A stretch of 64,000 nt of DNA, from the NCBI RefSeq assembly GCF_030463535.1, contig NC_132901.1, forward strand, positions 1,779,636 to 1,843,635, in the 5' to 3' direction. Each line of letters opens with the position of its first letter. Position 1 is the first letter of the stretch. Both the position numbers and the translations under genes were made by a program. Positions 1-64,000 of the stretch are shown here, one piece after another. This DNA is from Salminus brasiliensis. Its lineage: Eukaryota; Chordata; Actinopteri; Characiformes; Bryconidae. The notes under the pieces are model-generated. The model had not been told where the DNA came from. It ran no database searches and worked only from the letters and a program-made list of their open reading frames with translations.

Positions 1-3000
1 TTTGGTGGAAAAGTTCAAGGTGATTTTTCTGTCTTGTTTTGATGGTAAATACTATAACAAACACTCCTGATACATGTTATAATAAATATTTGAATAATAA
101 ATGTCTACTTTTTGACAAAAAAAATGTTGGTAGTTTTTGGTTGTACTAGTGAAAACTTCTTTACAACAGAAAAATGGAAAATATTGGATTTAAATCTTCA
201 TTAAAGCCATTTTCCATCACATTTAACTGTCTTGCAATGAAAAAGAAGGGAATTTAAAAATGGTCCAAAAATGCACTCGAAGGTAAGACTATAGCCTTAC
301 CTATTTTAGCAATTTTGGTGGAAAAGTTCATGGTGATTTTTATGTCTTGTTTTGATGGTAAATACTATAATAAACACTCCTGATACATGTTATAATAAAA
401 ATGTGAATAATAAATGTCTACTTTTTGAGAAAAAAAATGTTGGTAGTGCTTGTTTGGGTGCACAAGGAAAAAAATCTTTTTAAGACAAAAATGGAAAATA
501 CTGGATTCATTAAAGGCATTTTCCATCACATTTAAATGTCTTGCAAAGAAAATAAAGGGAATTTAAGAATGGTCCAAAAATGCACTCGAAGGTAAGACTA
601 TAGCCTTACCTATTTTAGCAATTTTGGTGGAAAAGTTCAAAGTGATTTTTATGTCTTGTTTTGATGGTAAATACTATAATGAACACCCTAGAGACATTTA
701 ATGATAAAAATGTGAATAAAATATGCCTACTTTTGGACAAAAAATTTTTGCTAGTGCTTTTGTTTGGCTGGATGAGTGAAAAGTTCTTTTCAAGACAAAA
801 ATGGAAAATACTGGATTCATTAAAGGCATTTTCCATCACATTTAACTGTCTTGCAATGAAAATAAAGGGAATTTAAGAATGGTCCAAAAATGCACTCGAA
901 GGTAAGACTATAGCCTTACCTATTTTAGCAATTTTGGTGGAAAAGTTCAAGGTGATTTTTCTGTCTTGTTTTGATGGTAAATACTGTAATAAACACTCCT
1001 GAGACATTTTATTAGAAATATTTGAATAAAAAATGTCTACTTTTTGAGAAAGAATTTAAGTAGTGGTTGCTTTCATGAAGTAGTAAAAACTTTTTTTTAA
1101 GACAAAAACAGAAAATACTGGATTTATATCTTCATTAAAGGCATTTTCCATCACATTTAACTGTCTTGCAATGAAAATTATGCGAATTCAAGAATGGTCC
1201 AAAAATGCACTCGAAGGTAAGACTATAGCCTTACCTATTTTAGCAATTTTGGTGGAAAAGTTCAAAGTGATTTTTATGTCTTGTTTTGATGGTAAATACT
1301 ATAATAAACACTCCTGATACATGTTATAATAAATATTTGAATAATAAATGTCTACTTTTTGAGAAAAAAAATGTTGGTAGTGCTTGTTTGGGTGCACAAG
1401 GAAAAAAATATTTTTAAGACAAAAATGGAAAATACTGGATTCATTAAAGGCATTTTCCATCACATTTAACTGTCTTGCAAAGAAAATAAAGGGAATTTAA
1501 GAATGGTCCAAAAATGCACTCGAAGGTAAGACTATAGCCTTACCTATTTTAGCAATTTTGGTGGAAAAGTTCAAAGTGATTTTTATGTCTTGTTTTGATG
1601 GTAAATACTATAATAAACACTCCTGATACATGTTATAATAAATATTTGAATAATAAATGTCTACTTTTTGACAAAACAAATGTTGGTAGTTTTTGTTTGT
1701 ACTAGTGAAAACTTCTTTACAACAGAAAAATGGAAAATATTGGATTTAAATCTTCATTAAAGCCATTTTCCATCACATTTAACTGTCTTGCAATGAAAAA
1801 GAAGGGAATTTAAGAATGGTCCAAAAATGCACTCGAAGGTAAGACTATAGCCTTACCTATTTTAGCAATTTTGGTGGAAAAGTTCAAAGTGATTTTTATG
1901 TCTTGTTTTGATGGTAAATACTATAATGAACACCCCAGAGACATTTAATGATAAAAATGTGAATAAAATATGCCTACTTTTGGACAAAAAATTTTTGCTA
2001 GTGCTTTTGTTTGGCTGGATGAGTGAAAAGTTCTTTTCAAGACAAAAATGGAAAATACTGGATTCATTAAAGGCATTTTCCATCACATTTAACTGTCTTG
2101 CAATGAAAATAAAGGGAATTTAAGAATGGTCCAAAAATGCACTCGAAGGTAAGACTATAGCCTTACCTATTTTAGCAATTTTGGTGGAAAAGTTCAAGGT
2201 GATTTTTCTGTCTTGTTTTGATGGTAAATACTATAATAAACACTCCTGATACATGTTATAATAAAAATGTGAATAATAAATGTCTACTTTTTGAGAAAAA
2301 AAATGTTGGTAGTGCTTGTTTGGGTGCACAAGGAAAAAAATCTTTTTAAGACAAAAATGGAAAATACTGGATTCATTAAAGGCATTTTCCATCACATTTA
2401 ACTCTCTAGCAATGAAAATAAAGGGAATTTAAGAATGGTCCAAAAATGCACTCGAAGGTAAGACTATAGCCTTACCTATTTTAGCAATTTTGGTGGAAAA
2501 GTTCAAGGTGTTTTTTATGTCTTGTTTTGATGGTAAATACTGTAATAAACACTCCTGAGACATTTTATTAGAAATATTTGAATAAAAAATGTCTACTTTT
2601 TGAGAAAGAATTTAAGTAGTGGTTGCTTTCGTGAACTAGTAAAAACTTTTTTTTAAAGACAAAAACAGAAAATACTGGATTTAAATCTTCTTTAAAGGCA
2701 TTTTCCATCACATTTAACTGTCTTGCAATGAAAAAGAAGGGAATTTAAGAATGGTCCAAAAATGCACTCGAAGGTAAGACTATAGCCTTACCTATTTTAG
2801 CAATTTTGGTGGAAAAGTTCAAGGTGATTTTTATGTCTTGTTTTGATGGTAAATACTATAATAAACACTCCTGATACATGTTATAATAAAAATGTGAATA
2901 ATAAATGTCTACTTTTTGAGAAAAAAAATGTTGGTAGTGCTTGTTTGGGTGCACAAGGAAAAAAATCTTTTTAAGACAAAAATGGAAAATACTGGATTCA

Positions 3001-6000
3001 TTAAAGGCATTTCCCATCACATTTAACTCTCTAGCAATGAAAATAAAGGGAATTTAAGAATGGTCCAAAAATGCACTCGAAGGTAAGACTATAGCCTTAC
3101 CTATTTTAGCAATTTTGGTGGAAAAGTTCAAGGTGATTTTTATGTCTTGTTTTGATGGTAAATACTATAACAAACACTCCTGATACATGTTATAATAAAT
3201 ATTTGAATAATAAATGTCTACTTTTTGACAAAAAAAATGTTGGTAGTTTTTGGTTGTACTAGTGAAAACTTCTTTACAACAGAAAAATGGAAAATATTGG
3301 ATTTAAATCTTCATTAAAGCCATTTTCCATCACATTTAACTGTCTTGCAATGAAAAAGAAGGGAATTTAAAAATGGTCCAAAAATGCACTCGAAGGTAAG
3401 ACTATAGCCTTACCTATTTTAGCAATTTTGGTGGAAAAGTTCATGGTGATTTTTATGTCTTGTTTTGATGGTAAATACTATAATAAACACTCCTGATACA
3501 TGTTATAATAAAAATGTGAATAATAAATGTCTACTTTTTGAGAAAAAAAATGTTGGTAGTGCTTGTTTGGGTGCACAAGGAAAAAAATCTTTTTAAGACA
3601 AAAATGGAAAATACTGGATTCATTAAAGGCATTTTCCATCACATTTAAATGTCTTGCAAAGAAAATAAAGGGAATTTAAGAATGGTCCAAAAATGCACTC
3701 GAAGGTAAGACTATAGCCTTACCTATTTTAGCAATTTTGGTGGAAAAGTTCAAAGTGATTTTTATGTCTTGTTTTGATGGTAAATACTATAATAAACACT
3801 CCTGAGACATTTTATTAGAAATATTTGAATAAAAAATGTCTTCTTTTTGAGAAAAAATTTAAGTAGTGGTTGCTTTCGTGAACTAGTAAAAACTTTTTTT
3901 TAAAGACAAAAACAGAAAATACTGGATTTAAATCTTCATTAAAGGTATTTTCCTAAACATTTAACTGTCTTGCAATGAAAAGGAAGGGAATTTAAGAATG
4001 GTCCAAAAATGCACTCGAAGGTAAGACTATAGCCTTACCTATTTTAGCAATTTTGGTGGAAAAGTTCAAGGTGATTTTTCTGTCTTGTTTTGATGGTAAA
4101 TACTATAATAAACACTCCTAATACATGTTATAATAAATATTTGAATAATAAATGTCCAGTTTTTGAGAAAAAATGTCAGAAGTGGTTGCTTTCGTGTATT
4201 GGAAAAAACTTCTTTTTGAGAAAAAAACATAAAATACTGGATTTATATCTTCATTAAAAGCATTTCCATCACATTTAACTGTCTTGCAATGAAAATTATG
4301 CGAATTTAAGAATGGTCCAAAAATGCACTCGAAGGTAAGACTATAGCCTTACCTATTTTAGCAATTTTGGTGGAAAAGTTCAAGGTGATTTTTATGTCTT
4401 GTTTTGATGGTAAATACTGTAATAAACACTCCTGAGACATTTTATTAGAAATATTTGAATAAAAAATGTCTACTTTTTGAGAAAGAATTTAAGTAGTGGT
4501 TGCTTTCATGAAGTAGTAAAAACTTTTTTTTAAGACAAAAACAGAAAATACTGGATTTATATCTTCATTAAAAGCATTTCCATCACATTTAACTGTCTTG
4601 CAATGAAAATTATGCGAATTTAAGAATGGTCCAAAAATGCACTCGAAGGTAAGCCTTACCTATTTTAGCAATTTTGGTGGAAAAGTTCAAGGTGATTTTT
4701 ATGTCTTGTTTTGATGGTAAATACTATAATGAACACGCCTGAGACATTTAATGATAAAAATGTGAATAATAAATGTCTACTTTTTGAGAAAAAAAATGTT
4801 GGTAGTGCTTGTTTGGGTGCACAAGGAAAAAAATCTTTTTAAGACAAAAATGGAAAATACTGGATTCATTAAAGGCATTTTCCATCACATTTAACTCTCT
4901 AGCAATGAAAATAAAGGGAATTTAAGAATGGTCCAAAAATGCACTCGAAGGTAAGACTATAGCCTTACCTATTTTAGCAATTTTGGTGGAAAAGTTCAAG
5001 GTGATTTTTATGTCTTGTTTTGATGGTAAATACTATAATGAACACGCCTGAGACATTTAATGATAAAAATGTGAATAAAATATGCCTACTCTTTGATAAA
5101 AAATTTTTGCTAGTGCTTTTGTTTGGCTGGATGAGTGAAAAGTTCTTTTCAAGACAAAAATGGAAAATACTGGATTCATTAAAGGCATTTTCCATCACAT
5201 TTAACTGTCTTGCAATGAAAATAAAGGGAATTTAAGAATGGTCCAAAAATGCACTCGAAGGTAAGACTATAGCCTTACCTATTTTAGCAATTTTGGTGGA
5301 AAAGTTCATGGTGATTTTTATGTCTTGTTTTGATGGTAAATACTATAATAAACACTCCTGATACATGTTATAATAAAAATGTGAATAATAAATTTCTACT
5401 TTTTGAGAAAAAAAATGTTGGTAGTGCTTGTTTGGGTGCACAAGGAAAAAAATCTTTTTAAGACAAAAATGGAAAATACTGGATTCATTAAAGGCATTTT
5501 CCATCACATTTAACTGTCTTGCAATGAAAATAAAGGGAATTTAAGAATGGTCCAAAAATGCACTCGAAGGTAAGACTATAGCCTTACCTATTTTAGCAAT
5601 TTTGGTGGAAAAGTTCATGGTGATTTTTATGTCTTGTTTTGATGGTAAATACTATAATGAACACCCCTGAGACATTTAATGATAAAAATGTGAATAAAAT
5701 ATGCCTACTTTTTGATATAAAATTTTTGCTAGTGCTTTTGTTTGGCTGTATGAGTGAAAAGTTGTTTTCAAGACAACAATAGAAAATACTGGATTCATTA
5801 AAGGCATTTTCCATCACATTTAACTGTCTTGCAATGAAAATAAAGGGAATTTAAGAATGGTCCAAAAATGCACTCGAAGGTAAGACTATAGCCTTACCTA
5901 TTTTAGCAATTTTGGTGGAAAAGTTCAAGGTGATTTTTCTGTCTTGTTTTGATGGTAAATACTATAATAAACACTCCTGAGACATTTTATTAGAAATATT

Positions 6001-6660
6001 TGAATAAAAAATGTCTTCTTTTTGAGAAAAAATTTAAGTAGTGGTTGCTTTCGTGAACTAGTAAAAACTTTTTTTTAAAGACAAAAACAGAAAATACTGG
6101 ATTTAAATCTTCATTAAAGGTATTTTCCTAAACATTTAACTGTCTTGCAATGAAAAGGAAGGGAATTTAAGAATGGTCCAAAAATGCACTCGAAGGTAAG
6201 ACTATAGCCTTACCTATTTTAGCAATTTTGGTGGAAAAGTTCAAGGTGATTTTTATGTCTTGTTTTGATGGTAAATACTATAATAAACACTCCTGAGACA
6301 TTTTATTATAAATATGTGAATAATAAATGTCTACTTTTTGAGAAAGAATTTAAGTAGTGGTTGCTTTCATGAACTAGTAAAAACTTTTTTTAAGACAAAA
6401 ACAGAAAATACTGGATTTATATCTTCATTAAAGGCATTTTTTAACACATTTAACTGTCTATCAATGAAAAAGAAGGGAATTTAAGAATGGTCCAAAAATG
6501 CACTCGAAGGTAAGACTATAGCCTTACCTATTTTAGCAATTTTGGTGGAAAAGTTCAAATCGATTTTTATGTCTTGTTTTGATGGTAAATACTATACTAA
6601 AATCCCCTGAAACATTTTATAATAAATATGTGAATAATAAATGTCTACTTTTTGACAAAA
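1..6660. repeat. Satellite array, about 310-bp unit, about 21 units
   Basis: Tandem array open at the left edge. A conserved anchor (GGTCCAAAAATGCACTCG) recurs near 261, 571, 881, 1196, 1505, 1818, 2126, 2437, 2751, 3062, 3375, 3685, 4000, 4314, 4628, 4930, 5240, 5549, 5859, 6175 and 6489, a spacing of 302-316 bp. About half of each unit is nearly invariant. The other half falls into subtypes that I call A (TTTGGGTGCACAAGG), B (TTTTTGGTTGTACTAG), C (AAGTAGTGGTTGCTTTC), D (TTTGGCTGGATGAG) and E (one unit near 4150). By eye the order is B-A-D-C-A-B-D-A-C-A-B-A-C-E-C-A-D-A-D-C-C plus a truncated unit. AT-rich, with no convincing coding capacity. The last unit is cut off near 6660, next to an SRCR exon. 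Confidence 0.97.
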
Positions 6661-6689
6661 AATCAACTTGAGGATAGATCAGTTCTTAC

Positions 6690-8438
6690 CTGAACAGGTG
6701 ATTTCTACTGCATTACCCAGTGAGCTGTTCTGCTCCTTACGGGCTAAGGTGCTACAGGTATGGAGATGCGCCTTCTGTAGAGTCAGTGGAGGTCCACAGC
6801 CCAGCTCCCTACAGATGACCTCCGCGCCCTGCCAGTCAAAGTCGGCCTCGCACACCGTGGTCCAGGACTGATTGAGCTTCACCTCCAGTCTTCCAGAGCA
6901 GACTCCAGCTCCGTCCACAAGCCTCGCGGAGGCTGAGAAGACGCACATGTAGCATGTTCTAAACAATCACGATCAAACTGGAACAGCATTCGAAATGTAG
7001 CAAAGCGAAGCCCTCACCTGAGCAGACGACAGCCACGCTGACGTTGAGATGATCAGGATGACAGGATGTGGTCAGGTTCTTACACTTTGAAAGGCTTGAC
7101 TCTTTGCCCTCGCATTCCACGTTAAACAGGCGAACGTCCTCAAGCCGTTCTCTAAAATCACTTCCAAACGTAGCACTGACCACATCCCCACAGTCCAGCT
7201 CTCGGCACAGCAACTCAACTGTTCTGTAGTCAAAGAAGTAGTTGTTCAGTTTCTTCCACTGTCCACCATCAAAAACTTCAGGCATCCCAGAGCAGCGGCC
7301 ATCACCCTCCACCATTCTGACCACGGTCGCCTCTAACCAGACAGGAGGAAACACTGGATGACTTTTTACCAAAAGGAGACAGCCGTCCATCCTGATGACC
7401 AGAAAGAGCCTAGTGTGCCAATTACCTACAAAGTTATGTACTTTTACATTTACGGAATTTAGCTGATGCTCTTCTCCAGAGCGACTTCCAAGGTTACTCG
7501 TATTACAGTGGTTGAGGGCCAATGTAGTGTTAGGAGTCTGGCCCAAGGACTCTTAATGGTGTAGCACAGCATAGCCACCCAGACCGGGAATCGAACCGCA
7601 GTCTCCCACATGAGACTGGGGTAGCTTACTGACATACTGACAGGTAGTGGTGCTACCCGTTGCGCCACACCAACCACTGTGCGGTGTCACTGCAATGTAA
7701 TATGATAATATTTATCATTTTATTTTTTAAACAAATTACACGGATCTACCTTAACATTAGCACCACTGACAGGTCAAGTGAAAAAATTCAGTCCTTCATC
7801 TCCAGTGTTTCTTTTATTATTGTTATTTATTTCAGATTTTTTACCCATTTTCTCACCAATTTAGTATGTAAAGTGAGGGCGAGACCAACACACGCCCCCG
7901 ACACGCCTCAGACGGCCAGCGCCGCACTAGAGTGATATGGGGGAGAGAGAGCGCCATCTACCCACCCTAGAGAGAGCGAGGCCGATTGCCATTGTGCTCT
8001 CTCGGGGCCCCGGCTGCCGATGGCTAGCAGCGTGATCGGGATACGAACCAGCGACCCTCTGATCACAGTGCTTTTCCCGCCGTTACCATAGCAAAGACAC
8101 GCCCACACGCCCCTAAATCAAGCTGCACGGTGCACGGCTTGCCTGAAGGTTGCTAAAATAGGGCCCTGAACCCAACCCTCACAAATTAGTATTGCTAAGG
8201 TCCTTAGGCCTCTGTGAAGCCCCGACAGCCACCACGTCCTAACCGTAGTGTGTCCCTGGTCTCCTACTGAATGTGACGGTACCCAAGTTTCAGATGTCCC
8301 TTCGAGACTTGAAACCACTCGTCTAAATTCCACCCAGCCCCCCCAGCCCTGAGGCCTACCTGCAGTGGAAGAGATGATAATCAGTATAACGAGGGTAAGC
8401 ATGGCTGTCCACTGTCCAGCGTCGCCCAAGGTCTTCAA
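6690..8438 (-). CDS. CD5/CD6-like scavenger receptor (SRCR), 5' part only
   Basis: Minus-strand exons: signal peptide 8438-8360, SRCR domain 1 at 7332-7018, SRCR domain 2 at 6932-6690. All junctions have AG/GT signals and are phase 1, as is usual for SRCR exons. The start is a methionine followed by a hydrophobic stretch (MLTLVILIIISSTA), a plausible signal peptide. SRCR1 (about 105 aa) has VRMVEGDGRCSG, LCRELDCG, and paired cysteines ending in VAVVCSG. SRCR2 is short (about 80 aa), with RLVDGAGVCSGRLEV, WTTVCE, VICRELGCG and a terminal EITCSG; it lacks the usual middle segment. Known SRCR proteins of this type (CD5, CD6, CD163-like) are leukocyte surface or secreted pattern receptors. Everything 3' of SRCR2, including any membrane anchor, is absent: the donor at 6689 leads into an intron that becomes satellite after about 20 bp. 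The gene may continue left of the window or may be truncated. Confidence 0.85.
7440..7680. repeat. Interspersed SINE-like repeat in the SRCR intron
   Basis: Contains a stretch common in teleost genomes (GCTCTTCTCCAGAGCGACTT near 7470; related copy near 53530) and ends in a tRNA-like block with GGGAATCGAACC near 7590 and CGTTGCGCCACACC near 7660. It lies in the intron between the signal exon and SRCR1. Identified by recognition of the motifs, not by a database search. Confidence 0.65.
7930..8115. repeat. tRNA-like interspersed repeat
   Basis: A CCGGCTGCCGATGGCTAGCAG block followed by CGGGATACGAACC. The same block recurs near 10675 and 48597. It is probably a tRNA-derived SINE fragment within the SRCR intron. 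Confidence 0.5.
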
Positions 8439-8439
8439 T

Positions 8440-9480
8440 TCGACCGGTCTGTCCGTGTCCTGCCGTGTTGAGGACGCAGAGTTCCGGTGCTTTGGTGTTT
8501 TTCAAAAAGGCCATTATCTGATCTCTCTTGCGCAACAGGAGAGCGTCACTGGAGAGTCACGAAGAGATCCTGTACATGCCTCACTTTCACTCACAGCCAT
8601 TATAAACTGATTAAACCAGGCTGACCGGCTCACACTTTCAGACTTGGGCCAAAGCTTGGACCTCACAGCAAGGCCTCTCCTGCATTGCTGCTTAAACCCA
8701 AGACAATCTGAATTGGTTAGACTGGTTTAGAATGAAACCCACACCGGTTGAACCCCATTTCTAATGGCTACATGTCTTTAAAAACCATCAGGATATCTTG
8801 GCTGTATCTGTCAACTGAGATTTGCTGCTCAGATAGGAAGTTGCAAACACATTTCCTGTGTCATTGCGCAACCGAAGAAGCCTCCAGCACCTTCCCAAAC
8901 CAAGGTGCTTAGCATGTGTGCAAACCTGATCAAGGCCATCATGAAGCCTGTTGAGAAAACAGACCCTTCTACCCACAAAGCAGACGAATCCAGGCCAAAC
9001 ATGGCCCACTGAAGGAACCTACGGGTCGGTTATACCAGCGGCAGCCACATTTAGGGTTTCTCGCCGCAGTTGAGCTTGGATTCTCCACAGAAGGTGGGAG
9101 GTTCAGATCAGCAGATCAGCAGAACATGGGCAGGTTTTGTTTGAAATTGAGAGGAAAATGTGCTTTGGAAGGTGGACAAAATTTGGGCTAGTTTATTTTA
9201 TTCATTTAATCATTCTTTCCACTCTTAAATTAGCATCTCTACGTGTCTGGCAGACATTTTATTTCAGGTATTTCATCAAACAGAGCTGAGTTAGCTAAAT
9301 TTGCAGACCATGAATGACAAAGTTCCAACAGCAATATTAATCATTTGAATTAATTAATGACATTAATGATTTCTTTGCATTATTTGAGCAGCTGTTTTTG
9401 AGCAGGTTGTATTTCTGCAAATAAATAAATGCTCCAAAAATGTATATTTTTATTTCCATGATTTATGAAACATACTGCAT
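8440..9480. other. Intergenic, no gene seen
   Basis: Upstream flank of the SRCR gene. I see no exon with supporting splice signals. The short open frame at 8788-9009 has no recognisable domain or signal peptide. Confidence 0.6.
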
Positions 9481-9492
9481 ATACCTAGTGAG

Positions 9493-9496
<4 letters not shown>

Positions 9497-9543
<47 letters not shown>
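9497..9543. repeat. (TA)n microsatellite
   Basis: About 45 bp of uninterrupted TA dinucleotides in AT-rich intergenic DNA. Confidence 0.95.
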
Positions 9544-9549
<6 letters not shown>

Positions 9550-9730
9550 CACTTTTAACGTAGCTGAAATTTAAATACGGCAATAATTTAATTCAGTAAA
9601 TTTAGCTAAAAAAATATATATATATAAATTAATTAAATGTACTCTTGTCCAAATTAGATGTTAGAAATATGCCAAACATTTCCTTGAATGTTAGGAGATT
9701 ATTATAAAACAATCATGAAAAATTAATTAC

Positions 9731-10060
9731 ATGCTCTTGTAGCCCTGAGGAATGTAAAATGCTATGTTCCTCTGATCTCTGGGGAATTTATGGAATTTCT
9801 GATCGAGATCTACGTGAAAATTAATAAACAAACAATCAGTGCCGGCCCATGATGTTTCTTTGCTCTGCAACCAAAGCATATTTAACACACAACATTAGAA
9901 ATACATTCTCAATCATGAGTCCAAAGAGCTGAACTTGAGCAAAAGTGCTTATTAAATTGACTGTGATTCAGTTTCAGTAAGCAAATCACCAAAACTTCCA
10001 CCAAGACCATTTTGCATCCATCAAAAATGAAACAATTAGAAAAATAAAACAATCAATTTT
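9731..10060. repeat. Left copy of a local direct duplication
   Basis: Starts CTCTTGTAGCCCTGAGGAAT and is repeated at about 10746-11105 with small indels. Both copies contain a TTAATAAACAAACAATCAGT segment and a CCAAAGCATATTTAACACAC segment. Confidence 0.85.
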
Positions 10061-10639
10061 AAGTGGGATTTTGCTGCTTCTTGAAGAACATAAACCTCGT
10101 TTAAACACACAGTATTAGCACCACAATCAGACGCCACGTTCTGCAAGTAGTTTTCAAATACTTTATTTCAAATCATCACATTTATTTTAGGTAAATGAGC
10201 CAGTCCACATGGACGACACACTGAAAATCAGCAGCACTTTCAGTAAATATCCACTAGGTGGAGCACTGCGAGGCTTAAACATAAGCATTTCACCACCCTG
10301 TTACTTTATTTATGGTTTTATTATTATAGAACAGCAACATTCAGGCCAGTCAACAACAAACAATATCCTTTATGCAAGAGCACTTTGGGAATGGCGTACA
10401 TTCATGCACCGCGGTACTGTAATGATAACGGCACTGGAGGATCTGAAGGTGTGATCAGCACTGGTCAGATATTTAGATTTAGAGTCGATTGATATTTCAA
10501 CCCAGAATCTGTTGATGTTGAGAATTAAGGCTAATTAAGGCTAAGCACCCAATCCTCGTTTACGCGAACTCCGTCTAACATTAGCCATCAACAGTGGTCA
10601 CTCTTCTCCAACTGCCGCTGATGCAGCATCGCTAGGTAG

Positions 10640-10745
10640 CCAAGACACGGCTTCCCAGTTGTGCTCACTCTGACTCCGGCTGCTGATGGCAAGCAGCGTG
10701 ACCCGGGATGCCAACCCGTGGTCCAGTCAGAGCCCCGGTGTGCTG
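10640..10745. repeat. tRNA-like SINE fragment at a duplication boundary
   Basis: A GACTCCGGCTGCTGATGGCA block like those near 8010 and 48597. It sits immediately left of the second copy of the 9731-10060 duplication. Confidence 0.5.
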
Positions 10746-11105
10746 CTCTTGTAGCCCTGAGGAATGTAAAATGCTATGATCTCTGAGGAATTTACGGAAT
10801 TTCTGATCGAAATCTATGTGAAAATTAATAAACAAACAATCAGTGTCGGCCCATGATGTTTTGCTCCTTTGCTCTGTGGCTAACCAATGCAACCAAAGCA
10901 TATTTAACACACAACATTAGAAAGACATTCTCAATCATGAGTCCAGTGAATGTTCAGAATCACAAGTAAAAAAATAAAAATAAACAAACAAAAGATAAAA
11001 AAAAAAAGCTGAACTTTAGCAAAAGTGCTTAATAAATTGTAAGCAAATCACCAAAACTTCCACCAAGATCCATTAAAATCCATTAAAAATGAAACAATTA
11101 GACAA
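10746..11105. repeat. Right copy of a local direct duplication
   Basis: Counterpart of 9731-10060, about 1.0 kb away. It carries an A-rich insertion near 10965-11010 that the left copy lacks. Confidence 0.85.
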
Positions 11106-11279
11106 ATCAAACAATAACCAGAGGGAGACATTTAGCATTTTTAGATTAAAAATAACATTAAAACGCAAAATCTTATTTAATATCGTGTTTAATGAGGCTC
11201 GGTTTAATCCAGCTAACTTTATTTACCTTGGTCAGTTTACGACATTTACGATATCGTCAATTTGACAGATACACAGCGT

Positions 11280-11540
11280 TAGTGTCACATCCAATAATAT
11301 ACACATCGTTGCTGTCCAGTAAAACGAAAATTTTAGATTTTTTAATAGAAGGCAAAAATGCTCTTAACTTTGATTGGAAGTCAATGTAAAATAAGAGTTT
11401 ACACAACGTCATTTCGAGCGTTCCTATTGGTCTGTTCATCCACGATCATCTACGTAGTGTACAAATGAGGCCACAGGGTTGGAAAAATGGGCGGGTTTTC
11501 ACTGGACAGCAGCGATATGCTGTACGTATTTTAAACGAAT
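11280..11540. repeat. Interspersed repeat, 'CCTATTGGTCTGTTCAT' family
   Basis: Shares GGAAGTCAATGTAAAATAA and a TTCCTATTGGTC..TTCATCC block with 21740-21960. The reverse-complement block (GGACCAATAGAAATGCTCC) occurs near 46205, and close relatives near 50440 and 58115. Probably a short non-autonomous element. Confidence 0.7.
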
Positions 11541-11633
11541 GCTCGAACGCTCACGTCGGTTCAGAGGAATGAGCTCGTAGTCCTAAATCAGCACTAATTA
11601 GCCATAATAAGGCAACGGGATTCCAGCATCCGG

Positions 11634-11786
11634 CTACCAGGGCATGCAGGGGTTGGGACAGTCGCGAATGAACGACTCCAGCTTCCCCTTGGAGACCTCC
11701 ATAAGCGTAGTGTACGTGGTCAGCTGCGTTAAGGAGAGAAAAATAAAAATAAGGTAACTTAAATTGATCGTGAGATACATCAAAAC

Positions 11787-11821
<35 letters not shown>

Positions 11822-13314
11822 TAGTACCCACTTTATTCAAGACTGGTTTGGTGGAAAGAACGTCGTAGACAGTCTTCAAGGAGATGCTCTGCAAGAGGAG
11901 GATAAGCGGTCAGCCGCGGTTACAGTAAGCCGAGTTTCTAATGGGTCACTTAGACATTCCTAATGCGTCTATGATCAAAGCAAACCAAACGCAGAGGACA
12001 TGAATGTAATCAGACACCACTGCGGTTACTGCGGTTACTACAGACTCCAGGCCTGCACCCCCCCCCCCAAACCCTCCACAATGCTCTGCAGATATCTGCG
12101 GTTTCCCAGCGCCGACCCCTGACCCAGCTCTTAAGGCGCTGATTAGCTGCGGTCAGCCGCCGGGTCTGATAAGAGGAATGTAAACATTTGCAGAGCGAGA
12201 GTCCACAGGTCTGAGGCGGGGGGACCACAGCCCGGGAGTTACAGCAGTGGGTCCATGCTCTGGCTTTCTGCCCAATTTGCGATACAGGCGATATCAGAGG
12301 ACAGCCCAGCCGAGTTGGGTCAGACGGGTCCGGTTCAATCAATATTGACGACATCAGAGATTTTTATTCAAAAAAAAAGAGAGAGACTCACTTCCAGGCA
12401 GTTGCTAGGCTGTTGCTATGGTATAACCAGATATACCAGTTGCTTGGAGATTGCTAGGTATGTGCTGTGGTGTTCATAGATACCTGCCATGGTGTTTCTG
12501 GGTGGTTGCTAGGTAATAGCTGGGTGGTTGCTATGGTATACCAGATATACCAGTTGCTTGGGGATTGCTAGGTATGTGCTGTGGTGTTCATAGATACCTG
12601 CCATGGTGTTTCTGGGTGGTTGCTAGGGTATCCCAGGTGGTTGCTAGGTAGTATCTAGGTGGTTGCTATGGTATACTAGATATACCAGTTGCTTGGGGAT
12701 TGCTAGATATGTGCTGTGGTGTTCACAGCACATATACTTGCCATGCTGTTTCTGGGTGGTTGCTAGGGTATCCCAGGTGGTTGCTATTAGGTTGCTAGGT
12801 AGTAGCTGGGTGGTTGCTGTAGTGTTGCTAAGATGCTATGATGCTGCTAGGTGTATCGGTGGCTGCTAAAGAGCTGCTTAGTGGTTCTAAGGGTGTTGCT
12901 AGGTGATTGAATGCAGTTGTTATGGTCACTGGAACAATGTAGGGACAAAATAATTAAGTTCCATAAATGCTGATGGTGATGCTAGGTAAATGTTAAATGG
13001 GTTTTGTAGTGTTGCTCAGTAGTTGCTATGGTGCTATGGCTAGATGACTACTCTAGTATTTCTAGGTGGTCGCCATGGTTTCACTACGTTTTGTTGCCAT
13101 TATGTTGCTTATCTGGCATTTTCAGATGATTACTTGGTGGTTGCCTGGCAGTCGTCATGGTTGCAACATTGTCTAAGGTGGTTGTTGTGGTTCCCCCAGT
13201 GTGACTGGTTGGGCTTTCATTCCTATGGGAAAATTCAGCACACTGCTATGCTTGACATCTTGACCGTCACACCAGAGAGTCATGGTAGACCTGATGAAGA
13301 GCAGTGTAAACGCT

Positions 13315-13349
<35 letters not shown>

Positions 13350-13545
13350 GGAGAAGGGGGCACTCACAGCCTGTGTGGTCTGGTTCATGCACTTCATGGC
13401 TGGAGTTCTCCGGTCGTCCAGGAACAGAGGCTCCTTCCAGTGGTCATAGTTGGTCTCCAGGACGTACCATCTGCCCTGCTTCAGGTCAAGTCTGGAGGAA
13501 CACAACCGTCTCACAGATACAGTGTAGACACACCCTCCTTCTATC

Positions 13546-13579
<34 letters not shown>

Positions 13580-15184
13580 TGTGTGTGTGTGTACTCACTC
13601 TAAGGGTCTGATGCTGTGTGTTCTGGATCTGGTGATGATGCAGGCCTCCCCGGTCTGGTTCCCTCCCAGAATGAAGTAGGCAGGAGCCAAAAGCTTAGTG
13701 TCCGACAGCAGCTTCTTAGCTTCTGCATAACTGCACACAACACAAGCCTTCATCACCATCATCATCATCATCATCATCAGCTTCTTAGCTTCACACAACA
13801 CAAGCCTTCCTCATCATCATCATTATCATCAAGCTTTTTCACTTCTGCATGGCTACAAACAAAAGTCAAGCCTTCATCATCATCATCATCATCATCAGTT
13901 TTTTTTTATCTTCGGCATAGCTTTATTTAACAGATTAGCATTCTTCATCATCATCATCATCATCATCTTCATCCAGCAGCTTCTTCTCTTTTCACTGGCT
14001 ACACAAAAGTCAAAGCCTTTATCATCTTCATCCTCCTCCTCCTCCTCACTGAGCAGCTTCTAAAGTTCTGCATAGCTACACAAGACAAGCCTTCACCATC
14101 ACTACCTCATCTAGCAGCTTCCTTTGTTCTGCTTAGCTACTATAAACACAAGCCCTCCTCCTCATCATCTTCAAACCCGGGTTCCGAGCCCCGTGCCCTC
14201 GGCTTCGCTCTTACCTGGTGGCGTTCTCCAGGACCGAGCGGGTCAGGAAGCTCATCCACATGCCGTCTCTCTTCCCCAAGATCCACTCCAGAATACCTGC
14301 AAAGCATCAGCAGGAGGAACCTGAGCCGCTGCGGCCGTCACGACAACAGACCACCACACTGAGCACTCTCGCATCCTGAGGAACCCTGGTCACATGACCT
14401 ACTAATGCTCCACAAAAACGACAATCCAGGAGAACTGCGGACGTCCAGACAAGATCTGGATAAGAGAAGAACTCTTGGAGAGAACTTCTCATATGCTGGT
14501 AAGACAGGCAAAGCAAAACCCTCATATGACTGCCAGGTTTTCAAGTTCAGCCAGGTCAAGAAGGGTGCTGCCCTAAAAACCCTTAGCTGGGACCTCTAGG
14601 AGCCCGAAGAGCTACAGTGCAGGTGGGCATTTTTGGCTAAAGAGTTGAGGTAGACGTAATTATGGATATACAAACAGAAACAGTATTCAGGCCATATGTA
14701 CATAACATTCCCAGATCTGCCATAACATTAGAACCTCTGCCCCGCCAAGACACGACCCCCACAAGACCTCTGAAGGTGTCCCGTTAATGTTAGCAGCAGA
14801 TTCTTTAAAGCCCTCAGTGAGAGCCTTGGGCGTCCGCGACCCTTCTCAACACTTTCGGTAGGTGCTGACCGCGGCACACCCTGGGAACAACCCAGCAGGA
14901 CCCGGCGCCTGATGATTTTGGAGATGTTCTGACCCAGTCGTCTAGAACATCACAGCTTGGTTCACTTGCTGACCGATATGCAGATCCCAGCCCTTGATCA
15001 TGAGTGGTTCTAATGTTGTGGCTGATCTGTGGAGTTAAAAAGAGTATCATGCAAGCTTCCTCCAATCAGGGAGGAGGAGGAGGAGGAGGGGGGAGGTTCG
15101 TACTCACCAATGTAGCCTCCGTCCAGACTGAACCGCTCGTTCATCGTGAGGGTGAACACATGCTTCAGTGAGTAGGAGGAAGTG

Positions 15185-15241
<57 letters not shown>

Positions 15242-15422
15242 CATGTCTTATAATGCAATCTTCTGACAACATAACGTGATTGCAGTACAGCAGCTCTGTG
15301 GCTCAGATTCCTCTTTTTTTAGAACAAACTGCAGAAGTGGAAAAAGACAAAAGTTTGTGGACACCCCTTCTAATGAAAGCATTCAGCCCATACAATCAGC
15401 AGTTCGTCTAATCCCTGCAGGG

Positions 15423-15453
<31 letters not shown>

Positions 15454-17975
15454 CTGCTGGTAAATTAGGACTATCTCTCTGAAGCAGATCAACATCACGA
15501 ACGTGTTCGTCGGGTGAACGGGTGGCGCTCCATCCGACACCCTGCTCGCTAACGCAGCTCTTGTGGCTGAATGCAGTCAAATCCTCACAGCAAACGCTCT
15601 GCTCCAAAAATCTAGTAGAAAGCCTTCTTCTTTTCCCTGGACGGTAGAGACGGCTACTCTAACAAAAGCAGGAGAAACTCTTTGGAAATGTTCAGAAGAA
15701 ACAAATGTACAAACAGGTGTCCCAATACTTTTGTCTAAATAGCGCATCTACTAAAGGAGCTTTAGATGCTTTAAATGTTAAATGTTGTGAGATCGTTCAG
15801 CACACAGTTAAAGATCCAACATCAAGCCTTGTGATTACCAGTGGTGATGCTCTCCAGAGATATTCTCCACTCCATTTTACAGGTCACATAAGAATTCAGC
15901 CTAACCCCCACAGGCTGGGAAAGCGGCCATACTTACAGGCCTGATGCCGGTCAGCATGCCCACATATCCGGCGAAGTTGGTGGACTTGAAGACGGTGTGG
16001 TTGTTCCGTGTAAAGTCGATGTTCACCACCAGAGGCTTCAGCTTCTCTGTGATCACCCAGGAATGGTTCTTCAGGTCCCAGCTGAAAGACCAGACCAGAC
16101 CAGACCAGACCAGAGTTAAAAAGACAGGGATCTTTCCTGATCATAGAGCCTCGAGACTGAGAAGCTGGAATTACCCCATGAAAAGGCCGAAGTCCAGGTT
16201 CCTGGCGTGGATGAGGTTTCCTGTAACGCACAGTTCATGTCTCAGAGAAGAGCGTAAACCACAACCCACCCCAAACTCTACTCTAGCTGAAAGAGGAGTG
16301 CCGGAGAGCATCCGCCTACCGTCAGGGTCTTCTGCGACTAGCGAGGTGCACACTGTGAAGATCTCGTAGAAGATGTTGAAGAGCACAACCTCGCCTTCAC
16401 AAACCGGGAGAGAAAGACACAAGAGAGAAAACACAATTCAGTCCCTGTAGAGAAGAAGGAATGTCCAATAGACACACCCCTCTCTAGCCCACACCTGGCC
16501 TGGCATTGGGCAGCATGGTGCCAATAGCTTCATGATGTTGATTCATCTGCTCCAGAGAGAGAGTACACCTCAGTTAAATGGACTGTCCCAATACTTCTGT
16601 CCATTTAACTGCCAATGGCAGTATGCCTTTCTCTACAGGGAACTAGACAAGCACCTGACGTGCACTGTCCCAATACTTCTGTCCATTTAACTGAGGTGTA
16701 CTGAAACTTAGCTTAAGTGACGTCCTACCTAAAGGAACCCCTGAAGCCGCTGCGATTCCTTTCATCTCCTCGCCGAAAGGATACGGGAGCGTGCCGACCA
16801 TCAGGGGCTGCAGACCAAACGTACACGTAAGATCCAGTGCTAACACACACTTTTGCACACACACACACACACACACACACTCACCAAATCCCGGTCCACA
16901 AGCTCCACGAGCCGCCCGCTGGGGACGAAGGCATCTGCTAGGTCCTTGATGGCCTGCATCATACTGACCAACTACACAAGAAGAAAGGGGTTAAATAGTT
17001 ACTGGTACACTCCAGGACAAAAGTATTGGGACACCCGCTCATTCCCTGTTTCTTCTCTCTTGCTTGTGTTGGGGTAGCTGGTCTCCACTGCCCAGGGAGG
17101 GAGGTCGGATGACCTCAGCATGGCGCCAGTAGGTTTTTTTTTTAATACGTTGCATCTTCATCTAGTCCTACACAAGCATCCGTGACAGCAATGGCTGCAC
17201 TGTCCCAATACTTTTGTCCATTTCAGGTCAGGAGGTGTACTGAAATTTGCTTACACAGAGACGTCCCGGGCCTACTCAGGACCTCCCGCCCAGGTTCTCC
17301 ACAGCTGACCTGAACTGACCTCAACCGGAGCGCATGATGACGGTCATGTGATGCAGCACTGTCACATGACGGCAAAGCAGCCACAGTACAGAACAGACGC
17401 TGTACACTTACTTCGGCCTTTTTGTCCGTGATGACACCCTTCCACCTCTCTCCGGGGGCCAGGTCCAGGTCTACGGTGTACCAGGTGACGGCCCCTTTGA
17501 ACCTGCAGCGACAGGAGCAGAGCTCAGCGTTAACTTTCACTTACCTCCGAAACCTCCAGAGGCTCAAAGCCACGAGGAGGGCGAAGATTACAAAACTGGA
17601 AGAGCAGGCTGTTACAAAACAGGACACCCAGCCTGTAGAACCTCAGGACCCTCAGGACCCTCAGGAATACATACGTGGGTCCACTTGGTGGGTACATGCC
17701 CGCCCGGCAGTCCTCAGTGAACTGTGGATGAGAGAGAGAGTCTGGTCAGCTACTGGCCACAGCTGTAGTGTCTGCTGCCCGCCCTGACCTTTAGGACCTG
17801 CTGCCTAACCGCCCCAACGTCACACGGACGTTTCCCCTCATTTCCACCGCAAACACACGTCTGCTCGACCCGAAACCCACCCGACCCGCTGGCGGGGACT
17901 CACCGGCGGCACGTACTGCCCTGACACCAGGGTGAGGGCGAGGAGGAGGGACGAGAGAGCGCCGTTCTGCGCCAT
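11634..17975 (-). CDS. asah1: Acid ceramidase (N-acylsphingosine amidohydrolase 1), complete
   Basis: Fourteen minus-strand exons: 17975-17904, 17721-17675, 17502-17412, 16971-16885, 16807-16729, 16394-16320, 16220-16175, 16081-15937, 15162-15108, 14296-14215, 13730-13599, 13491-13368, 11888-11832, 11723-11634. They sum to 1182 nt, 393 aa plus stop, with every junction in frame; mammalian ASAH1 is about 395 aa. The lysosomal enzyme hydrolyses ceramide to sphingosine and fatty acid, and is made as a precursor that self-cleaves before a catalytic cysteine. Visible here: signal peptide ([20 protein letters not shown]), the TVCTS motif with Cys near residue 141 as nucleophile and new N-terminus of the beta subunit, RNLDFG, NERFS, GGNQTG and DDRRTPA. 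The end reads DCPNPCMPW, close to the mammalian C-terminus. Homology to the paralogue NAAA is weaker at both ends. An in-frame upstream ATG at 18026 would add 17 hydrophilic residues before the signal peptide, so I prefer 17975. Confidence 0.97.
11787..11818. repeat. (AAT)n microsatellite in the last asah1 intron
   Basis: About ten ATA/AAT units between exons 13 and 14. Confidence 0.9.
12380..13200. repeat. Degenerate minisatellite, GGTTGCTAGG-type
   Basis: Fills much of the asah1 intron between exons 12 and 13. Short GGTTGCTAGGT / TTGCTATGGT motifs repeat many times. Within it a longer unit of about 120-125 bp (around TATACCAGTTGCTTGG) occurs near 12430, 12545 and 12680. No coding potential. 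Confidence 0.85.
13318..13360. repeat. (GAG)n-rich microsatellite
   Basis: Purine triplet run adjoining the donor side of asah1 exon 12. Confidence 0.85.
13548..13592. repeat. (GT)n microsatellite
   Basis: Abuts the donor side of asah1 exon 11 in the intron. Only a few bases separate it from the splice donor. Confidence 0.95.
13745..14065. repeat. Clustered (ATC)n tracts with a repeated spacer
   Basis: At least four ATC/TCC runs separated by copies of a spacer like CAGCTTCTTAGCTTC...CACAAGCCTTC. The spacer resembles part of asah1 exon 11 (AGCAGCTTCTTAGCTTCTGC), so the exon edge appears to have been captured into the array. Confidence 0.75.
14690..15035. mobile_element. MITE-like element, 'CATAACATTAGAACC' family
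   Basis: Begins CATAACATTAGAACC and ends GGTTCTAATGTTGTGG, so the ends are inverted. The interior has AGACCTCTGAAGGTGTCCC and a GAACATCACAGC block. Relatives lie at 60885-61265 and from 63480 to the right edge. Located in an asah1 intron. Confidence 0.75.
15186..15238. repeat. (AG)n microsatellite
   Basis: About 52 bp of AG dinucleotides close to the acceptor side of asah1 exon 9. Confidence 0.95.
15346..15736. mobile_element. MITE copy, 'GTCCCAATACTTTTGTCC' family
   Basis: One end reads AAGTTTGTGGACACCCC, the other GGTGTCCCAATACTTTTGTC. The ends are imperfect inverted repeats. The interior shows GCATTCAGC and CAAATCCTCACAGC, shared with many other copies in this window. Sits in an asah1 intron and carries a GAA-triplet run at 15421-15450. 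Confidence 0.8.
16571..16710. mobile_element. MITE end fragments forming an inverted repeat
   Basis: Two copies of CTGTCCCAATACTTCTGTCC, flanked by AGTTAAATGGAC and GTCCATTTAACT. Remains of the same MITE family inside an asah1 intron. Confidence 0.7.
17008..17225. mobile_element. Internally deleted MITE copy
   Basis: Opens with GGACAAAAGTATTGGGACAC and closes with TGTCCCAATACTTTTGTCCA, so both inverted ends are present around a short interior. In an asah1 intron. Confidence 0.75.
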
Positions 17976-18029
17976 CGCTGCGGGCCGGACTGGAGCCCCG
18001 CCGTCTTCCTCCGCCGACATAAACAAGGA

Positions 18030-18200
18030 AGCTTCACTTACCGCCCGTATTCCGCAGCGCCCCGCCTCCTCCGCGCTCGGGTTGGTTAGTGCGAAACGCT
18101 AAACCAATCACAGCGCGGGAGGGTAGGGGCTGGCAGCCAGTCACAGCGCGGGAGGGGCGGAGTTAGCTAGCTGTGAGAGCTCGCGGGATCAAAACACTTC
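18030..18200 (-). promoter_or_regulatory. GC-rich asah1 promoter with repeated CCAAT-type blocks
   Basis: CpG-rich sequence just upstream of exon 1. The block TCACAGCGCGGGAGG occurs twice (about 18107 and 18141). The first is preceded by ACCAAT, the second by CCAGT. A GGGGCGG box follows. TATA-less housekeeping-type promoter, consistent with a lysosomal enzyme. Confidence 0.65.
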
Positions 18201-18424
18201 AAAATGGAGGGAGAGGAGCGAACAAACAAATAAACAAATAAATAAATTCGTGTTTTTTTATTTATAAAGGACAAGTACAAACAATCATTAAATATAACAT
18301 TTAAAAATACGATCTTTTATTAACCGAAAAAAGGACCGTGTATACGCTATGGAGCGACTCACTGCAACGTCATTTGTGTTTCCATAGAAACAGTAGCCAG
18401 CTAATTGCTAATAATACAATTATT

Positions 18425-18602
18425 TTTATAAATTATTTTAAAGCTTTTCAAAATCAAACACAGACACACACACACCAAAAATATAGATACAGAAAAAGTT
18501 ATATATTTATATTTATTATATATATTTAAATATATATATATATGTAAATTATGTTAAAGCTTTTCAAAATCATACACAGACACACACACCAAAAATATCT
18601 AT

Positions 18603-18649
<47 letters not shown>

Positions 18650-18780
18650 TTATATTTATTATATATATATTTTAAATATATTTTATATATATATTTGCAA
18701 ATTATTTTAAAGCTTTTCAGAATCAAACACAGACACACACCAATTATATATATACACCAAAAAATATATATATACAGCAA
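18425..18780. repeat. Tandem repeat of about 115-155 bp, three copies, with poly(A) and TA tracts
   Basis: The segment AAAGCTTTTCAAAATCA followed by ACACAGACACACAC and CCAAAAATAT recurs near 18440, 18556 and 18710. A run of about 28 A lies at 18608-18635. AT-rich intergenic DNA upstream of asah1. Confidence 0.85.
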
Positions 18781-19317
18781 AATTAAAAATATATAAAATT
18801 GTGGAAAAGTTTATGGAAGCTTTCTGGAATGGAGCATTGTACAGTAAACTGGTCTGAATGACTTTGTTTACATCATAAAAATAAAATAAATAAATAATTA
18901 CAAAGACATATTTAATACATCCTTTGCACTTACCATGCTCAAACCTCTTCCGCCATCCTGTGGCCATGTTGGGAAAAGCAGCAGATGTGTCAATAAAATG
19001 TTTTAATGGTTTCATTTTTAACTGCACAAACAGGTTGGCTCAACCTAAGCCTCATAAATCTCATGTTTTCAAACCCAGCTGAAGAACTGTGGTAAAGGCA
19101 AAGTGAGCCAGAGGGTTCAAAGTCTATATACCAACACCCAGGCCTGCAGTACGCGGGTTTTAGTTCCTGCTGCCTTTCATTATCAGTAAATCCTATGTTG
19201 ACCCATACAACATGTTCCTCAGTGTTGCTCTATGATATAAACGTGTATATAAATGTTCTAAACATCCATATCTGATATTCCACACTGATGAGATGCTGCT
19301 GGATCTATATACACTGA

Positions 19318-19471
19318 ATGTCCAAATGTTTGTGGACACCCCTTCTAACGAATGCATTCAGCTACTTTAAGTTGCACCCACTGCTGAAAGTGATGTCGTC
19401 TAGAACCTGTAGAGAAGAAGTACTGCCAATAGAATAAGACTCTCGTGGGCTAGAGGGGTATAAGGCCCTGC
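19318..19471. mobile_element. MITE fragment fused to a B30.2 relic
   Basis: Starts TGTCCAAATGTTTGTGGACA and includes GCATTCAGC and GAAGAAGTACTGCCAATAGA, as in the full-length copies. It ends abruptly near 19471, where B30.2-like sequence begins. Confidence 0.75.
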
Positions 19472-19545
19472 ACCCTGAGCTTCTATAATGTAGATAAAGG
19501 AGCTCTGTGCTGTAATCAGACATAATTAGTACTGTGATGTTGTTG
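19472..19545 (+). pseudogene. Relic of the 3' end of a BTN-like B30.2 exon
   Basis: Matches ACCCTGAGCTTCTATAATGT..AGATAAAGGAGCT, then jumps to CTGTGCTGTAATCAG and CATAATTAGTACTG. These are the end of the BTNL-1 and BTNL-2 B30.2 exons plus the start of the BTNL-1 3' UTR, with internal deletions. It suggests another BTN-like gene once lay upstream of the present cluster. Confidence 0.8.
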
Positions 19546-19621
19546 TTTTATTTAACGCTCATACCCTGTTATATTTTAAATATGTTAAAACGAGTGACTT
19601 CTCCAATAAATTTGACCATTT

Positions 19622-19688
19622 CATGCTGAGAAATTCCACTTGTGCTGTTCCTAACCTGGATATTGCGCCCCCTAGTGGTTGCAAATTC
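19622..19688. repeat. Repeat with an inverted copy at 21560-21617
   Basis: GCGCCCCCTAGTGGTT and TTCCTAACCTGG here; the reverse complement is found near 21565-21617. Probably ends of the same element family in opposite orientation. Confidence 0.7.
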
Positions 19689-19974
19689 CAGCTTTTATTA
19701 TTATTTAAATTATTATATATATTTTTTTGCTTATTTTATTATTGTTGGAGTTGGGGAAAGAGTGCCTCAAAGACTGGGCACCGTGCTACCCAAAGACCGG
19801 TGGTGGTACTGTGGTCCTACAGTGGTCATCCTGCAATGGGAAGGCCATCTGATGCCGTAACTACGTCATAAATAAGAAATGACGGACATGACTGAGGACT
19901 GCCTGAGTCACGATGTGGAGGTTTCCTCATGTGAGCTCACTACTAGGCCGTAAACCTGCGTATCAGTGTCTTAT

Positions 19975-20051
19975 CAGAGTCTCATTCCTTACCTGAGTGG
20001 ACTACAGCAGGACACCAGCAGAATCACACCTGTCTCTACTCACAGCGACAG
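19975..20051 (+). other. Probable non-coding first exon of BTNL-1
   Basis: CTTATCAG...CTTACCTG...TACTCACAGCGACAG, ended by GTAAGAGC. The same pattern (CTTATCAGGAGC, TTACCTGGACACC, GTTCACAGAAGCAG, GTAAGAAC) precedes BTNL-2. In both genes the start-codon exon follows an acceptor (CAG, then CTATG), so an upstream untranslated exon is required. Inferred from conservation between paralogues. Confidence 0.55.
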
Positions 20052-20334
20052 GTAAGAGCGTTCCTACATAAAAACAACAACAACAATCTTTCGTTTGATC
20101 ATGAACAGCGTCTAATTTCAGTAAACAACCGCAAAATTCGTCAGAAGTATCAAATATCTATAAACATCACAGTGTCGCTGTACTGAGATCAGCTCCAGTC
20201 TGGTCAATGATTGTCATCTTAGACGGCCGATATTCTTCTCATTATTTTATCTCATGTTTGTAAAACATTAAAAAGGATTTATTATTGATATTTAAGCTTT
20301 GAAGTCCAGTGACAGTGAAGGTTGTGAGGCCACG

Positions 20335-21077
20335 TGTGAGGTCAAAGTCCCCTGGTGGTGAGAATAGTAGCATGGCCACTGCCATGGCGTGCTAGGCCAG
20401 ACCAAGATGGGACGACCACTCAAAGCAAGCAGATTTATTAGCAAAAAACAAGGATAAACAACAAGGCAAAACAAGGCAAACGATGCAGCAGCTAAGTGGG
20501 AACAAACACCAACACAACACAAACGTGATAAACAAGAGGGCGGACCAAAAACGAACCAGGGACTGGGGGTTGAGCTGGCGAGAGCGGCTAGCGCTAGGGG
20601 GAAAACCAAAAGGGGGAACAGAGCGAAATCCTACAGACGGAGCCTGGGCTAATCAGGGGTTAACGTAAAGTGCGCTCCAACGACGCTATAACGACAAAGG
20701 GGAGGGAGCTTCTGGCCATGTGGGTAGCCACTGAATCCAGGGTGACTTGCTCCTGAATGAGGACAGCAAGCAGAAGCTGGCCTCAACACACCTCTACAGT
20801 ACGGGGAACCTCTCGTGAAACCTCGAGCTCCCAAACGATACAATTCTCGGAGTCGAATGGTAGTGTAGAGGCTTCTTAAATACCCCCAGTCCCAGGTGAA
20901 ACTCAAACCAAACAAAGAATACGAACAACCAAACCAAAACACACGTGAACGTAAACGAACTGAACCAAGTCACTGAGTCACTGAGTTGACACTCGTAACG
21001 TAACGTAAATTAACTGGAAGTCCTTATTTGGGCCTGTGGGCAGCGGCGGGGGAGGGCGCGATAACAAGGGCCTGACA
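20335..21077 (-). mobile_element. Candidate solo LTR, about 740 bp
   Basis: Begins TGTGAGGTC and ends GGGCCTGACA on the plus strand, so it has TG...CA ends. It is flanked on both sides by GCCACG (20329-20334 and 21078-21083), which looks like a 6-bp target-site duplication. On the minus strand a TATTTAAG TATA-like box near 20880 precedes an AATAAA near 20440, as expected for U3-R. No internal retroelement genes are present. Family not assigned. Confidence 0.6.
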
Positions 21078-21688
21078 GCCACGACCACTCAGAGTTCACT
21101 TATATTAATAAAACAAATAATGTTCTTTATCCAATTTCCAATTTTTTTATCCGATTTCTAAAATGTGGATTACAATATAAATATAAACACTAAAAAACTA
21201 AAATGTTTAATTTCTGTTTTTTTTATTTTCTCATGTCATATTAATTTAATAATCTAATATATTTTATATGATAAAGTTTAATGATGTTAATCACAGCAAT
21301 ATTTTGATTCATTTGGATTAATCATGAGTTTAAAAGCTAGCTAGCATGTCATTGAATTTTTGGGCGGGAGGACAAATAAATTCCTAAGAAATTCTGGTAT
21401 TTTTTCTTGTTTAGAGACTTTTAGCCTGGAACACGACGAAGCTCGAGAGCGAGAATGAGAGTTAGTTATGAGATTATATCCATATTTCTGCGTAAATAAA
21501 ATGTAATCAACCCTCTGAAAAATCACAGAGGCGAAGCTACAGACGTGGCGTAACTGAATGTGTAACCACTAGGGGGCGCAATAGCCAGGTTAGGAACAGA
21601 ACAGTGGAATGAGGATGATTTTTTTTTGCTAAAAAAAGCTTAACGTGCTAAAGGTATAGATTGCGTTAATTTGTTAACAGTGACATCA

Positions 21689-21689
<1 letters not shown>

Positions 21690-21731
<42 letters not shown>
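21690..21731. repeat. (TA)n microsatellite
   Basis: About 42 bp of TA repeats upstream of BTNL-1. Further short TA tracts lie at 21966-21981. Confidence 0.95.
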
Positions 21732-21733
<2 letters not shown>

Positions 21734-21739
21734 CTGCTG

Positions 21740-21960
21740 AATGAAAAACATGTATCTCCCAAATGGCGATTTTACAGTAGAAGGCTGAAAAATGCTGACA
21801 AATCTGAATGGAAGTCAATGTAAAATAAAAGCTTATTATTATTATTATTATTATTATTACAGGTAATTTGGAGCATTTCTATTGGTCCATTCATCCAGAA
21901 TGATCTACACAGTGTACAGAAGCAGCTACAGGGTTCAAACCAAGGCGGAAACTAAAAACG
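21740..21960. repeat. Interspersed repeat, 'CTATTGGTCCATTCATCC' family, split by (TTA)n
   Basis: Shares GGAAGTCAATGTAAAATAA and TTTCTATTGGTCCATTCATC with 11280-11540. A (TTA)n tract at 21834-21858 interrupts it. Confidence 0.7.
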
Positions 21961-21964
21961 GACA

Positions 21965-21995
<31 letters not shown>

Positions 21996-22072
21996 TAGGA
22001 TTATATATATACAGTATTCCACTGCAGAAATATTTGTATAATAAATATTTTTATGTTTTATGATCTGCAGCT

Positions 22073-25000
22073 ATGCTATGGGTATACCTTATCTCAACTC
22101 TCGTTTGCTCTGCAGCAGGTAACTACAAATCCACACTCTCATATATATAAATATATATATAGATAGGTATAGCTTTTGCATATATATGTATATGTATATA
22201 TGTATCATTTAAATATTATTAATAATAACTCAAACATGCATTAGTACTGTATGCCTCTCCGTTCTCCCCCACCCTCAGCGTTCTCCGTATCTGTCCCTAA
22301 CGGTTTCGTGTCCGAGAGACTGGGGTCATCGGCCATCCTCCCCTGTGCTCTTTCTCCCCCTTCAAATGCCGAAAGCTTTGAGGTTCTGTGGTACGAGACT
22401 AAACACAACAACCAGGTTCTGCTGTACAGAGATCTAAGGGTCCAGGAGGACTCTGAAGACCCCCGCTACAGGGGCCGAGCGTCTCTGGTCGGGGATCTGC
22501 AGAAGGGGAACGTCTCTCTGAAGCTGGGGAACCTCGTGGTAGCGGACGGAGGGGAGTACGTGTGCCGCGTCCAGAGTGACACTTGGTACGACAAGGCCAG
22601 CGTTAATCTCACGGTCAAAGGTGAGGCCTTCACTGAGCTCGAGCATAGCTGTGGCCAAATGTTTGTGGACACCCCTTCTAATGAATGCATTCAGCTCCTT
22701 TAAGCTGCACTCATTGCTGCTGACACAGATGTGCAAATGCACACACACAGCTTGTCTAGTCCCTGTAGAGAACCTATTGGCACCATGCTGCCTAATGCCA
22801 GGCGTGGGCTAGAGAGGCGGGGTATTGTGGGGTGGTGATCAATCATCTAACATCCTGACTAACGCAGCTCTCGTCGCTGAATGCCATCAAATCCGCGCAG
22901 CCATGCTCTGCTCCAAAATCTAGTAGAAAGCCTCCTTCTTCCCTGGACAACAAAAGATTTCAGAAGACACAATGAATTAGCAGGTGTCCCAATACTTTTG
23001 TCAGCATACCTGCTTAACAAACTGTCTGTCTGCTCTCCATAGCTCTGGGCTCTCCTCCTCTCTTCTCACTGGCTGATGCTGGGGACCAGGTGTATGTTAC
23101 CTGTGCATCAGAGGGGTGGTTCCCGAAGCCCACCCTCACCTGGAGAGACGCCGGAGGACGAGAGCTTCCACACAGCCGTATTCAGTACAGTACTGGTACT
23201 AGACTTCAGTCCAGAGAACCTCACAGGGCTACTTTTTGTGGAAGTCACCTACTTTAAACATCTTCTACCTCTGTCTCTCAGACTCGGAAGGCTTGGTGGG
23301 CGTGAGCTCCTGGCTGTTAGTCCCTCCCTCCGGGTCAGAGTGGATCTCCTGTTCTGTGGGTTTATCCAATCAGGAGATGATCGACGGCAGAGTTCTACCA
23401 ATCAGAGGCAAGACCATTCTCCTCCCCTACATCTAAACCTGAGACCTTCTGAAATCAAGGGGATTAAAAAGGGTTTCTCCTAGATTTTGGAGCAGAGCAT
23501 TGCTGTGAGGATTTGATTGCAATCAGCGACCAGAGTACTGGATGGAGCTCCACCACCTCCATCATTCCAGAGAACACAGTTCCTCCACTGCTCCAGAGCT
23601 CCTCAATGCTGGGGGGCTTCATACCCCTTTACTAGCCCACGCCTGGCCTGGCATTAGGCAGCATGGAGCCAATAGGGTTAGCCGTCCAGTCAACCAGGCT
23701 TGGCTCCCTAATGCTGCCTAATGGCCTGTTCTCTGGAATGATGGTGGAGATGGCTAATCCCCTTGATTTCTGAAGAACCAATGAATGAGGAGGATACAGT
23801 AAAATGCTCAGAAATATCAAACATGGAGGAAATTCACTCCGGATATTCTCCAGACTTTAACCCCTGTTCGTGTTTCTGTAGGAATCTGGAAGGAGGCGTT
23901 CGTTTTAGCTTTAGCACTTTCGCTAATCGTCACCATCACCCTCACTGTTCTTCTTCTTTTAAGACGAGGTACTGATGAAAACATAAAAACACATATTTCT
24001 GCAAAAGTTTTGGATATTAATCCACTTTTGATACATTTTTTTTATCTTTTTAACTAGGTTTACTACCACAGTGTGCATCTCAGAAAAACGCAAAAGCAGC
24101 AGGTATCACTTATTATATATAGAATATTATATAATATACCTGTATAATAGTTGGATTTCCCTTATAATCCCAACTAACATTGGAATTAGTATGTTGGTAA
24201 TTAGCAATTACTAAGGAATTAAGTATACTATCCTTATGTATGTATGTATGTCAACTTTTTTTCATCCCTAATTTATTATTTATTAGGGAAAAAAATTAAT
24301 TATTTATTTATTTTTTAAATATTTAATATTTATTTATTATCATATTTATTTAACAGCATTTGTGATATAAACTTTCCGTTTTTTTTGCAGTCGGTTCTTA
24401 TGAATCAGAAACTAATCCTCTAACAGGTAATCCTTTTGTTTCTGCAGATGATTTTTACAGTTAGTTTGGTGTAGAACGTTTAGATGGTTTAGATTTTTTG
24501 ACTGACTGGATTTCGAAGATTACAAATTTAAGATTTTTGGCTTAAAAACTTGTTAGCGAATCATTTAACCAGGGTTTCATGAGCACTGATGAACTCCTAA
24601 GACTGCTAGCACATAATAATGATCATAATCTAACAGAACTAACAGTACTCTTTGTGTACATGGTGAAGTTTCAGACCATAGAAAAGAATGCAGAGTTGTA
24701 TCCCACAGGGCTCGGTTTTAGGGCCCTTTCTGTTCTCCTTTACTGACGGCCTCTAGTACACTGGTATCACTTTTGTGATGATGTTACGTGTGCCAGCACA
24801 GCCAGATTTATTTATATGGTTAAAAGTAATGGAAAAGTGTTGCTGACATAGATAATAATAATAATAATCATAAATAATAAATGATACTTTATGTAAATTA
24901 TTTGGCAGACAACCCTCATGAATCCAACTCACAGACAACATATTCCTTAACAGGTAACAGTTTTTTTTTTCAATTAAATAGAAGTATGCTTTTAGTATTT

Positions 25001-25875
25001 TGGAGTAAAACAAATTTGATATGAGATAAAAATACGAGGTTATTTTTTTCGGAAATATTTAATGTGTATATTTATTATACCTATTAATTATACCTATTAT
25101 TCCAGAGAAAACAACAGTAGATGACGTTTCAGGTAAGTTGACCCCCTCTGATTTTCTGGAAGGTGGGAAAAAGCATAACAACAACTATAGCCATAACTAT
25201 AAATTCATACAGGTGTGAATTCCGAGTCATCTGTACCTCCAGCTCCAGTGTCTGCTGAAGAACGTCTACAAATGTGGAGGAAATTAAAATATAATAAAGG
25301 TATAAAACATTAAATATTAGTCATATTTTTATCCCTTTGCTGAATCTCTGTCATACAAGCTGACCTGTCGAATTTCTCTCACAGAGAAGCTCACGCTAGA
25401 TCCAGATCCACGTCCACCATCTCTGACCATCACGCAAGAGAAGACTAGTGTGTACTGTGGACAGCTGAACATCTCCAGCACTGAAGACCCGTTTCCTCAG
25501 GTTCTGAGCAGAGAGGACTTCTCCTCAGGACGGAAATACTGGGAGGTTCTGGTGGATCAAAAGGAGAGGTGTAAAAAGTCCTGGTGTGTGGGGGTGACTC
25601 AAAAGCCCCCCACTAAAGAGACCCTCAGAGCTCTCTGTTATGATGAACAGTCTGGTATTTACATCAGTACTGAGCCTAACACTCGAATACCTGTAGAAGA
25701 TCACTTCACCACCCTGGGGCTGCTTTTAGACTTCCCCCAGAACACCCTGAGCTTCTATATTGTAGATAAAGGAGCTCATCTTCATACTTTTAGCATCAGA
25801 GATATGAGTAAACATAAATACTGTGCTGTGATCAGTCCTGGGGTAAAAGATCAATACCCTGTAAAGTTTTCATAA
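22073..25875 (+). CDS. Butyrophilin-like receptor BTNL-1 (IgV-IgC-TM-B30.2), complete
   Basis: Exons: 22073-22118 signal peptide; 22279-22620 IgV; 23043-23195 and 23282-23407 C-type Ig in two halves; 23882-23968 transmembrane; 24058-24102, 24391-24426, 24909-24953, 25106-25132, 25213-25299 short cytoplasmic exons; 25385-25875 PRY-SPRY. They sum to 1485 nt (494 aa), all phase 1 and in frame. IgV shows ILPCAL, VLWYE and DGGEYVCRV (canonical Cys pair). The C half shows [14 protein letters not shown], then EWISCSV. The B30.2 exon shows [21 protein letters not shown] and LSFY. Butyrophilin relatives are type I membrane proteins that tune T-cell responses; the B30.2 domain is cytosolic. The donor after 23407 is GC rather than GT. 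Two MITE copies lie in introns. Ligand and exact orthology are unknown; it could equally be called MOG/BTN1A1-like. Confidence 0.92.
22652..23008. mobile_element. MITE copy in a BTNL-1 intron
   Basis: Starts AAATGTTTGTGGACACCCC and ends GGTGTCCCAATACTTTTGTC. One of the most complete copies. It lies between the IgV and first IgC exons. Confidence 0.85.
23448..23790. mobile_element. Fold-back MITE copy in a BTNL-1 intron
   Basis: CTTCTGAAATCAAGGGGATT at the left is mirrored by AATCCCCTTGATTTCTGAAG at the right, enclosing the family interior (GTTCCTCCACTGCTCC, GGCATTAGGCAGCATGG). Two half-elements in inverted arrangement. Confidence 0.8.
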
Positions 25876-26103
25876 TTAGTACTGAATGTGTATCGTACTC
25901 TCCCATACCACACTGACCAACCTACAAACTACTAACACGTCTAACAGCGACGTGTAGGCGGCCATAATTGTTATTGACCCTATTTTTTTTATATAAATTT
26001 TTTTTCTTAAAGTCTTTATTCTTATGTGGAATATTTCATTTATGTTTTTAATGGTGATACAAAGCTATACTTTGCAACTCATGACTTTTTTTAATATAAT
26101 TTG

Positions 26104-26141
<38 letters not shown>

Positions 26142-26660
26142 TTTCCATTTTATTATTATTTTGTAAAGGTTTTTTTTTTCTTAAAGTCTTTATTCTTATG
26201 TAAGACTTAGACTGCAGTCTAAACTGAATAATGTAAATAATATTTTATATCAAAATAATATATTTTTTAATTAAATTAAATTTTGTTATCATTATTTTTA
26301 TTATTTTGTAAAGTTTTTTTATCTTAAAGTCTTTATTCTTAAGTGGAATATTTCATTTTTTATATTTACATTTTTTAATTTATGGTTTTAATAGTCTTTA
26401 TTTGCATTATTATATATATATATATATTTTAAATATTATTATTATTTAATTTATTATCGTTATTTTTATTATTTAGTTTAGACTGCAGTCTAAACTGAAT
26501 AATACATATATAATATTTTATATCAAAATAATATACTTTTAATTTAATCTCATTTTATTATCATTATTTTTATTCTTTTGTAAAGGTTATCATCACCCAA
26601 AGCAGCCGTAGAATGTAAACGTTTAGAGTTGTGTAAAGGCAAATATATATATTTTAATAA
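25876..26660 (+). other. BTNL-1 3' flank with internal duplications
   Basis: The block CTTAAAGTCTTTATTCTTA occurs near 26008, 26189 and 26325. The block TAGACTGCAGTCTAAACTGA, itself a hairpin, occurs near 26207 and 26478. An AATAAA near 26656 may be the poly(A) signal. AT-rich; no coding exon seen. Confidence 0.6.
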
Positions 26661-26914
26661 AGTTACTTATGAGTGTGTTTTATATGAAGTCTTTATCTAC
26701 AATAAACAAATATAATTGGTCTAATATAGTAAAAGAAACACCACCAGTTTACTAAACTACACCAGTTGGCCTATGCGACTGTTTCTCTTTACTTTCTGTC
26801 TTTTATCATCAATAAAATAAACAGTCAACATTATTTCTTAACCGGACGCAGCCTTTTGTTTACGTTTGAAAACATGTATATATGAGTTTCTCTCTGTAAC
26901 TGCATATCTAGAAC

Positions 26915-27051
26915 TGCTTATCAGGAGCTGCTCGTTCCTTATGACTTACCTGGACACCCTTCCTGTGAGCAGAGTCCAGTACAGCACAAAGGGCAAAAGG
27001 GCAAAAAGACAACGCGACGAATCTCAAATGGTTTTCTGTTCACAGAAGCAG
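26915..27051 (+). other. Probable non-coding first exon of BTNL-2
   Basis: Contains CTTATCAGGAGC, TTACCTGGACACC and ends GTTCACAGAAGCAG before GTAAGAAC. The elements match the exon proposed upstream of BTNL-1. Exact 5' end not determinable. Confidence 0.5.
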
Positions 27052-27285
27052 GTAAGAACCTGAACTATTCGAGTAAAGAGCAGCAGAAAGCTGTACGCTG
27101 TTTATTTACTGTATGTAAAAGCTACGGTAAAGCAGTGAGGCTTAAACTGAGAAGCTAATCAGTAGCGATCGATCATCTTAACGATGGATGTCCTTCACGT
27201 TCGCTTCCTTATCATTGTAGTTAATGTTGGATAAAACTTACAGCTGTAAAATACATTTCTAATGTTTATTTATTTATTTATTTAA

Positions 27286-27558
27286 ATGATATTACTATTA
27301 TTATTAGCTGCTTTGAGTTTATTACACTGTATGGAAAGTAGCAAAGCGCTTCCAGACTTACAGTTGCGACAGTCATGCCTTAGATATGGATTCAAGTTTA
27401 TTAACAGCACTGTATTGAAAGCTGAGGATGCTGAGAACTGTTATATATACATAAATAAAAAACATGCATATGTTGTTTTTCAAAACAGAGGACACTGGGG
27501 ACACACTAGAATGGTGTGGACACTTGACTCCACCCAGACAAAACCACAGGATTTTTAA
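27286..27558 (+). CDS. Unrecognised 90-aa ORF with signal-like N-terminus
   Basis: Open frame starting MILLLLLAALSLLHCMESSK, which looks like a signal peptide, followed by about 70 residues with two cysteines and an N-glycosylation-like NST. It lies inside the proposed first intron of BTNL-2. The leucine run is partly encoded by a TTA-rich tract, so chance is a real possibility. No homologue recognised and no splice partners seen. Confidence 0.25.
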   Translation: MILLLLLAALSLLHCMESSKALPDLQLRQSCLRYGFKFINSTVLKAEDAENCYIYINKKHAYVVFQNRGHWGHTRMVWTLDSTQTKPQDF

Positions 27559-27559
27559 A

Positions 27560-28400
27560 ACTAGGTGTGGCAGTGGGAAGGCGGAGCTTCAGGACGCTTG
27601 GTCTAGTATAAAAGCTGTTTTCGAGTCTGGAAGTGGTCCAGAAATGGATGGTCTGGGTTATGCTTAAAGCAGCATCTGATTGGTTCATTTTGTCACGTGA
27701 CTGCTCACGTGAAATCTCCGTACTTCGCAGCTTGAGTTTTTGTATCCGAAGAAAATAATAATAAGCAATAAATCAGTGTTTATAAACGTACGTCCACCGA
27801 AGCAAACCAACGATAACGATCCCTCCAAACTGGCCCAGAATCGGCCCGCGGTACAGACTTGTGGCGACCGTAGAAGCAAACGCTAACGACATCCCAATGC
27901 AAAATCTTTTAGATCCCTAAAATTACGCTAATATATGTGAAACTGCTTTTCCTACATCAGTTGTACGATATAGCTATCTGGTAGCTAAAGCTATGCTTGC
28001 AAGCTACAGTTGCTGAACGTGAGCTTAGCATGAGGAGATAATGGTTAACATGCTAAGCTGGCTAGCTCAGACTAGCATAAATGTTACCACAAGTGTAGCT
28101 AGCTGTATATAAGCGAAGGGCATAAAATGCTATATACTTTATACATTTCTTTCCTTTAGGAATTTAAATATCACACGGCCGCTAGTGACACAGCTTCACG
28201 TTAGCCAGCTCAGCTCAGTTCAGTTAAATTCGCGTCTTCTTGAGAAATAAACACAGCCATTTTCACTCTAATAATCCACCAGTGAATCGACATGTGTCCA
28301 CGGCTGTATGAGGAATGTAGATGATGGTAAAATGGTGGGAAATCGTAAATCTCGTAAATCAAAAATGTGCCAATATTGTAATGGTGAGTAATGTGTTATT
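27560..28400. other. Intron of BTNL-2, nothing recognised
   Basis: No exon, known repeat or microsatellite stands out. Several AGCTAGC-rich stretches near 27990-28110. Confidence 0.5.
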
Positions 28401-28415
28401 CTTTTATTGGCAGCT

Positions 28416-31400
28416 ATGCTACTGATTTGCTTGGCCGCTGTTGTCGCCGGCTCTGCCGCAGGTAAACAGAATAATCACGTATTGTTTTTTAAGAAAACCT
28501 CACCTGAAAATTCAACACTTGGATTTTTATGAAGCCTTTTTAAATTAAATTTAATGAGGAGCTTCCACTTCCACTGCTATCTGTAATTCACTTCATACAA
28601 AAAGGTTCATCTACATTGACCAGTTCAGCGTGCCAAAACATTTTTGAGACCTCAAAATTAAAATTTTAAAATAAGTGCAAGTTAATTGAAAACTGTCTAA
28701 GCTATAATTGCAAAGTGTTGTATTAGACAATTAGTTATAAATGTGGCTTTAGTTAAATTATTTAGTGTACAATATTTTTTATATTTATTTACAATAGTTT
28801 TGTGGCATATTCTATCAAATACAAATTTATAAAGAAGGTTAAGGGAATGAACTGAATTTTACAGATTTATTTTTTTCATTTATTAGTGTAGGTTTCAGTA
28901 ACAGTGTGGCAAAAATTATGCATATTATTAAATAAAATAAAAAAATTTTTTAGTTATTAATTATTTTCTTTTTAGAATTCACTTTTAGATGGTTTTCGAA
29001 CCCTCTTTCCAAATCTCTTAAATAGTCTGTTTCTGATAGACTGCCTTTAAGACGTTACTTTCATAGGCCTTAAAATAGGACCTTGTGGGACTCCACAGAA
29101 TCTGGTAAACTAAAGGCTACGTCACAATAGTTTCCTCTTTAGTATTAATAACCTTAATAAATAATTCTTTAACCAAGGGTTTAAAATGTTATGAAAGTTA
29201 TGAAATTAGCCTTTTTTATTTATTCATTCTTAAATTAAATACAATAATATTACACAATATTACCTTACTATAAAAAGAGCCCGTGTGTACCACAGGCCTT
29301 ACTGTACTGTACGAAGTATTATAGAACGAACCTTCTGTCTCTTCTGTCTCTCCACCATCAGATTTCTCTGTATTCGTTCCGAATGGTTCAGTGTCAGAGC
29401 CTCGGGGGTCGTCGGCCGTCCTGCCTTGTGGTCTTACTCCCATATTAAATGCCGAAACATTTGAGATTCGATGGTACAGGCATGACTACAACCACCCGGT
29501 TCTGCTGTACGAAGATCAAAAGGTCCAGGAGAACGTTGGAGATCCTCAGTACGGAGGCAGAGCGTCTCTGATTGGACATTTGCAGGAAGGCAATGTGTCT
29601 CTGAAACTGGAGGACCTCGTGGTTGGAGACAGTGGAGAATATGTGTGCCATGTTAAGAGCACCACGTGGTACGAAAAGGCGGGCGTAAATCTCACGGTGA
29701 TAGGTAAGACCTCCCCTGAGCACCTGTGTTCTGCCCTTTTAATGAAAGAAAATACTTAAAAAAGTATTTTAAAGCATTTCTATTGGTCTATTCGTCGTGA
29801 AATTCTGATACAATGTAAAAAATTGTCAAATTCTTAAAAAAATAAATAAAACAGCAAAAGTTTGAGGCAGAGCTCTCCCTCCATCCTTCATAGCACTGGG
29901 CTCTTCGCCTCTCGTCTCCTTGACTGAGGTTGGAGATCAGGTGAATGTTACCTGTGCATCAGATGGATGGTCACTAAAGCCCACCGTCACCTGGAGAGAC
30001 AAAGAAGCGAGGGAACTCCCTCACAGCCGCACTCGTTACAAAACTGGTACCCGATCTCACTCTCTTTATAGGTATACGCGCTACATGATGAAAAGTATGT
30101 GGACACTCCTATTGTAGTGTTAGTGGGCTTCGCACTATATACCATCACTACCATTATATATACCATTCATTGCTAACAAGTGCAAAACATCAAGTATACA
30201 GTCAAACACTGGCTGTAGAACAGGCTACCGCCCTGCCACACAATGCAACCTTTCCAGAAAATGGTAACCCTGCTAGAGCTGCCCCAGTCAACTGTCAGTG
30301 CTGTTACTGTGAAGTGGGTCTCAAACTTGGATAAACGTTGGAAACAGCTAGCTTCCCGTGTCCACATACTTTTGAGGATGTAACATGTGTTCAACTCAAG
30401 ATAATGATCTTTCTCTCTGTGTTCATCAGACTCTGAGGGGTTGGTGAGCGTGAGCTCTTGGCTGCTAGTCTCTCCATCAGAGTCAGACTGGATCTCCTGT
30501 TCTGTGGGTTTATCTGATCAGGAGATGAAAGAGGCAAGAGTTCAACCAAATAAAGGCAAGAACGTGTCCTGAATCACTCCTGTGATTTTTTTTTTTTATC
30601 CAACGCTGACGTTAACCTCAACTTCTGAACCATCTTTATGTTTCTTTAGGAATCTGGAGGGAGGCGTTCATCTCGACTCTAGTGCTTTCATTAATTGTCA
30701 TTGTTACCCTCACTGTTCTTCTTCTTTTAGTCAGACAAGGTAACGTTTAAATGGTTGTCTTTTGAATGTAACCCAACACATAATCCTAACCCTAACCCCA
30801 AACTTAACTCTAACCCTCACCTTACCCTTGAATCTACCCTAAATCCCAACCCTAACTCTAACCTTACCCTTAATCTTGAACTCTAAATCCTAACCCTCGG
30901 ATTTGATTTATCAGGGCTTCTACAGTGGACCATCCAAGTAAAGTGCTACCTTTTGTTTTTATAGATTTGCTACCACACTGCTCATCCCACAAAAACGCTA
31001 AAGCAGCAGGTACCATTTATCATATGATGACTTTCTGTCAGCAATAATAATAATAATAATAATAATAATTCTTTAAATATGTGAGATCATTGTTGTGCTG
31101 CAGGGCTAAGTTTTAGTTTTTAGTAGATCTGAAGCAGGTTGTCTTGCCTGTATTCTGCACCATCTATCCATCCTTCAGTTTTACCAAGAAGTCCAGTCCC
31201 CACATAATGCTGCCACCACCCAGCTCCACTTTTGAGATGGTATTTGTTGAGTCAAGGGCAGTTTGAGTTATAAATGTTGGTCAAAAAGCTCAATTTCTGC
31301 AGGTTATATTGTAATTGTTGGGGTTTTTTATTCAGTTAATTTTTATATATTTTGAGTAAGACAACAATTTGATCATTTAAACTGATATTGAATGATGAGT

Positions 31401-32722
31401 GTATGATACGTATTTTCCATTTTTGTCAAATAGTTGATTCTCGTGAGTCAATTCCAGCAGAATCACATCCCCTTACAGGTAACCCTTTTTTATATCAATA
31501 GCTGCATATTTTACAGTGTAGATGAAAATATTACATTCAATTCAAATTCATTTATGTAGCGCTTTTAACAACGGATGTTGTAACAACAAGAAGCTCTGGG
31601 TTCGAGCCTCTTTTGAACAAGCCAGTGGCGACTGCCAAGCCAGAAGTCCCTCAGATCGAGAGGACGAAACCTTGAGAGGAACCTAGACACTTTTTATGTT
31701 CTGTATGTGTGTATATACTGTACAACCGGACCAACTTTCCTACCAGCAGTAGAAAACAGCTTACGAGGCAATAAAAAAAGATTATTGATTATTATGGACT
31801 GTTCACCCGCTGACCACTAGATCAAAACGTCTGCTGAACCTGAACTGCTGAACCTACCCCCAAAAAAAACCCAAAACCCCAAAAACACTAGTATTTTACT
31901 GCTTAATGTAGCCACGCTAATTTCTCTTGATAATTCCAGGGAATTCTACAGAGAAGACCGTAGTAGAAGATTCCGGTGAGTTGGCTTCCTGAACATCTCT
32001 GGCTGGTGAGAAAAGCTTGGGTGAGGCTCCAGCTTAACATCACCCATGTTTCATGTATACAGGTATCAGTGCACAGTCCCCTGTACCTCCAGTGTCCGCT
32101 GAAAAACCATTAAAAATGTGGAAGAAGCTGAAAGACCAAAAAGGTAGAGGAGAGCTTCTTCATCTCCAACAATCAACCACCCTCATCATCATTATCCCTC
32201 TCATCACTGCTCTTTTCTCCCACAGAGAAGCTCACTCTAGATCCAGCTTCACGTCCATCGTCTCTGACCATCCAACAAGGTGGAGTTGGTGTGTACTGTG
32301 GACAACACAGCATATCCGCCCTTTTGAACCCAGACCCGTTTCCTCAGGTTCTGAGCAGAGAGGACTTCTCCTCGGGACGGAAATACTGGGAGGTTCTGGT
32401 GGATCAAAAGGAGAGGTGTAAAAAGTCCTGGTGTGTGGGGGTGACTCAAAAGCCCCCCACTAAAGAGACCCTCAGAGCTCTCTGTTATGATGAACAGTCT
32501 GGTATTTACACCAGTACTGAGCCTCACACTCGAATACCTGTAGAAGATCACTTCACCACCCTGGGGCTGCTTTTAGACTTCCCCCAGAACACCCTGAGCT
32601 TCTATAATGTAGATAAAAGAGCTCATCTTCATACTTTTAGCATCAGAGATATGAGTAAACATAAATACTTTGCTGTAATCAGTCCTGGGGTAAAAGATCA
32701 AAACACTGTAAAGTTTTTATAA
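28416..32722 (+). CDS. Butyrophilin-like receptor BTNL-2 (IgV-IgC-TM-B30.2), complete
   Basis: Exons: 28416-28461 signal peptide ([15 protein letters not shown]); 29362-29703 IgV; 29894-30046 and 30430-30555 C-type Ig halves; 30650-30739 transmembrane; 30965-31009, 31434-31478, 31940-31975, 32063-32143 short cytoplasmic exons; 32226-32722 PRY-SPRY. They sum to 1461 nt (486 aa), in frame throughout. IgV has VLPCGL, IRWYR and SGEYVCHV; the C half has [10 protein letters not shown] and EWISCSV-like DWISCSV. Closest to BTNL-1: same exon order, same GC donor after the second C-half exon (30555), and a B30.2 exon that differs by only about ten bases over the last 390. Same inferred role as BTNL-1. 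Its 3' end is followed by two partial tandem copies of the exon end. Confidence 0.92.
30778..30905. repeat. Degenerate telomere-like repeat (CCTAAC)n
   Basis: Interspersed CCTAACCCTAACCCCAA, ACTCTAACCCTCACC and similar hexamer runs in a BTNL-2 intron just after the transmembrane exon. Resembles an interstitial TTAGGG-type array that has decayed. Confidence 0.75.
31125..31260. repeat. DNA-transposon-derived fragment
   Basis: GAAGCAGGTTGTCTTGCCTG followed by ACATAATGCTGCCACCACC. The same motif order is found around 37870-38320. Non-coding fragment in a BTNL-2 intron. Confidence 0.55.
31535..31695. repeat. Interspersed teleost-type repeat
   Basis: TTCATTTATGTAGCGCTTTT at the start and CCTTGAGAGGAACCTAGAC at the end. 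Recognised as a common fish repeat arrangement. In a BTNL-2 intron. Confidence 0.6.
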
Positions 32723-32748
32723 AAACATTTAGACTTTTACAATAAAAT

Positions 32749-32957
32749 ACTCTGAGCTCTTATAAAGTAGATAAAGGAGCTCATTCTCATATTTTTAGCA
32801 TCAGAAATATGAGTAAACATAAATACTGTGCTGTAATCAGATCAAAACACTGTAAAGTTTTTATAAAAACGTTTAGACTTTTACAATAAAATACTCTGAG
32901 CTTCTATAAAGTAGATAAAGGAGCTCATTCTCATATTTTCGTGTCAATAATATGACC
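32749..32957 (+). pseudogene. Two partial tandem copies of the BTNL-2 B30.2 exon end
   Basis: The stretch from CTGAGCTTCTATAA..GTAGATAAA to the AATAAAATA signal (32593-32748) is repeated at about 32749-32889 and again, truncated, at 32890-32957. The copies lie after the stop codon, have small deletions and are not expected to be translated. Each full copy also duplicates the TACAATAAAATACTC poly(A)-type signal. Confidence 0.9.
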
Positions 32958-32959
32958 AA

Positions 32960-34380
32960 TATTAACTAATTTCACTCTAATCAGCCCAGATACACAATAA
33001 ATCTTGTTTTAAAATCTTATTTTACAGCTATGTTCAGATACATCCACACAAAATATGTAGTATTGTGCAGAAATTATTGTCACATTTAATTCACATTTAA
33101 TACATTTTCAATTTAATTTCAGATTAGTTTTTAATTATTATTGTTAGAAGTATAAATTTATGTAATTTCACTGGAAATCTAATACTGTCTAATACTGGAA
33201 AACTAATAACAATGTTTACTGTTTAAATGTCTTTTTAACTGTAAATAGTCTGTAAATAGTAAAATGTTCTTACACTGATAAAGGGATAATCAGATTTTTT
33301 TGGGGGGGGGTAAAAAAACGTAAACATTTAATCGCTCAAGTTTTTCGTACGCTGTACATGCAAAACTTTAAAGCTTTAGCTTTACACTGAATAAAAATGT
33401 TCTTTAGAGAGGCCTTTCCCTCCATTTTCCTATAATATTCAACACTAGCAACTTTAATAATGTGTAAAAACCTGTTAAGTTTGCTTTTATGCTTAAAAAA
33501 CATGTTTATTCACAACAACTCACATCTTATTTCTTCTGTCCTTTGACTGGTTTTGGAATAGTAATTTTATAATATAAAAAATACCAAAATAAAAGTACAT
33601 AACATAGCAATAAAGGCTGTACGATCTATTTAATGTGTGTCCTAATGTTCTGTTAAAACTGTACATTCTGATGAATTACCTATGACAGTAAATGTAGTCC
33701 ATGATTTAGGGAACATGTTTACGTAAGCTTTAGATGTTTGGTCTACTTTTTAATCTGAATCTTCATTCTGAAATATGAACAGGGTGGGTGGAGTCTTTTG
33801 CAGAAGAAGGATAAATACACTGTAGCTTTTAGTGGCTTTTAGTTTATAGTGTTAGGTGTCACTGGCAACACTGGAGAAATGAAGTAGCACATACACTCTT
33901 CAGTTCACCTCAACTGTAATATTTGACAGAAATTTGCTCTTGATTTAGGCTTCCTATTTAATAACTTTAGTAGCAGTAGTTTCAGTAGTTTTTGCTTGCT
34001 CGTGGGATTTACAGCCTAGAGCTTTTAGCAATTTATTGGAGCCATTAGCAGAAATTCAGTCAGTATGAAACTTGACAGGCAGCCAACCTGGGAATAAACT
34101 ATATAACACCAGGTTTAAGTGATCTAGACACCACAGGACAACCAACGTCACAAAAATCCAATCTAGACATTAACATAAACGCATGTACTAAAAAAAACAA
34201 TTGTATATTTTTTTGCATATTTTAAGTGATAAAATGTGTTGTTTATATGAGAAATAATTACCAAGCTTGACCAGGTAACTTTTGGTTTCACTAAACAACC
34301 ATTAAGCTCTAGAGGAAAGTTGGAAAGTTGGACTTTGAACTTAGTATCAGTAAAAAATATCAGACTGTTAAACCTGTTCA
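32960..34380. other. Intergenic, BTNL-2 to BTNL-3
   Basis: AT-rich. An ATAAATA box near 33810 follows a GGTGGGTGGAGTC stretch and could be a promoter, but no exon is firmly linked to it. Confidence 0.4.
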
Positions 34381-34387
34381 TTTACTG

Positions 34388-34770
34388 ATTCTGAAATCAA
34401 GGGTATTAAAAAACGTTGACCCTGCTGTTGTTGGACTGTCCAAAGAAGAAGAAGTTGGGCTTTCTACTAGATTTTGGAGTGAGCACTGCTGTGAGGATTT
34501 GATGGCATCAGTGACAAAGAGCTCCGTTAGTGAGGTCAGGATGTTGTCCCCAACTCATCCCATCCAGAAGTACTGGATGGAGCTCCTCCCCCATCATTCC
34601 AGAGAACACAGTTCCTCCACAGCTCCTCAATGCTAGAGGGCTTTATATATACCCCTCTAGTCCATGCCTGGCATTATTAGGCAGCATGGCGCCAGATAGT
34701 CCTATTCTATTGGGACTAGACAAGCTCAAAGTAGCTATCTTCAGAAGCAGTGTCCACAAACATTCGGTGC
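34388..34770. mobile_element. MITE copy upstream of BTNL-3
   Basis: Family interior is clear: TTCTACTAGATTTTGGAG, GAGAACACAGTTCCTCC, CTATTCTATTGGGACTAGAC and CAGTGTCCACAAACATT at the end. Confidence 0.8.
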
Positions 34771-35076
34771 TGCTAAGCTTTCTTAGATCAGATCCAGCCA
34801 CAAGGGGCTACCAGACGTTGACTTTACCATTGATTTTGTTGACCAGTCTTACAGTGTCAGGTGTTTTATTGCTGCGGTATAGCCACTCCTTTTCCAGGAA
34901 ACGTGGCCATCCAGATCGCAGACATTAATGTTTAACAGCAGTCAGAGGAACTTTTGTTTTCTGCAGGATTCTCAAGAGGTTTACAGAAGTTTACGCCTTT
35001 AGAAAGCTGTAGATTTGAAAGAGGTTTAATAAGATTATTAACTCTTGCTCACCTGCTGTGCTCCGAACTGAGGACT

Positions 35077-38000
35077 ATGGCTCAGGGGATGATCCACTCA
35101 GGTCAGTTCCAAAGTACATGGCATTATCACAGACAGTTAAACAAGCACATTCGTGTATGCAAGAAAACCCTATGCTAAACAGAGTCAACAGTGATGGCAA
35201 CAAACTCAAACATCTGATCATAGAATGTTGTCAGTGCCCCAAGAAAACAGTGTTCAATCTAATGTGTAACAGGGAAAGTTTTAAAAAATAAAATAATAAA
35301 TCACAAAGTCAACAATGCCAGTCAATTTAAGCAGCAGTCCTCAAATCAGTAGCTGGATGCTTAGCGACCTTTTTTTTAGCACTTCAAGAAAAATAGGTGG
35401 TTGAGATGTGGTTTAAAGTGTTTCAGAAGGGTTTGGTGCGAGATGCTTGATTGTAGACACACTATGTGATGTGAAACTATGTAACTATGATAGTAAAATA
35501 ATGCTAAACGTGACAAAACACTATTTTAATGCTATTCGGAGACGCGAATTAGCAACTAAGCTAAGAAAACCTTAATGACCATACATTTCCATACTACTTA
35601 CTAGAAAACAAACCTCTGTTTACCTTGGCAAGTTGACCAGATGGTAGTATAAAGAGCTAACTGTGATTCATGACCTGCTAAATAACACTAGCCAACACTG
35701 AGTACTTTCATTTCATTTACAAGAGTGTTGTCTTGTATCTAATGGTTGAATGTACACAATATAGACAAAAATATTGGGACACTCGCTTATTCACTGTTCT
35801 GAAATCAAGGCTGAGGGACTGTCTCTACTGTCCAGGGAAGAATGGCTTTACATCAGATTTTGCTTTGAAGATATGATTGCATCCAGAGACAACAGCATTA
35901 GTGAGGTCAGGGTGTTGGATGATTGATCACCACCCCACCTCATCCTCAACTAATCGCATCCAAAAGTATTGGATGGAGCACTGATCTATTATTCAATGCT
36001 GGGGGTTGTATACCCCACGCTGTGTTTGTGCCTTTGCACATCTCTGTCAGCAATGGGTGCAACTTAAAGTAGCTGAATGATGGGGATGTCTGACCAATAT
36101 CACAGTGGGTTCCTGAAAAGGCCCTTCAGAAAAGCTCCACAGATCAGGGTGGCAACATGGTTTGGGTTTGCTCACTTCTGACATGGAAAGCATGATTTCT
36201 GGAGGCGGTAAAGCCTCTCCAGCTCACCAAAACAAAATGAGGCACTCCAGCTTACAACCTTGTCACAGTCAGCATGGTGGGAGGGTTGTAAGAGTACATC
36301 TGGATGCTTTCCAAAGTTATTTGTAAGGCTTTTTTTCTTAGAACTGATGTTGTCGTAAAGAAACTTTGGGAGGAAGCAAAGAGGAGCCAGAAGGTAACAC
36401 AGACATGGGAGCACCCTGAAACACTGGCATCCAAATGCTCCACTGTCCACAAACCTGAGTGTTAGTTAGCCATGTCCCTACACTGTACAAGGGGACAATG
36501 TCACAAGCTAGAAAATGCTAGAATTAGTAAATAAAGGAGGTGAACCCCTAAAGCTTTTTAAGGGCAGTGATGAATAGGCTGGGGTTAAACATTAATAGTG
36601 CGATGTGTTCCTGTAAAGCTAAACAGCTAAACACATTACCTATAAGAGCATGAACAAAAACGGCAGATATTAAACGCAGAGTGTGTTTTATATTGCTATA
36701 ATATCTGTAATAAATTATGCAACTAATAAATCTTTACCATTAACAGCTGTCCTCAGTCTGTGGGTATTGGCCAACCTGAACAGCTGCTCAGCTGAAGGTA
36801 TTATTTATGTATATAAGTATCTATACATAAATACATAAATATACATATCTATACAATGTCAAAAAAAATGTCATTCTCCCATTTAGGTACCTTCTCTCTG
36901 TTGGTTCCTCATGGATTCATCTCAGCTCACATTGGATCCACAGTTCTCCTGCCATGTGGAGTTTCCTCTTCGTTGGACGTCACAAACTATGAAGTACGCT
37001 GGTACCGACCTCATAGCTATGACACCCCAATCCTGCTGTACAGAGATCTACAGGTCCAGGAGAACCCTAGACATCCTCAGTACCAAGGCAGAACGTCTCT
37101 GGTTGGGGATCTGCAGAAAGGCAACGTCACTCTGCAGCTGGAGAACCTCATCTTAGCAGACCGAGGAGAATACGTCTGCTTCGTTAAGAGTATCGAGTGG
37201 TATGACAGGGCGAGTGTGATCCTGAATATTACAGGTGAGAAATGAACGTCTATTGAATTCATAATTACTGTAAAGATCTGAAGAAGACTGGGAAATTAAA
37301 GAGATCATGGTCACAGAAAAAAGCCGGTGGCAGCTGTGTTAACTGCCACCATCCAAAACATCTAAAACTGGTTCACACGGTCACTAAGGTTCAGGTTAAT
37401 CCAACAAGTCAATTTGTAAAGCATGTGGATTGTCTTCATCTAAAAGGCAGAAGAAAAGATGGATGATCTGATGTTAGCTTGAGGCTTTTTTTATCTTACT
37501 GCAAACCATCATTCTCTAGAATATAGTACTAGAGCCTCTCCAAACTCCAAATGAAATATTCTAATCGTTTGAGATTCTGGACTTCTATGCTTTAAATGCA
37601 GTAGTAATTTGTGCACTAGTAATCTGTAAAAGTCAAAATTCACTATTCGTCAAAAACAAACGTTTAAGAATAGCTCATTTTGATGCAATGGCTTTTTTTA
37701 AATATATATATATATATATTTTGAGGCTCTTTAGGTTGGGGGTTTCAAACAGTGCCACAGATTTGCTTCCGAACTGAGCTCTGGACTTTGGCTTTGCCAT
37801 TGTAAAACATTAACCTTTGCTCTTCAACCACTCCTGCGTTGTTTGGGATCACTGAGCTTTGGTTTTTAGCAGACTGAAACGGGTTGTCTTGCAGTACCTT
37901 CCTGGATTTTGATGAAATGCTTAAAGCTTCTTCTTGTATCTAATGGTTGAATGTACACAATTCAGATAAAAGTATTGGGACACTCGCTTATTCACTGTTT

Positions 38001-41000
38001 CTTCTGAAATCAAGGGTATTAAAAATAGTACATTTTAGATATGATTGCATCCAGAAACAACAACGATTGGGATGATCGATCACCACCCCACCTCATCCTC
38101 AAGTAATCACATCCAAAAGTATTGGATGGAGCACCATCTATTATTCAAATGCCCTCCTAGCTCACTCTTCTACAGGGTCTAGACAAGCTGTGTTTGTGCC
38201 TTTGCACATCGGTGTCAGCAATGGGTGCAACTTAAAGTAGCTGAATGATGGGGAAGTCTGGAAATCCTGGATTTTTTTATCCTTAAATTTGAATATGATG
38301 CTTCCACCCCATTTTTATCATCTGACCACAGAACATTATCCCACATTTGATCTGGTAGCTTTGGTGCATTTATACGTTTTTAGTATATATGTCAGTAATG
38401 GGTTCCCATACAGGCCATTTGTATGCAAGGGTATTGATATTGCTGACGGATGCACCTTTGCTCCAGTCTCAGCCACTGTTTCTGAAACCTTCAGAGCGAT
38501 TGTTGGCCTACAGCTTCTATTGACTCACGGTTGGTCACCGCTGGCTTTCAGAGATTCCTTAATATTAATAAACCTGTGGTTGCTCTCTAATTGCCAGGAC
38601 AAGAATACCCCATGTCAGATTACAGTCCCTATTTGAATATTTGCCTATATTTTGATTAACCTACCACTGTGTTCCTTATTCCAGTGGTCGGATCTCCTCC
38701 TCTTCTGTCAACGGCTGAAGTTGGAGAACAGGTGAATGTGACCTGTGCATCAGATGGATGGTCACCAAAGCCCATCCTCACCTGGCGAGACAAAAGAGGA
38801 ACACAGCTGAAGAACACTGTTGAGCACCACAACACAGGTTCCTAACGTCGTCTTTGACTGTCCCTGAGGACGTTCTTAACAGAGTATTGCAGTTTTTGGG
38901 AAACTCACTTTCACTTTCACTTTCACATCTCTCTGTGTTTATCAGACTCTGAAGGGTTGGTGAGTGTGAGCTCTTGGCTGATGTTCTCTCCCTCCGAGTC
39001 AGAGTGGATCTCCTGTTCTGTGGGTTTATCCAATCAGGAGATGAGAGAGGGAAGAGTGCTGCCTCTCAAACCTTCGGTCTTTAAAGTCGATTTTGTTGAT
39101 GATGCAACGTTAGAACCAGGTACGTCTTGCACCTTTCACCGTGACCCAGTGTATAATTTTGGTCGTCAGGTTTACTAAGAAAAACATCTGTTCGATCAGG
39201 AGTTTCTCCAGGATGGAGAGCCTTCATCATCTTACTGGTTTTCAGTCTGTTGATTTTCAGTGTAACAGCCCTGCTCCTCATCCCCAAGATCAGAGGTAAG
39301 ACCATCCGTGAATCTTAAGAAATCTCATGTTGCCATGAAAAAGTCTAATTCGTGAAATTTTCTGGAATATAGATCGAATTTTCCAGAAAGATTCCGAGCC
39401 TGCTTTAGTGGGTAAGTAAGGTTCAGTCTTCTAAATCTTACATTAACATGCGTTTTGTATCCGGACAGTATCTGGATCTACTCATCTACTCTGATTGGAT
39501 TCTGCTTACACTGGTCATTAAAATACACCTCATTTCCGTTTTACTTTCTGTAAACGACGGTTTCTCATCAGAACTGTCCTGCTCTGTGAACAGTTCAGAG
39601 GAATGGTCGGAGTCCTATAAGTACGGATGGTTTTCGCATTTCCGTAGAGGCTCTATTAGAAAATGCAAACGACTATTTAAACCATAAGCGAACAAACTCT
39701 GAAATACTGCTCTCATTTACCAGATCTATTCAGTTCTGTTTACACGTCTATTAAATTTGGAGGACAGTTATTAAATCAGTCTCTGATCCCCTGAATGTAG
39801 TAGCAAAAAAACGCTGTAAATATCAGGTGTAAACAGGCTCTTTGTTGCAATTATATCTAAATGGGGCTGAGAGGTGCAACTGTCTAAGCGCTCGCCCTAC
39901 TGTTTGGAAAACATAGGCTTGGTTCAAGAGAGCAGAGAGTGGGTAGGATGGCCCTCCCTCTGGACACTAACATTAAATTAGGAAATATTATATTAACATT
40001 ATTATTGGGGTAGTTTTAGTGATAAGATAGTATAAGCTATAATTGAACTGCTATGGATGTTTTTCTTCTTCTTTGAGGTCATTTAGAAGAGCAAGGTAAT
40101 TCAGAAGAGCAAAAAAATCTTGTCGGTGAGTAGACCTGACTCTCATCTATCCTACTTTTTTCATATTCAGACACTTTCAGTAAGAAATGATTCACTGAAC
40201 AGTATTTTTCTTTTCTCATTAAATTTAAAGTGTGCACTTCCAAATCTCGGGCCATCGGGTATTTCTTGGTCAGTGTGTGGCTGGTACGGTCATTTACCGG
40301 TATATGCCCCAAGATATTATTACTTTAACTACATGGATATTTATTTTTAAATATTAATACTTGACTATCTAAAAAAATAATAATAATAATAATAAAAAAA
40401 AATTAAATAAAACCAATCTGTTAGGCATCTTTTTTATATTTATATGTATATATATATTAATTTATAGGCGGAATATACGTATAGAAACATATATAGATAT
40501 ATCTATATCATATTACACAAAGATATCATATAGATTATTTATATATGAAAACAGGTCTCGAATCCTCACTTGCACTGAGCACTTTCTAAGCTGGGGCATG
40601 TTTTGAGTTTTCAACTATAATTCTAGATGAGGTGGGAGAGCAACTGTAAAGCTATCGGAGATCATTTCTCCAGACAGAATCTCTCAGATTTTATCATCCT
40701 CACTTGTAAAATCTCCTTTGATCTGCAGAAATATTAAAATAAAATGATCGTAATCTAAATTCAGTTAGGAAGTACTACATGTCGACAGTTGACTCTGTCT
40801 ATGTGTGAGCAAGCAAGTTGCTTCAAAGCTATTCTCTCAAATGAACCAAAGTTAACCAAGTTAACAACTACATTAAAACCAGGGGTCCACAAGCAAACTG
40901 TTTGTAATGTAAAATGCCAGTTTGAGCAGTTGAAGGGTAAATAATATTGACTTTGGCCAACCTATATTCAGTGTAACTGGTGGTGTCTGTATTTTTACTG

Positions 41001-41429
41001 AAATATTTTGACTTTATAGGAGAAGTCACTCCTCCAGAATGCCAAGTTTATGCTCTGAAAGAAGAAATAAACGCTGCTGATGCGTTCACTCAAACCTCAG
41101 GTAACACTGTAACACAGTTGGTGATTTAAACCTCACACCACCTTTTTAGGAGTATAGAAGGAGACATCTCAACACCTCACTCCACTATAAGTGTATAATT
41201 AATTAATGGTGTATAACTATAAATATTAAAGTAATATTAAGTAATGCAATTATCACAAGCAACACATTAACATTAGTCAGATAGAAGTACACCATCATTA
41301 AAGAGTACACCATTAATAAAAGTAAATTAATTAATACTGTATTTACTCACTATTCGGTGAGGGAAGGTGTGTTTTAGGAGACTGTGAGTTGCATCCAAGC
41401 TTGAGAGATGCATATGTATAAAAATACAC

Positions 41430-41484
<55 letters not shown>

Positions 41485-43060
41485 CACACAGTATGTCCTC
41501 ATTTGTCCTCATATATATACACACACGCATACAAAATATTGTTGATATAGTGCATATTTAAATTACAGCTGAATAGATGAAAGGAAGAAATCATCATAGA
41601 AATATAATTCTGTTATTAAGTTCATCTATCGTTAAGTTAATCTATCAATGGATTCTACAGTAAATCAACAAAGAAGTTTTATATTATTATTGTAAATAAA
41701 TATTATAAATGTATATTATTAAATATTGTAAATTTGATTGAGTGTATTTTATTTTTATTTTCAATTTCCTGTTTCTTCAACTACATAGTTTAGTCTAAAC
41801 AGCATTACAATAACTCTCAGTCAGGAGTAAAGCAGCATGACTGACTCTGATTTTCTCAAACTGAATGTTTTTATGTATTTATTTAAACTTGACTTGAAAT
41901 CGCCATTTCAGATTCTCTGAATTTGTCAGTAAAAGATCATTTGAACTTTTTTTTAATTTCAGAAAAATATGTTTTAGCAGAAAAACTAGAAATTCCAGGT
42001 AAATGTTTCATGTTCATGCCAGCCAATCCTTCAATAAAAATAAATATACGAAAAATACAAATCCATGCTTTTTCAATATTTAATATTTCTGTTATTCTTT
42101 CACAGACTGGGAAAAGATGTTTACATGCAAAGGTAAAAAACAGCTCAGGTTCAACACAATGAATATGTATTAAACACTAATAAACTCTATGTTGAATGTA
42201 AATAATTGTCTACTGAATGTAACCTTAACCCTAGCCTTTAGTTTTAGGGTTTATGGTTTAGGTTGTTTAAGTGCAGGGTTACATTTACCTTCCTAGAGTT
42301 CAACTGCAATTAATACATATTCTGTTGAATGCTAGTTGAGCATATTGTAAATATTGTCAGTATTTGCAAAACATATTTTCACAATCATCAATATGTATGC
42401 TATATTAATAATGACCACATTTATTTAAGGACTGTGATCTGTTCATTTAAACTGATGTCAGTTTGGTGGTGTTTTTTTGCAGTTGCTATCAGACCAAATG
42501 CTTCAACATCTTTCCTGGAGGTCGGAAAGAAAAAGTCAAGAGTGACGTGTAAATCAGACGTCCGTGAGAAGACAGGGTTTGTTCATGTCCTGTGTGAAGA
42601 GAGAATCCGCTCAGGACAGTATTACTGGGAGATAACTGCACTTACAGAACCGTATAATACTAAAAAGCCAGGAGATAAATATGAATGTCCATCATCCTGG
42701 TACGTTGGGGTGACCAGTAAAGCAGCTGAGAAGAAGAGCAGAGTTCCTCTAAATCCACAATACGGCTACTGGGTTCTTCACTACGATAAAGAGAGAGGGT
42801 ACTACGTTAATGATCCCTCTTCTGAAAACCTGACTCCGGTTCTAGTGAGAGATCGGTTCTCTAAGCTGGGAGTGTTTCTAGACTGTGAGAAGAACAAGCT
42901 CTCTTTTTACGACTGTGATAAAAAGTCCCATCTCTACACCTTCTATAACGTAGACTCTACAGAACCACTGATTCCAGTTTTAAGTCCTGGAGAGAAACTT
43001 CAACACACACTCGGAATATGTCAAGAAAAGTGTGTGAACTGTGATGAACTTTACTCGTGA
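35077..43060 (+). CDS. Butyrophilin-like receptor BTNL-3 (IgV-IgC-TM-B30.2), complete
   Basis: Exons: 35077-35101 start; 36747-36797 rest of signal peptide; 36887-37234 IgV; 38685-38837 and 38946-39119 C-type Ig halves; 39200-39295 transmembrane; 39373-39411, 40078-40125, 41020-41100, 41963-41998, 42106-42132 short cytoplasmic exons; 42483-43060 PRY-SPRY. Total 1656 nt (551 aa), in frame. Unlike the other copies, the signal-peptide exon at 36747 has no ATG; joining it to ATGGCTCAGG at 35077 restores a plausible leader ([19 protein letters not shown]), so the start is inferred. IgV has VLLPCG, VRWYR and RGEYVCFV. The B30.2 exon has YYWEI, WYVGVTS, LGVFLDC and LSFY, and ends in a short cysteine-bearing tail. 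It forms a distinct B30.2 class with BTNL-4. The C-half exon 2 is longer than in paralogues (174 against 126-138 nt). Confidence 0.88.
35760..36085. mobile_element. MITE copy in the first BTNL-3 intron
   Basis: Begins ACAAAAATATTGGGACACTC and includes CAAAAGTATTGGATGGAGCA and GCAATGGGTGCAACTTAAAG. The right end is truncated and runs into another repeat at about 36090-36200. Confidence 0.75.
37750..38640. mobile_element. Older transposon fragment with a nested MITE (37955-38255)
   Basis: Flanks carry GACTGAAACGGGTTGTCTTG and ATGATGCTTCCACCCC, the order seen at 31125-31260. Between them sits a MITE copy starting AAAAGTATTGGGACACTC and including ATGGAGCACCATCTATTATT and GCAACTTAAAGTAGCTGAAT. 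Lies in the BTNL-3 intron between IgV and IgC. The open frame at 38289-38636 belongs to this repeat. Confidence 0.65.
41436..41480. repeat. (TA)n microsatellite
   Basis: About 45 bp of TA repeats in a BTNL-3 intron. Confidence 0.95.
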
Positions 43061-43970
43061 AGAAGTTTGAGCCAAAACTAAAGATAAAAATTCAGTGAAG
43101 AAGAAACAGAACTACACTCATTTACTACGGGGATGTGATTCTACTCTACTGACCGACTGAAACAGGCACATGGACTGAGAACACTACAATACTGTGGCTG
43201 CTTCTAGACATGAGCTATTTTACAGATTTAACATCTTCATCATATATATATATATATATGTATAAATAAATAAATAACCTTCTGTTGTTGGTCTTCTGTG
43301 TCAGGTTTAAGATGTGACACATTATATCAGTAATGACGAAAGTAAATATTAAAAAAATTATCCAGTGAATCATTTGTGTTCGGATTTTAACTAAGAGAAT
43401 ATAAGGACTTCTGGAAAAACATGATTTTTGACTTTAAGTAAATTTGATTAATTAACTTGACATTTACGGAAAATATAGGAATGGCTGGAATAAAATTAAA
43501 CAATTAATACAGTTTAAACAACAAACAGACTAAAAACAAATAAACTAAATGAAATTTAAACTAAAAACTAATAAAGACTAAAAACAACACAAAAACAAAC
43601 AACCATCTTAAATACTTCTGGAAAAACAAGATTTTTTGACTTTAAAATTTGATAGATGACGTTTACAGAAAATACAGGAATGGCTTTTCTATGCAGTGTA
43701 TTTGTTTATGAAGACGTTGTTTTAACTGAATAAGGAGGATTGTGAAAATCCATTAAATACTTTTGTACATTAAATTGATTTGACCACTGTTTTTATTGTT
43801 ATTCAAATATAATTAAAAATACAGAACACGTTTTCCACTTTCATGATGTAAACCATGTTCCTGATGGAGCCACAATGTTGCATTTTACTTAATAAAATAT
43901 ATTTATATAAACAAAATGCATATAAACTATATTTTACAGTTATTTTTGTAACTACTCACCAGACTGGAGT
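43061..43970. other. BTNL-3 3' flank
   Basis: AT-rich, with TAAATAAATAAATAA near 43262 as a possible poly(A) signal region. The phrase CTTCTGGAAAAACA(T/A)GATTTT occurs at about 43410 and 43616, so there is a partial duplication. No coding exon seen. Confidence 0.5.
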
Positions 43971-43977
43971 CTGTATG

Positions 43978-44135
43978 GGTAGAATTTTCTTGCTTTTACT
44001 GAATAATGTAATCTGTACTGCTCATCCTTCTCAAAATCAGAGACAAGCCCATCGCCGATTCCGAAATAAAAGCCCTTAACATTTCTTCTGAATGATCCCA
44101 AGTCTGCTTCCGACGGTAAGATTCAGTCTTCTGTT
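43978..44135 (+). pseudogene. Relic of BTN-like transmembrane and next exon
   Basis: TTCTTGCTTTTACTGAAT...GTAATCTGTACTGCTCATCC..CAAAATCAGAG aligns by eye with the end of the BTNL-3 transmembrane exon (GTAACAGCCCTGCTCCTCATCCCCAAGATCAGAG). The donor is lost: GTAAGACCATCC is ACAAGCCCATCG here. A shortened match to the next exon (GATCCCAAGTCTGCTTCC) and its donor GTAAGATTCAGTCTT follows at 44090-44130. Evidence for a decayed sixth BTN-like copy between BTNL-3 and BTNL-4. Confidence 0.7.
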
Positions 44136-44271
44136 GTGAGGAAGTTAAGATTAGTGTATATTAATGAATCAGTCTTCATTTATTTTCTTTGTAAACTGAA
44201 AAAAAAACACATTACTGAGACACTAAAAATAATTTCTGGGCCTTTTTGGAATATAAGCCAAGTCTTCCTGA

Positions 44272-44875
44272 ATGATTGTCTAGTCCCTGTAGAGAAGAAG
44301 TACTGCCAATAGAATAGGACTCTCTGGAGCAGATTAATCAACATCATAAACCTATTGGCACCATACTGCCTAATGCCAGGCCAGGCGTGGGCTAGAGGAG
44401 TATAAAGCCCCCCAGCATTGAGGAGCTGTGGAGCAGTGGAGGGACTGCTGTGTTCTCTGGAATGATGGTGGTGGTGGTGGAGCTCCATCCAGTACTTCTG
44501 GAATGAGATGGGGTGGCAATCATCAAACATCCTGATCTCACTAACACAGCTCTTGTTGGTAAACGCAATCAAATATCCTGTCCAGGGAAGAAGGCTTTTG
44601 GATTAGCACTGCTGTGAGGATTTGATTTTGGATGATGATGATGACCACCACCACACCCAGTTCAATGCTGGGAGGCTTTATACCCCTCTAGCCCACACCT
44701 GGCCTGGCATTAGGCAGCATGGAGCCCATAGGTTCATGTTGATTCATGAGTCCTATTCTATTGGCAGTACTTCTTCTCTACTCGGACTAGACAAACCCTC
44801 TGTGTGGGTGCAACTTAAAGTAAAGTTGAATGCATAACTAGACATCACTAGAAGAGGTGTCCATAAGTATTTGGA
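44272..44875. mobile_element. Two MITE copies in head-to-head arrangement
   Basis: 44272-44590 reads in the CCCTGTAGAGAAGAAGTACT orientation; 44580-44875 reads in the opposite orientation, ending AGAAGAGGTGTCCATAAGTA. Together they form a long imperfect inverted repeat around about 44585. Confidence 0.8.
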
Positions 44876-45174
44876 GACACGGCTAAGACAAGCTGTTAGC
44901 ATGATGCTAATTGGTGGGGTGTAAGCTAAATGACTTTTTAACATCAGTTCAGAAGAAAAACTGCAGGGCCTGGAAACATCAACACCAACTGCTGCACATT
45001 CTCAGGCTTTACAGCCAAACCAGTCCTTCAGCATTCTGCTGTTTTCTTAGCCCACCTGATCACTGGCGGCTTGATTTTCAGTCTCGGCCTGAGACAGCTA
45101 GGAGTGGCCGAGATACGAGCTGCAGGAGCAGTTGGTGTGTGGAAGAGTTGAACAGTGATCTAACATGGTCCTAT

Positions 45175-45350
45175 AGAGGGTGTGCCCACTGGGACACGCC
45201 CCCTTTGGTCAGGCCGAGTGGCAGAGCATTCGACGGCAGCATGGCTGCGGTATTTATTAGGGAAAGCGGCCAAACCGGGACTGAAACCAGCGACTATCTG
45301 CTCAAGCTCAGGGCAGCTGGACTCGACAAGCGATCTGTCCAAATTTTCAA
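45175..45350. repeat. tRNA-like interspersed repeat
   Basis: GGCCGAGTGGCAGAGCATTC, then ACCGGGACTGAAACCAGCGA: a tRNA-like layout similar to other SINE-like repeats here. Confidence 0.45.
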
Positions 45351-45369
45351 AGAACCAACAGCTACCTGA

Positions 45370-46180
45370 GGCTCAGATCAGACCTCATATCTGAGAGCAC
45401 GGGTCGAGTGAACATCCTTGGGAGGGTTTTCCACTGTTTCCAGGCTCATTTAGTAGACTGGCTCATCCAGGTTTGCTTGCTTTCCCACATACTCGAACGT
45501 AGCATGTTGCTAAATTCGCAGCTATAGTGGGCCTATTATTTTCCCACCTGTTTTCAGAGCCTGATGTCACCAAACAGTGAGCTCCCTCGCGTTTCAGAAT
45601 TAGAGCCAATCGTTAGTTACTCTTCTCCTGAGCTTTCAGCAGTCTGTAAGAGGAAGCTCTGACTTCCTGCTGAATCTGGTTGCACAATCGATTGCGCTAA
45701 CGTTAACGCTGCCACTCAGCCAGTCCCTCCACCTGTGACGACACCTGCATACCCTCTATTGACAATAAACCGGCCAGGGTGGCTGTTAGCCGGTTAGCTG
45801 GTTCAGCTGGGGACCCGTCAATTTCCTCCAGGCGTGTCGACGTAGCACAGGCGGTGGCTGGCTTCGCATGTATCGGATGAAAATTGAATGTGCTGGGAAA
45901 ATTACATGATAAATATTTATAAATAAATAATCTAAGTACTTTTACATGCCTTACTTACGTTCTCAGTAATCACCGGGATCATTTTGAGTATCTAGAGTTA
46001 CCAGACCTGGTTGTTATTTCTGGTTATTGTAACTTCTGTTGGGGATGAAGTGGGGATGAAGTGGGGATGAGGTGGGCTGGTAATGATCATAATCCAACAT
46101 CCGAGCGAGTCACATGTATAATTTAAATTCGGACAGTTCCTTATATGTTCCTGATATTGTGTTTATTTTATATTTAGATT
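45370..46180. other. Intergenic, nothing firm
   Basis: A short triplicated GGGGATGA(A/G)GTG run near 46039-46075. No exon seen. Confidence 0.5.
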
Positions 46181-46189
46181 TCTCTTTAC

Positions 46190-46543
46190 ATTTTATGATG
46201 AATGGACCAATAGAAATGCTCCTAAATGACCTGGAATCAAATATTTGTACACTGACTTTCATTAAAAGTTAAGGTCTTCTCCAGTAAAGAGACACGTTTG
46301 GATGTCAGGCTTGAAAAACAATTCCAGAGAAGATGCCGGAGGGCTTTAGTTGGTATGTGCCCCCTGTCTTAGTTTCCTCACTCACGTCTTCCCGGTGTTA
46401 CAAGTTTTAGATGTGATTGAAGGAACGAGGAAATCAGCTCTGGCTCTCACTCTTTAACCCTGCAGTCCTGCTTTTAACAGTGCAGATGGACTGAAGCTCT
46501 TCAGGACCACTCCGCACCTTCTACACCAAGCTGCCACGTAAAG
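46190..46543 (+). promoter_or_regulatory. Promoter-proximal block and non-coding first exon of the 459-aa gene
   Basis: Starts with ATGAATGGACCAATAGAAATGC (inverted repeat-family element). It is followed by TTTCCTCACTCACG and CGGTGT, then the exon: CTGGCTCTCACT, AACCCTGCAG, CCTGC, CAGTGCAGATGGACTGAAG, CTTCTACAC, AAGCTGCCACGT and donor AAAG/GTAAGCTGTG at 46543. Related blocks lie at 50420-50803 and 58090-58503. Confidence 0.75.
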
Positions 46544-46721
46544 GTAAGCTGTGATTGCCCTCAGCAATGCGCCATATTGTCTGTTGTAATTCTGAGGCTG
46601 CAGTTGTCATTAAAAGTGGCATTAGTGTTGAATTTGGAGCTGCATTTGCTTTTGCAATGTACGTAAAGAGGTTCTCACATCTAACGTGAGGTGTTACCTT
46701 CTTCCCGTTTCAGGCTGCAAG

Positions 46722-48101
46722 ATGAAGACGGCAGATCTGCTCCTGTGCTGTTCCTTTGTGGTCCTGGTCTTGTCCAGTGTCGCCTCCACCCAGGACCTGA
46801 ATACCACAGAGGACCTAAGAAACACCAGCTTCGGCATGCAGTTTCCAAGACACGGCCTCATGCTTCTGCTCTGGTTTGCCGACAACATCGGCATTGATCA
46901 GAACAACGTCATTCAGCCCCTGTATTTCCGTCCGGACCAAGGAGTCTACGGCTTTCATTATTACGCAAACTATGAGTATGATCGACGTACAGGGAGACAC
47001 CTGTTCCCCAACTCTTACAGCACTGTGTACTATTCTTTTGGCAATGTCAATAGCCAACGTGCACAGTTTGAACTTCCTGTTTATGTCACGCAAGATTACC
47101 TCAATTCAGGAGAAAATTTACTCAGTAACATAGACAGGATTGTTATTAGAGTTGAAAGGGAAAATCCACAAAGAGTGCAAGAAGTGTATATTACACAGCA
47201 CTATGAAGATAGAAACCGAGGCAGTGGGTATGACCCGGACAACACCTATAGGGTCAGCACACAACTCCTGAGGCAAGTTCAAAACCTTATCCGACAGAAC
47301 GTCTATGTTCCAGAACTTGTTAACTTGTATCCACGCGCCAGAGGATTAATACCACTCTTGACTCAGGCAGGTTACGACTATAATAATAGGATCGCTCAAT
47401 ATACACAGTCCAGGTTCTGCATACGCAGAGGAACCAACTTATTCCGCAGTATGTGTTCACTCACAGCAGAGCTTGAATGCGAGACCCCCAGTAAGATGAA
47501 GCTGGAAGTGAAATCCACCTCAGACGGATACGCCAAGATCTTATGGAGTGAAGTACCAGAGGAACTAGTGAGAATGAACAGCAAGGCAGGTCTTTACAAA
47601 GACAACCAGTTGCTGAAAGTTTACGACCTGGATCGAAGAACGTTTGGAACCACTGACACTAAGACAGTCCTAAATTCTGGCCTTCAAGTAAAGCTTCTGA
47701 CTACCAACAACGAAGTGATCTGGGTAGGCCGAGAGTTCGACGAGGCCAATGGCGCTCTTCCTACTGAGATCAAAGGTTTTGACGCCAGCCTGCAGCTTTT
47801 CACTAAAGACGGCTACGCCTGCGCTCGACTCTTCATCAGAAAGACCTTCAGTGACTGGAAAACTAGATTTCACAACTCCTGGGTGGGATTCTACAGAAGC
47901 TCACAAGATTCTAATAATGGATACAAAACATTCCAATGGAGTGTGTATTTTAAGATAAACGCTAGTCAGGTTTTGTCTAACGATTACGACATTTACGAAT
48001 ATGAGTCAAACGTGGCAGTTGGGCCTGGAGTACAGGTCCGATTCCTGCTAGACAAAAGCAGCACAAATGAGCGAGCTCGCACTATACCCTGGGTGGCGTA
48101 A
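46722..48101 (+). CDS. Secreted 459-aa protein of unknown family, single coding exon
   Basis: The coding exon starts just after an acceptor (TTTCAG at 46713); ATG at 46722 is followed by a clear signal peptide (MKTADLLLCCSFVVLVLSSV). An upstream in-frame ATG at 46686 lies in the intron. The rest is long, uninterrupted and rich in Tyr, Asn and Arg, with no transmembrane segment. The N-terminal part (residues about 25-230) has LLLWFADN, GFHYYANYEYD and VYVPELVNLYPRARGLIPLL. A short cysteine cluster (FCIRRG, MCSLTAELEC) separates it from a C-terminal part (about 245-459) with GYACARLFIRK and SWVGFYRS. I do not recognise a family. The frame is intact, and an AATAAA near 48193 closes it, so it looks functional. 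It interrupts the BTN-like cluster, yet its first exon resembles those upstream of BTNL-4 and BTNL-5. Confidence 0.88.
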   Translation: MKTADLLLCCSFVVLVLSSVASTQDLNTTEDLRNTSFGMQFPRHGLMLLLWFADNIGIDQNNVIQPLYFRPDQGVYGFHYYANYEYDRRTGRHLFPNSYSTVYYSFGNVNSQRAQFELPVYVTQDYLNSGENLLSNIDRIVIRVERENPQRVQEVYITQHYEDRNRGSGYDPDNTYRVSTQLLRQVQNLIRQNVYVPELVNLYPRARGLIPLLTQAGYDYNNRIAQYTQSRFCIRRGTNLFRSMCSLTAELECETPSKMKLEVKSTSDGYAKILWSEVPEELVRMNSKAGLYKDNQLLKVYDLDRRTFGTTDTKTVLNSGLQVKLLTTNNEVIWVGREFDEANGALPTEIKGFDASLQLFTKDGYACARLFIRKTFSDWKTRFHNSWVGFYRSSQDSNNGYKTFQWSVYFKINASQVLSNDYDIYEYESNVAVGPGVQVRFLLDKSSTNERARTIPWVA

Positions 48102-48384
48102 TCGATCCACCTAAACATGACCAGTTGATGAGAAATGATGGGTTACTGGAAAAATGATGCGTGATGAAGTCAGTAGCTCTCAAAAAATGATTAAATAAAG
48201 AAATTAAGAATCACAGATAAAGATGATCATATACTTATTTTTTGATTCTGGCTGATAGACTACAGGACCTGATGGTAGCATGTATTTGTGCTGTGTTTGA
48301 TTACTTATATCCAAAAGGCCAATCTGTTTTTAAATACTTTCAATGTTACAGGGAATTTTTCCTCTTTTTATTCTGAGTTTGGTT

Positions 48385-48655
48385 CTGCCAATTAACCGAC
48401 CCGTTTGTAGCTCCCCCTTGCACTGGTAATGTTCCCGACACTAGGAGTGTCCCAGGCCTCCTCCGATACATGTAAAGCCAGGCCACGCCTCTTTTCAAAC
48501 TGCCAGGCAGCTGACACACCTGGAGGAAACACTTCTGCCAGGTCCTCCCCCTCACCAGCTAACAGATGCCTGTGCCGGCCAACATCGCTTGACTCCGGCC
48601 GCTGATGGCAAAGCGGCATGGCTCGGGGTTCAGGCTGGCGATCCCCAGTATTAGG
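48385..48655. repeat. tRNA-like interspersed repeat
   Basis: CTTGACTCCGGCCGCTGATG near 48588, as near 8010 and 10675, preceded by GGTAATGTTCCCGAC and CTGACACACCTGG blocks. SINE-like. Confidence 0.5.
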
Positions 48656-48659
48656 CGTC

Positions 48660-49650
48660 GGCAGTCATTTCTGTAAAACATTGTAAAAATAACGGCAGGT
48701 TATATTAATCCAATGTGAATCAACACCATGTAAAACTAATTCAAATTTTGCTAGTACGGGTATCCCAAAGAGTATCGCCTGGAGGTTAAAAAACATTAGC
48801 TAGCATGGGAATCATAAGGATTAATTAATGGCTTAGAGGTTGGTCTTACTTTAAGGTAAAACTTTATTTAGCTTCAGCTGCTTTTAGTGCTCTTTCTCAC
48901 TTAGGGTGCTGGAAATCACTCATAAAATCTGTTGTATTTCTTTTTTTGCAACTTTTTAATTGTAATTTTTAAATTGTTATTCTTGCAAAAGCCTTTCTGA
49001 GGTGTTAGATCTCAGTATTAAAGCTTTTATTTTTCTTCATGTCTTTGCCTTTTTTCTATGTTTATTTTAAAGCACTTTGAATACCCACTGTGTATAAAAG
49101 ATGCTATACAAATAAATTTGCTTTAAAAAAAAATCATATATAATAAACTCAAATTCAAATCAAATGTATTTGGTCTCTGATATATTTCTTATTTCATCAA
49201 ATATGACATAAAAGGTGCTCTTACAAACATCACAGCTGTAATTAGGTAAAATAATCCTTGTTGTTGCTTACCAACCAGCGATCAGCAGAATCAGGACATG
49301 TAGGATGTGGCAGAATCTCATGATTTTAGATATTCAGGGGGAAAAAAAACAAATACATACTAACAATACATATATTAGTGCATCTCAAAAAAATCAAAAG
49401 ATATTGTGAAAAAAACATTCTTAATTATAATTTCATTCATTCTAGTTTTTAAATATTTTATATTTATATACATTAAATATTTCATTTACATATTAATGTA
49501 TTAGTACCTGATATTAATTTGCTATATTATATTAATTAATTTAAAACTGAAACAATACAATGTAATCATTATAAAATACATGACAGTTTACCTTTTGATT
49601 GAAGGTTTTATGAATACAAATGATTTTTCCCACCATATTCCATCTTAAAG
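48660..49650. other. Intergenic AT-rich DNA
   Basis: No gene recognised. Short TTAAT/TATAT-rich stretches only. Confidence 0.5.
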
Positions 49651-49654
49651 GTGA

Positions 49655-49743
49655 TAAAGGTGATAAAGGTGCACGTATTCGTCACTGTACAGTGTGGACT
49701 GTACAGCGAAATGTGTCCTCCGCATTTAACCCATCTGGTAGTG

Positions 49744-49793
<50 letters not shown>

Positions 49794-49980
49794 TTAGGGG
49801 CAGTGAGTACACACACACACCCAGAGCGGTGGGCAGCCAACTCCAGCGCCCGGGGAGCAGAGAGGGTAAAGGGCCTTGCTCAAGGGCCCAACAGTGGCAG
49901 CTTGCCGAGCCCGGGAATCGAACCCACAACCCTGTTATCGATATCCCGGCGCTCTAACCGCTGAGCCACCACTGCCCCAT
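49655..49980. repeat. Interspersed repeat with tRNA-like end and (CA)n
   Basis: GCACGTATTCGTCACTGTAC at the start, (AC)n at 49746-49790, GGGAATCGAACCCACAACC and CGCTGAGCCACCACTGCCCC at the end. A familiar teleost repeat layout with a tRNA-like B-box. Confidence 0.75.
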
Positions 49981-50419
49981 CTTGCAATGAATGCCATAAA
50001 GGCGGATGTAGTGGCACTCTTCCGTCAGCAGAAACTCAAACAGGTCATGGCAGATTCGTAATCCTAGAGGAAAATAAGGGTCTCTTTCTAGTTGTGATCA
50101 GATAATACCAGACTAACACACCCATGTGTTGCACCTGAAGGTTCTCCACAAGGGAGCGCTATTAGCACATAAACATCTTTTTGTTGCTGTCATGCCCAAA
50201 CCTAGTACCTGGAAAGTGGCACCTTCACCTTTAGAACAAGCAGAAATCTCAGAAAATTGGTCCGTTCATCATGAAATTTGGATCATTTTTGAAAAAATTA
50301 AAGTCAACAATAGAAAATTATACATATGAGCAAGACTAATAAAACCTTGGATTTACCCCGCCCCTGTTACCTTTATATAGTTGTATACCTTATGGATAGT
50401 TGTTTTCTTTATATTGTAT

Positions 50420-50803
50420 CAGAATTTCATGATGAATGGACAAATAGAAATGCTCCAAAATGACCTGCAATTAAATCCTTTTCCATTGACTTCCACTTAA
50501 AGCTAAGAAGGTTTTTGTTAGCTAAGAAGTTGCTGTTTATTATTGGAGATGGGAAAACGGCAGACAGAAATGTGGAAAATCCAGAATTTCGCCCTCACCT
50601 TGGCATCTGCCATCTGTCCGAGTTTTCCCCTTTCTGGTGTTTCCAGTTGTAGCTGTAGCTGGCTCTCACTCCTCAACCCTGCAGCCCTGCTCCAGTGTTG
50701 GAGAGCAGCGTCGGAACAGTGCAGACGGACTGAAGCGACCCAGGATCGTCCTGAAGCTCTTCAGGACCGCTCTGCACCTTCTACACTAAGCTGCCACATA
50801 AAG
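50420..50803 (+). promoter_or_regulatory. Second copy of the promoter/first-exon block, upstream of BTNL-4
   Basis: ATGAATGGACAAATAGAAATGC near 50433, GGTGTTTCCAGTTGTAGC near 50637, then exon-like CTGGCTCTCACTCCTCAACC to CTGCCACATAAAG at 50803 with donor GTAAGCTGTGATTG. Nearly the same as the first exon of the 459-aa gene. The next acceptor downstream that leads to a start codon is CAACAG/ATATG of BTNL-4 at about 51918, so it is probably the BTNL-4 first exon. Confidence 0.7.
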
Positions 50804-50965
50804 GTAAGCTGTGATTGTACTCTGCGCCTGCTGTAGGAGAAACTCCAAAAGGCTGCTGGACACTCAGCAGACACCACAGCAATGCACCATCTTATGTATT
50901 GATAATTATCTGATTATAATGATCCAGTTCTTTGTAATTATGATTGTTTTTAAAGGGGAACCCTG

Positions 50966-51330
50966 TTGTTTGTTGTTGTTAACAAAGTGAAAGTGAAACT
51001 GACTCACGTACAGGTGCACTGTAAACAGCATAAGCTCCAGTTTCAAACTGAAGAACCTCCAGAAGTTCCTCCAGGATCTTACACTGTTAAAAGTGTATTC
51101 CAGTGGAGGGAGAGGAGTCGAGGTGTCAAGCAGGGATCAAGAAAACAGTGGGGATGAGCCCAGTGAGGATCAGTACAGTGGGGATCACCTAAGTGATGAT
51201 CAGAACAGTGGGGATCAGCCTAGTGAGGATCAGAACAGTGGGAATCAGCCCAGTGATGATCAGTACAGTGGGGGATCACCCCAGTGATGATCAGTACAGT
51301 GGGGATCAGCCCAGTGAAAAGCCATGATCT
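50966..51330 (+). repeat. 30-bp minisatellite (about six units) in an open frame
   Basis: From about 51150 a 30-bp unit (ATCAGTACAGTGGGGATCAG then CCCAGTGATG) repeats about six times. On the plus strand the repeat encodes a ten-residue acidic unit of the type DQxSGDxPSxD, until an extra G near 51270 shifts the frame. The preceding 180 bp (50966-51150) is also open and codes for a basic segment including EEPPEVPPGSYTVKSVFQW. No splice signals tie it to BTNL-4. It could be a decayed exon or chance. Confidence 0.6.
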
Positions 51331-51920
51331 GATCCAGGCCGTGAGTTTTTGTGATCCATTACACCAATAGGCAATAAGTGAAGACGTGTTTCTCAAAGCT
51401 AAAAGATGATTTCCCCAAAGACAGCAGAATTCCAGCCACGAAGTTTGTGTGGAAGAGCCACATTCCAGAGCTCAGATGTGGGAACAGCAGAGTCCATTAA
51501 CGTGAACCAGCTGGTGTGTCGACTTTGCCTACAAATAGTAGTTTTATTTGATTCATGTTTTATTTATTTACAATATTTAAATATCATTTTAATGTTGATT
51601 TCATAAATGAATATATTTAATTGACAAGTTTGTAATCGTGAGGTTTTCATTACATTTTCTGAACTAATATTTAAATATTGATCAAATTTCTCATTTATTT
51701 CCATTTATTTTCCCAGCCCACACCTTTACCAACTCATTTACATATCCCCACCTATAGTCCCCTACACTAATCTAGCTCCGCCCACTCACAATCCAGCTCT
51801 CAGCAATGTTTCAGCTCTTTTAGTTACTCCATCCAAGTGTTCGCAAACTTGTTGCTTGATTAAGAAGGCAACATGGCGAAAGCTGCACATACTAACTCAT
51901 ACGGCTTTCCACCAACAGAT

Positions 51921-53835
51921 ATGCTTCTTCTACTGATGATCTTTGATCTTCTTGGATGTTGCAGTGCAGGTAATTCACTTGCACCAGCCCAGGACAGTCT
52001 GCCAAGTCCTAAAACCTTTAAAACTATCAATGTTTTAAACACAATCTGTCCCTTTTAGCCCTCTTCTCTTTGGAGGTTCCTGGTGGATCCTTGTTAGCTT
52101 CTAGAGGCTCCTCTGTTCTACTGCCATGTGGAGCTTCCCCTTCTCTGAATGTCAAGAGCTATGAAGTGCGCTGGCATAGACCCAATAGAAAGGACAACCC
52201 AATTCTACTGTACAAGGATCTAAAGGTCCAGGAGAACGCAGGAGAGCCTCGGTACAGAGGCAGGGTGTCTCTGGTTGGGGATCTGCAGAAGGGGAACGTC
52301 TCTCTGAAGTTGGAGAACCTTACACTAGCAGATGGAGGAGAATATGTGTGCTACGTTAAGAGCATCCAATGGTATGACAGTGCTAGCGTGAACCTAAATA
52401 TTACAGGTGGGAATTTAACTTGCTTGATTTTTTTGTTTACCTTATTTCATTTAATATGTAAACATGTTTGTTTACTTTCCTGAATGAGCCCATATTGTGT
52501 TTTTAACTCTAGTGGTTGGGTTGTCTCCTCTCCTCTCGATTGCTGAAGCTGGAGATGAGCTAAATGTCACATGTGAATCAGATGGATGGTCACCAGAGCC
52601 CACCCTCACCTGGAGAGACAAGAGAGGAAGAAAGCTCATTAACAGTGCTGTTCACTACGAAACAGGTTCGTAAATAAAAAATATAATAAAATGGACAAAA
52701 GTATTGGGACACCTGCTCATTCATTGGTTGTTCTGAAATCAAGAGAGTTGATCTTGAATGTTAGTGAGATCAGGATGTTGGATGAATGGTCACCATCCCA
52801 CCTCATCCCAAACTTATCAACTCACCCCATTCAAAAGTATTGGATGTGCTCCACCACCACCACCATCATTCCAGAGAACACAGTTCTTCCACTGCTCCAC
52901 AGCTCAATGCAATGGGTGCAACTTAAATTAGATAAAAGCATTTATTAGATGGGGTGTCCACAAACATTTGCCAAACCATTCTCAACCATCACTGTTGAGA
53001 ATCAGATGAGTTAAACCAGATTCTTCTTCTCTCTTCTTTCTCAGACTCTGAAGGGTTGGTGAGAGTGAGATCTTGGCTGAAGTTCTCTCCCTCTGAGTCA
53101 GAGTGGCTCTCCTGCTCTGTGGAGATGACAGAAGGACGAGTGCTACCACTACCACTCAAACCTGCCCCTGCTGCGGGTAAGATCTGAATGCTCCACACAC
53201 AATCCAATGAACACCTAAATATCCTTGGTTGTCAGATAAATCAGGAATCTACTTACATTCTACCAGGATGGAAAAAAGCCTTCCTCGTCTCTCTGGTAGT
53301 CACTCTGCTGGTGTTAACTGTAATGGCCCTCCTCATCGTCCCCAAGACCAAAGGTAGGGAATGTTCAGTTATCAGTGGAATCTGATTACAAGCCAAACCT
53401 GAAATGTTTGTAATGTTGGAAATCTTCTGAAATACAGGCCACACTTTCCCAAAAGAACAGGAGACCGCATTAGCAGGTGAGATTCAGCATAATGCTGTGA
53501 ATTATTTACATTTACAGCGTTTAGCAGACGCTCTTCTCCAGAACGACTTACAGAAGAGCTCACTGTTTACTCAAGAAAAACCTCAGCTAATTTAAATAGA
53601 CAAAAAATTCAAAGATCCTCTAAGTTTAGACTCTACTAAACACAAGTCAGTAAGGTGACCACTCTGCTATTCGCCCAAGTCCTCTCAGAAGAAGAGGGTC
53701 TTCAGTCTGGGTTTGAGGACAGTGAGTGTTGGACTCTGCTGTTCGGACACCCAGGGGAAGTTCGTTCCACCACTTCGGTGCAGGACAGTAAAAAGTCTGG
53801 ACGCTCGTCTTCCGTGGATCAAATTCTCAGGATTC

Positions 53836-53910
<75 letters not shown>

Positions 53911-54954
53911 AATTAAATACATTCATTAATTTTAATTACTTCAAATAAATTAATGAAATTTCATACAGGATCTACATGGCATTGACATTTTCTTTTTTTT
54001 TCTTTGTGGTCATTTAGGTGAGGAAGCAAATCCTTTGAGTGAGTATTTGTTCATGTTCTCAACCCTTCTTCATAGCCTCATTACTCCAGATGGTAATGTG
54101 ATGCAATGGAAAGGGCGGGGCTCTACAGATTTAGGAAATTAACCGTATTTCTTTTCAGTATTTTCACAAAGACATTAATCATTAATAGAAACATCAAATT
54201 TGATGCACCAATGCGTTCATAACCCTGTTCATGCTGGGTTTTGTCATTGGAGTGTCATTATTTTTTATCCCAAATTGAGTTTTGTTTCTGACATTTTTGT
54301 TTTCAGGTGTGACGCCAGCTCCTGATTCCTTTACGAATATCTTATTCTTTCTTTTTTATATTAAACAGTTGCAGGAACCAGTACAGAGAAAGACAAACCA
54401 GGTAAATTTCTATCTGCTTTCGCAAAACTTAAAAATTGATTGATGAGGAAAGACTAGTCTCACTTTTACACTTTTTTGTACTTTGTAAAAATCATCTCAG
54501 TGAATAAATTCAAAGAAACAAATGGTATTGTAAAGGAGAGATCAGTATTTCATCAGGCCCAGTTTCTGCTGTGAAACCAACTCCTGAAACAACAGCTGGA
54601 GTCCCTCTAATCTCAGGGAACACCATTAAACTCACACATAGTTATTATTAGAGATGAATACACCTAAACACTTAAATTACCATCTAATCCCATCATGCAC
54701 TTGCAAAGTCTTCAGGCTAAATATGTGTCAAATAACTAAAAAATGCAGATCTCATTCTTACTCTCTAAATCTGAAATGTCATGAAATGTCCTCCCCATGT
54801 TAGGTTGTGACCATCATTTAATTTGTTCCATATACAACAACAATAATTATTTAGTGTACACTAATATGACAAGAATACCCACAGGGTCTGACATGGTACG
54901 CACAGCAAAGTCACTCAACAGCAATGACCTAAACAAATATACTTACTATGGTCA

Positions 54955-55027
<73 letters not shown>

Positions 55028-56275
55028 CTTTAAAATGTTCATCTTTAATCTCCTCCAGTTAAACCCAGTTTATCTCACATATTGAATTCCACTTAAATTA
55101 TTCCTTTTGATTGACTTAATTCTTGCTTTTTTTAATTAAACATTTTAAAAATATTGAATTTATGATATTTAATCAATTAACTGTTGTTTTTATTTAAACA
55201 GTTTGGGAAAAAATTGACAAAGAAACGAACACAGAAAAAGAAGTTCCAGGTAAATTTGAACATAGTAGGATATACAGTCACGTCAGATCAAAAATTCAGA
55301 ATTTGCACTAAATCCTTTTTTTCTTTTGCAGATTGGGAAAAGATGACTGGATGCAAAGGTGAAATTTGTGGAATTTACTATACCTACCACAAATACTACT
55401 TAATATATAACAGAAAAAATTAATCCCATACTAAAATTCAAAGAATAACACCTGACTTCAGAATTAAAACACAGTATTAACTTTTTTGCTTTCCTGCAAA
55501 AACTCTTTTTGATGGTTTTCACTTTCTGATGTAATCTAAATCTGCTTAATATTATATAATATTTATATGAAATATCAAAGTTGATTCTGCATAGCTATAA
55601 TCCTAACTATAATGCTTTTTCAGAATCCATCTTAATTTATTGATATAACTTGGTCAATTTTTTGCAGTTGCTATCAGACCAGATGCTTCAACTGCAACTT
55701 TCCTGGAGGTCGGAAAGAAAAAGTCAAGAGTGACGTGTAAATCAGACGTCCGTGAGAAGACAGGGTTTGTTCATGTCCTGTGTGAAGAGAGAATCCGCTC
55801 AGGACAGTATTACTGGGAGATAACTGCACTTACAGAACCGTATAATACTAAAAAGCCAGGAGATAAATATGAATGTCCATCATCCTGGTCTGTTGGAGTA
55901 ACCAGTGAAGCAGCTGAGAAGAAGAGCAGAGTTCCTCTAAATCCACAATACGGCTACTGGGTTCTTCACTACGATAAAGAGAGAGGGTACTACGTTAATG
56001 ATCCCTCTTCTGAAAACCTGACTCCGGTTCTAGTGAGAGATCGGTTCTCTAAGCTGGGAGTGTTTCTAGACTGTGAGAAGAACAAGCTCTCTTTTTACGA
56101 CTGTGATAAAAAGTCCCATCTCTACACCTTCTATAACGTAGACTCTACAGAACCACTGATTCCAGTTTTAAGTCCTGGAGAGAAACTTCAACACACACTC
56201 GGAATATGTCAAGAAAAGTGTGTGAACTGTGATGAACTTTATAGACAACCTGATAGAACTGCTGATAGTCTTTAA
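51921..56275 (+). CDS. Butyrophilin-like receptor BTNL-4 (IgV-IgC-TM-B30.2), complete
   Basis: Exons: 51921-51969 signal peptide ([16 protein letters not shown]); 52059-52406 IgV; 52513-52665 and 53045-53176 C-type Ig halves; 53267-53353 transmembrane; 53438-53476, 54018-54038, 54369-54401, 55202-55249, 55332-55358 short cytoplasmic exons; 55668-56275 PRY-SPRY. Total 1545 nt (514 aa), in frame. A longer in-frame start at 51873 exists, but the acceptor-like CAACAG before 51919 and the matching layout in BTNL-5 favour 51921. IgV has VLLPCG, VRWHR and GGEYVCYV; the C half has [10 protein letters not shown] and EWLSCSV. The B30.2 exon is almost identical to that of BTNL-3 but ends in a different, longer tail ([10 protein letters not shown]). 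Introns hold a MITE, a SINE-like repeat and two long TA tracts. Confidence 0.9.
52690..52972. mobile_element. MITE copy in a BTNL-4 intron
   Basis: Begins GGACAAAAGTATTGGGACAC and ends GGGTGTCCACAAACATTTGC, with shortened interior. It splits the two C-type Ig exons. Confidence 0.85.
53505..53830. repeat. Interspersed teleost-type repeat in a BTNL-4 intron
   Basis: TTTAGCAGACGCTCTTCTCC at the start and GGGGAAGTTCGTTCCACCAC near 53755. Start motif shared with 7440-7680. Confidence 0.7.
53838..53908. repeat. (TA)n microsatellite, about 70 bp
   Basis: Uninterrupted TA dinucleotides directly following the 53505 repeat. Confidence 0.95.
54957..55023. repeat. (TA)n microsatellite, about 66 bp
   Basis: Uninterrupted TA dinucleotides in a BTNL-4 intron. 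Confidence 0.95.
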
Positions 56276-58080
56276 AAAAAGTATGAAATAGCCTATATAT
56301 TATTTTCATACCCAACGGCACATGAACAGTTGGCTCCAATCTCCTCAACCTGCTCAGAACCAGACAAATAATCCACAAAAAGTTCTGAATTCCAAAAATC
56401 ACCTCGATTAATTGCGTTAGATAGTTGGACTTACTTGATTGGTTTATTGCAGACAGCTGAAAAAAAAAATGTTTACATTTTGCCAATGAACCTCATTTGC
56501 AGTGGGGGTTAAATCATTTGAGCTGCAACTGTAAATACTCAAGAAATAATAAAAAAAAATAATAAATACATTTTATGGTACCTTAGTTTCTTTACATTTG
56601 TGAAATCCAGGTTCTAGGAGCACATTTCTTTTCTATATTATTATTAATGACCCCCAGCAGCACTTTATATATTTATATATAAAATATAGTATATATATAT
56701 ATATATATATATTTTATTTTAGTCGTTGAACATCAAATAATTCCATAGAAGTAACGACTTAATTTGGTTGGTACATCGTAGTGGGTAAGAGCACTGCTTG
56801 TAAGAGTCCTCCTGACTCCTAACTCTACATTCTTCCACCTGTGTAATATGACTCACATGTACTCTGCATGAGAGCATCAGAAGAATGCTGTAAAAATACA
56901 CTTCTACGTTAAAATCTCGGAGGAACGAGAAAATGTTCATGCTGCGACATGGGGACTGTAAGAGGGCATGTGTGTGTCAACAAAGAAAAGATTCTGATAG
57001 GCAGATTGACTTACTGGGAATGTAGCCACAAACCAGACGTGCAATGTGGGACATTCCTCAGTCAGGGTACAGTCATCTTGTGCTCAGGGTACATCATGTT
57101 TGGGAAAATGATGTCCCGAGATCAGGTTTGTTATTGGAAACAGAATAGTTGGGTCTATTTGGCCGCCCTGACATAAGCGCCACAAACTGAAACGATGGCC
57201 TAGTTTACCTATATGAAAGCACCAGTCCTGACTCCCCTACCTCCAGGCTCCAGGTTTGGAAATAAGCCAGTTTTGAGCTCCTGAAGTTCATTCCTATCTG
57301 ACGATGAATCTGTAAACGCTCTGAGCTTTCAGAGTCAAACCGGTTCTGCTGCGTCTCCTTTATCTCTCCAATCTAACTACATCACTTAGCAGACAGCAGT
57401 CAGGGGTTGCATTTGGAGAATAACAGTGATCCAGGATGTTCCCAGTAACAACAAACACAACATCGGGATGCCAGAATTTGTGTTAACTTCTCTATTGTAT
57501 CTCTACAACAGTTTTTTTTTTACTGTTTCTGTGTTTTATAAGCATTCACACTCAATGCTAACACTAATGCTGACACTAGAGTCTGTCTTTTTGCCACTCT
57601 GTAGCTACCTACAGGCTGCTACCTGTGTGTTTTTCCGTACCTGTCTCAAACTCATGGAGGAAGAAGAGTAAAGACTTTTAACGCCATTATCCAGATACAC
57701 ATTTCAAGAGTACATCACTCTGCCCAGTATGAGGAGTATCAGAACACAGCAGAGCTAGCAAACATCACTAACCACACAGATCAGGAAACTGCAGACCACA
57801 TTTAAGTTAAGTGATGGTGCTACATAAGCAGCACTTTTCGGCTGTGTTTCCACCCTGAGCTCCACAGTGCAGCTCTGTACGGGAATTCACGGATCTCTGA
57901 GCTGGTGCTGAGAGATCCACAGTGTTTTAAATGGCGGTTTTATCTTGAAAGACAATCACTGAACATTACAGAAGCGCTGCAGGATGATGTGCTACCAAGT
58001 CTGCCTGGAAAGGTTAATGCGCCAATGTGGAATCCAGATCTGCAATTTTTCTCCATGGTTTGGACCCTTTAGCTGCTTCT
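56276..58080. other. Intergenic, BTNL-4 to BTNL-5
   Basis: 3' flank of BTNL-4 with AATAAT-rich stretches near 56545 and a short TA tract near 56690. No exon or known repeat stands out at 56720-58080. Confidence 0.5.
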
Positions 58081-58089
58081 GTACCCTGT

Positions 58090-58503
58090 GTAAATGATTC
58101 TGGATGAATGGACCAATAAAAATGCTTTAAATTACTTGGAATAAACTCTTATTTTACATTGACCTCCATTCAAAGTTAAGAGTTGATTTTATCACAGTTT
58201 TGGAGATAGAGGTTTTTCATTGGACAGTGATGATATACTGTACGTATAATAACTTACCAAATATCTTTTCTTGGGGGTCCTGGAGGCTGGAAGCAGCATC
58301 ATTTCACCCTGAGCACCTGCCCTCTGTTGTTTCCTCACGCACTACTTCCTGGTGTTTCCAGTTGTGGCTGTGGATGAGAGAAAGAACACAGCAGCTCTAG
58401 ATCTCACTCCTAAAAACCTCACTCCTGCTCCAGACTCGCCAAGCTTTTAAGGTGTGGACTGACTGAAGCAACCTAGGATCTTGGTCCTACAGGGCAAGAC
58501 AAG
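58090..58503 (+). promoter_or_regulatory. Third copy of the promoter/first-exon block, upstream of BTNL-5
   Basis: ATGAATGGACCAATAAAAATGC near 58103, TGTTTCCTCACGCACTAC and GGTGTTTCCAGTTGTGGC near 58325-58370, then TCTCACTCCTAAAAACCTCACTC-like exon sequence (in part) with GACTGACTGAAG and donor AAG/GTAAGCTAAT at 58503. More diverged than the other two. The next start-codon exon has acceptor CAGCAG/ATATG (59755), so it is the likely BTNL-5 first exon. Confidence 0.65.
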
Positions 58504-59757
58504 GTAAGCTAATTTATACTCATTATTTATAGATATTTTAAGTGTTATTACATTTTTAAAAAATGAAATAAGATTTGATTAGGGTTAAAATATCTAATTG
58601 TTTCTTTAAGTAAGTTAGAGTACATTAATACATTTACAAGTAAATTGTGAAGAGCTAGCTGGAGTGTAGTGGCTAAGCGCTACTAAGAGATGTTTAGGTC
58701 TGGTTCTAGTCACTCTGAACTGGCCAAACTCAGGTTAACCCAAATGTGTTGTAGATCTGCACTTTTCCCAGAATGCTAGTGATTTAAGTAATTATTTTTT
58801 TTTTTTAGGTGTAATTAGGTTTGAAGCTCATTCTGATGTGTTTGAGATGAGCATGATGGACTGCCACTGAAATGAACTTGCCTTCATTTCAGAGCAAAAT
58901 TAAATACTGAATATTTCAAACCACGTTTGTAGAGCCAGAGCACTGTAACTGCCTGTATATCTGGATGCCTTTACTTTTACTTTTAATTTTTGTCGAACTA
59001 TCACATTTCTAGGCTCTCACTACCTTTTATACTACACTTTCCTATTTCCACACAAAGGTCCCTCCGACAGTTGAACCATAGTTGCTTAAAGCAGTTCACA
59101 AGAAATGTGGATTGTTGTTTTAAACCCTGTTCATACTTTAAAGTAAATATGTGCTTAATAAAGATGTGTGGTTTGTCTTTCCATGTAGCTTTCATTGGAA
59201 AGAGTACTGCAGCTCAGAACAAGAAAACAGGTGAGCATAAAGTACACAAAAGACCGGGTCCAGCATGGCTGGGGTGTTTATATGGATTAGATTCTATCAG
59301 TCTGAATGTTGGCTGCACTGCTGCACTATTTGAGATGACCCAACCAGGTCATATTAAACAGAAGTGCTGCATATTGTAAAGTTTAACTGCCTAATGACAA
59401 AAAATAGTTGCGCCAGACCACCGTTGGCTGCATAGAACGTTCAACGGCATTTCAACAACAGGGAGTTTGGGACCTAAAGATCAGCTCTTTATTGTGAAAA
59501 AGGTTCTGAGTTATAAAATGACCTTAATTTTGTTTCCTGTAACATTTCCTGTGACCCTGCCTGATAAAAGACTCAAGCCTTGCCATCAGAGCCTTAAGAT
59601 CTAGACCCCATATTTACTAGTGCTTAGATGTAAAGGACCCAGACCTCATCAACATGGCTTGTGACGCCACATTAGCGATGCTGACGACATACTTAGCAGT
59701 GGTTGAGAGTGGTTTCAGCAGGAAACACACACTAACTGATGTCTTCTATCAGCAGAT

Positions 59758-62700
59758 ATGCTTGTTCTGCTGATGATCTTTGACCTTCTTGGAGGTTCGA
59801 GTGGAGGTAAGTCTTTTGCTCCAGCCCAAGATACCCGGTCCTAAAACTTCAGAGTACTGAATGATGGCAGGGCTAGCGTGATTAACGGGAACAGGCGTCG
59901 CCATGACTGATTAAACCTTCTGTACTTCGGCTCTGTGATCCCTCCCTTTGATATTTAAACAAAGATCAGACAACTCCATTCATTTCTCTCTGTTTTAAAG
60001 TAGACTGTTTGGACACAAGTACTGGGACACACTCTATTTTCTATTGTTAGGATTTGATTGCATTCAGCGACAAGAACATTATTGAGGTTAGGATGTTGAA
60101 TGATGATCACCCCCCACACCTCACCCCCAACTCCCCAATTCATCCCCATCCATCATTCCAGAGAACACAGTTCTTCCACTGCTCCACAGCTCAGTGCTGG
60201 GGGGGCTTTATACCCCTCTAGCCTATTCCTGGCATTATTAGGCAGCATGGTGCCAGATAGTCCTATTCTATTGGCAGTACTTCTTCTCTACAGGGACCAG
60301 ACATGCTGTGACACATCTGCATCAGCAATGGGTGCAACCTAAAGTAGCTAAATGCATTCTTTAGAAGGGGTGTCCAAAAACCACTGGTTCACATCAAGCT
60401 ATTCATGACTGTTTAACATTTCCCGTTTAAACGGTTCTTGATTGTTCAACGTAAAATTACCCCTTCTTGACTCTAGCGGTCGGGTCTCACCCTGTCCTCT
60501 CACTGGCTGAAGCTGGAGATCAGGTGAATGTTACCTGCGAATCAGATGGATGGTCACCAAAGCCCACTGTCACCTGGAGAGACAAAGGTGGAGGAGAACT
60601 CAGGAACAGCTCTGAAAGCTATAACGGAGGTTGGAAAACAAAGCATGTAGAACTTCAGACTTCACACTGGACTCATTTTACACTCACATTCACACTCTCT
60701 CTATATTTCATCACAAAGACTCGAAAGGCCTGGTGAGCGTGACATCTTGGGTGCTTCTCTATCCTTCGGAGTCTGAGTGGATCTCCTGTTCTGTGAGTTT
60801 ATCCGCCCGAGACCTGAAAGAGGGAAGAGTGCTGCCATTCAGTCCAGCATTAGCAGGTAAGTCATGCGGTACACTTCCACCTGACTGATACTGTGTAGGT
60901 CCCTCTCATGCCACCAAAACAGCTCTGACTCTTTGAGACATGGCCTCCACACAACTTCTGAAGGTGTCCTGCTGTGGTATCTGGCACCAAGACTAATGTT
61001 AGCTGAAGCTCCTTCAAGTCCTGTAAGTTGTGAGGCGGGACTTTTCTTGGAGCACTTTGGTAGATCTTGACCACTGCATATCGGGAACAACCCACAAGAC
61101 CTGCCTGATGATTTGGAGATGTTCTGTACCAGTCGTCTAGAACATCACAGTTTTGGTTCTTGTCAAAGAACAACACCTTCAAGAACTGACTGTTCACTTA
61201 CTGCTTAATACTGACACCAGAACCTGATCATCAATGTTATTCTTGTGGTTTTAATGTTATGGCTAATCCATTTAAAACAAAGTAACGCCCCCCTGAAAAC
61301 ATGGAAAATAAAAATTGTTGTCTGCATTATTTTAGCAGGACTTTCTGCAGGATGGAAAGCCTTCATCCTCTTACTGGCGGTCAATCTGTTGGTTTTCACT
61401 GTGATAGCAGTCCTCTACATCTCCAAGATTAGAGGTAGGAAATGTTTCATTTAGGAAATCAGGAAATCCTCATTAGAAGCCTTTGAAGAAATTGTCATTT
61501 TTGGAATTTTCTGGAATATAGGCCATATTTCCCCAAATGTCCAAAGTCTGATCCAGTCTGCTGGTGTCTAAAAATAATATAGTTTAAATATATATAATAT
61601 AAAAAATCTCTATGTAAAAACAACATTAGTTTGTTACCCAAACTAAACCTATTTTACAAATTACAAAATTACACCTTTTTTTTATGTACGGATGTATGTA
61701 ATTTTTTAATTTTTTTATTATTTAGGTCAACTGGAAGAGCACACACTTCCTGCTGGTGAGTAGTTACTTCATTGATTTTTGGAGCTGTATGGATACCATT
61801 GTTGTAAGTTATATGACTTCTATCTGCTCATGAGCAACGTTTTAATTTAATTTAATTTAATATAATATCCATGTCTTTTCACATGGAGGAAAAGGAAACA
61901 AGTAGCTGTAACATTGCTGCCAAGATGGAAAGATTCAGTATTCCACCTTTTTTAGCAACTGATTAACAAATAAATATTAAATTATCAGGGTGAAATTTTA
62001 ATGAATCACTTTTACTTTAAAGGTGAGAATGGTCTTCTTTTAAACTCAGATTCTACAGCTGCTGGAATCCTAGAAAGCTCAGGTAACACCATCAGATCAT
62101 GTAGGTATTATATAAAGGTCAGTTGACTTGGAACACAAAAAACAACAAGCTTGGAGATTTATCTCCAATTACCATTTCATTAACTTGTTTAAATTAAACA
62201 GCTAATCCAAATGTATTGAATTGAAATGTATTCTTTAATTTAGTTGTAAAAATGATTGGTAAAAAAGGTGTTGTGATTAATAGCAATATACTTTCATTAC
62301 ATTTTCAGATTTTTTTCTAATATAATTAAAAGTGATCTAAAATAAGGGAATGCCAATAGTTTTGTTCAATAGTTTACTCAGTATTTAATAGACTGCACTG
62401 GTGTACAATATAAAGTCCAATTTACTGTTTTGAAGTTTTTTTGAAAATAATAAGGCTGAAATAATAAATATCCATGTTGATTTACAGCGCAGGGGCATTA
62501 ATTTTGTTTTTCTACATCTCTGTTTAAATATTTGTTTAAACTGTGGACTTGAGAGCACTAATGCAATATTTTAATTGTTTCAGAAAATGAAGAGTATGAA
62601 ATTCCAGGTAACTTAGAACATGATTTTACATTATTTCTAATTGCATTGTAAACAAAATTGTAAAAAGTAAAATGTAATTGCAATGGCAATTTTACAATAT

Positions 62701-63349
62701 TTTACAATAATGGCAATTTTACAATAATATATATTGTCACAATGTATATCATTGTTTATTATGATAATTAGCAACTGTAAATGTTATTAAATATATTCAT
62801 TTTTTATATTAAAAAAATATAATAAGTAATGAGTTCAGTTTTTTAGCATTGTTTTTCAGTGCAAGGTTTTTTTTTACAAACATAAAATAGCCAAAAATGC
62901 TTGCTATTCTATACATATTACGAAATATTTATTGGAATAATGTATCATTTCCAGAAAATTAGACATGTGATATAGGTATTTATGGTATTTTACTGTTACA
63001 GAAACTGTTTTCAACTTTTTCTATAATGTCATGTTTTGACCTTAAAATGTACAGACATTTCTACAATGTAGGGTCTTCACCTTGAAAATGTAGTTATTTT
63101 CAATAAAACTTGAATATTGACTTTCAGATAAAATCCTTTAAATGCTCCAAAAGAGACTAAATAACAAACTGTATTTTTCTCATTTCAGAAACAGCTGACA
63201 AAGCAACAAATACAGAAGAAGAAATTCCAGGTAAATTTTAGCATACCTTTGGTAGTATATTCATGTCAGAAAAAAAAAATCTACTTTTTAGATTTTGTGT
63301 TAATTCCCTTTTTCGTTTGCAGACTGGGGAAAGATGCTTGCATGTAAAG
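59758..63349 (+). CDS. Butyrophilin-like receptor BTNL-5, IgV exon lost, 3' end outside window
   Basis: Exons: 59758-59806 signal peptide ([16 protein letters not shown]); 60477-60629 and 60719-60856 C-type Ig halves; 61339-61434 transmembrane; 61522-61563, 61726-61755, 62023-62082, 62584-62607, 63189-63230, 63323-63349 short cytoplasmic exons. All are phase 1, so the signal exon joins the IgC exon in frame despite the missing IgV exon. The C half has [15 protein letters not shown] and EWISCSV. The short exons include one ending in EEEIPG and one matching the DWGKMLACK pattern just before B30.2 in BTNL-3 and BTNL-4, so a B30.2 exon should follow, but no B30.2 sequence lies before 64000. Membrane receptor with a single C-type Ig domain if expressed. 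Signal peptide is almost the same as in BTNL-4, its closest relative. Confidence 0.8.
59845..59885 (+). pseudogene. Scar of the deleted IgV exon in BTNL-5
   Basis: The intron begins like the BTNL-4 intron (CCAGCCCAAGATA, then GTCCTAAAACTT) and then passes directly to ATGATGGCAGGGCTAGCGTG, which matches the 3' end of the IgV exons (TATGACAGTGCTAGCGTG in BTNL-4). About 350 bp including most of IgV is gone. Confidence 0.8.
60003..60385. mobile_element. MITE copy in a BTNL-5 intron
   Basis: GGACACAAGTACTGGGACAC at the left, GAGAACACAGTTCTTCCACT and CTATTCTATTGGCAGTACTT inside, AAGGGGTGTCCAAAAACCAC at the right. Near full length. Confidence 0.85.
60885..61265. mobile_element. MITE-like element, 'ACAACTTCTGAAGGTGTCC' family
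   Basis: Interior ACTTCTGAAGGTGTCCTGC, CTGGCACCAAGACTAATGTT and GAACATCACAGTTTTGGTTC; right end GTGGTTTTAATGTTATGGCT. Same family as 14690-15035. In the BTNL-5 intron before the transmembrane exon. Confidence 0.75.
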
Positions 63350-63479
63350 GTAAAACACAGACACAGTATACATTATACCTAATAAATAAACATAGAGAAT
63401 TGACATTTTACAGCTGAAAGAACCTCATGGGGATATCACAGTACAGGTTTAAGAAATACAGTACTTACAAATACTTACA

Positions 63480-64000
63480 AATCGCCACATTTGGTGTGTA
63501 ATACTCACAGATCAGCCACTGACTAAAAGTGGGTCAAAACTATTGGTTCCTGTCAAGGGGTGTATATATTAGGCAACAAGAGAACAGTCAGTTCTTGAAG
63601 GTGACTGAAGGTGTAGAAGTGTCGACAAGAACCAAACTGTGAGGTTCTAGACCTCAGAACATAGGTCGGAACATCTCCAAAAATCAGGAAGCAGGTCTTG
63701 TGGGGCGTTCCCGGTATACAATGGTCAGTACCAACCAAAAGTGCTCGAAGGAAGGACAACCAGTGAACCGGTGACAGACTCATGGACACCTAAGGCTAAC
63801 TGATGCTCATGGAGGTCCCACCCACCTCACAACCTACAGGACTTAAATTATCTTCTGCCAATATTGGTTAGTCTTGGTGCCTTAGATACCACTGGACACC
63901 TTAAGAGGTCTTGTGGAGGCCATGCCTTGAACGGTCAGATCTGCTGTGTCGACCCCAAGAGGGATCTTCTCAATATTAGGCAGCATTAGGCTAATGTTAT
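63480..64000. mobile_element. MITE-like element, same family, opposite orientation in part, cut by window end
   Basis: ACAGATCAGCCAC at the left, then GAGGTTCTAGACC, GGAACATCTCC, and later GGTGCCTTAGATACCACTGG and AGAGGTCTTGTGGAGGCCAT. The order matches the reverse complement of 60885-61265. Continues past 64000. Confidence 0.7.

Follow-up and report, generated by a model that had tools for sequence, protein, structure and literature searches.

Organization of the locus

The window analysed here, a 64,000-nucleotide stretch of the Salminus brasiliensis genome (NC_132901.1, positions 1,779,636 to 1,843,635), contains a gene for a 459-aa secreted protein lying among butyrophilin-like (BTNL) receptor genes. 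Pfam detected a V-set, C2-set or SPRY domain in eight of the nine window frames tested (V-set in four, BTN3-like C2-set in one and SPRY in three), and no V-set exon of BTNL-5 was found within the window. Three similar blocks, designated B1, B2 and B3, precede the 459-aa gene, BTNL-4 and BTNL-5, respectively. Their exon ends lie at 46543, 50803 and 58503, each followed directly by GTAAGCT in the window sequence, in agreement with the positions given by a first-pass annotation of this DNA. Every block is made up of two parts, namely part A (the first ~85-190 bp, holding the GGACCAATAGAAATGC element) and part B (~250 bp), which comprises a proximal promoter, a non-coding exon and the GTAAGCT donor. 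The features are as follows, with exon 1 starts and promoter extents being putative.

46171..46287, forward strand: B1 part A, dispersed repeat with the CCAAT-containing GGACCAATAGAAATGC
46341..46448, forward strand: B1 part B, proximal promoter, taking in most of the TCTCACTC initiator-like site
46449..46543, forward strand: B1 non-coding exon 1 of the 459-aa gene, start placed at the initiator-like A, end at the GTAAGCT donor
46544..46714, forward strand: proposed 5'-UTR intron, 171 bp
46715..48101, forward strand: coding exon of the 459-aa secreted protein (CDS 46722-48101; AATAAA at 48194)
47635..48090, forward strand: gene-conversion-like tract in the 459-aa gene, matching the partial copy C28:2391922-2392410
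50398..50516, forward strand: B2 part A, dispersed repeat
50592..50667, forward strand: B2 part B, BTNL-4 proximal promoter
50668..50803, forward strand: B2 non-coding exon 1 of BTNL-4, putative start
51919..51969, forward strand: BTNL-4 start-codon (signal peptide) exon, borders by eye
52022..52480, forward strand: open frame holding the BTNL-4 IgV exon (Pfam V-set)
58047..58232, forward strand: B3 part A, dispersed repeat with a different 5' flank; 58232 is the query end and the repeat may extend further
58303..58405, forward strand: B3 part B, BTNL-5 proximal promoter
58406..58503, forward strand: B3 non-coding exon 1 of BTNL-5, putative start
59756..59806, forward strand: BTNL-5 start-codon exon, borders by eye

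A dispersed repeat in the upstream part of each block

The first-pass annotation described each block as one promoter/first-exon unit, a description that suits part B and fails for part A. The GGACCAATAGAAATGC 16-mer has 7,116 exact copies in the 1.07-Gb genome (3,531 forward and 3,585 reverse), and its reversed control has none on either strand. When the whole B1 block was used as a genome query, all 40 scored places matched, and the 39 besides B1 itself were confined to its first 100 bases. Relatives of part A also occur elsewhere in the window, antisense at 11.4, 21.9 and 29.8 kb, with another, short and weak, at 50.27 kb. The exact GGACCAATAGAAATGC is present in B1 only, B2 reading GGACAAATAG and B3 GGACCAATAAAAATGC. 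The part A sequences of the three blocks are 80-83% alike, which does not exceed their likeness to copies elsewhere, and seven copies retrieved with B1 as query (L002-L008) are 91-95% like B1, a contrast that is biased because these copies are the best matches of that query. Part A is thus a repeat with many copies at unrelated sites, and the idea that the whole block is a single ancestral promoter was rejected because of it.

Locus-specific similarity of part B

The similarity among the part B sequences far exceeds chance. By blastn, 46491-46565 matches 50751-50825 with 91% identity (104 bits) and 46362-46472 matches 58320-58429 with 73% identity (62.6 bits), and shuffled versions of B1 part B (300, order-1 Markov) scored no higher than 33.7 bits in searches of the window. 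A pairwise alignment of the blocks, proposed in the first-pass annotation, gave identities over aligned positions from part B to the donor of 81.6% for B1-B2, 68.8% for B1-B3 and 69.7% for B2-B3. The window is rich in duplications, with 91 of 200 random 260-base stretches reaching 62.6 bits elsewhere in it, and the argument is therefore carried by genome searches. Part B of B1 or B2 as query recovered two places, the query itself and its partner; part B of B3 recovered one place and missed B1 and B2. A 28-place initiator pattern built from the blocks, allowing at most two mismatches, occurred at six genome sites, of which the three perfect ones are B1, B2 and B3 (reversed control, two sites). 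No further convincing copy of part B was found genome-wide with these three queries and this pattern, at a sensitivity that copies of about 70% identity could escape. Part B is locus-specific at the sensitivity used, and a transposon origin for it was ruled out at that level; the first-pass annotation's caveat, that the blocks might prove to be a generic transposon present at thousands of sites, applies to part A and, at the available sensitivity, not to part B.

The 459-aa gene and its relatives

The 459-aa protein lacks the V-set, BTN3-like C2-set and SPRY domains of the neighbouring receptors, including the donor genes, and belongs to a separate family, which bears out its earlier description as unrelated to them. 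No Pfam match better than E 0.05 was obtained for this protein or for the seven relatives aligned with it, and searches for a known domain or structure gave best E values of 0.085, 0.042, 1.2 and 0.057, none of which was taken as significant. A protein search returned 20 genome matches including the window gene itself. The main cluster, at C28:2.35-2.40 Mb, lies ~0.5 Mb away and accounts for 12 matches, representing pieces of about seven genes; the others comprise two pieces of one gene on C12, four matches at C28:29.41 Mb and one on C5. A retrocopy origin of the 459-aa gene is not favoured, because other family members likewise have a single long coding frame.

The 5' ends of the relatives are informative. 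Four of them (m1-m4) have, by eye, an AG acceptor directly before the ATG, placed as in the window gene; the C12 relative has no acceptor so near its ATG when inspected in the same way, and this counts against promoter capture. Three relatives, m2-m4, carry a promoter/first-exon region different from that of the window gene, with a 550-bp upstream model of these three giving a best E of 0.94 against the window. Across the 67 kb examined around seven loci of the family, the best match to part B had an E value of 0.6.

Putative non-coding exon 1 in the BTNL genes

Beyond the window edge, a match to the donor end of exon 1 precedes BTNL-6 (E 7e-7), and a weak one precedes BTNL-7 (E 0.07, not significant alone), both genes lying just outside the window and both having a match to the start-exon model downstream of the donor-end match. 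The upstream promoter half of part B was not found before either gene; this and the weakness of the BTNL-7 match are points against capture. This recurrence of the donor end, less certain for BTNL-7 than for BTNL-6, suggests that exon 1 was a BTNL feature from the outset. Near BTNL-1, -2 and -3, both the part B model and the BTNL-4/5 start-exon model gave no significant match, lending indirect support to the earlier claim that BTNL-1 and BTNL-2 have another first exon.

The blocks differ at one motif. The GGTGTTTCCAGTTG stretch, previously reported in all three blocks, is exact in B2 and B3, and B1 reads GGTGTTACAAGTTT instead, so that the captured promoter is diverged at this site. In addition, a two-codon uORF is present at 46486 inside B1 exon 1; both features of B1 weigh against capture. 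Downstream of the B1 donor, the sequence from 46544 onward remains BTNL-4-like to 46565 by blastn and to about 46580 by eye, and is followed by a second dispersed repeat at 46587-46639. The rest of the proposed intron after 46639, up to the acceptor TTTCAG, had no match listed. An acceptor-like TTCTTCCCGTTTCAG lies 171 bp past the B1 donor, directly before the 459-aa ATG (by eye), and the splice sites read in the sequence suggest splicing from 46543 to 46715.

Probable promoter and first-exon capture

The 459-aa gene and two BTNL genes have in common a promoter, a non-coding exon and a donor that are specific to this locus at the sensitivity used. Promoter capture is a known kind of event, and the 459-aa gene is probably an instance of it, in which a member of a separate family came to be preceded by a BTNL-4-type promoter and its exon 1, with the junction within the 5'-UTR intron. 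BTNL-4 to BTNL-7 apparently share a related non-coding first exon and carry the start codon on another exon downstream, and the 459-aa family would natively have its own 5' region with an acceptor a few bases before the ATG. A BTNL-4-type unit, running from the proximal promoter through exon 1 and its donor into the first 22-37 bp of intron 1, would have been copied to a place 171 bp before the 459-aa gene's single coding exon, with the join inside the 5'-UTR intron, at or beside a dispersed repeat. With the join in this position, BTNL exon 1 would be expected to be spliced onto the pre-existing acceptor, leaving the secreted protein unchanged under a BTNL-type promoter. Transcription of the 459-aa gene would presumably start at the B1 initiator-like site, and the gene may have inherited a BTNL expression pattern, as co-expression with the receptors would reflect. 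The earlier suggestion of promoter capture is partly supported, by part B and by a direction that can be argued, and not by part A. Apart from the block itself, the stretch from B1 to B2, around the 459-aa gene, yielded no BTNL relic; such relics might be expected had a whole BTNL copy been invaded, and their lack speaks against capture.

It is unlikely that B1 instead serves BTNL-4 as an alternative first exon farther upstream, or is what is left of a BTNL copy since lost, with the 459-aa gene being intronic and having its own start within 46590-46715 or elsewhere. B1 and B2 are indeed the closest pair, and each has the orientation of the BTNL-4 start exon, which follows downstream at 51919, but the acceptor-like sequence past the B1 donor is placed as in m1-m4. 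Similarity alone is symmetrical, and the block could in principle be original to the 459-aa family with the BTNL genes as borrowers; this appears very improbable, as the donor end occurs upstream of BTNL-6 and perhaps BTNL-7, while the 67 kb examined around relatives lack part B and m2-m4 have a common, different 5' region. On the same grounds, a transfer from BTNL to the 459-aa gene can be argued as the direction under promoter capture. That the entire block is a promoter-carrying transposable element is scarcely credible, for what the 16-mer count and the 39 other matches reveal of part A does not hold for part B, with one or two places found by its queries and three perfect pattern sites, all at this locus, at a sensitivity that copies of about 70% identity could escape.

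Comparison with known systems

In the Drosophila chimeric gene Sdic, as outlined in PMC3395120, promoter elements derive from a fused exon part of one parent and an intron of the other. Both cases involve a duplicated gene, new expression through a neighbour's sequence (presumed for the 459-aa gene) and a coding part from one parent. Unlike the newly made fusion promoter of Sdic, the 459-aa gene has an apparently complete BTNL-type promoter and non-coding exon, which seemingly keep their old role. In Schistosoma japonicum, PMC3434034 describes genes with a common core promoter and signal sequence, whose copies are dispersed genome-wide. Similar promoter regions before several genes, and flanking repetitive elements proposed as mediators of DNA-level recombination, recall the present locus; however, the worm genes have the signal sequence in common as well, with copies scattered over the genome, whereas sharing in the present case is confined to a non-coding exon with its promoter, at a single locus.

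Among the titles listed in our literature search, none names this locus or promoter capture from fish BTNL genes, although a report may be in print. The locus would offer a compact natural example of regulatory capture in an immune receptor cluster, in which donor, recipient, relatives of the recipient and approximate breakpoint are all readable. Should expression track the promoter so acquired, the case would illustrate how a butyrophilin-like setting came to include a gene of unassigned function, and would hint at where to seek that gene's role.

Possible exchange within the 459-aa family

More speculatively, and with considerable doubt on our part, the BTNL cluster might draft outside genes by donating its promoter and exon 1, with the 459-aa protein being made in BTNL-4/BTNL-5 cells and working beside the receptors, while exchange with the old cluster 0.5 Mb away continues. 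In the closest relative of the 459-aa gene, C28:2391922-2392410, the 5' half is missing, another point against capture. This copy differs from 47635..48090 by 3 mismatches in 456 positions, and the near-identity stops abruptly at the stop codon, suggesting a gene-conversion-like tract.

Composition of the promoter/exon blocks

Capture of a promoter and first exon is probably the best explanation for the 5' end of the 459-aa secreted-protein gene, which lies among butyrophilin-like (BTNL) genes. Three promoter/exon blocks, B1, B2 and B3 (preceding the 459-aa gene, BTNL-4 and BTNL-5, respectively), were read, aligned and each compared with the whole genome (1.07 Gb, 103 contigs; the window is C28:1779636-1843635). 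Judged by these sequence comparisons, the blocks are mosaics of a dispersed repeat (part A) and a locus-specific promoter and exon (part B).

Part A comprises the first 85-190 bp and contains GGACCAATAGAAATGC, a 16-mer found unchanged at 3,531 forward and 3,585 reverse sites genome-wide (its reversed control has none in either orientation). The whole of B1 as query gave 2,015 first-look candidates. All 40 that were scored matched: one was B1 itself, and the remaining 39 were confined to the query's first 100 bases. Part A queries from B2 and B3 yielded 3,122 and 4,429 candidates, with 40 scored for each; among those scored, the best other match to B2 was 92% over 113 bp, while for B3 the top-scoring match had 87% identity over 184 bp and the most identical one 93% over 135 bp. 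Because the part A cores of B1, B2 and B3 are 80-83% identical to one another, the B3 copy has a different 5' flank, and genomic copies are abundant, part A gives no sign of common descent past membership of one repeat family. Antisense relatives lie in the window at 11.4, 21.9 and 29.8 kb. The three separate repeat members at 46171-46287, 50398-50516 and 58047-58232 share one orientation and precede the initiator-like site by 100-250 bp, at roughly similar distances from exon 1. This arrangement in all three blocks may reflect a single ancient insertion that was subsequently overwritten, a preference for inserting there, or co-option of a CCAAT box; the CCAAT box of part A is missing from B2, and upstream of BTNL-6 two relatives lie in opposite orientation at about 550 and 950 bp.

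Part B of B1 and the two BTNL start-codon exons have these coordinates:

about 46341 to 46580, part B of B1 (proximal promoter, initiator-like site, non-coding exon and donor)
51919-51969, BTNL-4 start-codon exon
59756-59806, BTNL-5 start-codon exon

In all three blocks, part B has an invariant TCTCACTC, initiator-like by comparison with the consensus, and a GTAAGCT donor. Identity as far as the donor is 81.6% for B1-B2, 68.8% for B1-B3 and 69.7% for B2-B3 by alignment, and real pairs score 104 and 62.6 bits against a maximum of 33.7 bits for shuffles. Genome searches with part B of B1 or B2 recovered B1 and B2 alone; the B3 query found B3 alone, so that its failure to find B1 and B2 marks a sensitivity limit, matches near 70% identity escaping the search. 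A 28-place pattern derived from the blocks, with up to two mismatches, occurs at six genomic sites (two for the reversed control): three perfect sites, B1, B2 and B3, as expected from its construction, and three with two mismatches each, the informative result being that no further perfect site was present. On this evidence part B is specific to the locus at the sensitivity of the searches. The block that the first-pass annotation regarded as common to the 459-aa gene, BTNL-4 and BTNL-5 is thus upheld for part B at these identities, but not for part A. The alternative of a generic transposon at thousands of sites describes part A well (7,116 exact 16-mer copies), but is contradicted for part B, at that same sensitivity, by the genome searches with B1, B2 and B3.

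Origin of the first exon

Relatives of the BTNL-4/BTNL-5 start-codon exon occur in the 30-kb right flank before the next two genes, named BTNL-6 (E 1.3e-7) and BTNL-7 (E 5.9e-9); near BTNL-1, -2 and -3 there was no significant match. A part B model matched 75 bp around the donor upstream of BTNL-6 (E 7e-7), and upstream of BTNL-7 a 33-bp stretch (E 0.07, not significant alone) in the same place, with nearly identical bases across the donor (GGTAAACTGTGATT in place of GGTAAGCTGTGATT). These matches make exon 1 look like an original feature of the BTNL-4 to -7 group. The promoter half upstream of exon 1 was seen in B1, B2 and B3 only, and part B was not found in 15 kb fetched around two distant BTNL-type genes at C28:23.88 Mb.

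Two further observations concern these genes. The SPRY exons of BTNL-3 (42473-43054) and BTNL-4 (55649-56272) are 97% identical in protein and 98% in DNA over 300 nt, which may reflect gene conversion or recent exchange; their IgV frames share 64% protein identity. In BTNL-5, no V-set match lies between the start exon and an exon resembling a C2-set domain (59806-60455).

The 459-aa gene and its family

The family had no significant match in Pfam or PDB. The protein gave 20 genomic matches, window gene included: 12 are pieces of about seven genes in a main minus-strand cluster at C28:2.35-2.40 Mb, two are pieces of one gene on C12, four lie at C28:29.41 Mb and one on C5. Upstream sequence was read for five full-length relatives, the C12 gene and four others (L numbers denote fetched genomic pieces):

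L031:2373-3860, minus strand, full-length relative m1
L031:7402-8952, minus strand, full-length relative m2
L032:6295-7845, minus strand, full-length relative m3
L033:1809-3371, minus strand, full-length relative m4

By eye, m1-m4 resemble the window gene in that an AG acceptor precedes the ATG by a few bases; the C12 gene has none as close. The 5' region common to m2, m3 and m4, which recurs elsewhere in the cluster, in L030 (E 1.5e-10), had no window match better than E 0.94, and in the 67 kb retrieved around members of the family no match to part B surpassed E 0.6. The shared acceptor and these two absences suggest that the window gene kept its coding exon and acceptor from the family and carries an exon 1 of BTNL type.

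The nearest relative (C28:2391922-2392410) matches residues 295-457 only and, lacking the 5' half, leaves the ancestor's own promoter unreadable. It differs from 47635-48090 at 3 of 456 positions, with similarity dropping abruptly at the stop codon, a pattern as would be expected of recent gene conversion. Five relatives (L023, L024, L026, L027 and L032:618-1847) differ in their C-terminal ends: three, all short, finish with CTIL or CVIL, which resemble prenylation boxes, and the other two stop within or close to a hydrophobic stretch.

The join and its proposed consequences

BTNL similarity 3' of the B1 exon stops at 46565 (blastn) or near 46580 (by eye), and a dispersed repeat, some 53 bp long, starts at 46587 (398 first-look genome candidates, 40 scored); the join therefore seems to sit within the 5'-UTR intron, beside a repeat. 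Most likely, the BTNL exon 1 (46449-46543, start inferred) would splice to 46715, and the product would be the secreted protein, unchanged. That the gene shares the BTNL expression programme is offered as a hypothesis, since B1 differs from the donor promoters: GGTGTTTCCAGTTG, intact in B2 and B3, is altered in B1, and its exon 1 contains a two-codon upstream frame. Promoter and first-exon capture is an already known kind of event, here placed inside a butyrophilin-like cluster; precedents for promoter capture are Sdic (PMC3395120) and Schistosoma genes (PMC3434034).

Other features of the window

A satellite array (309-bp unit, 21.4 copies) occupies 1-6662 and takes in the recurring open frames on the minus strand near 0.6, 1.9, 5.0 and 5.6 kb. 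At 6682-7552, minus-strand open frames appear similar to SRCR domains.
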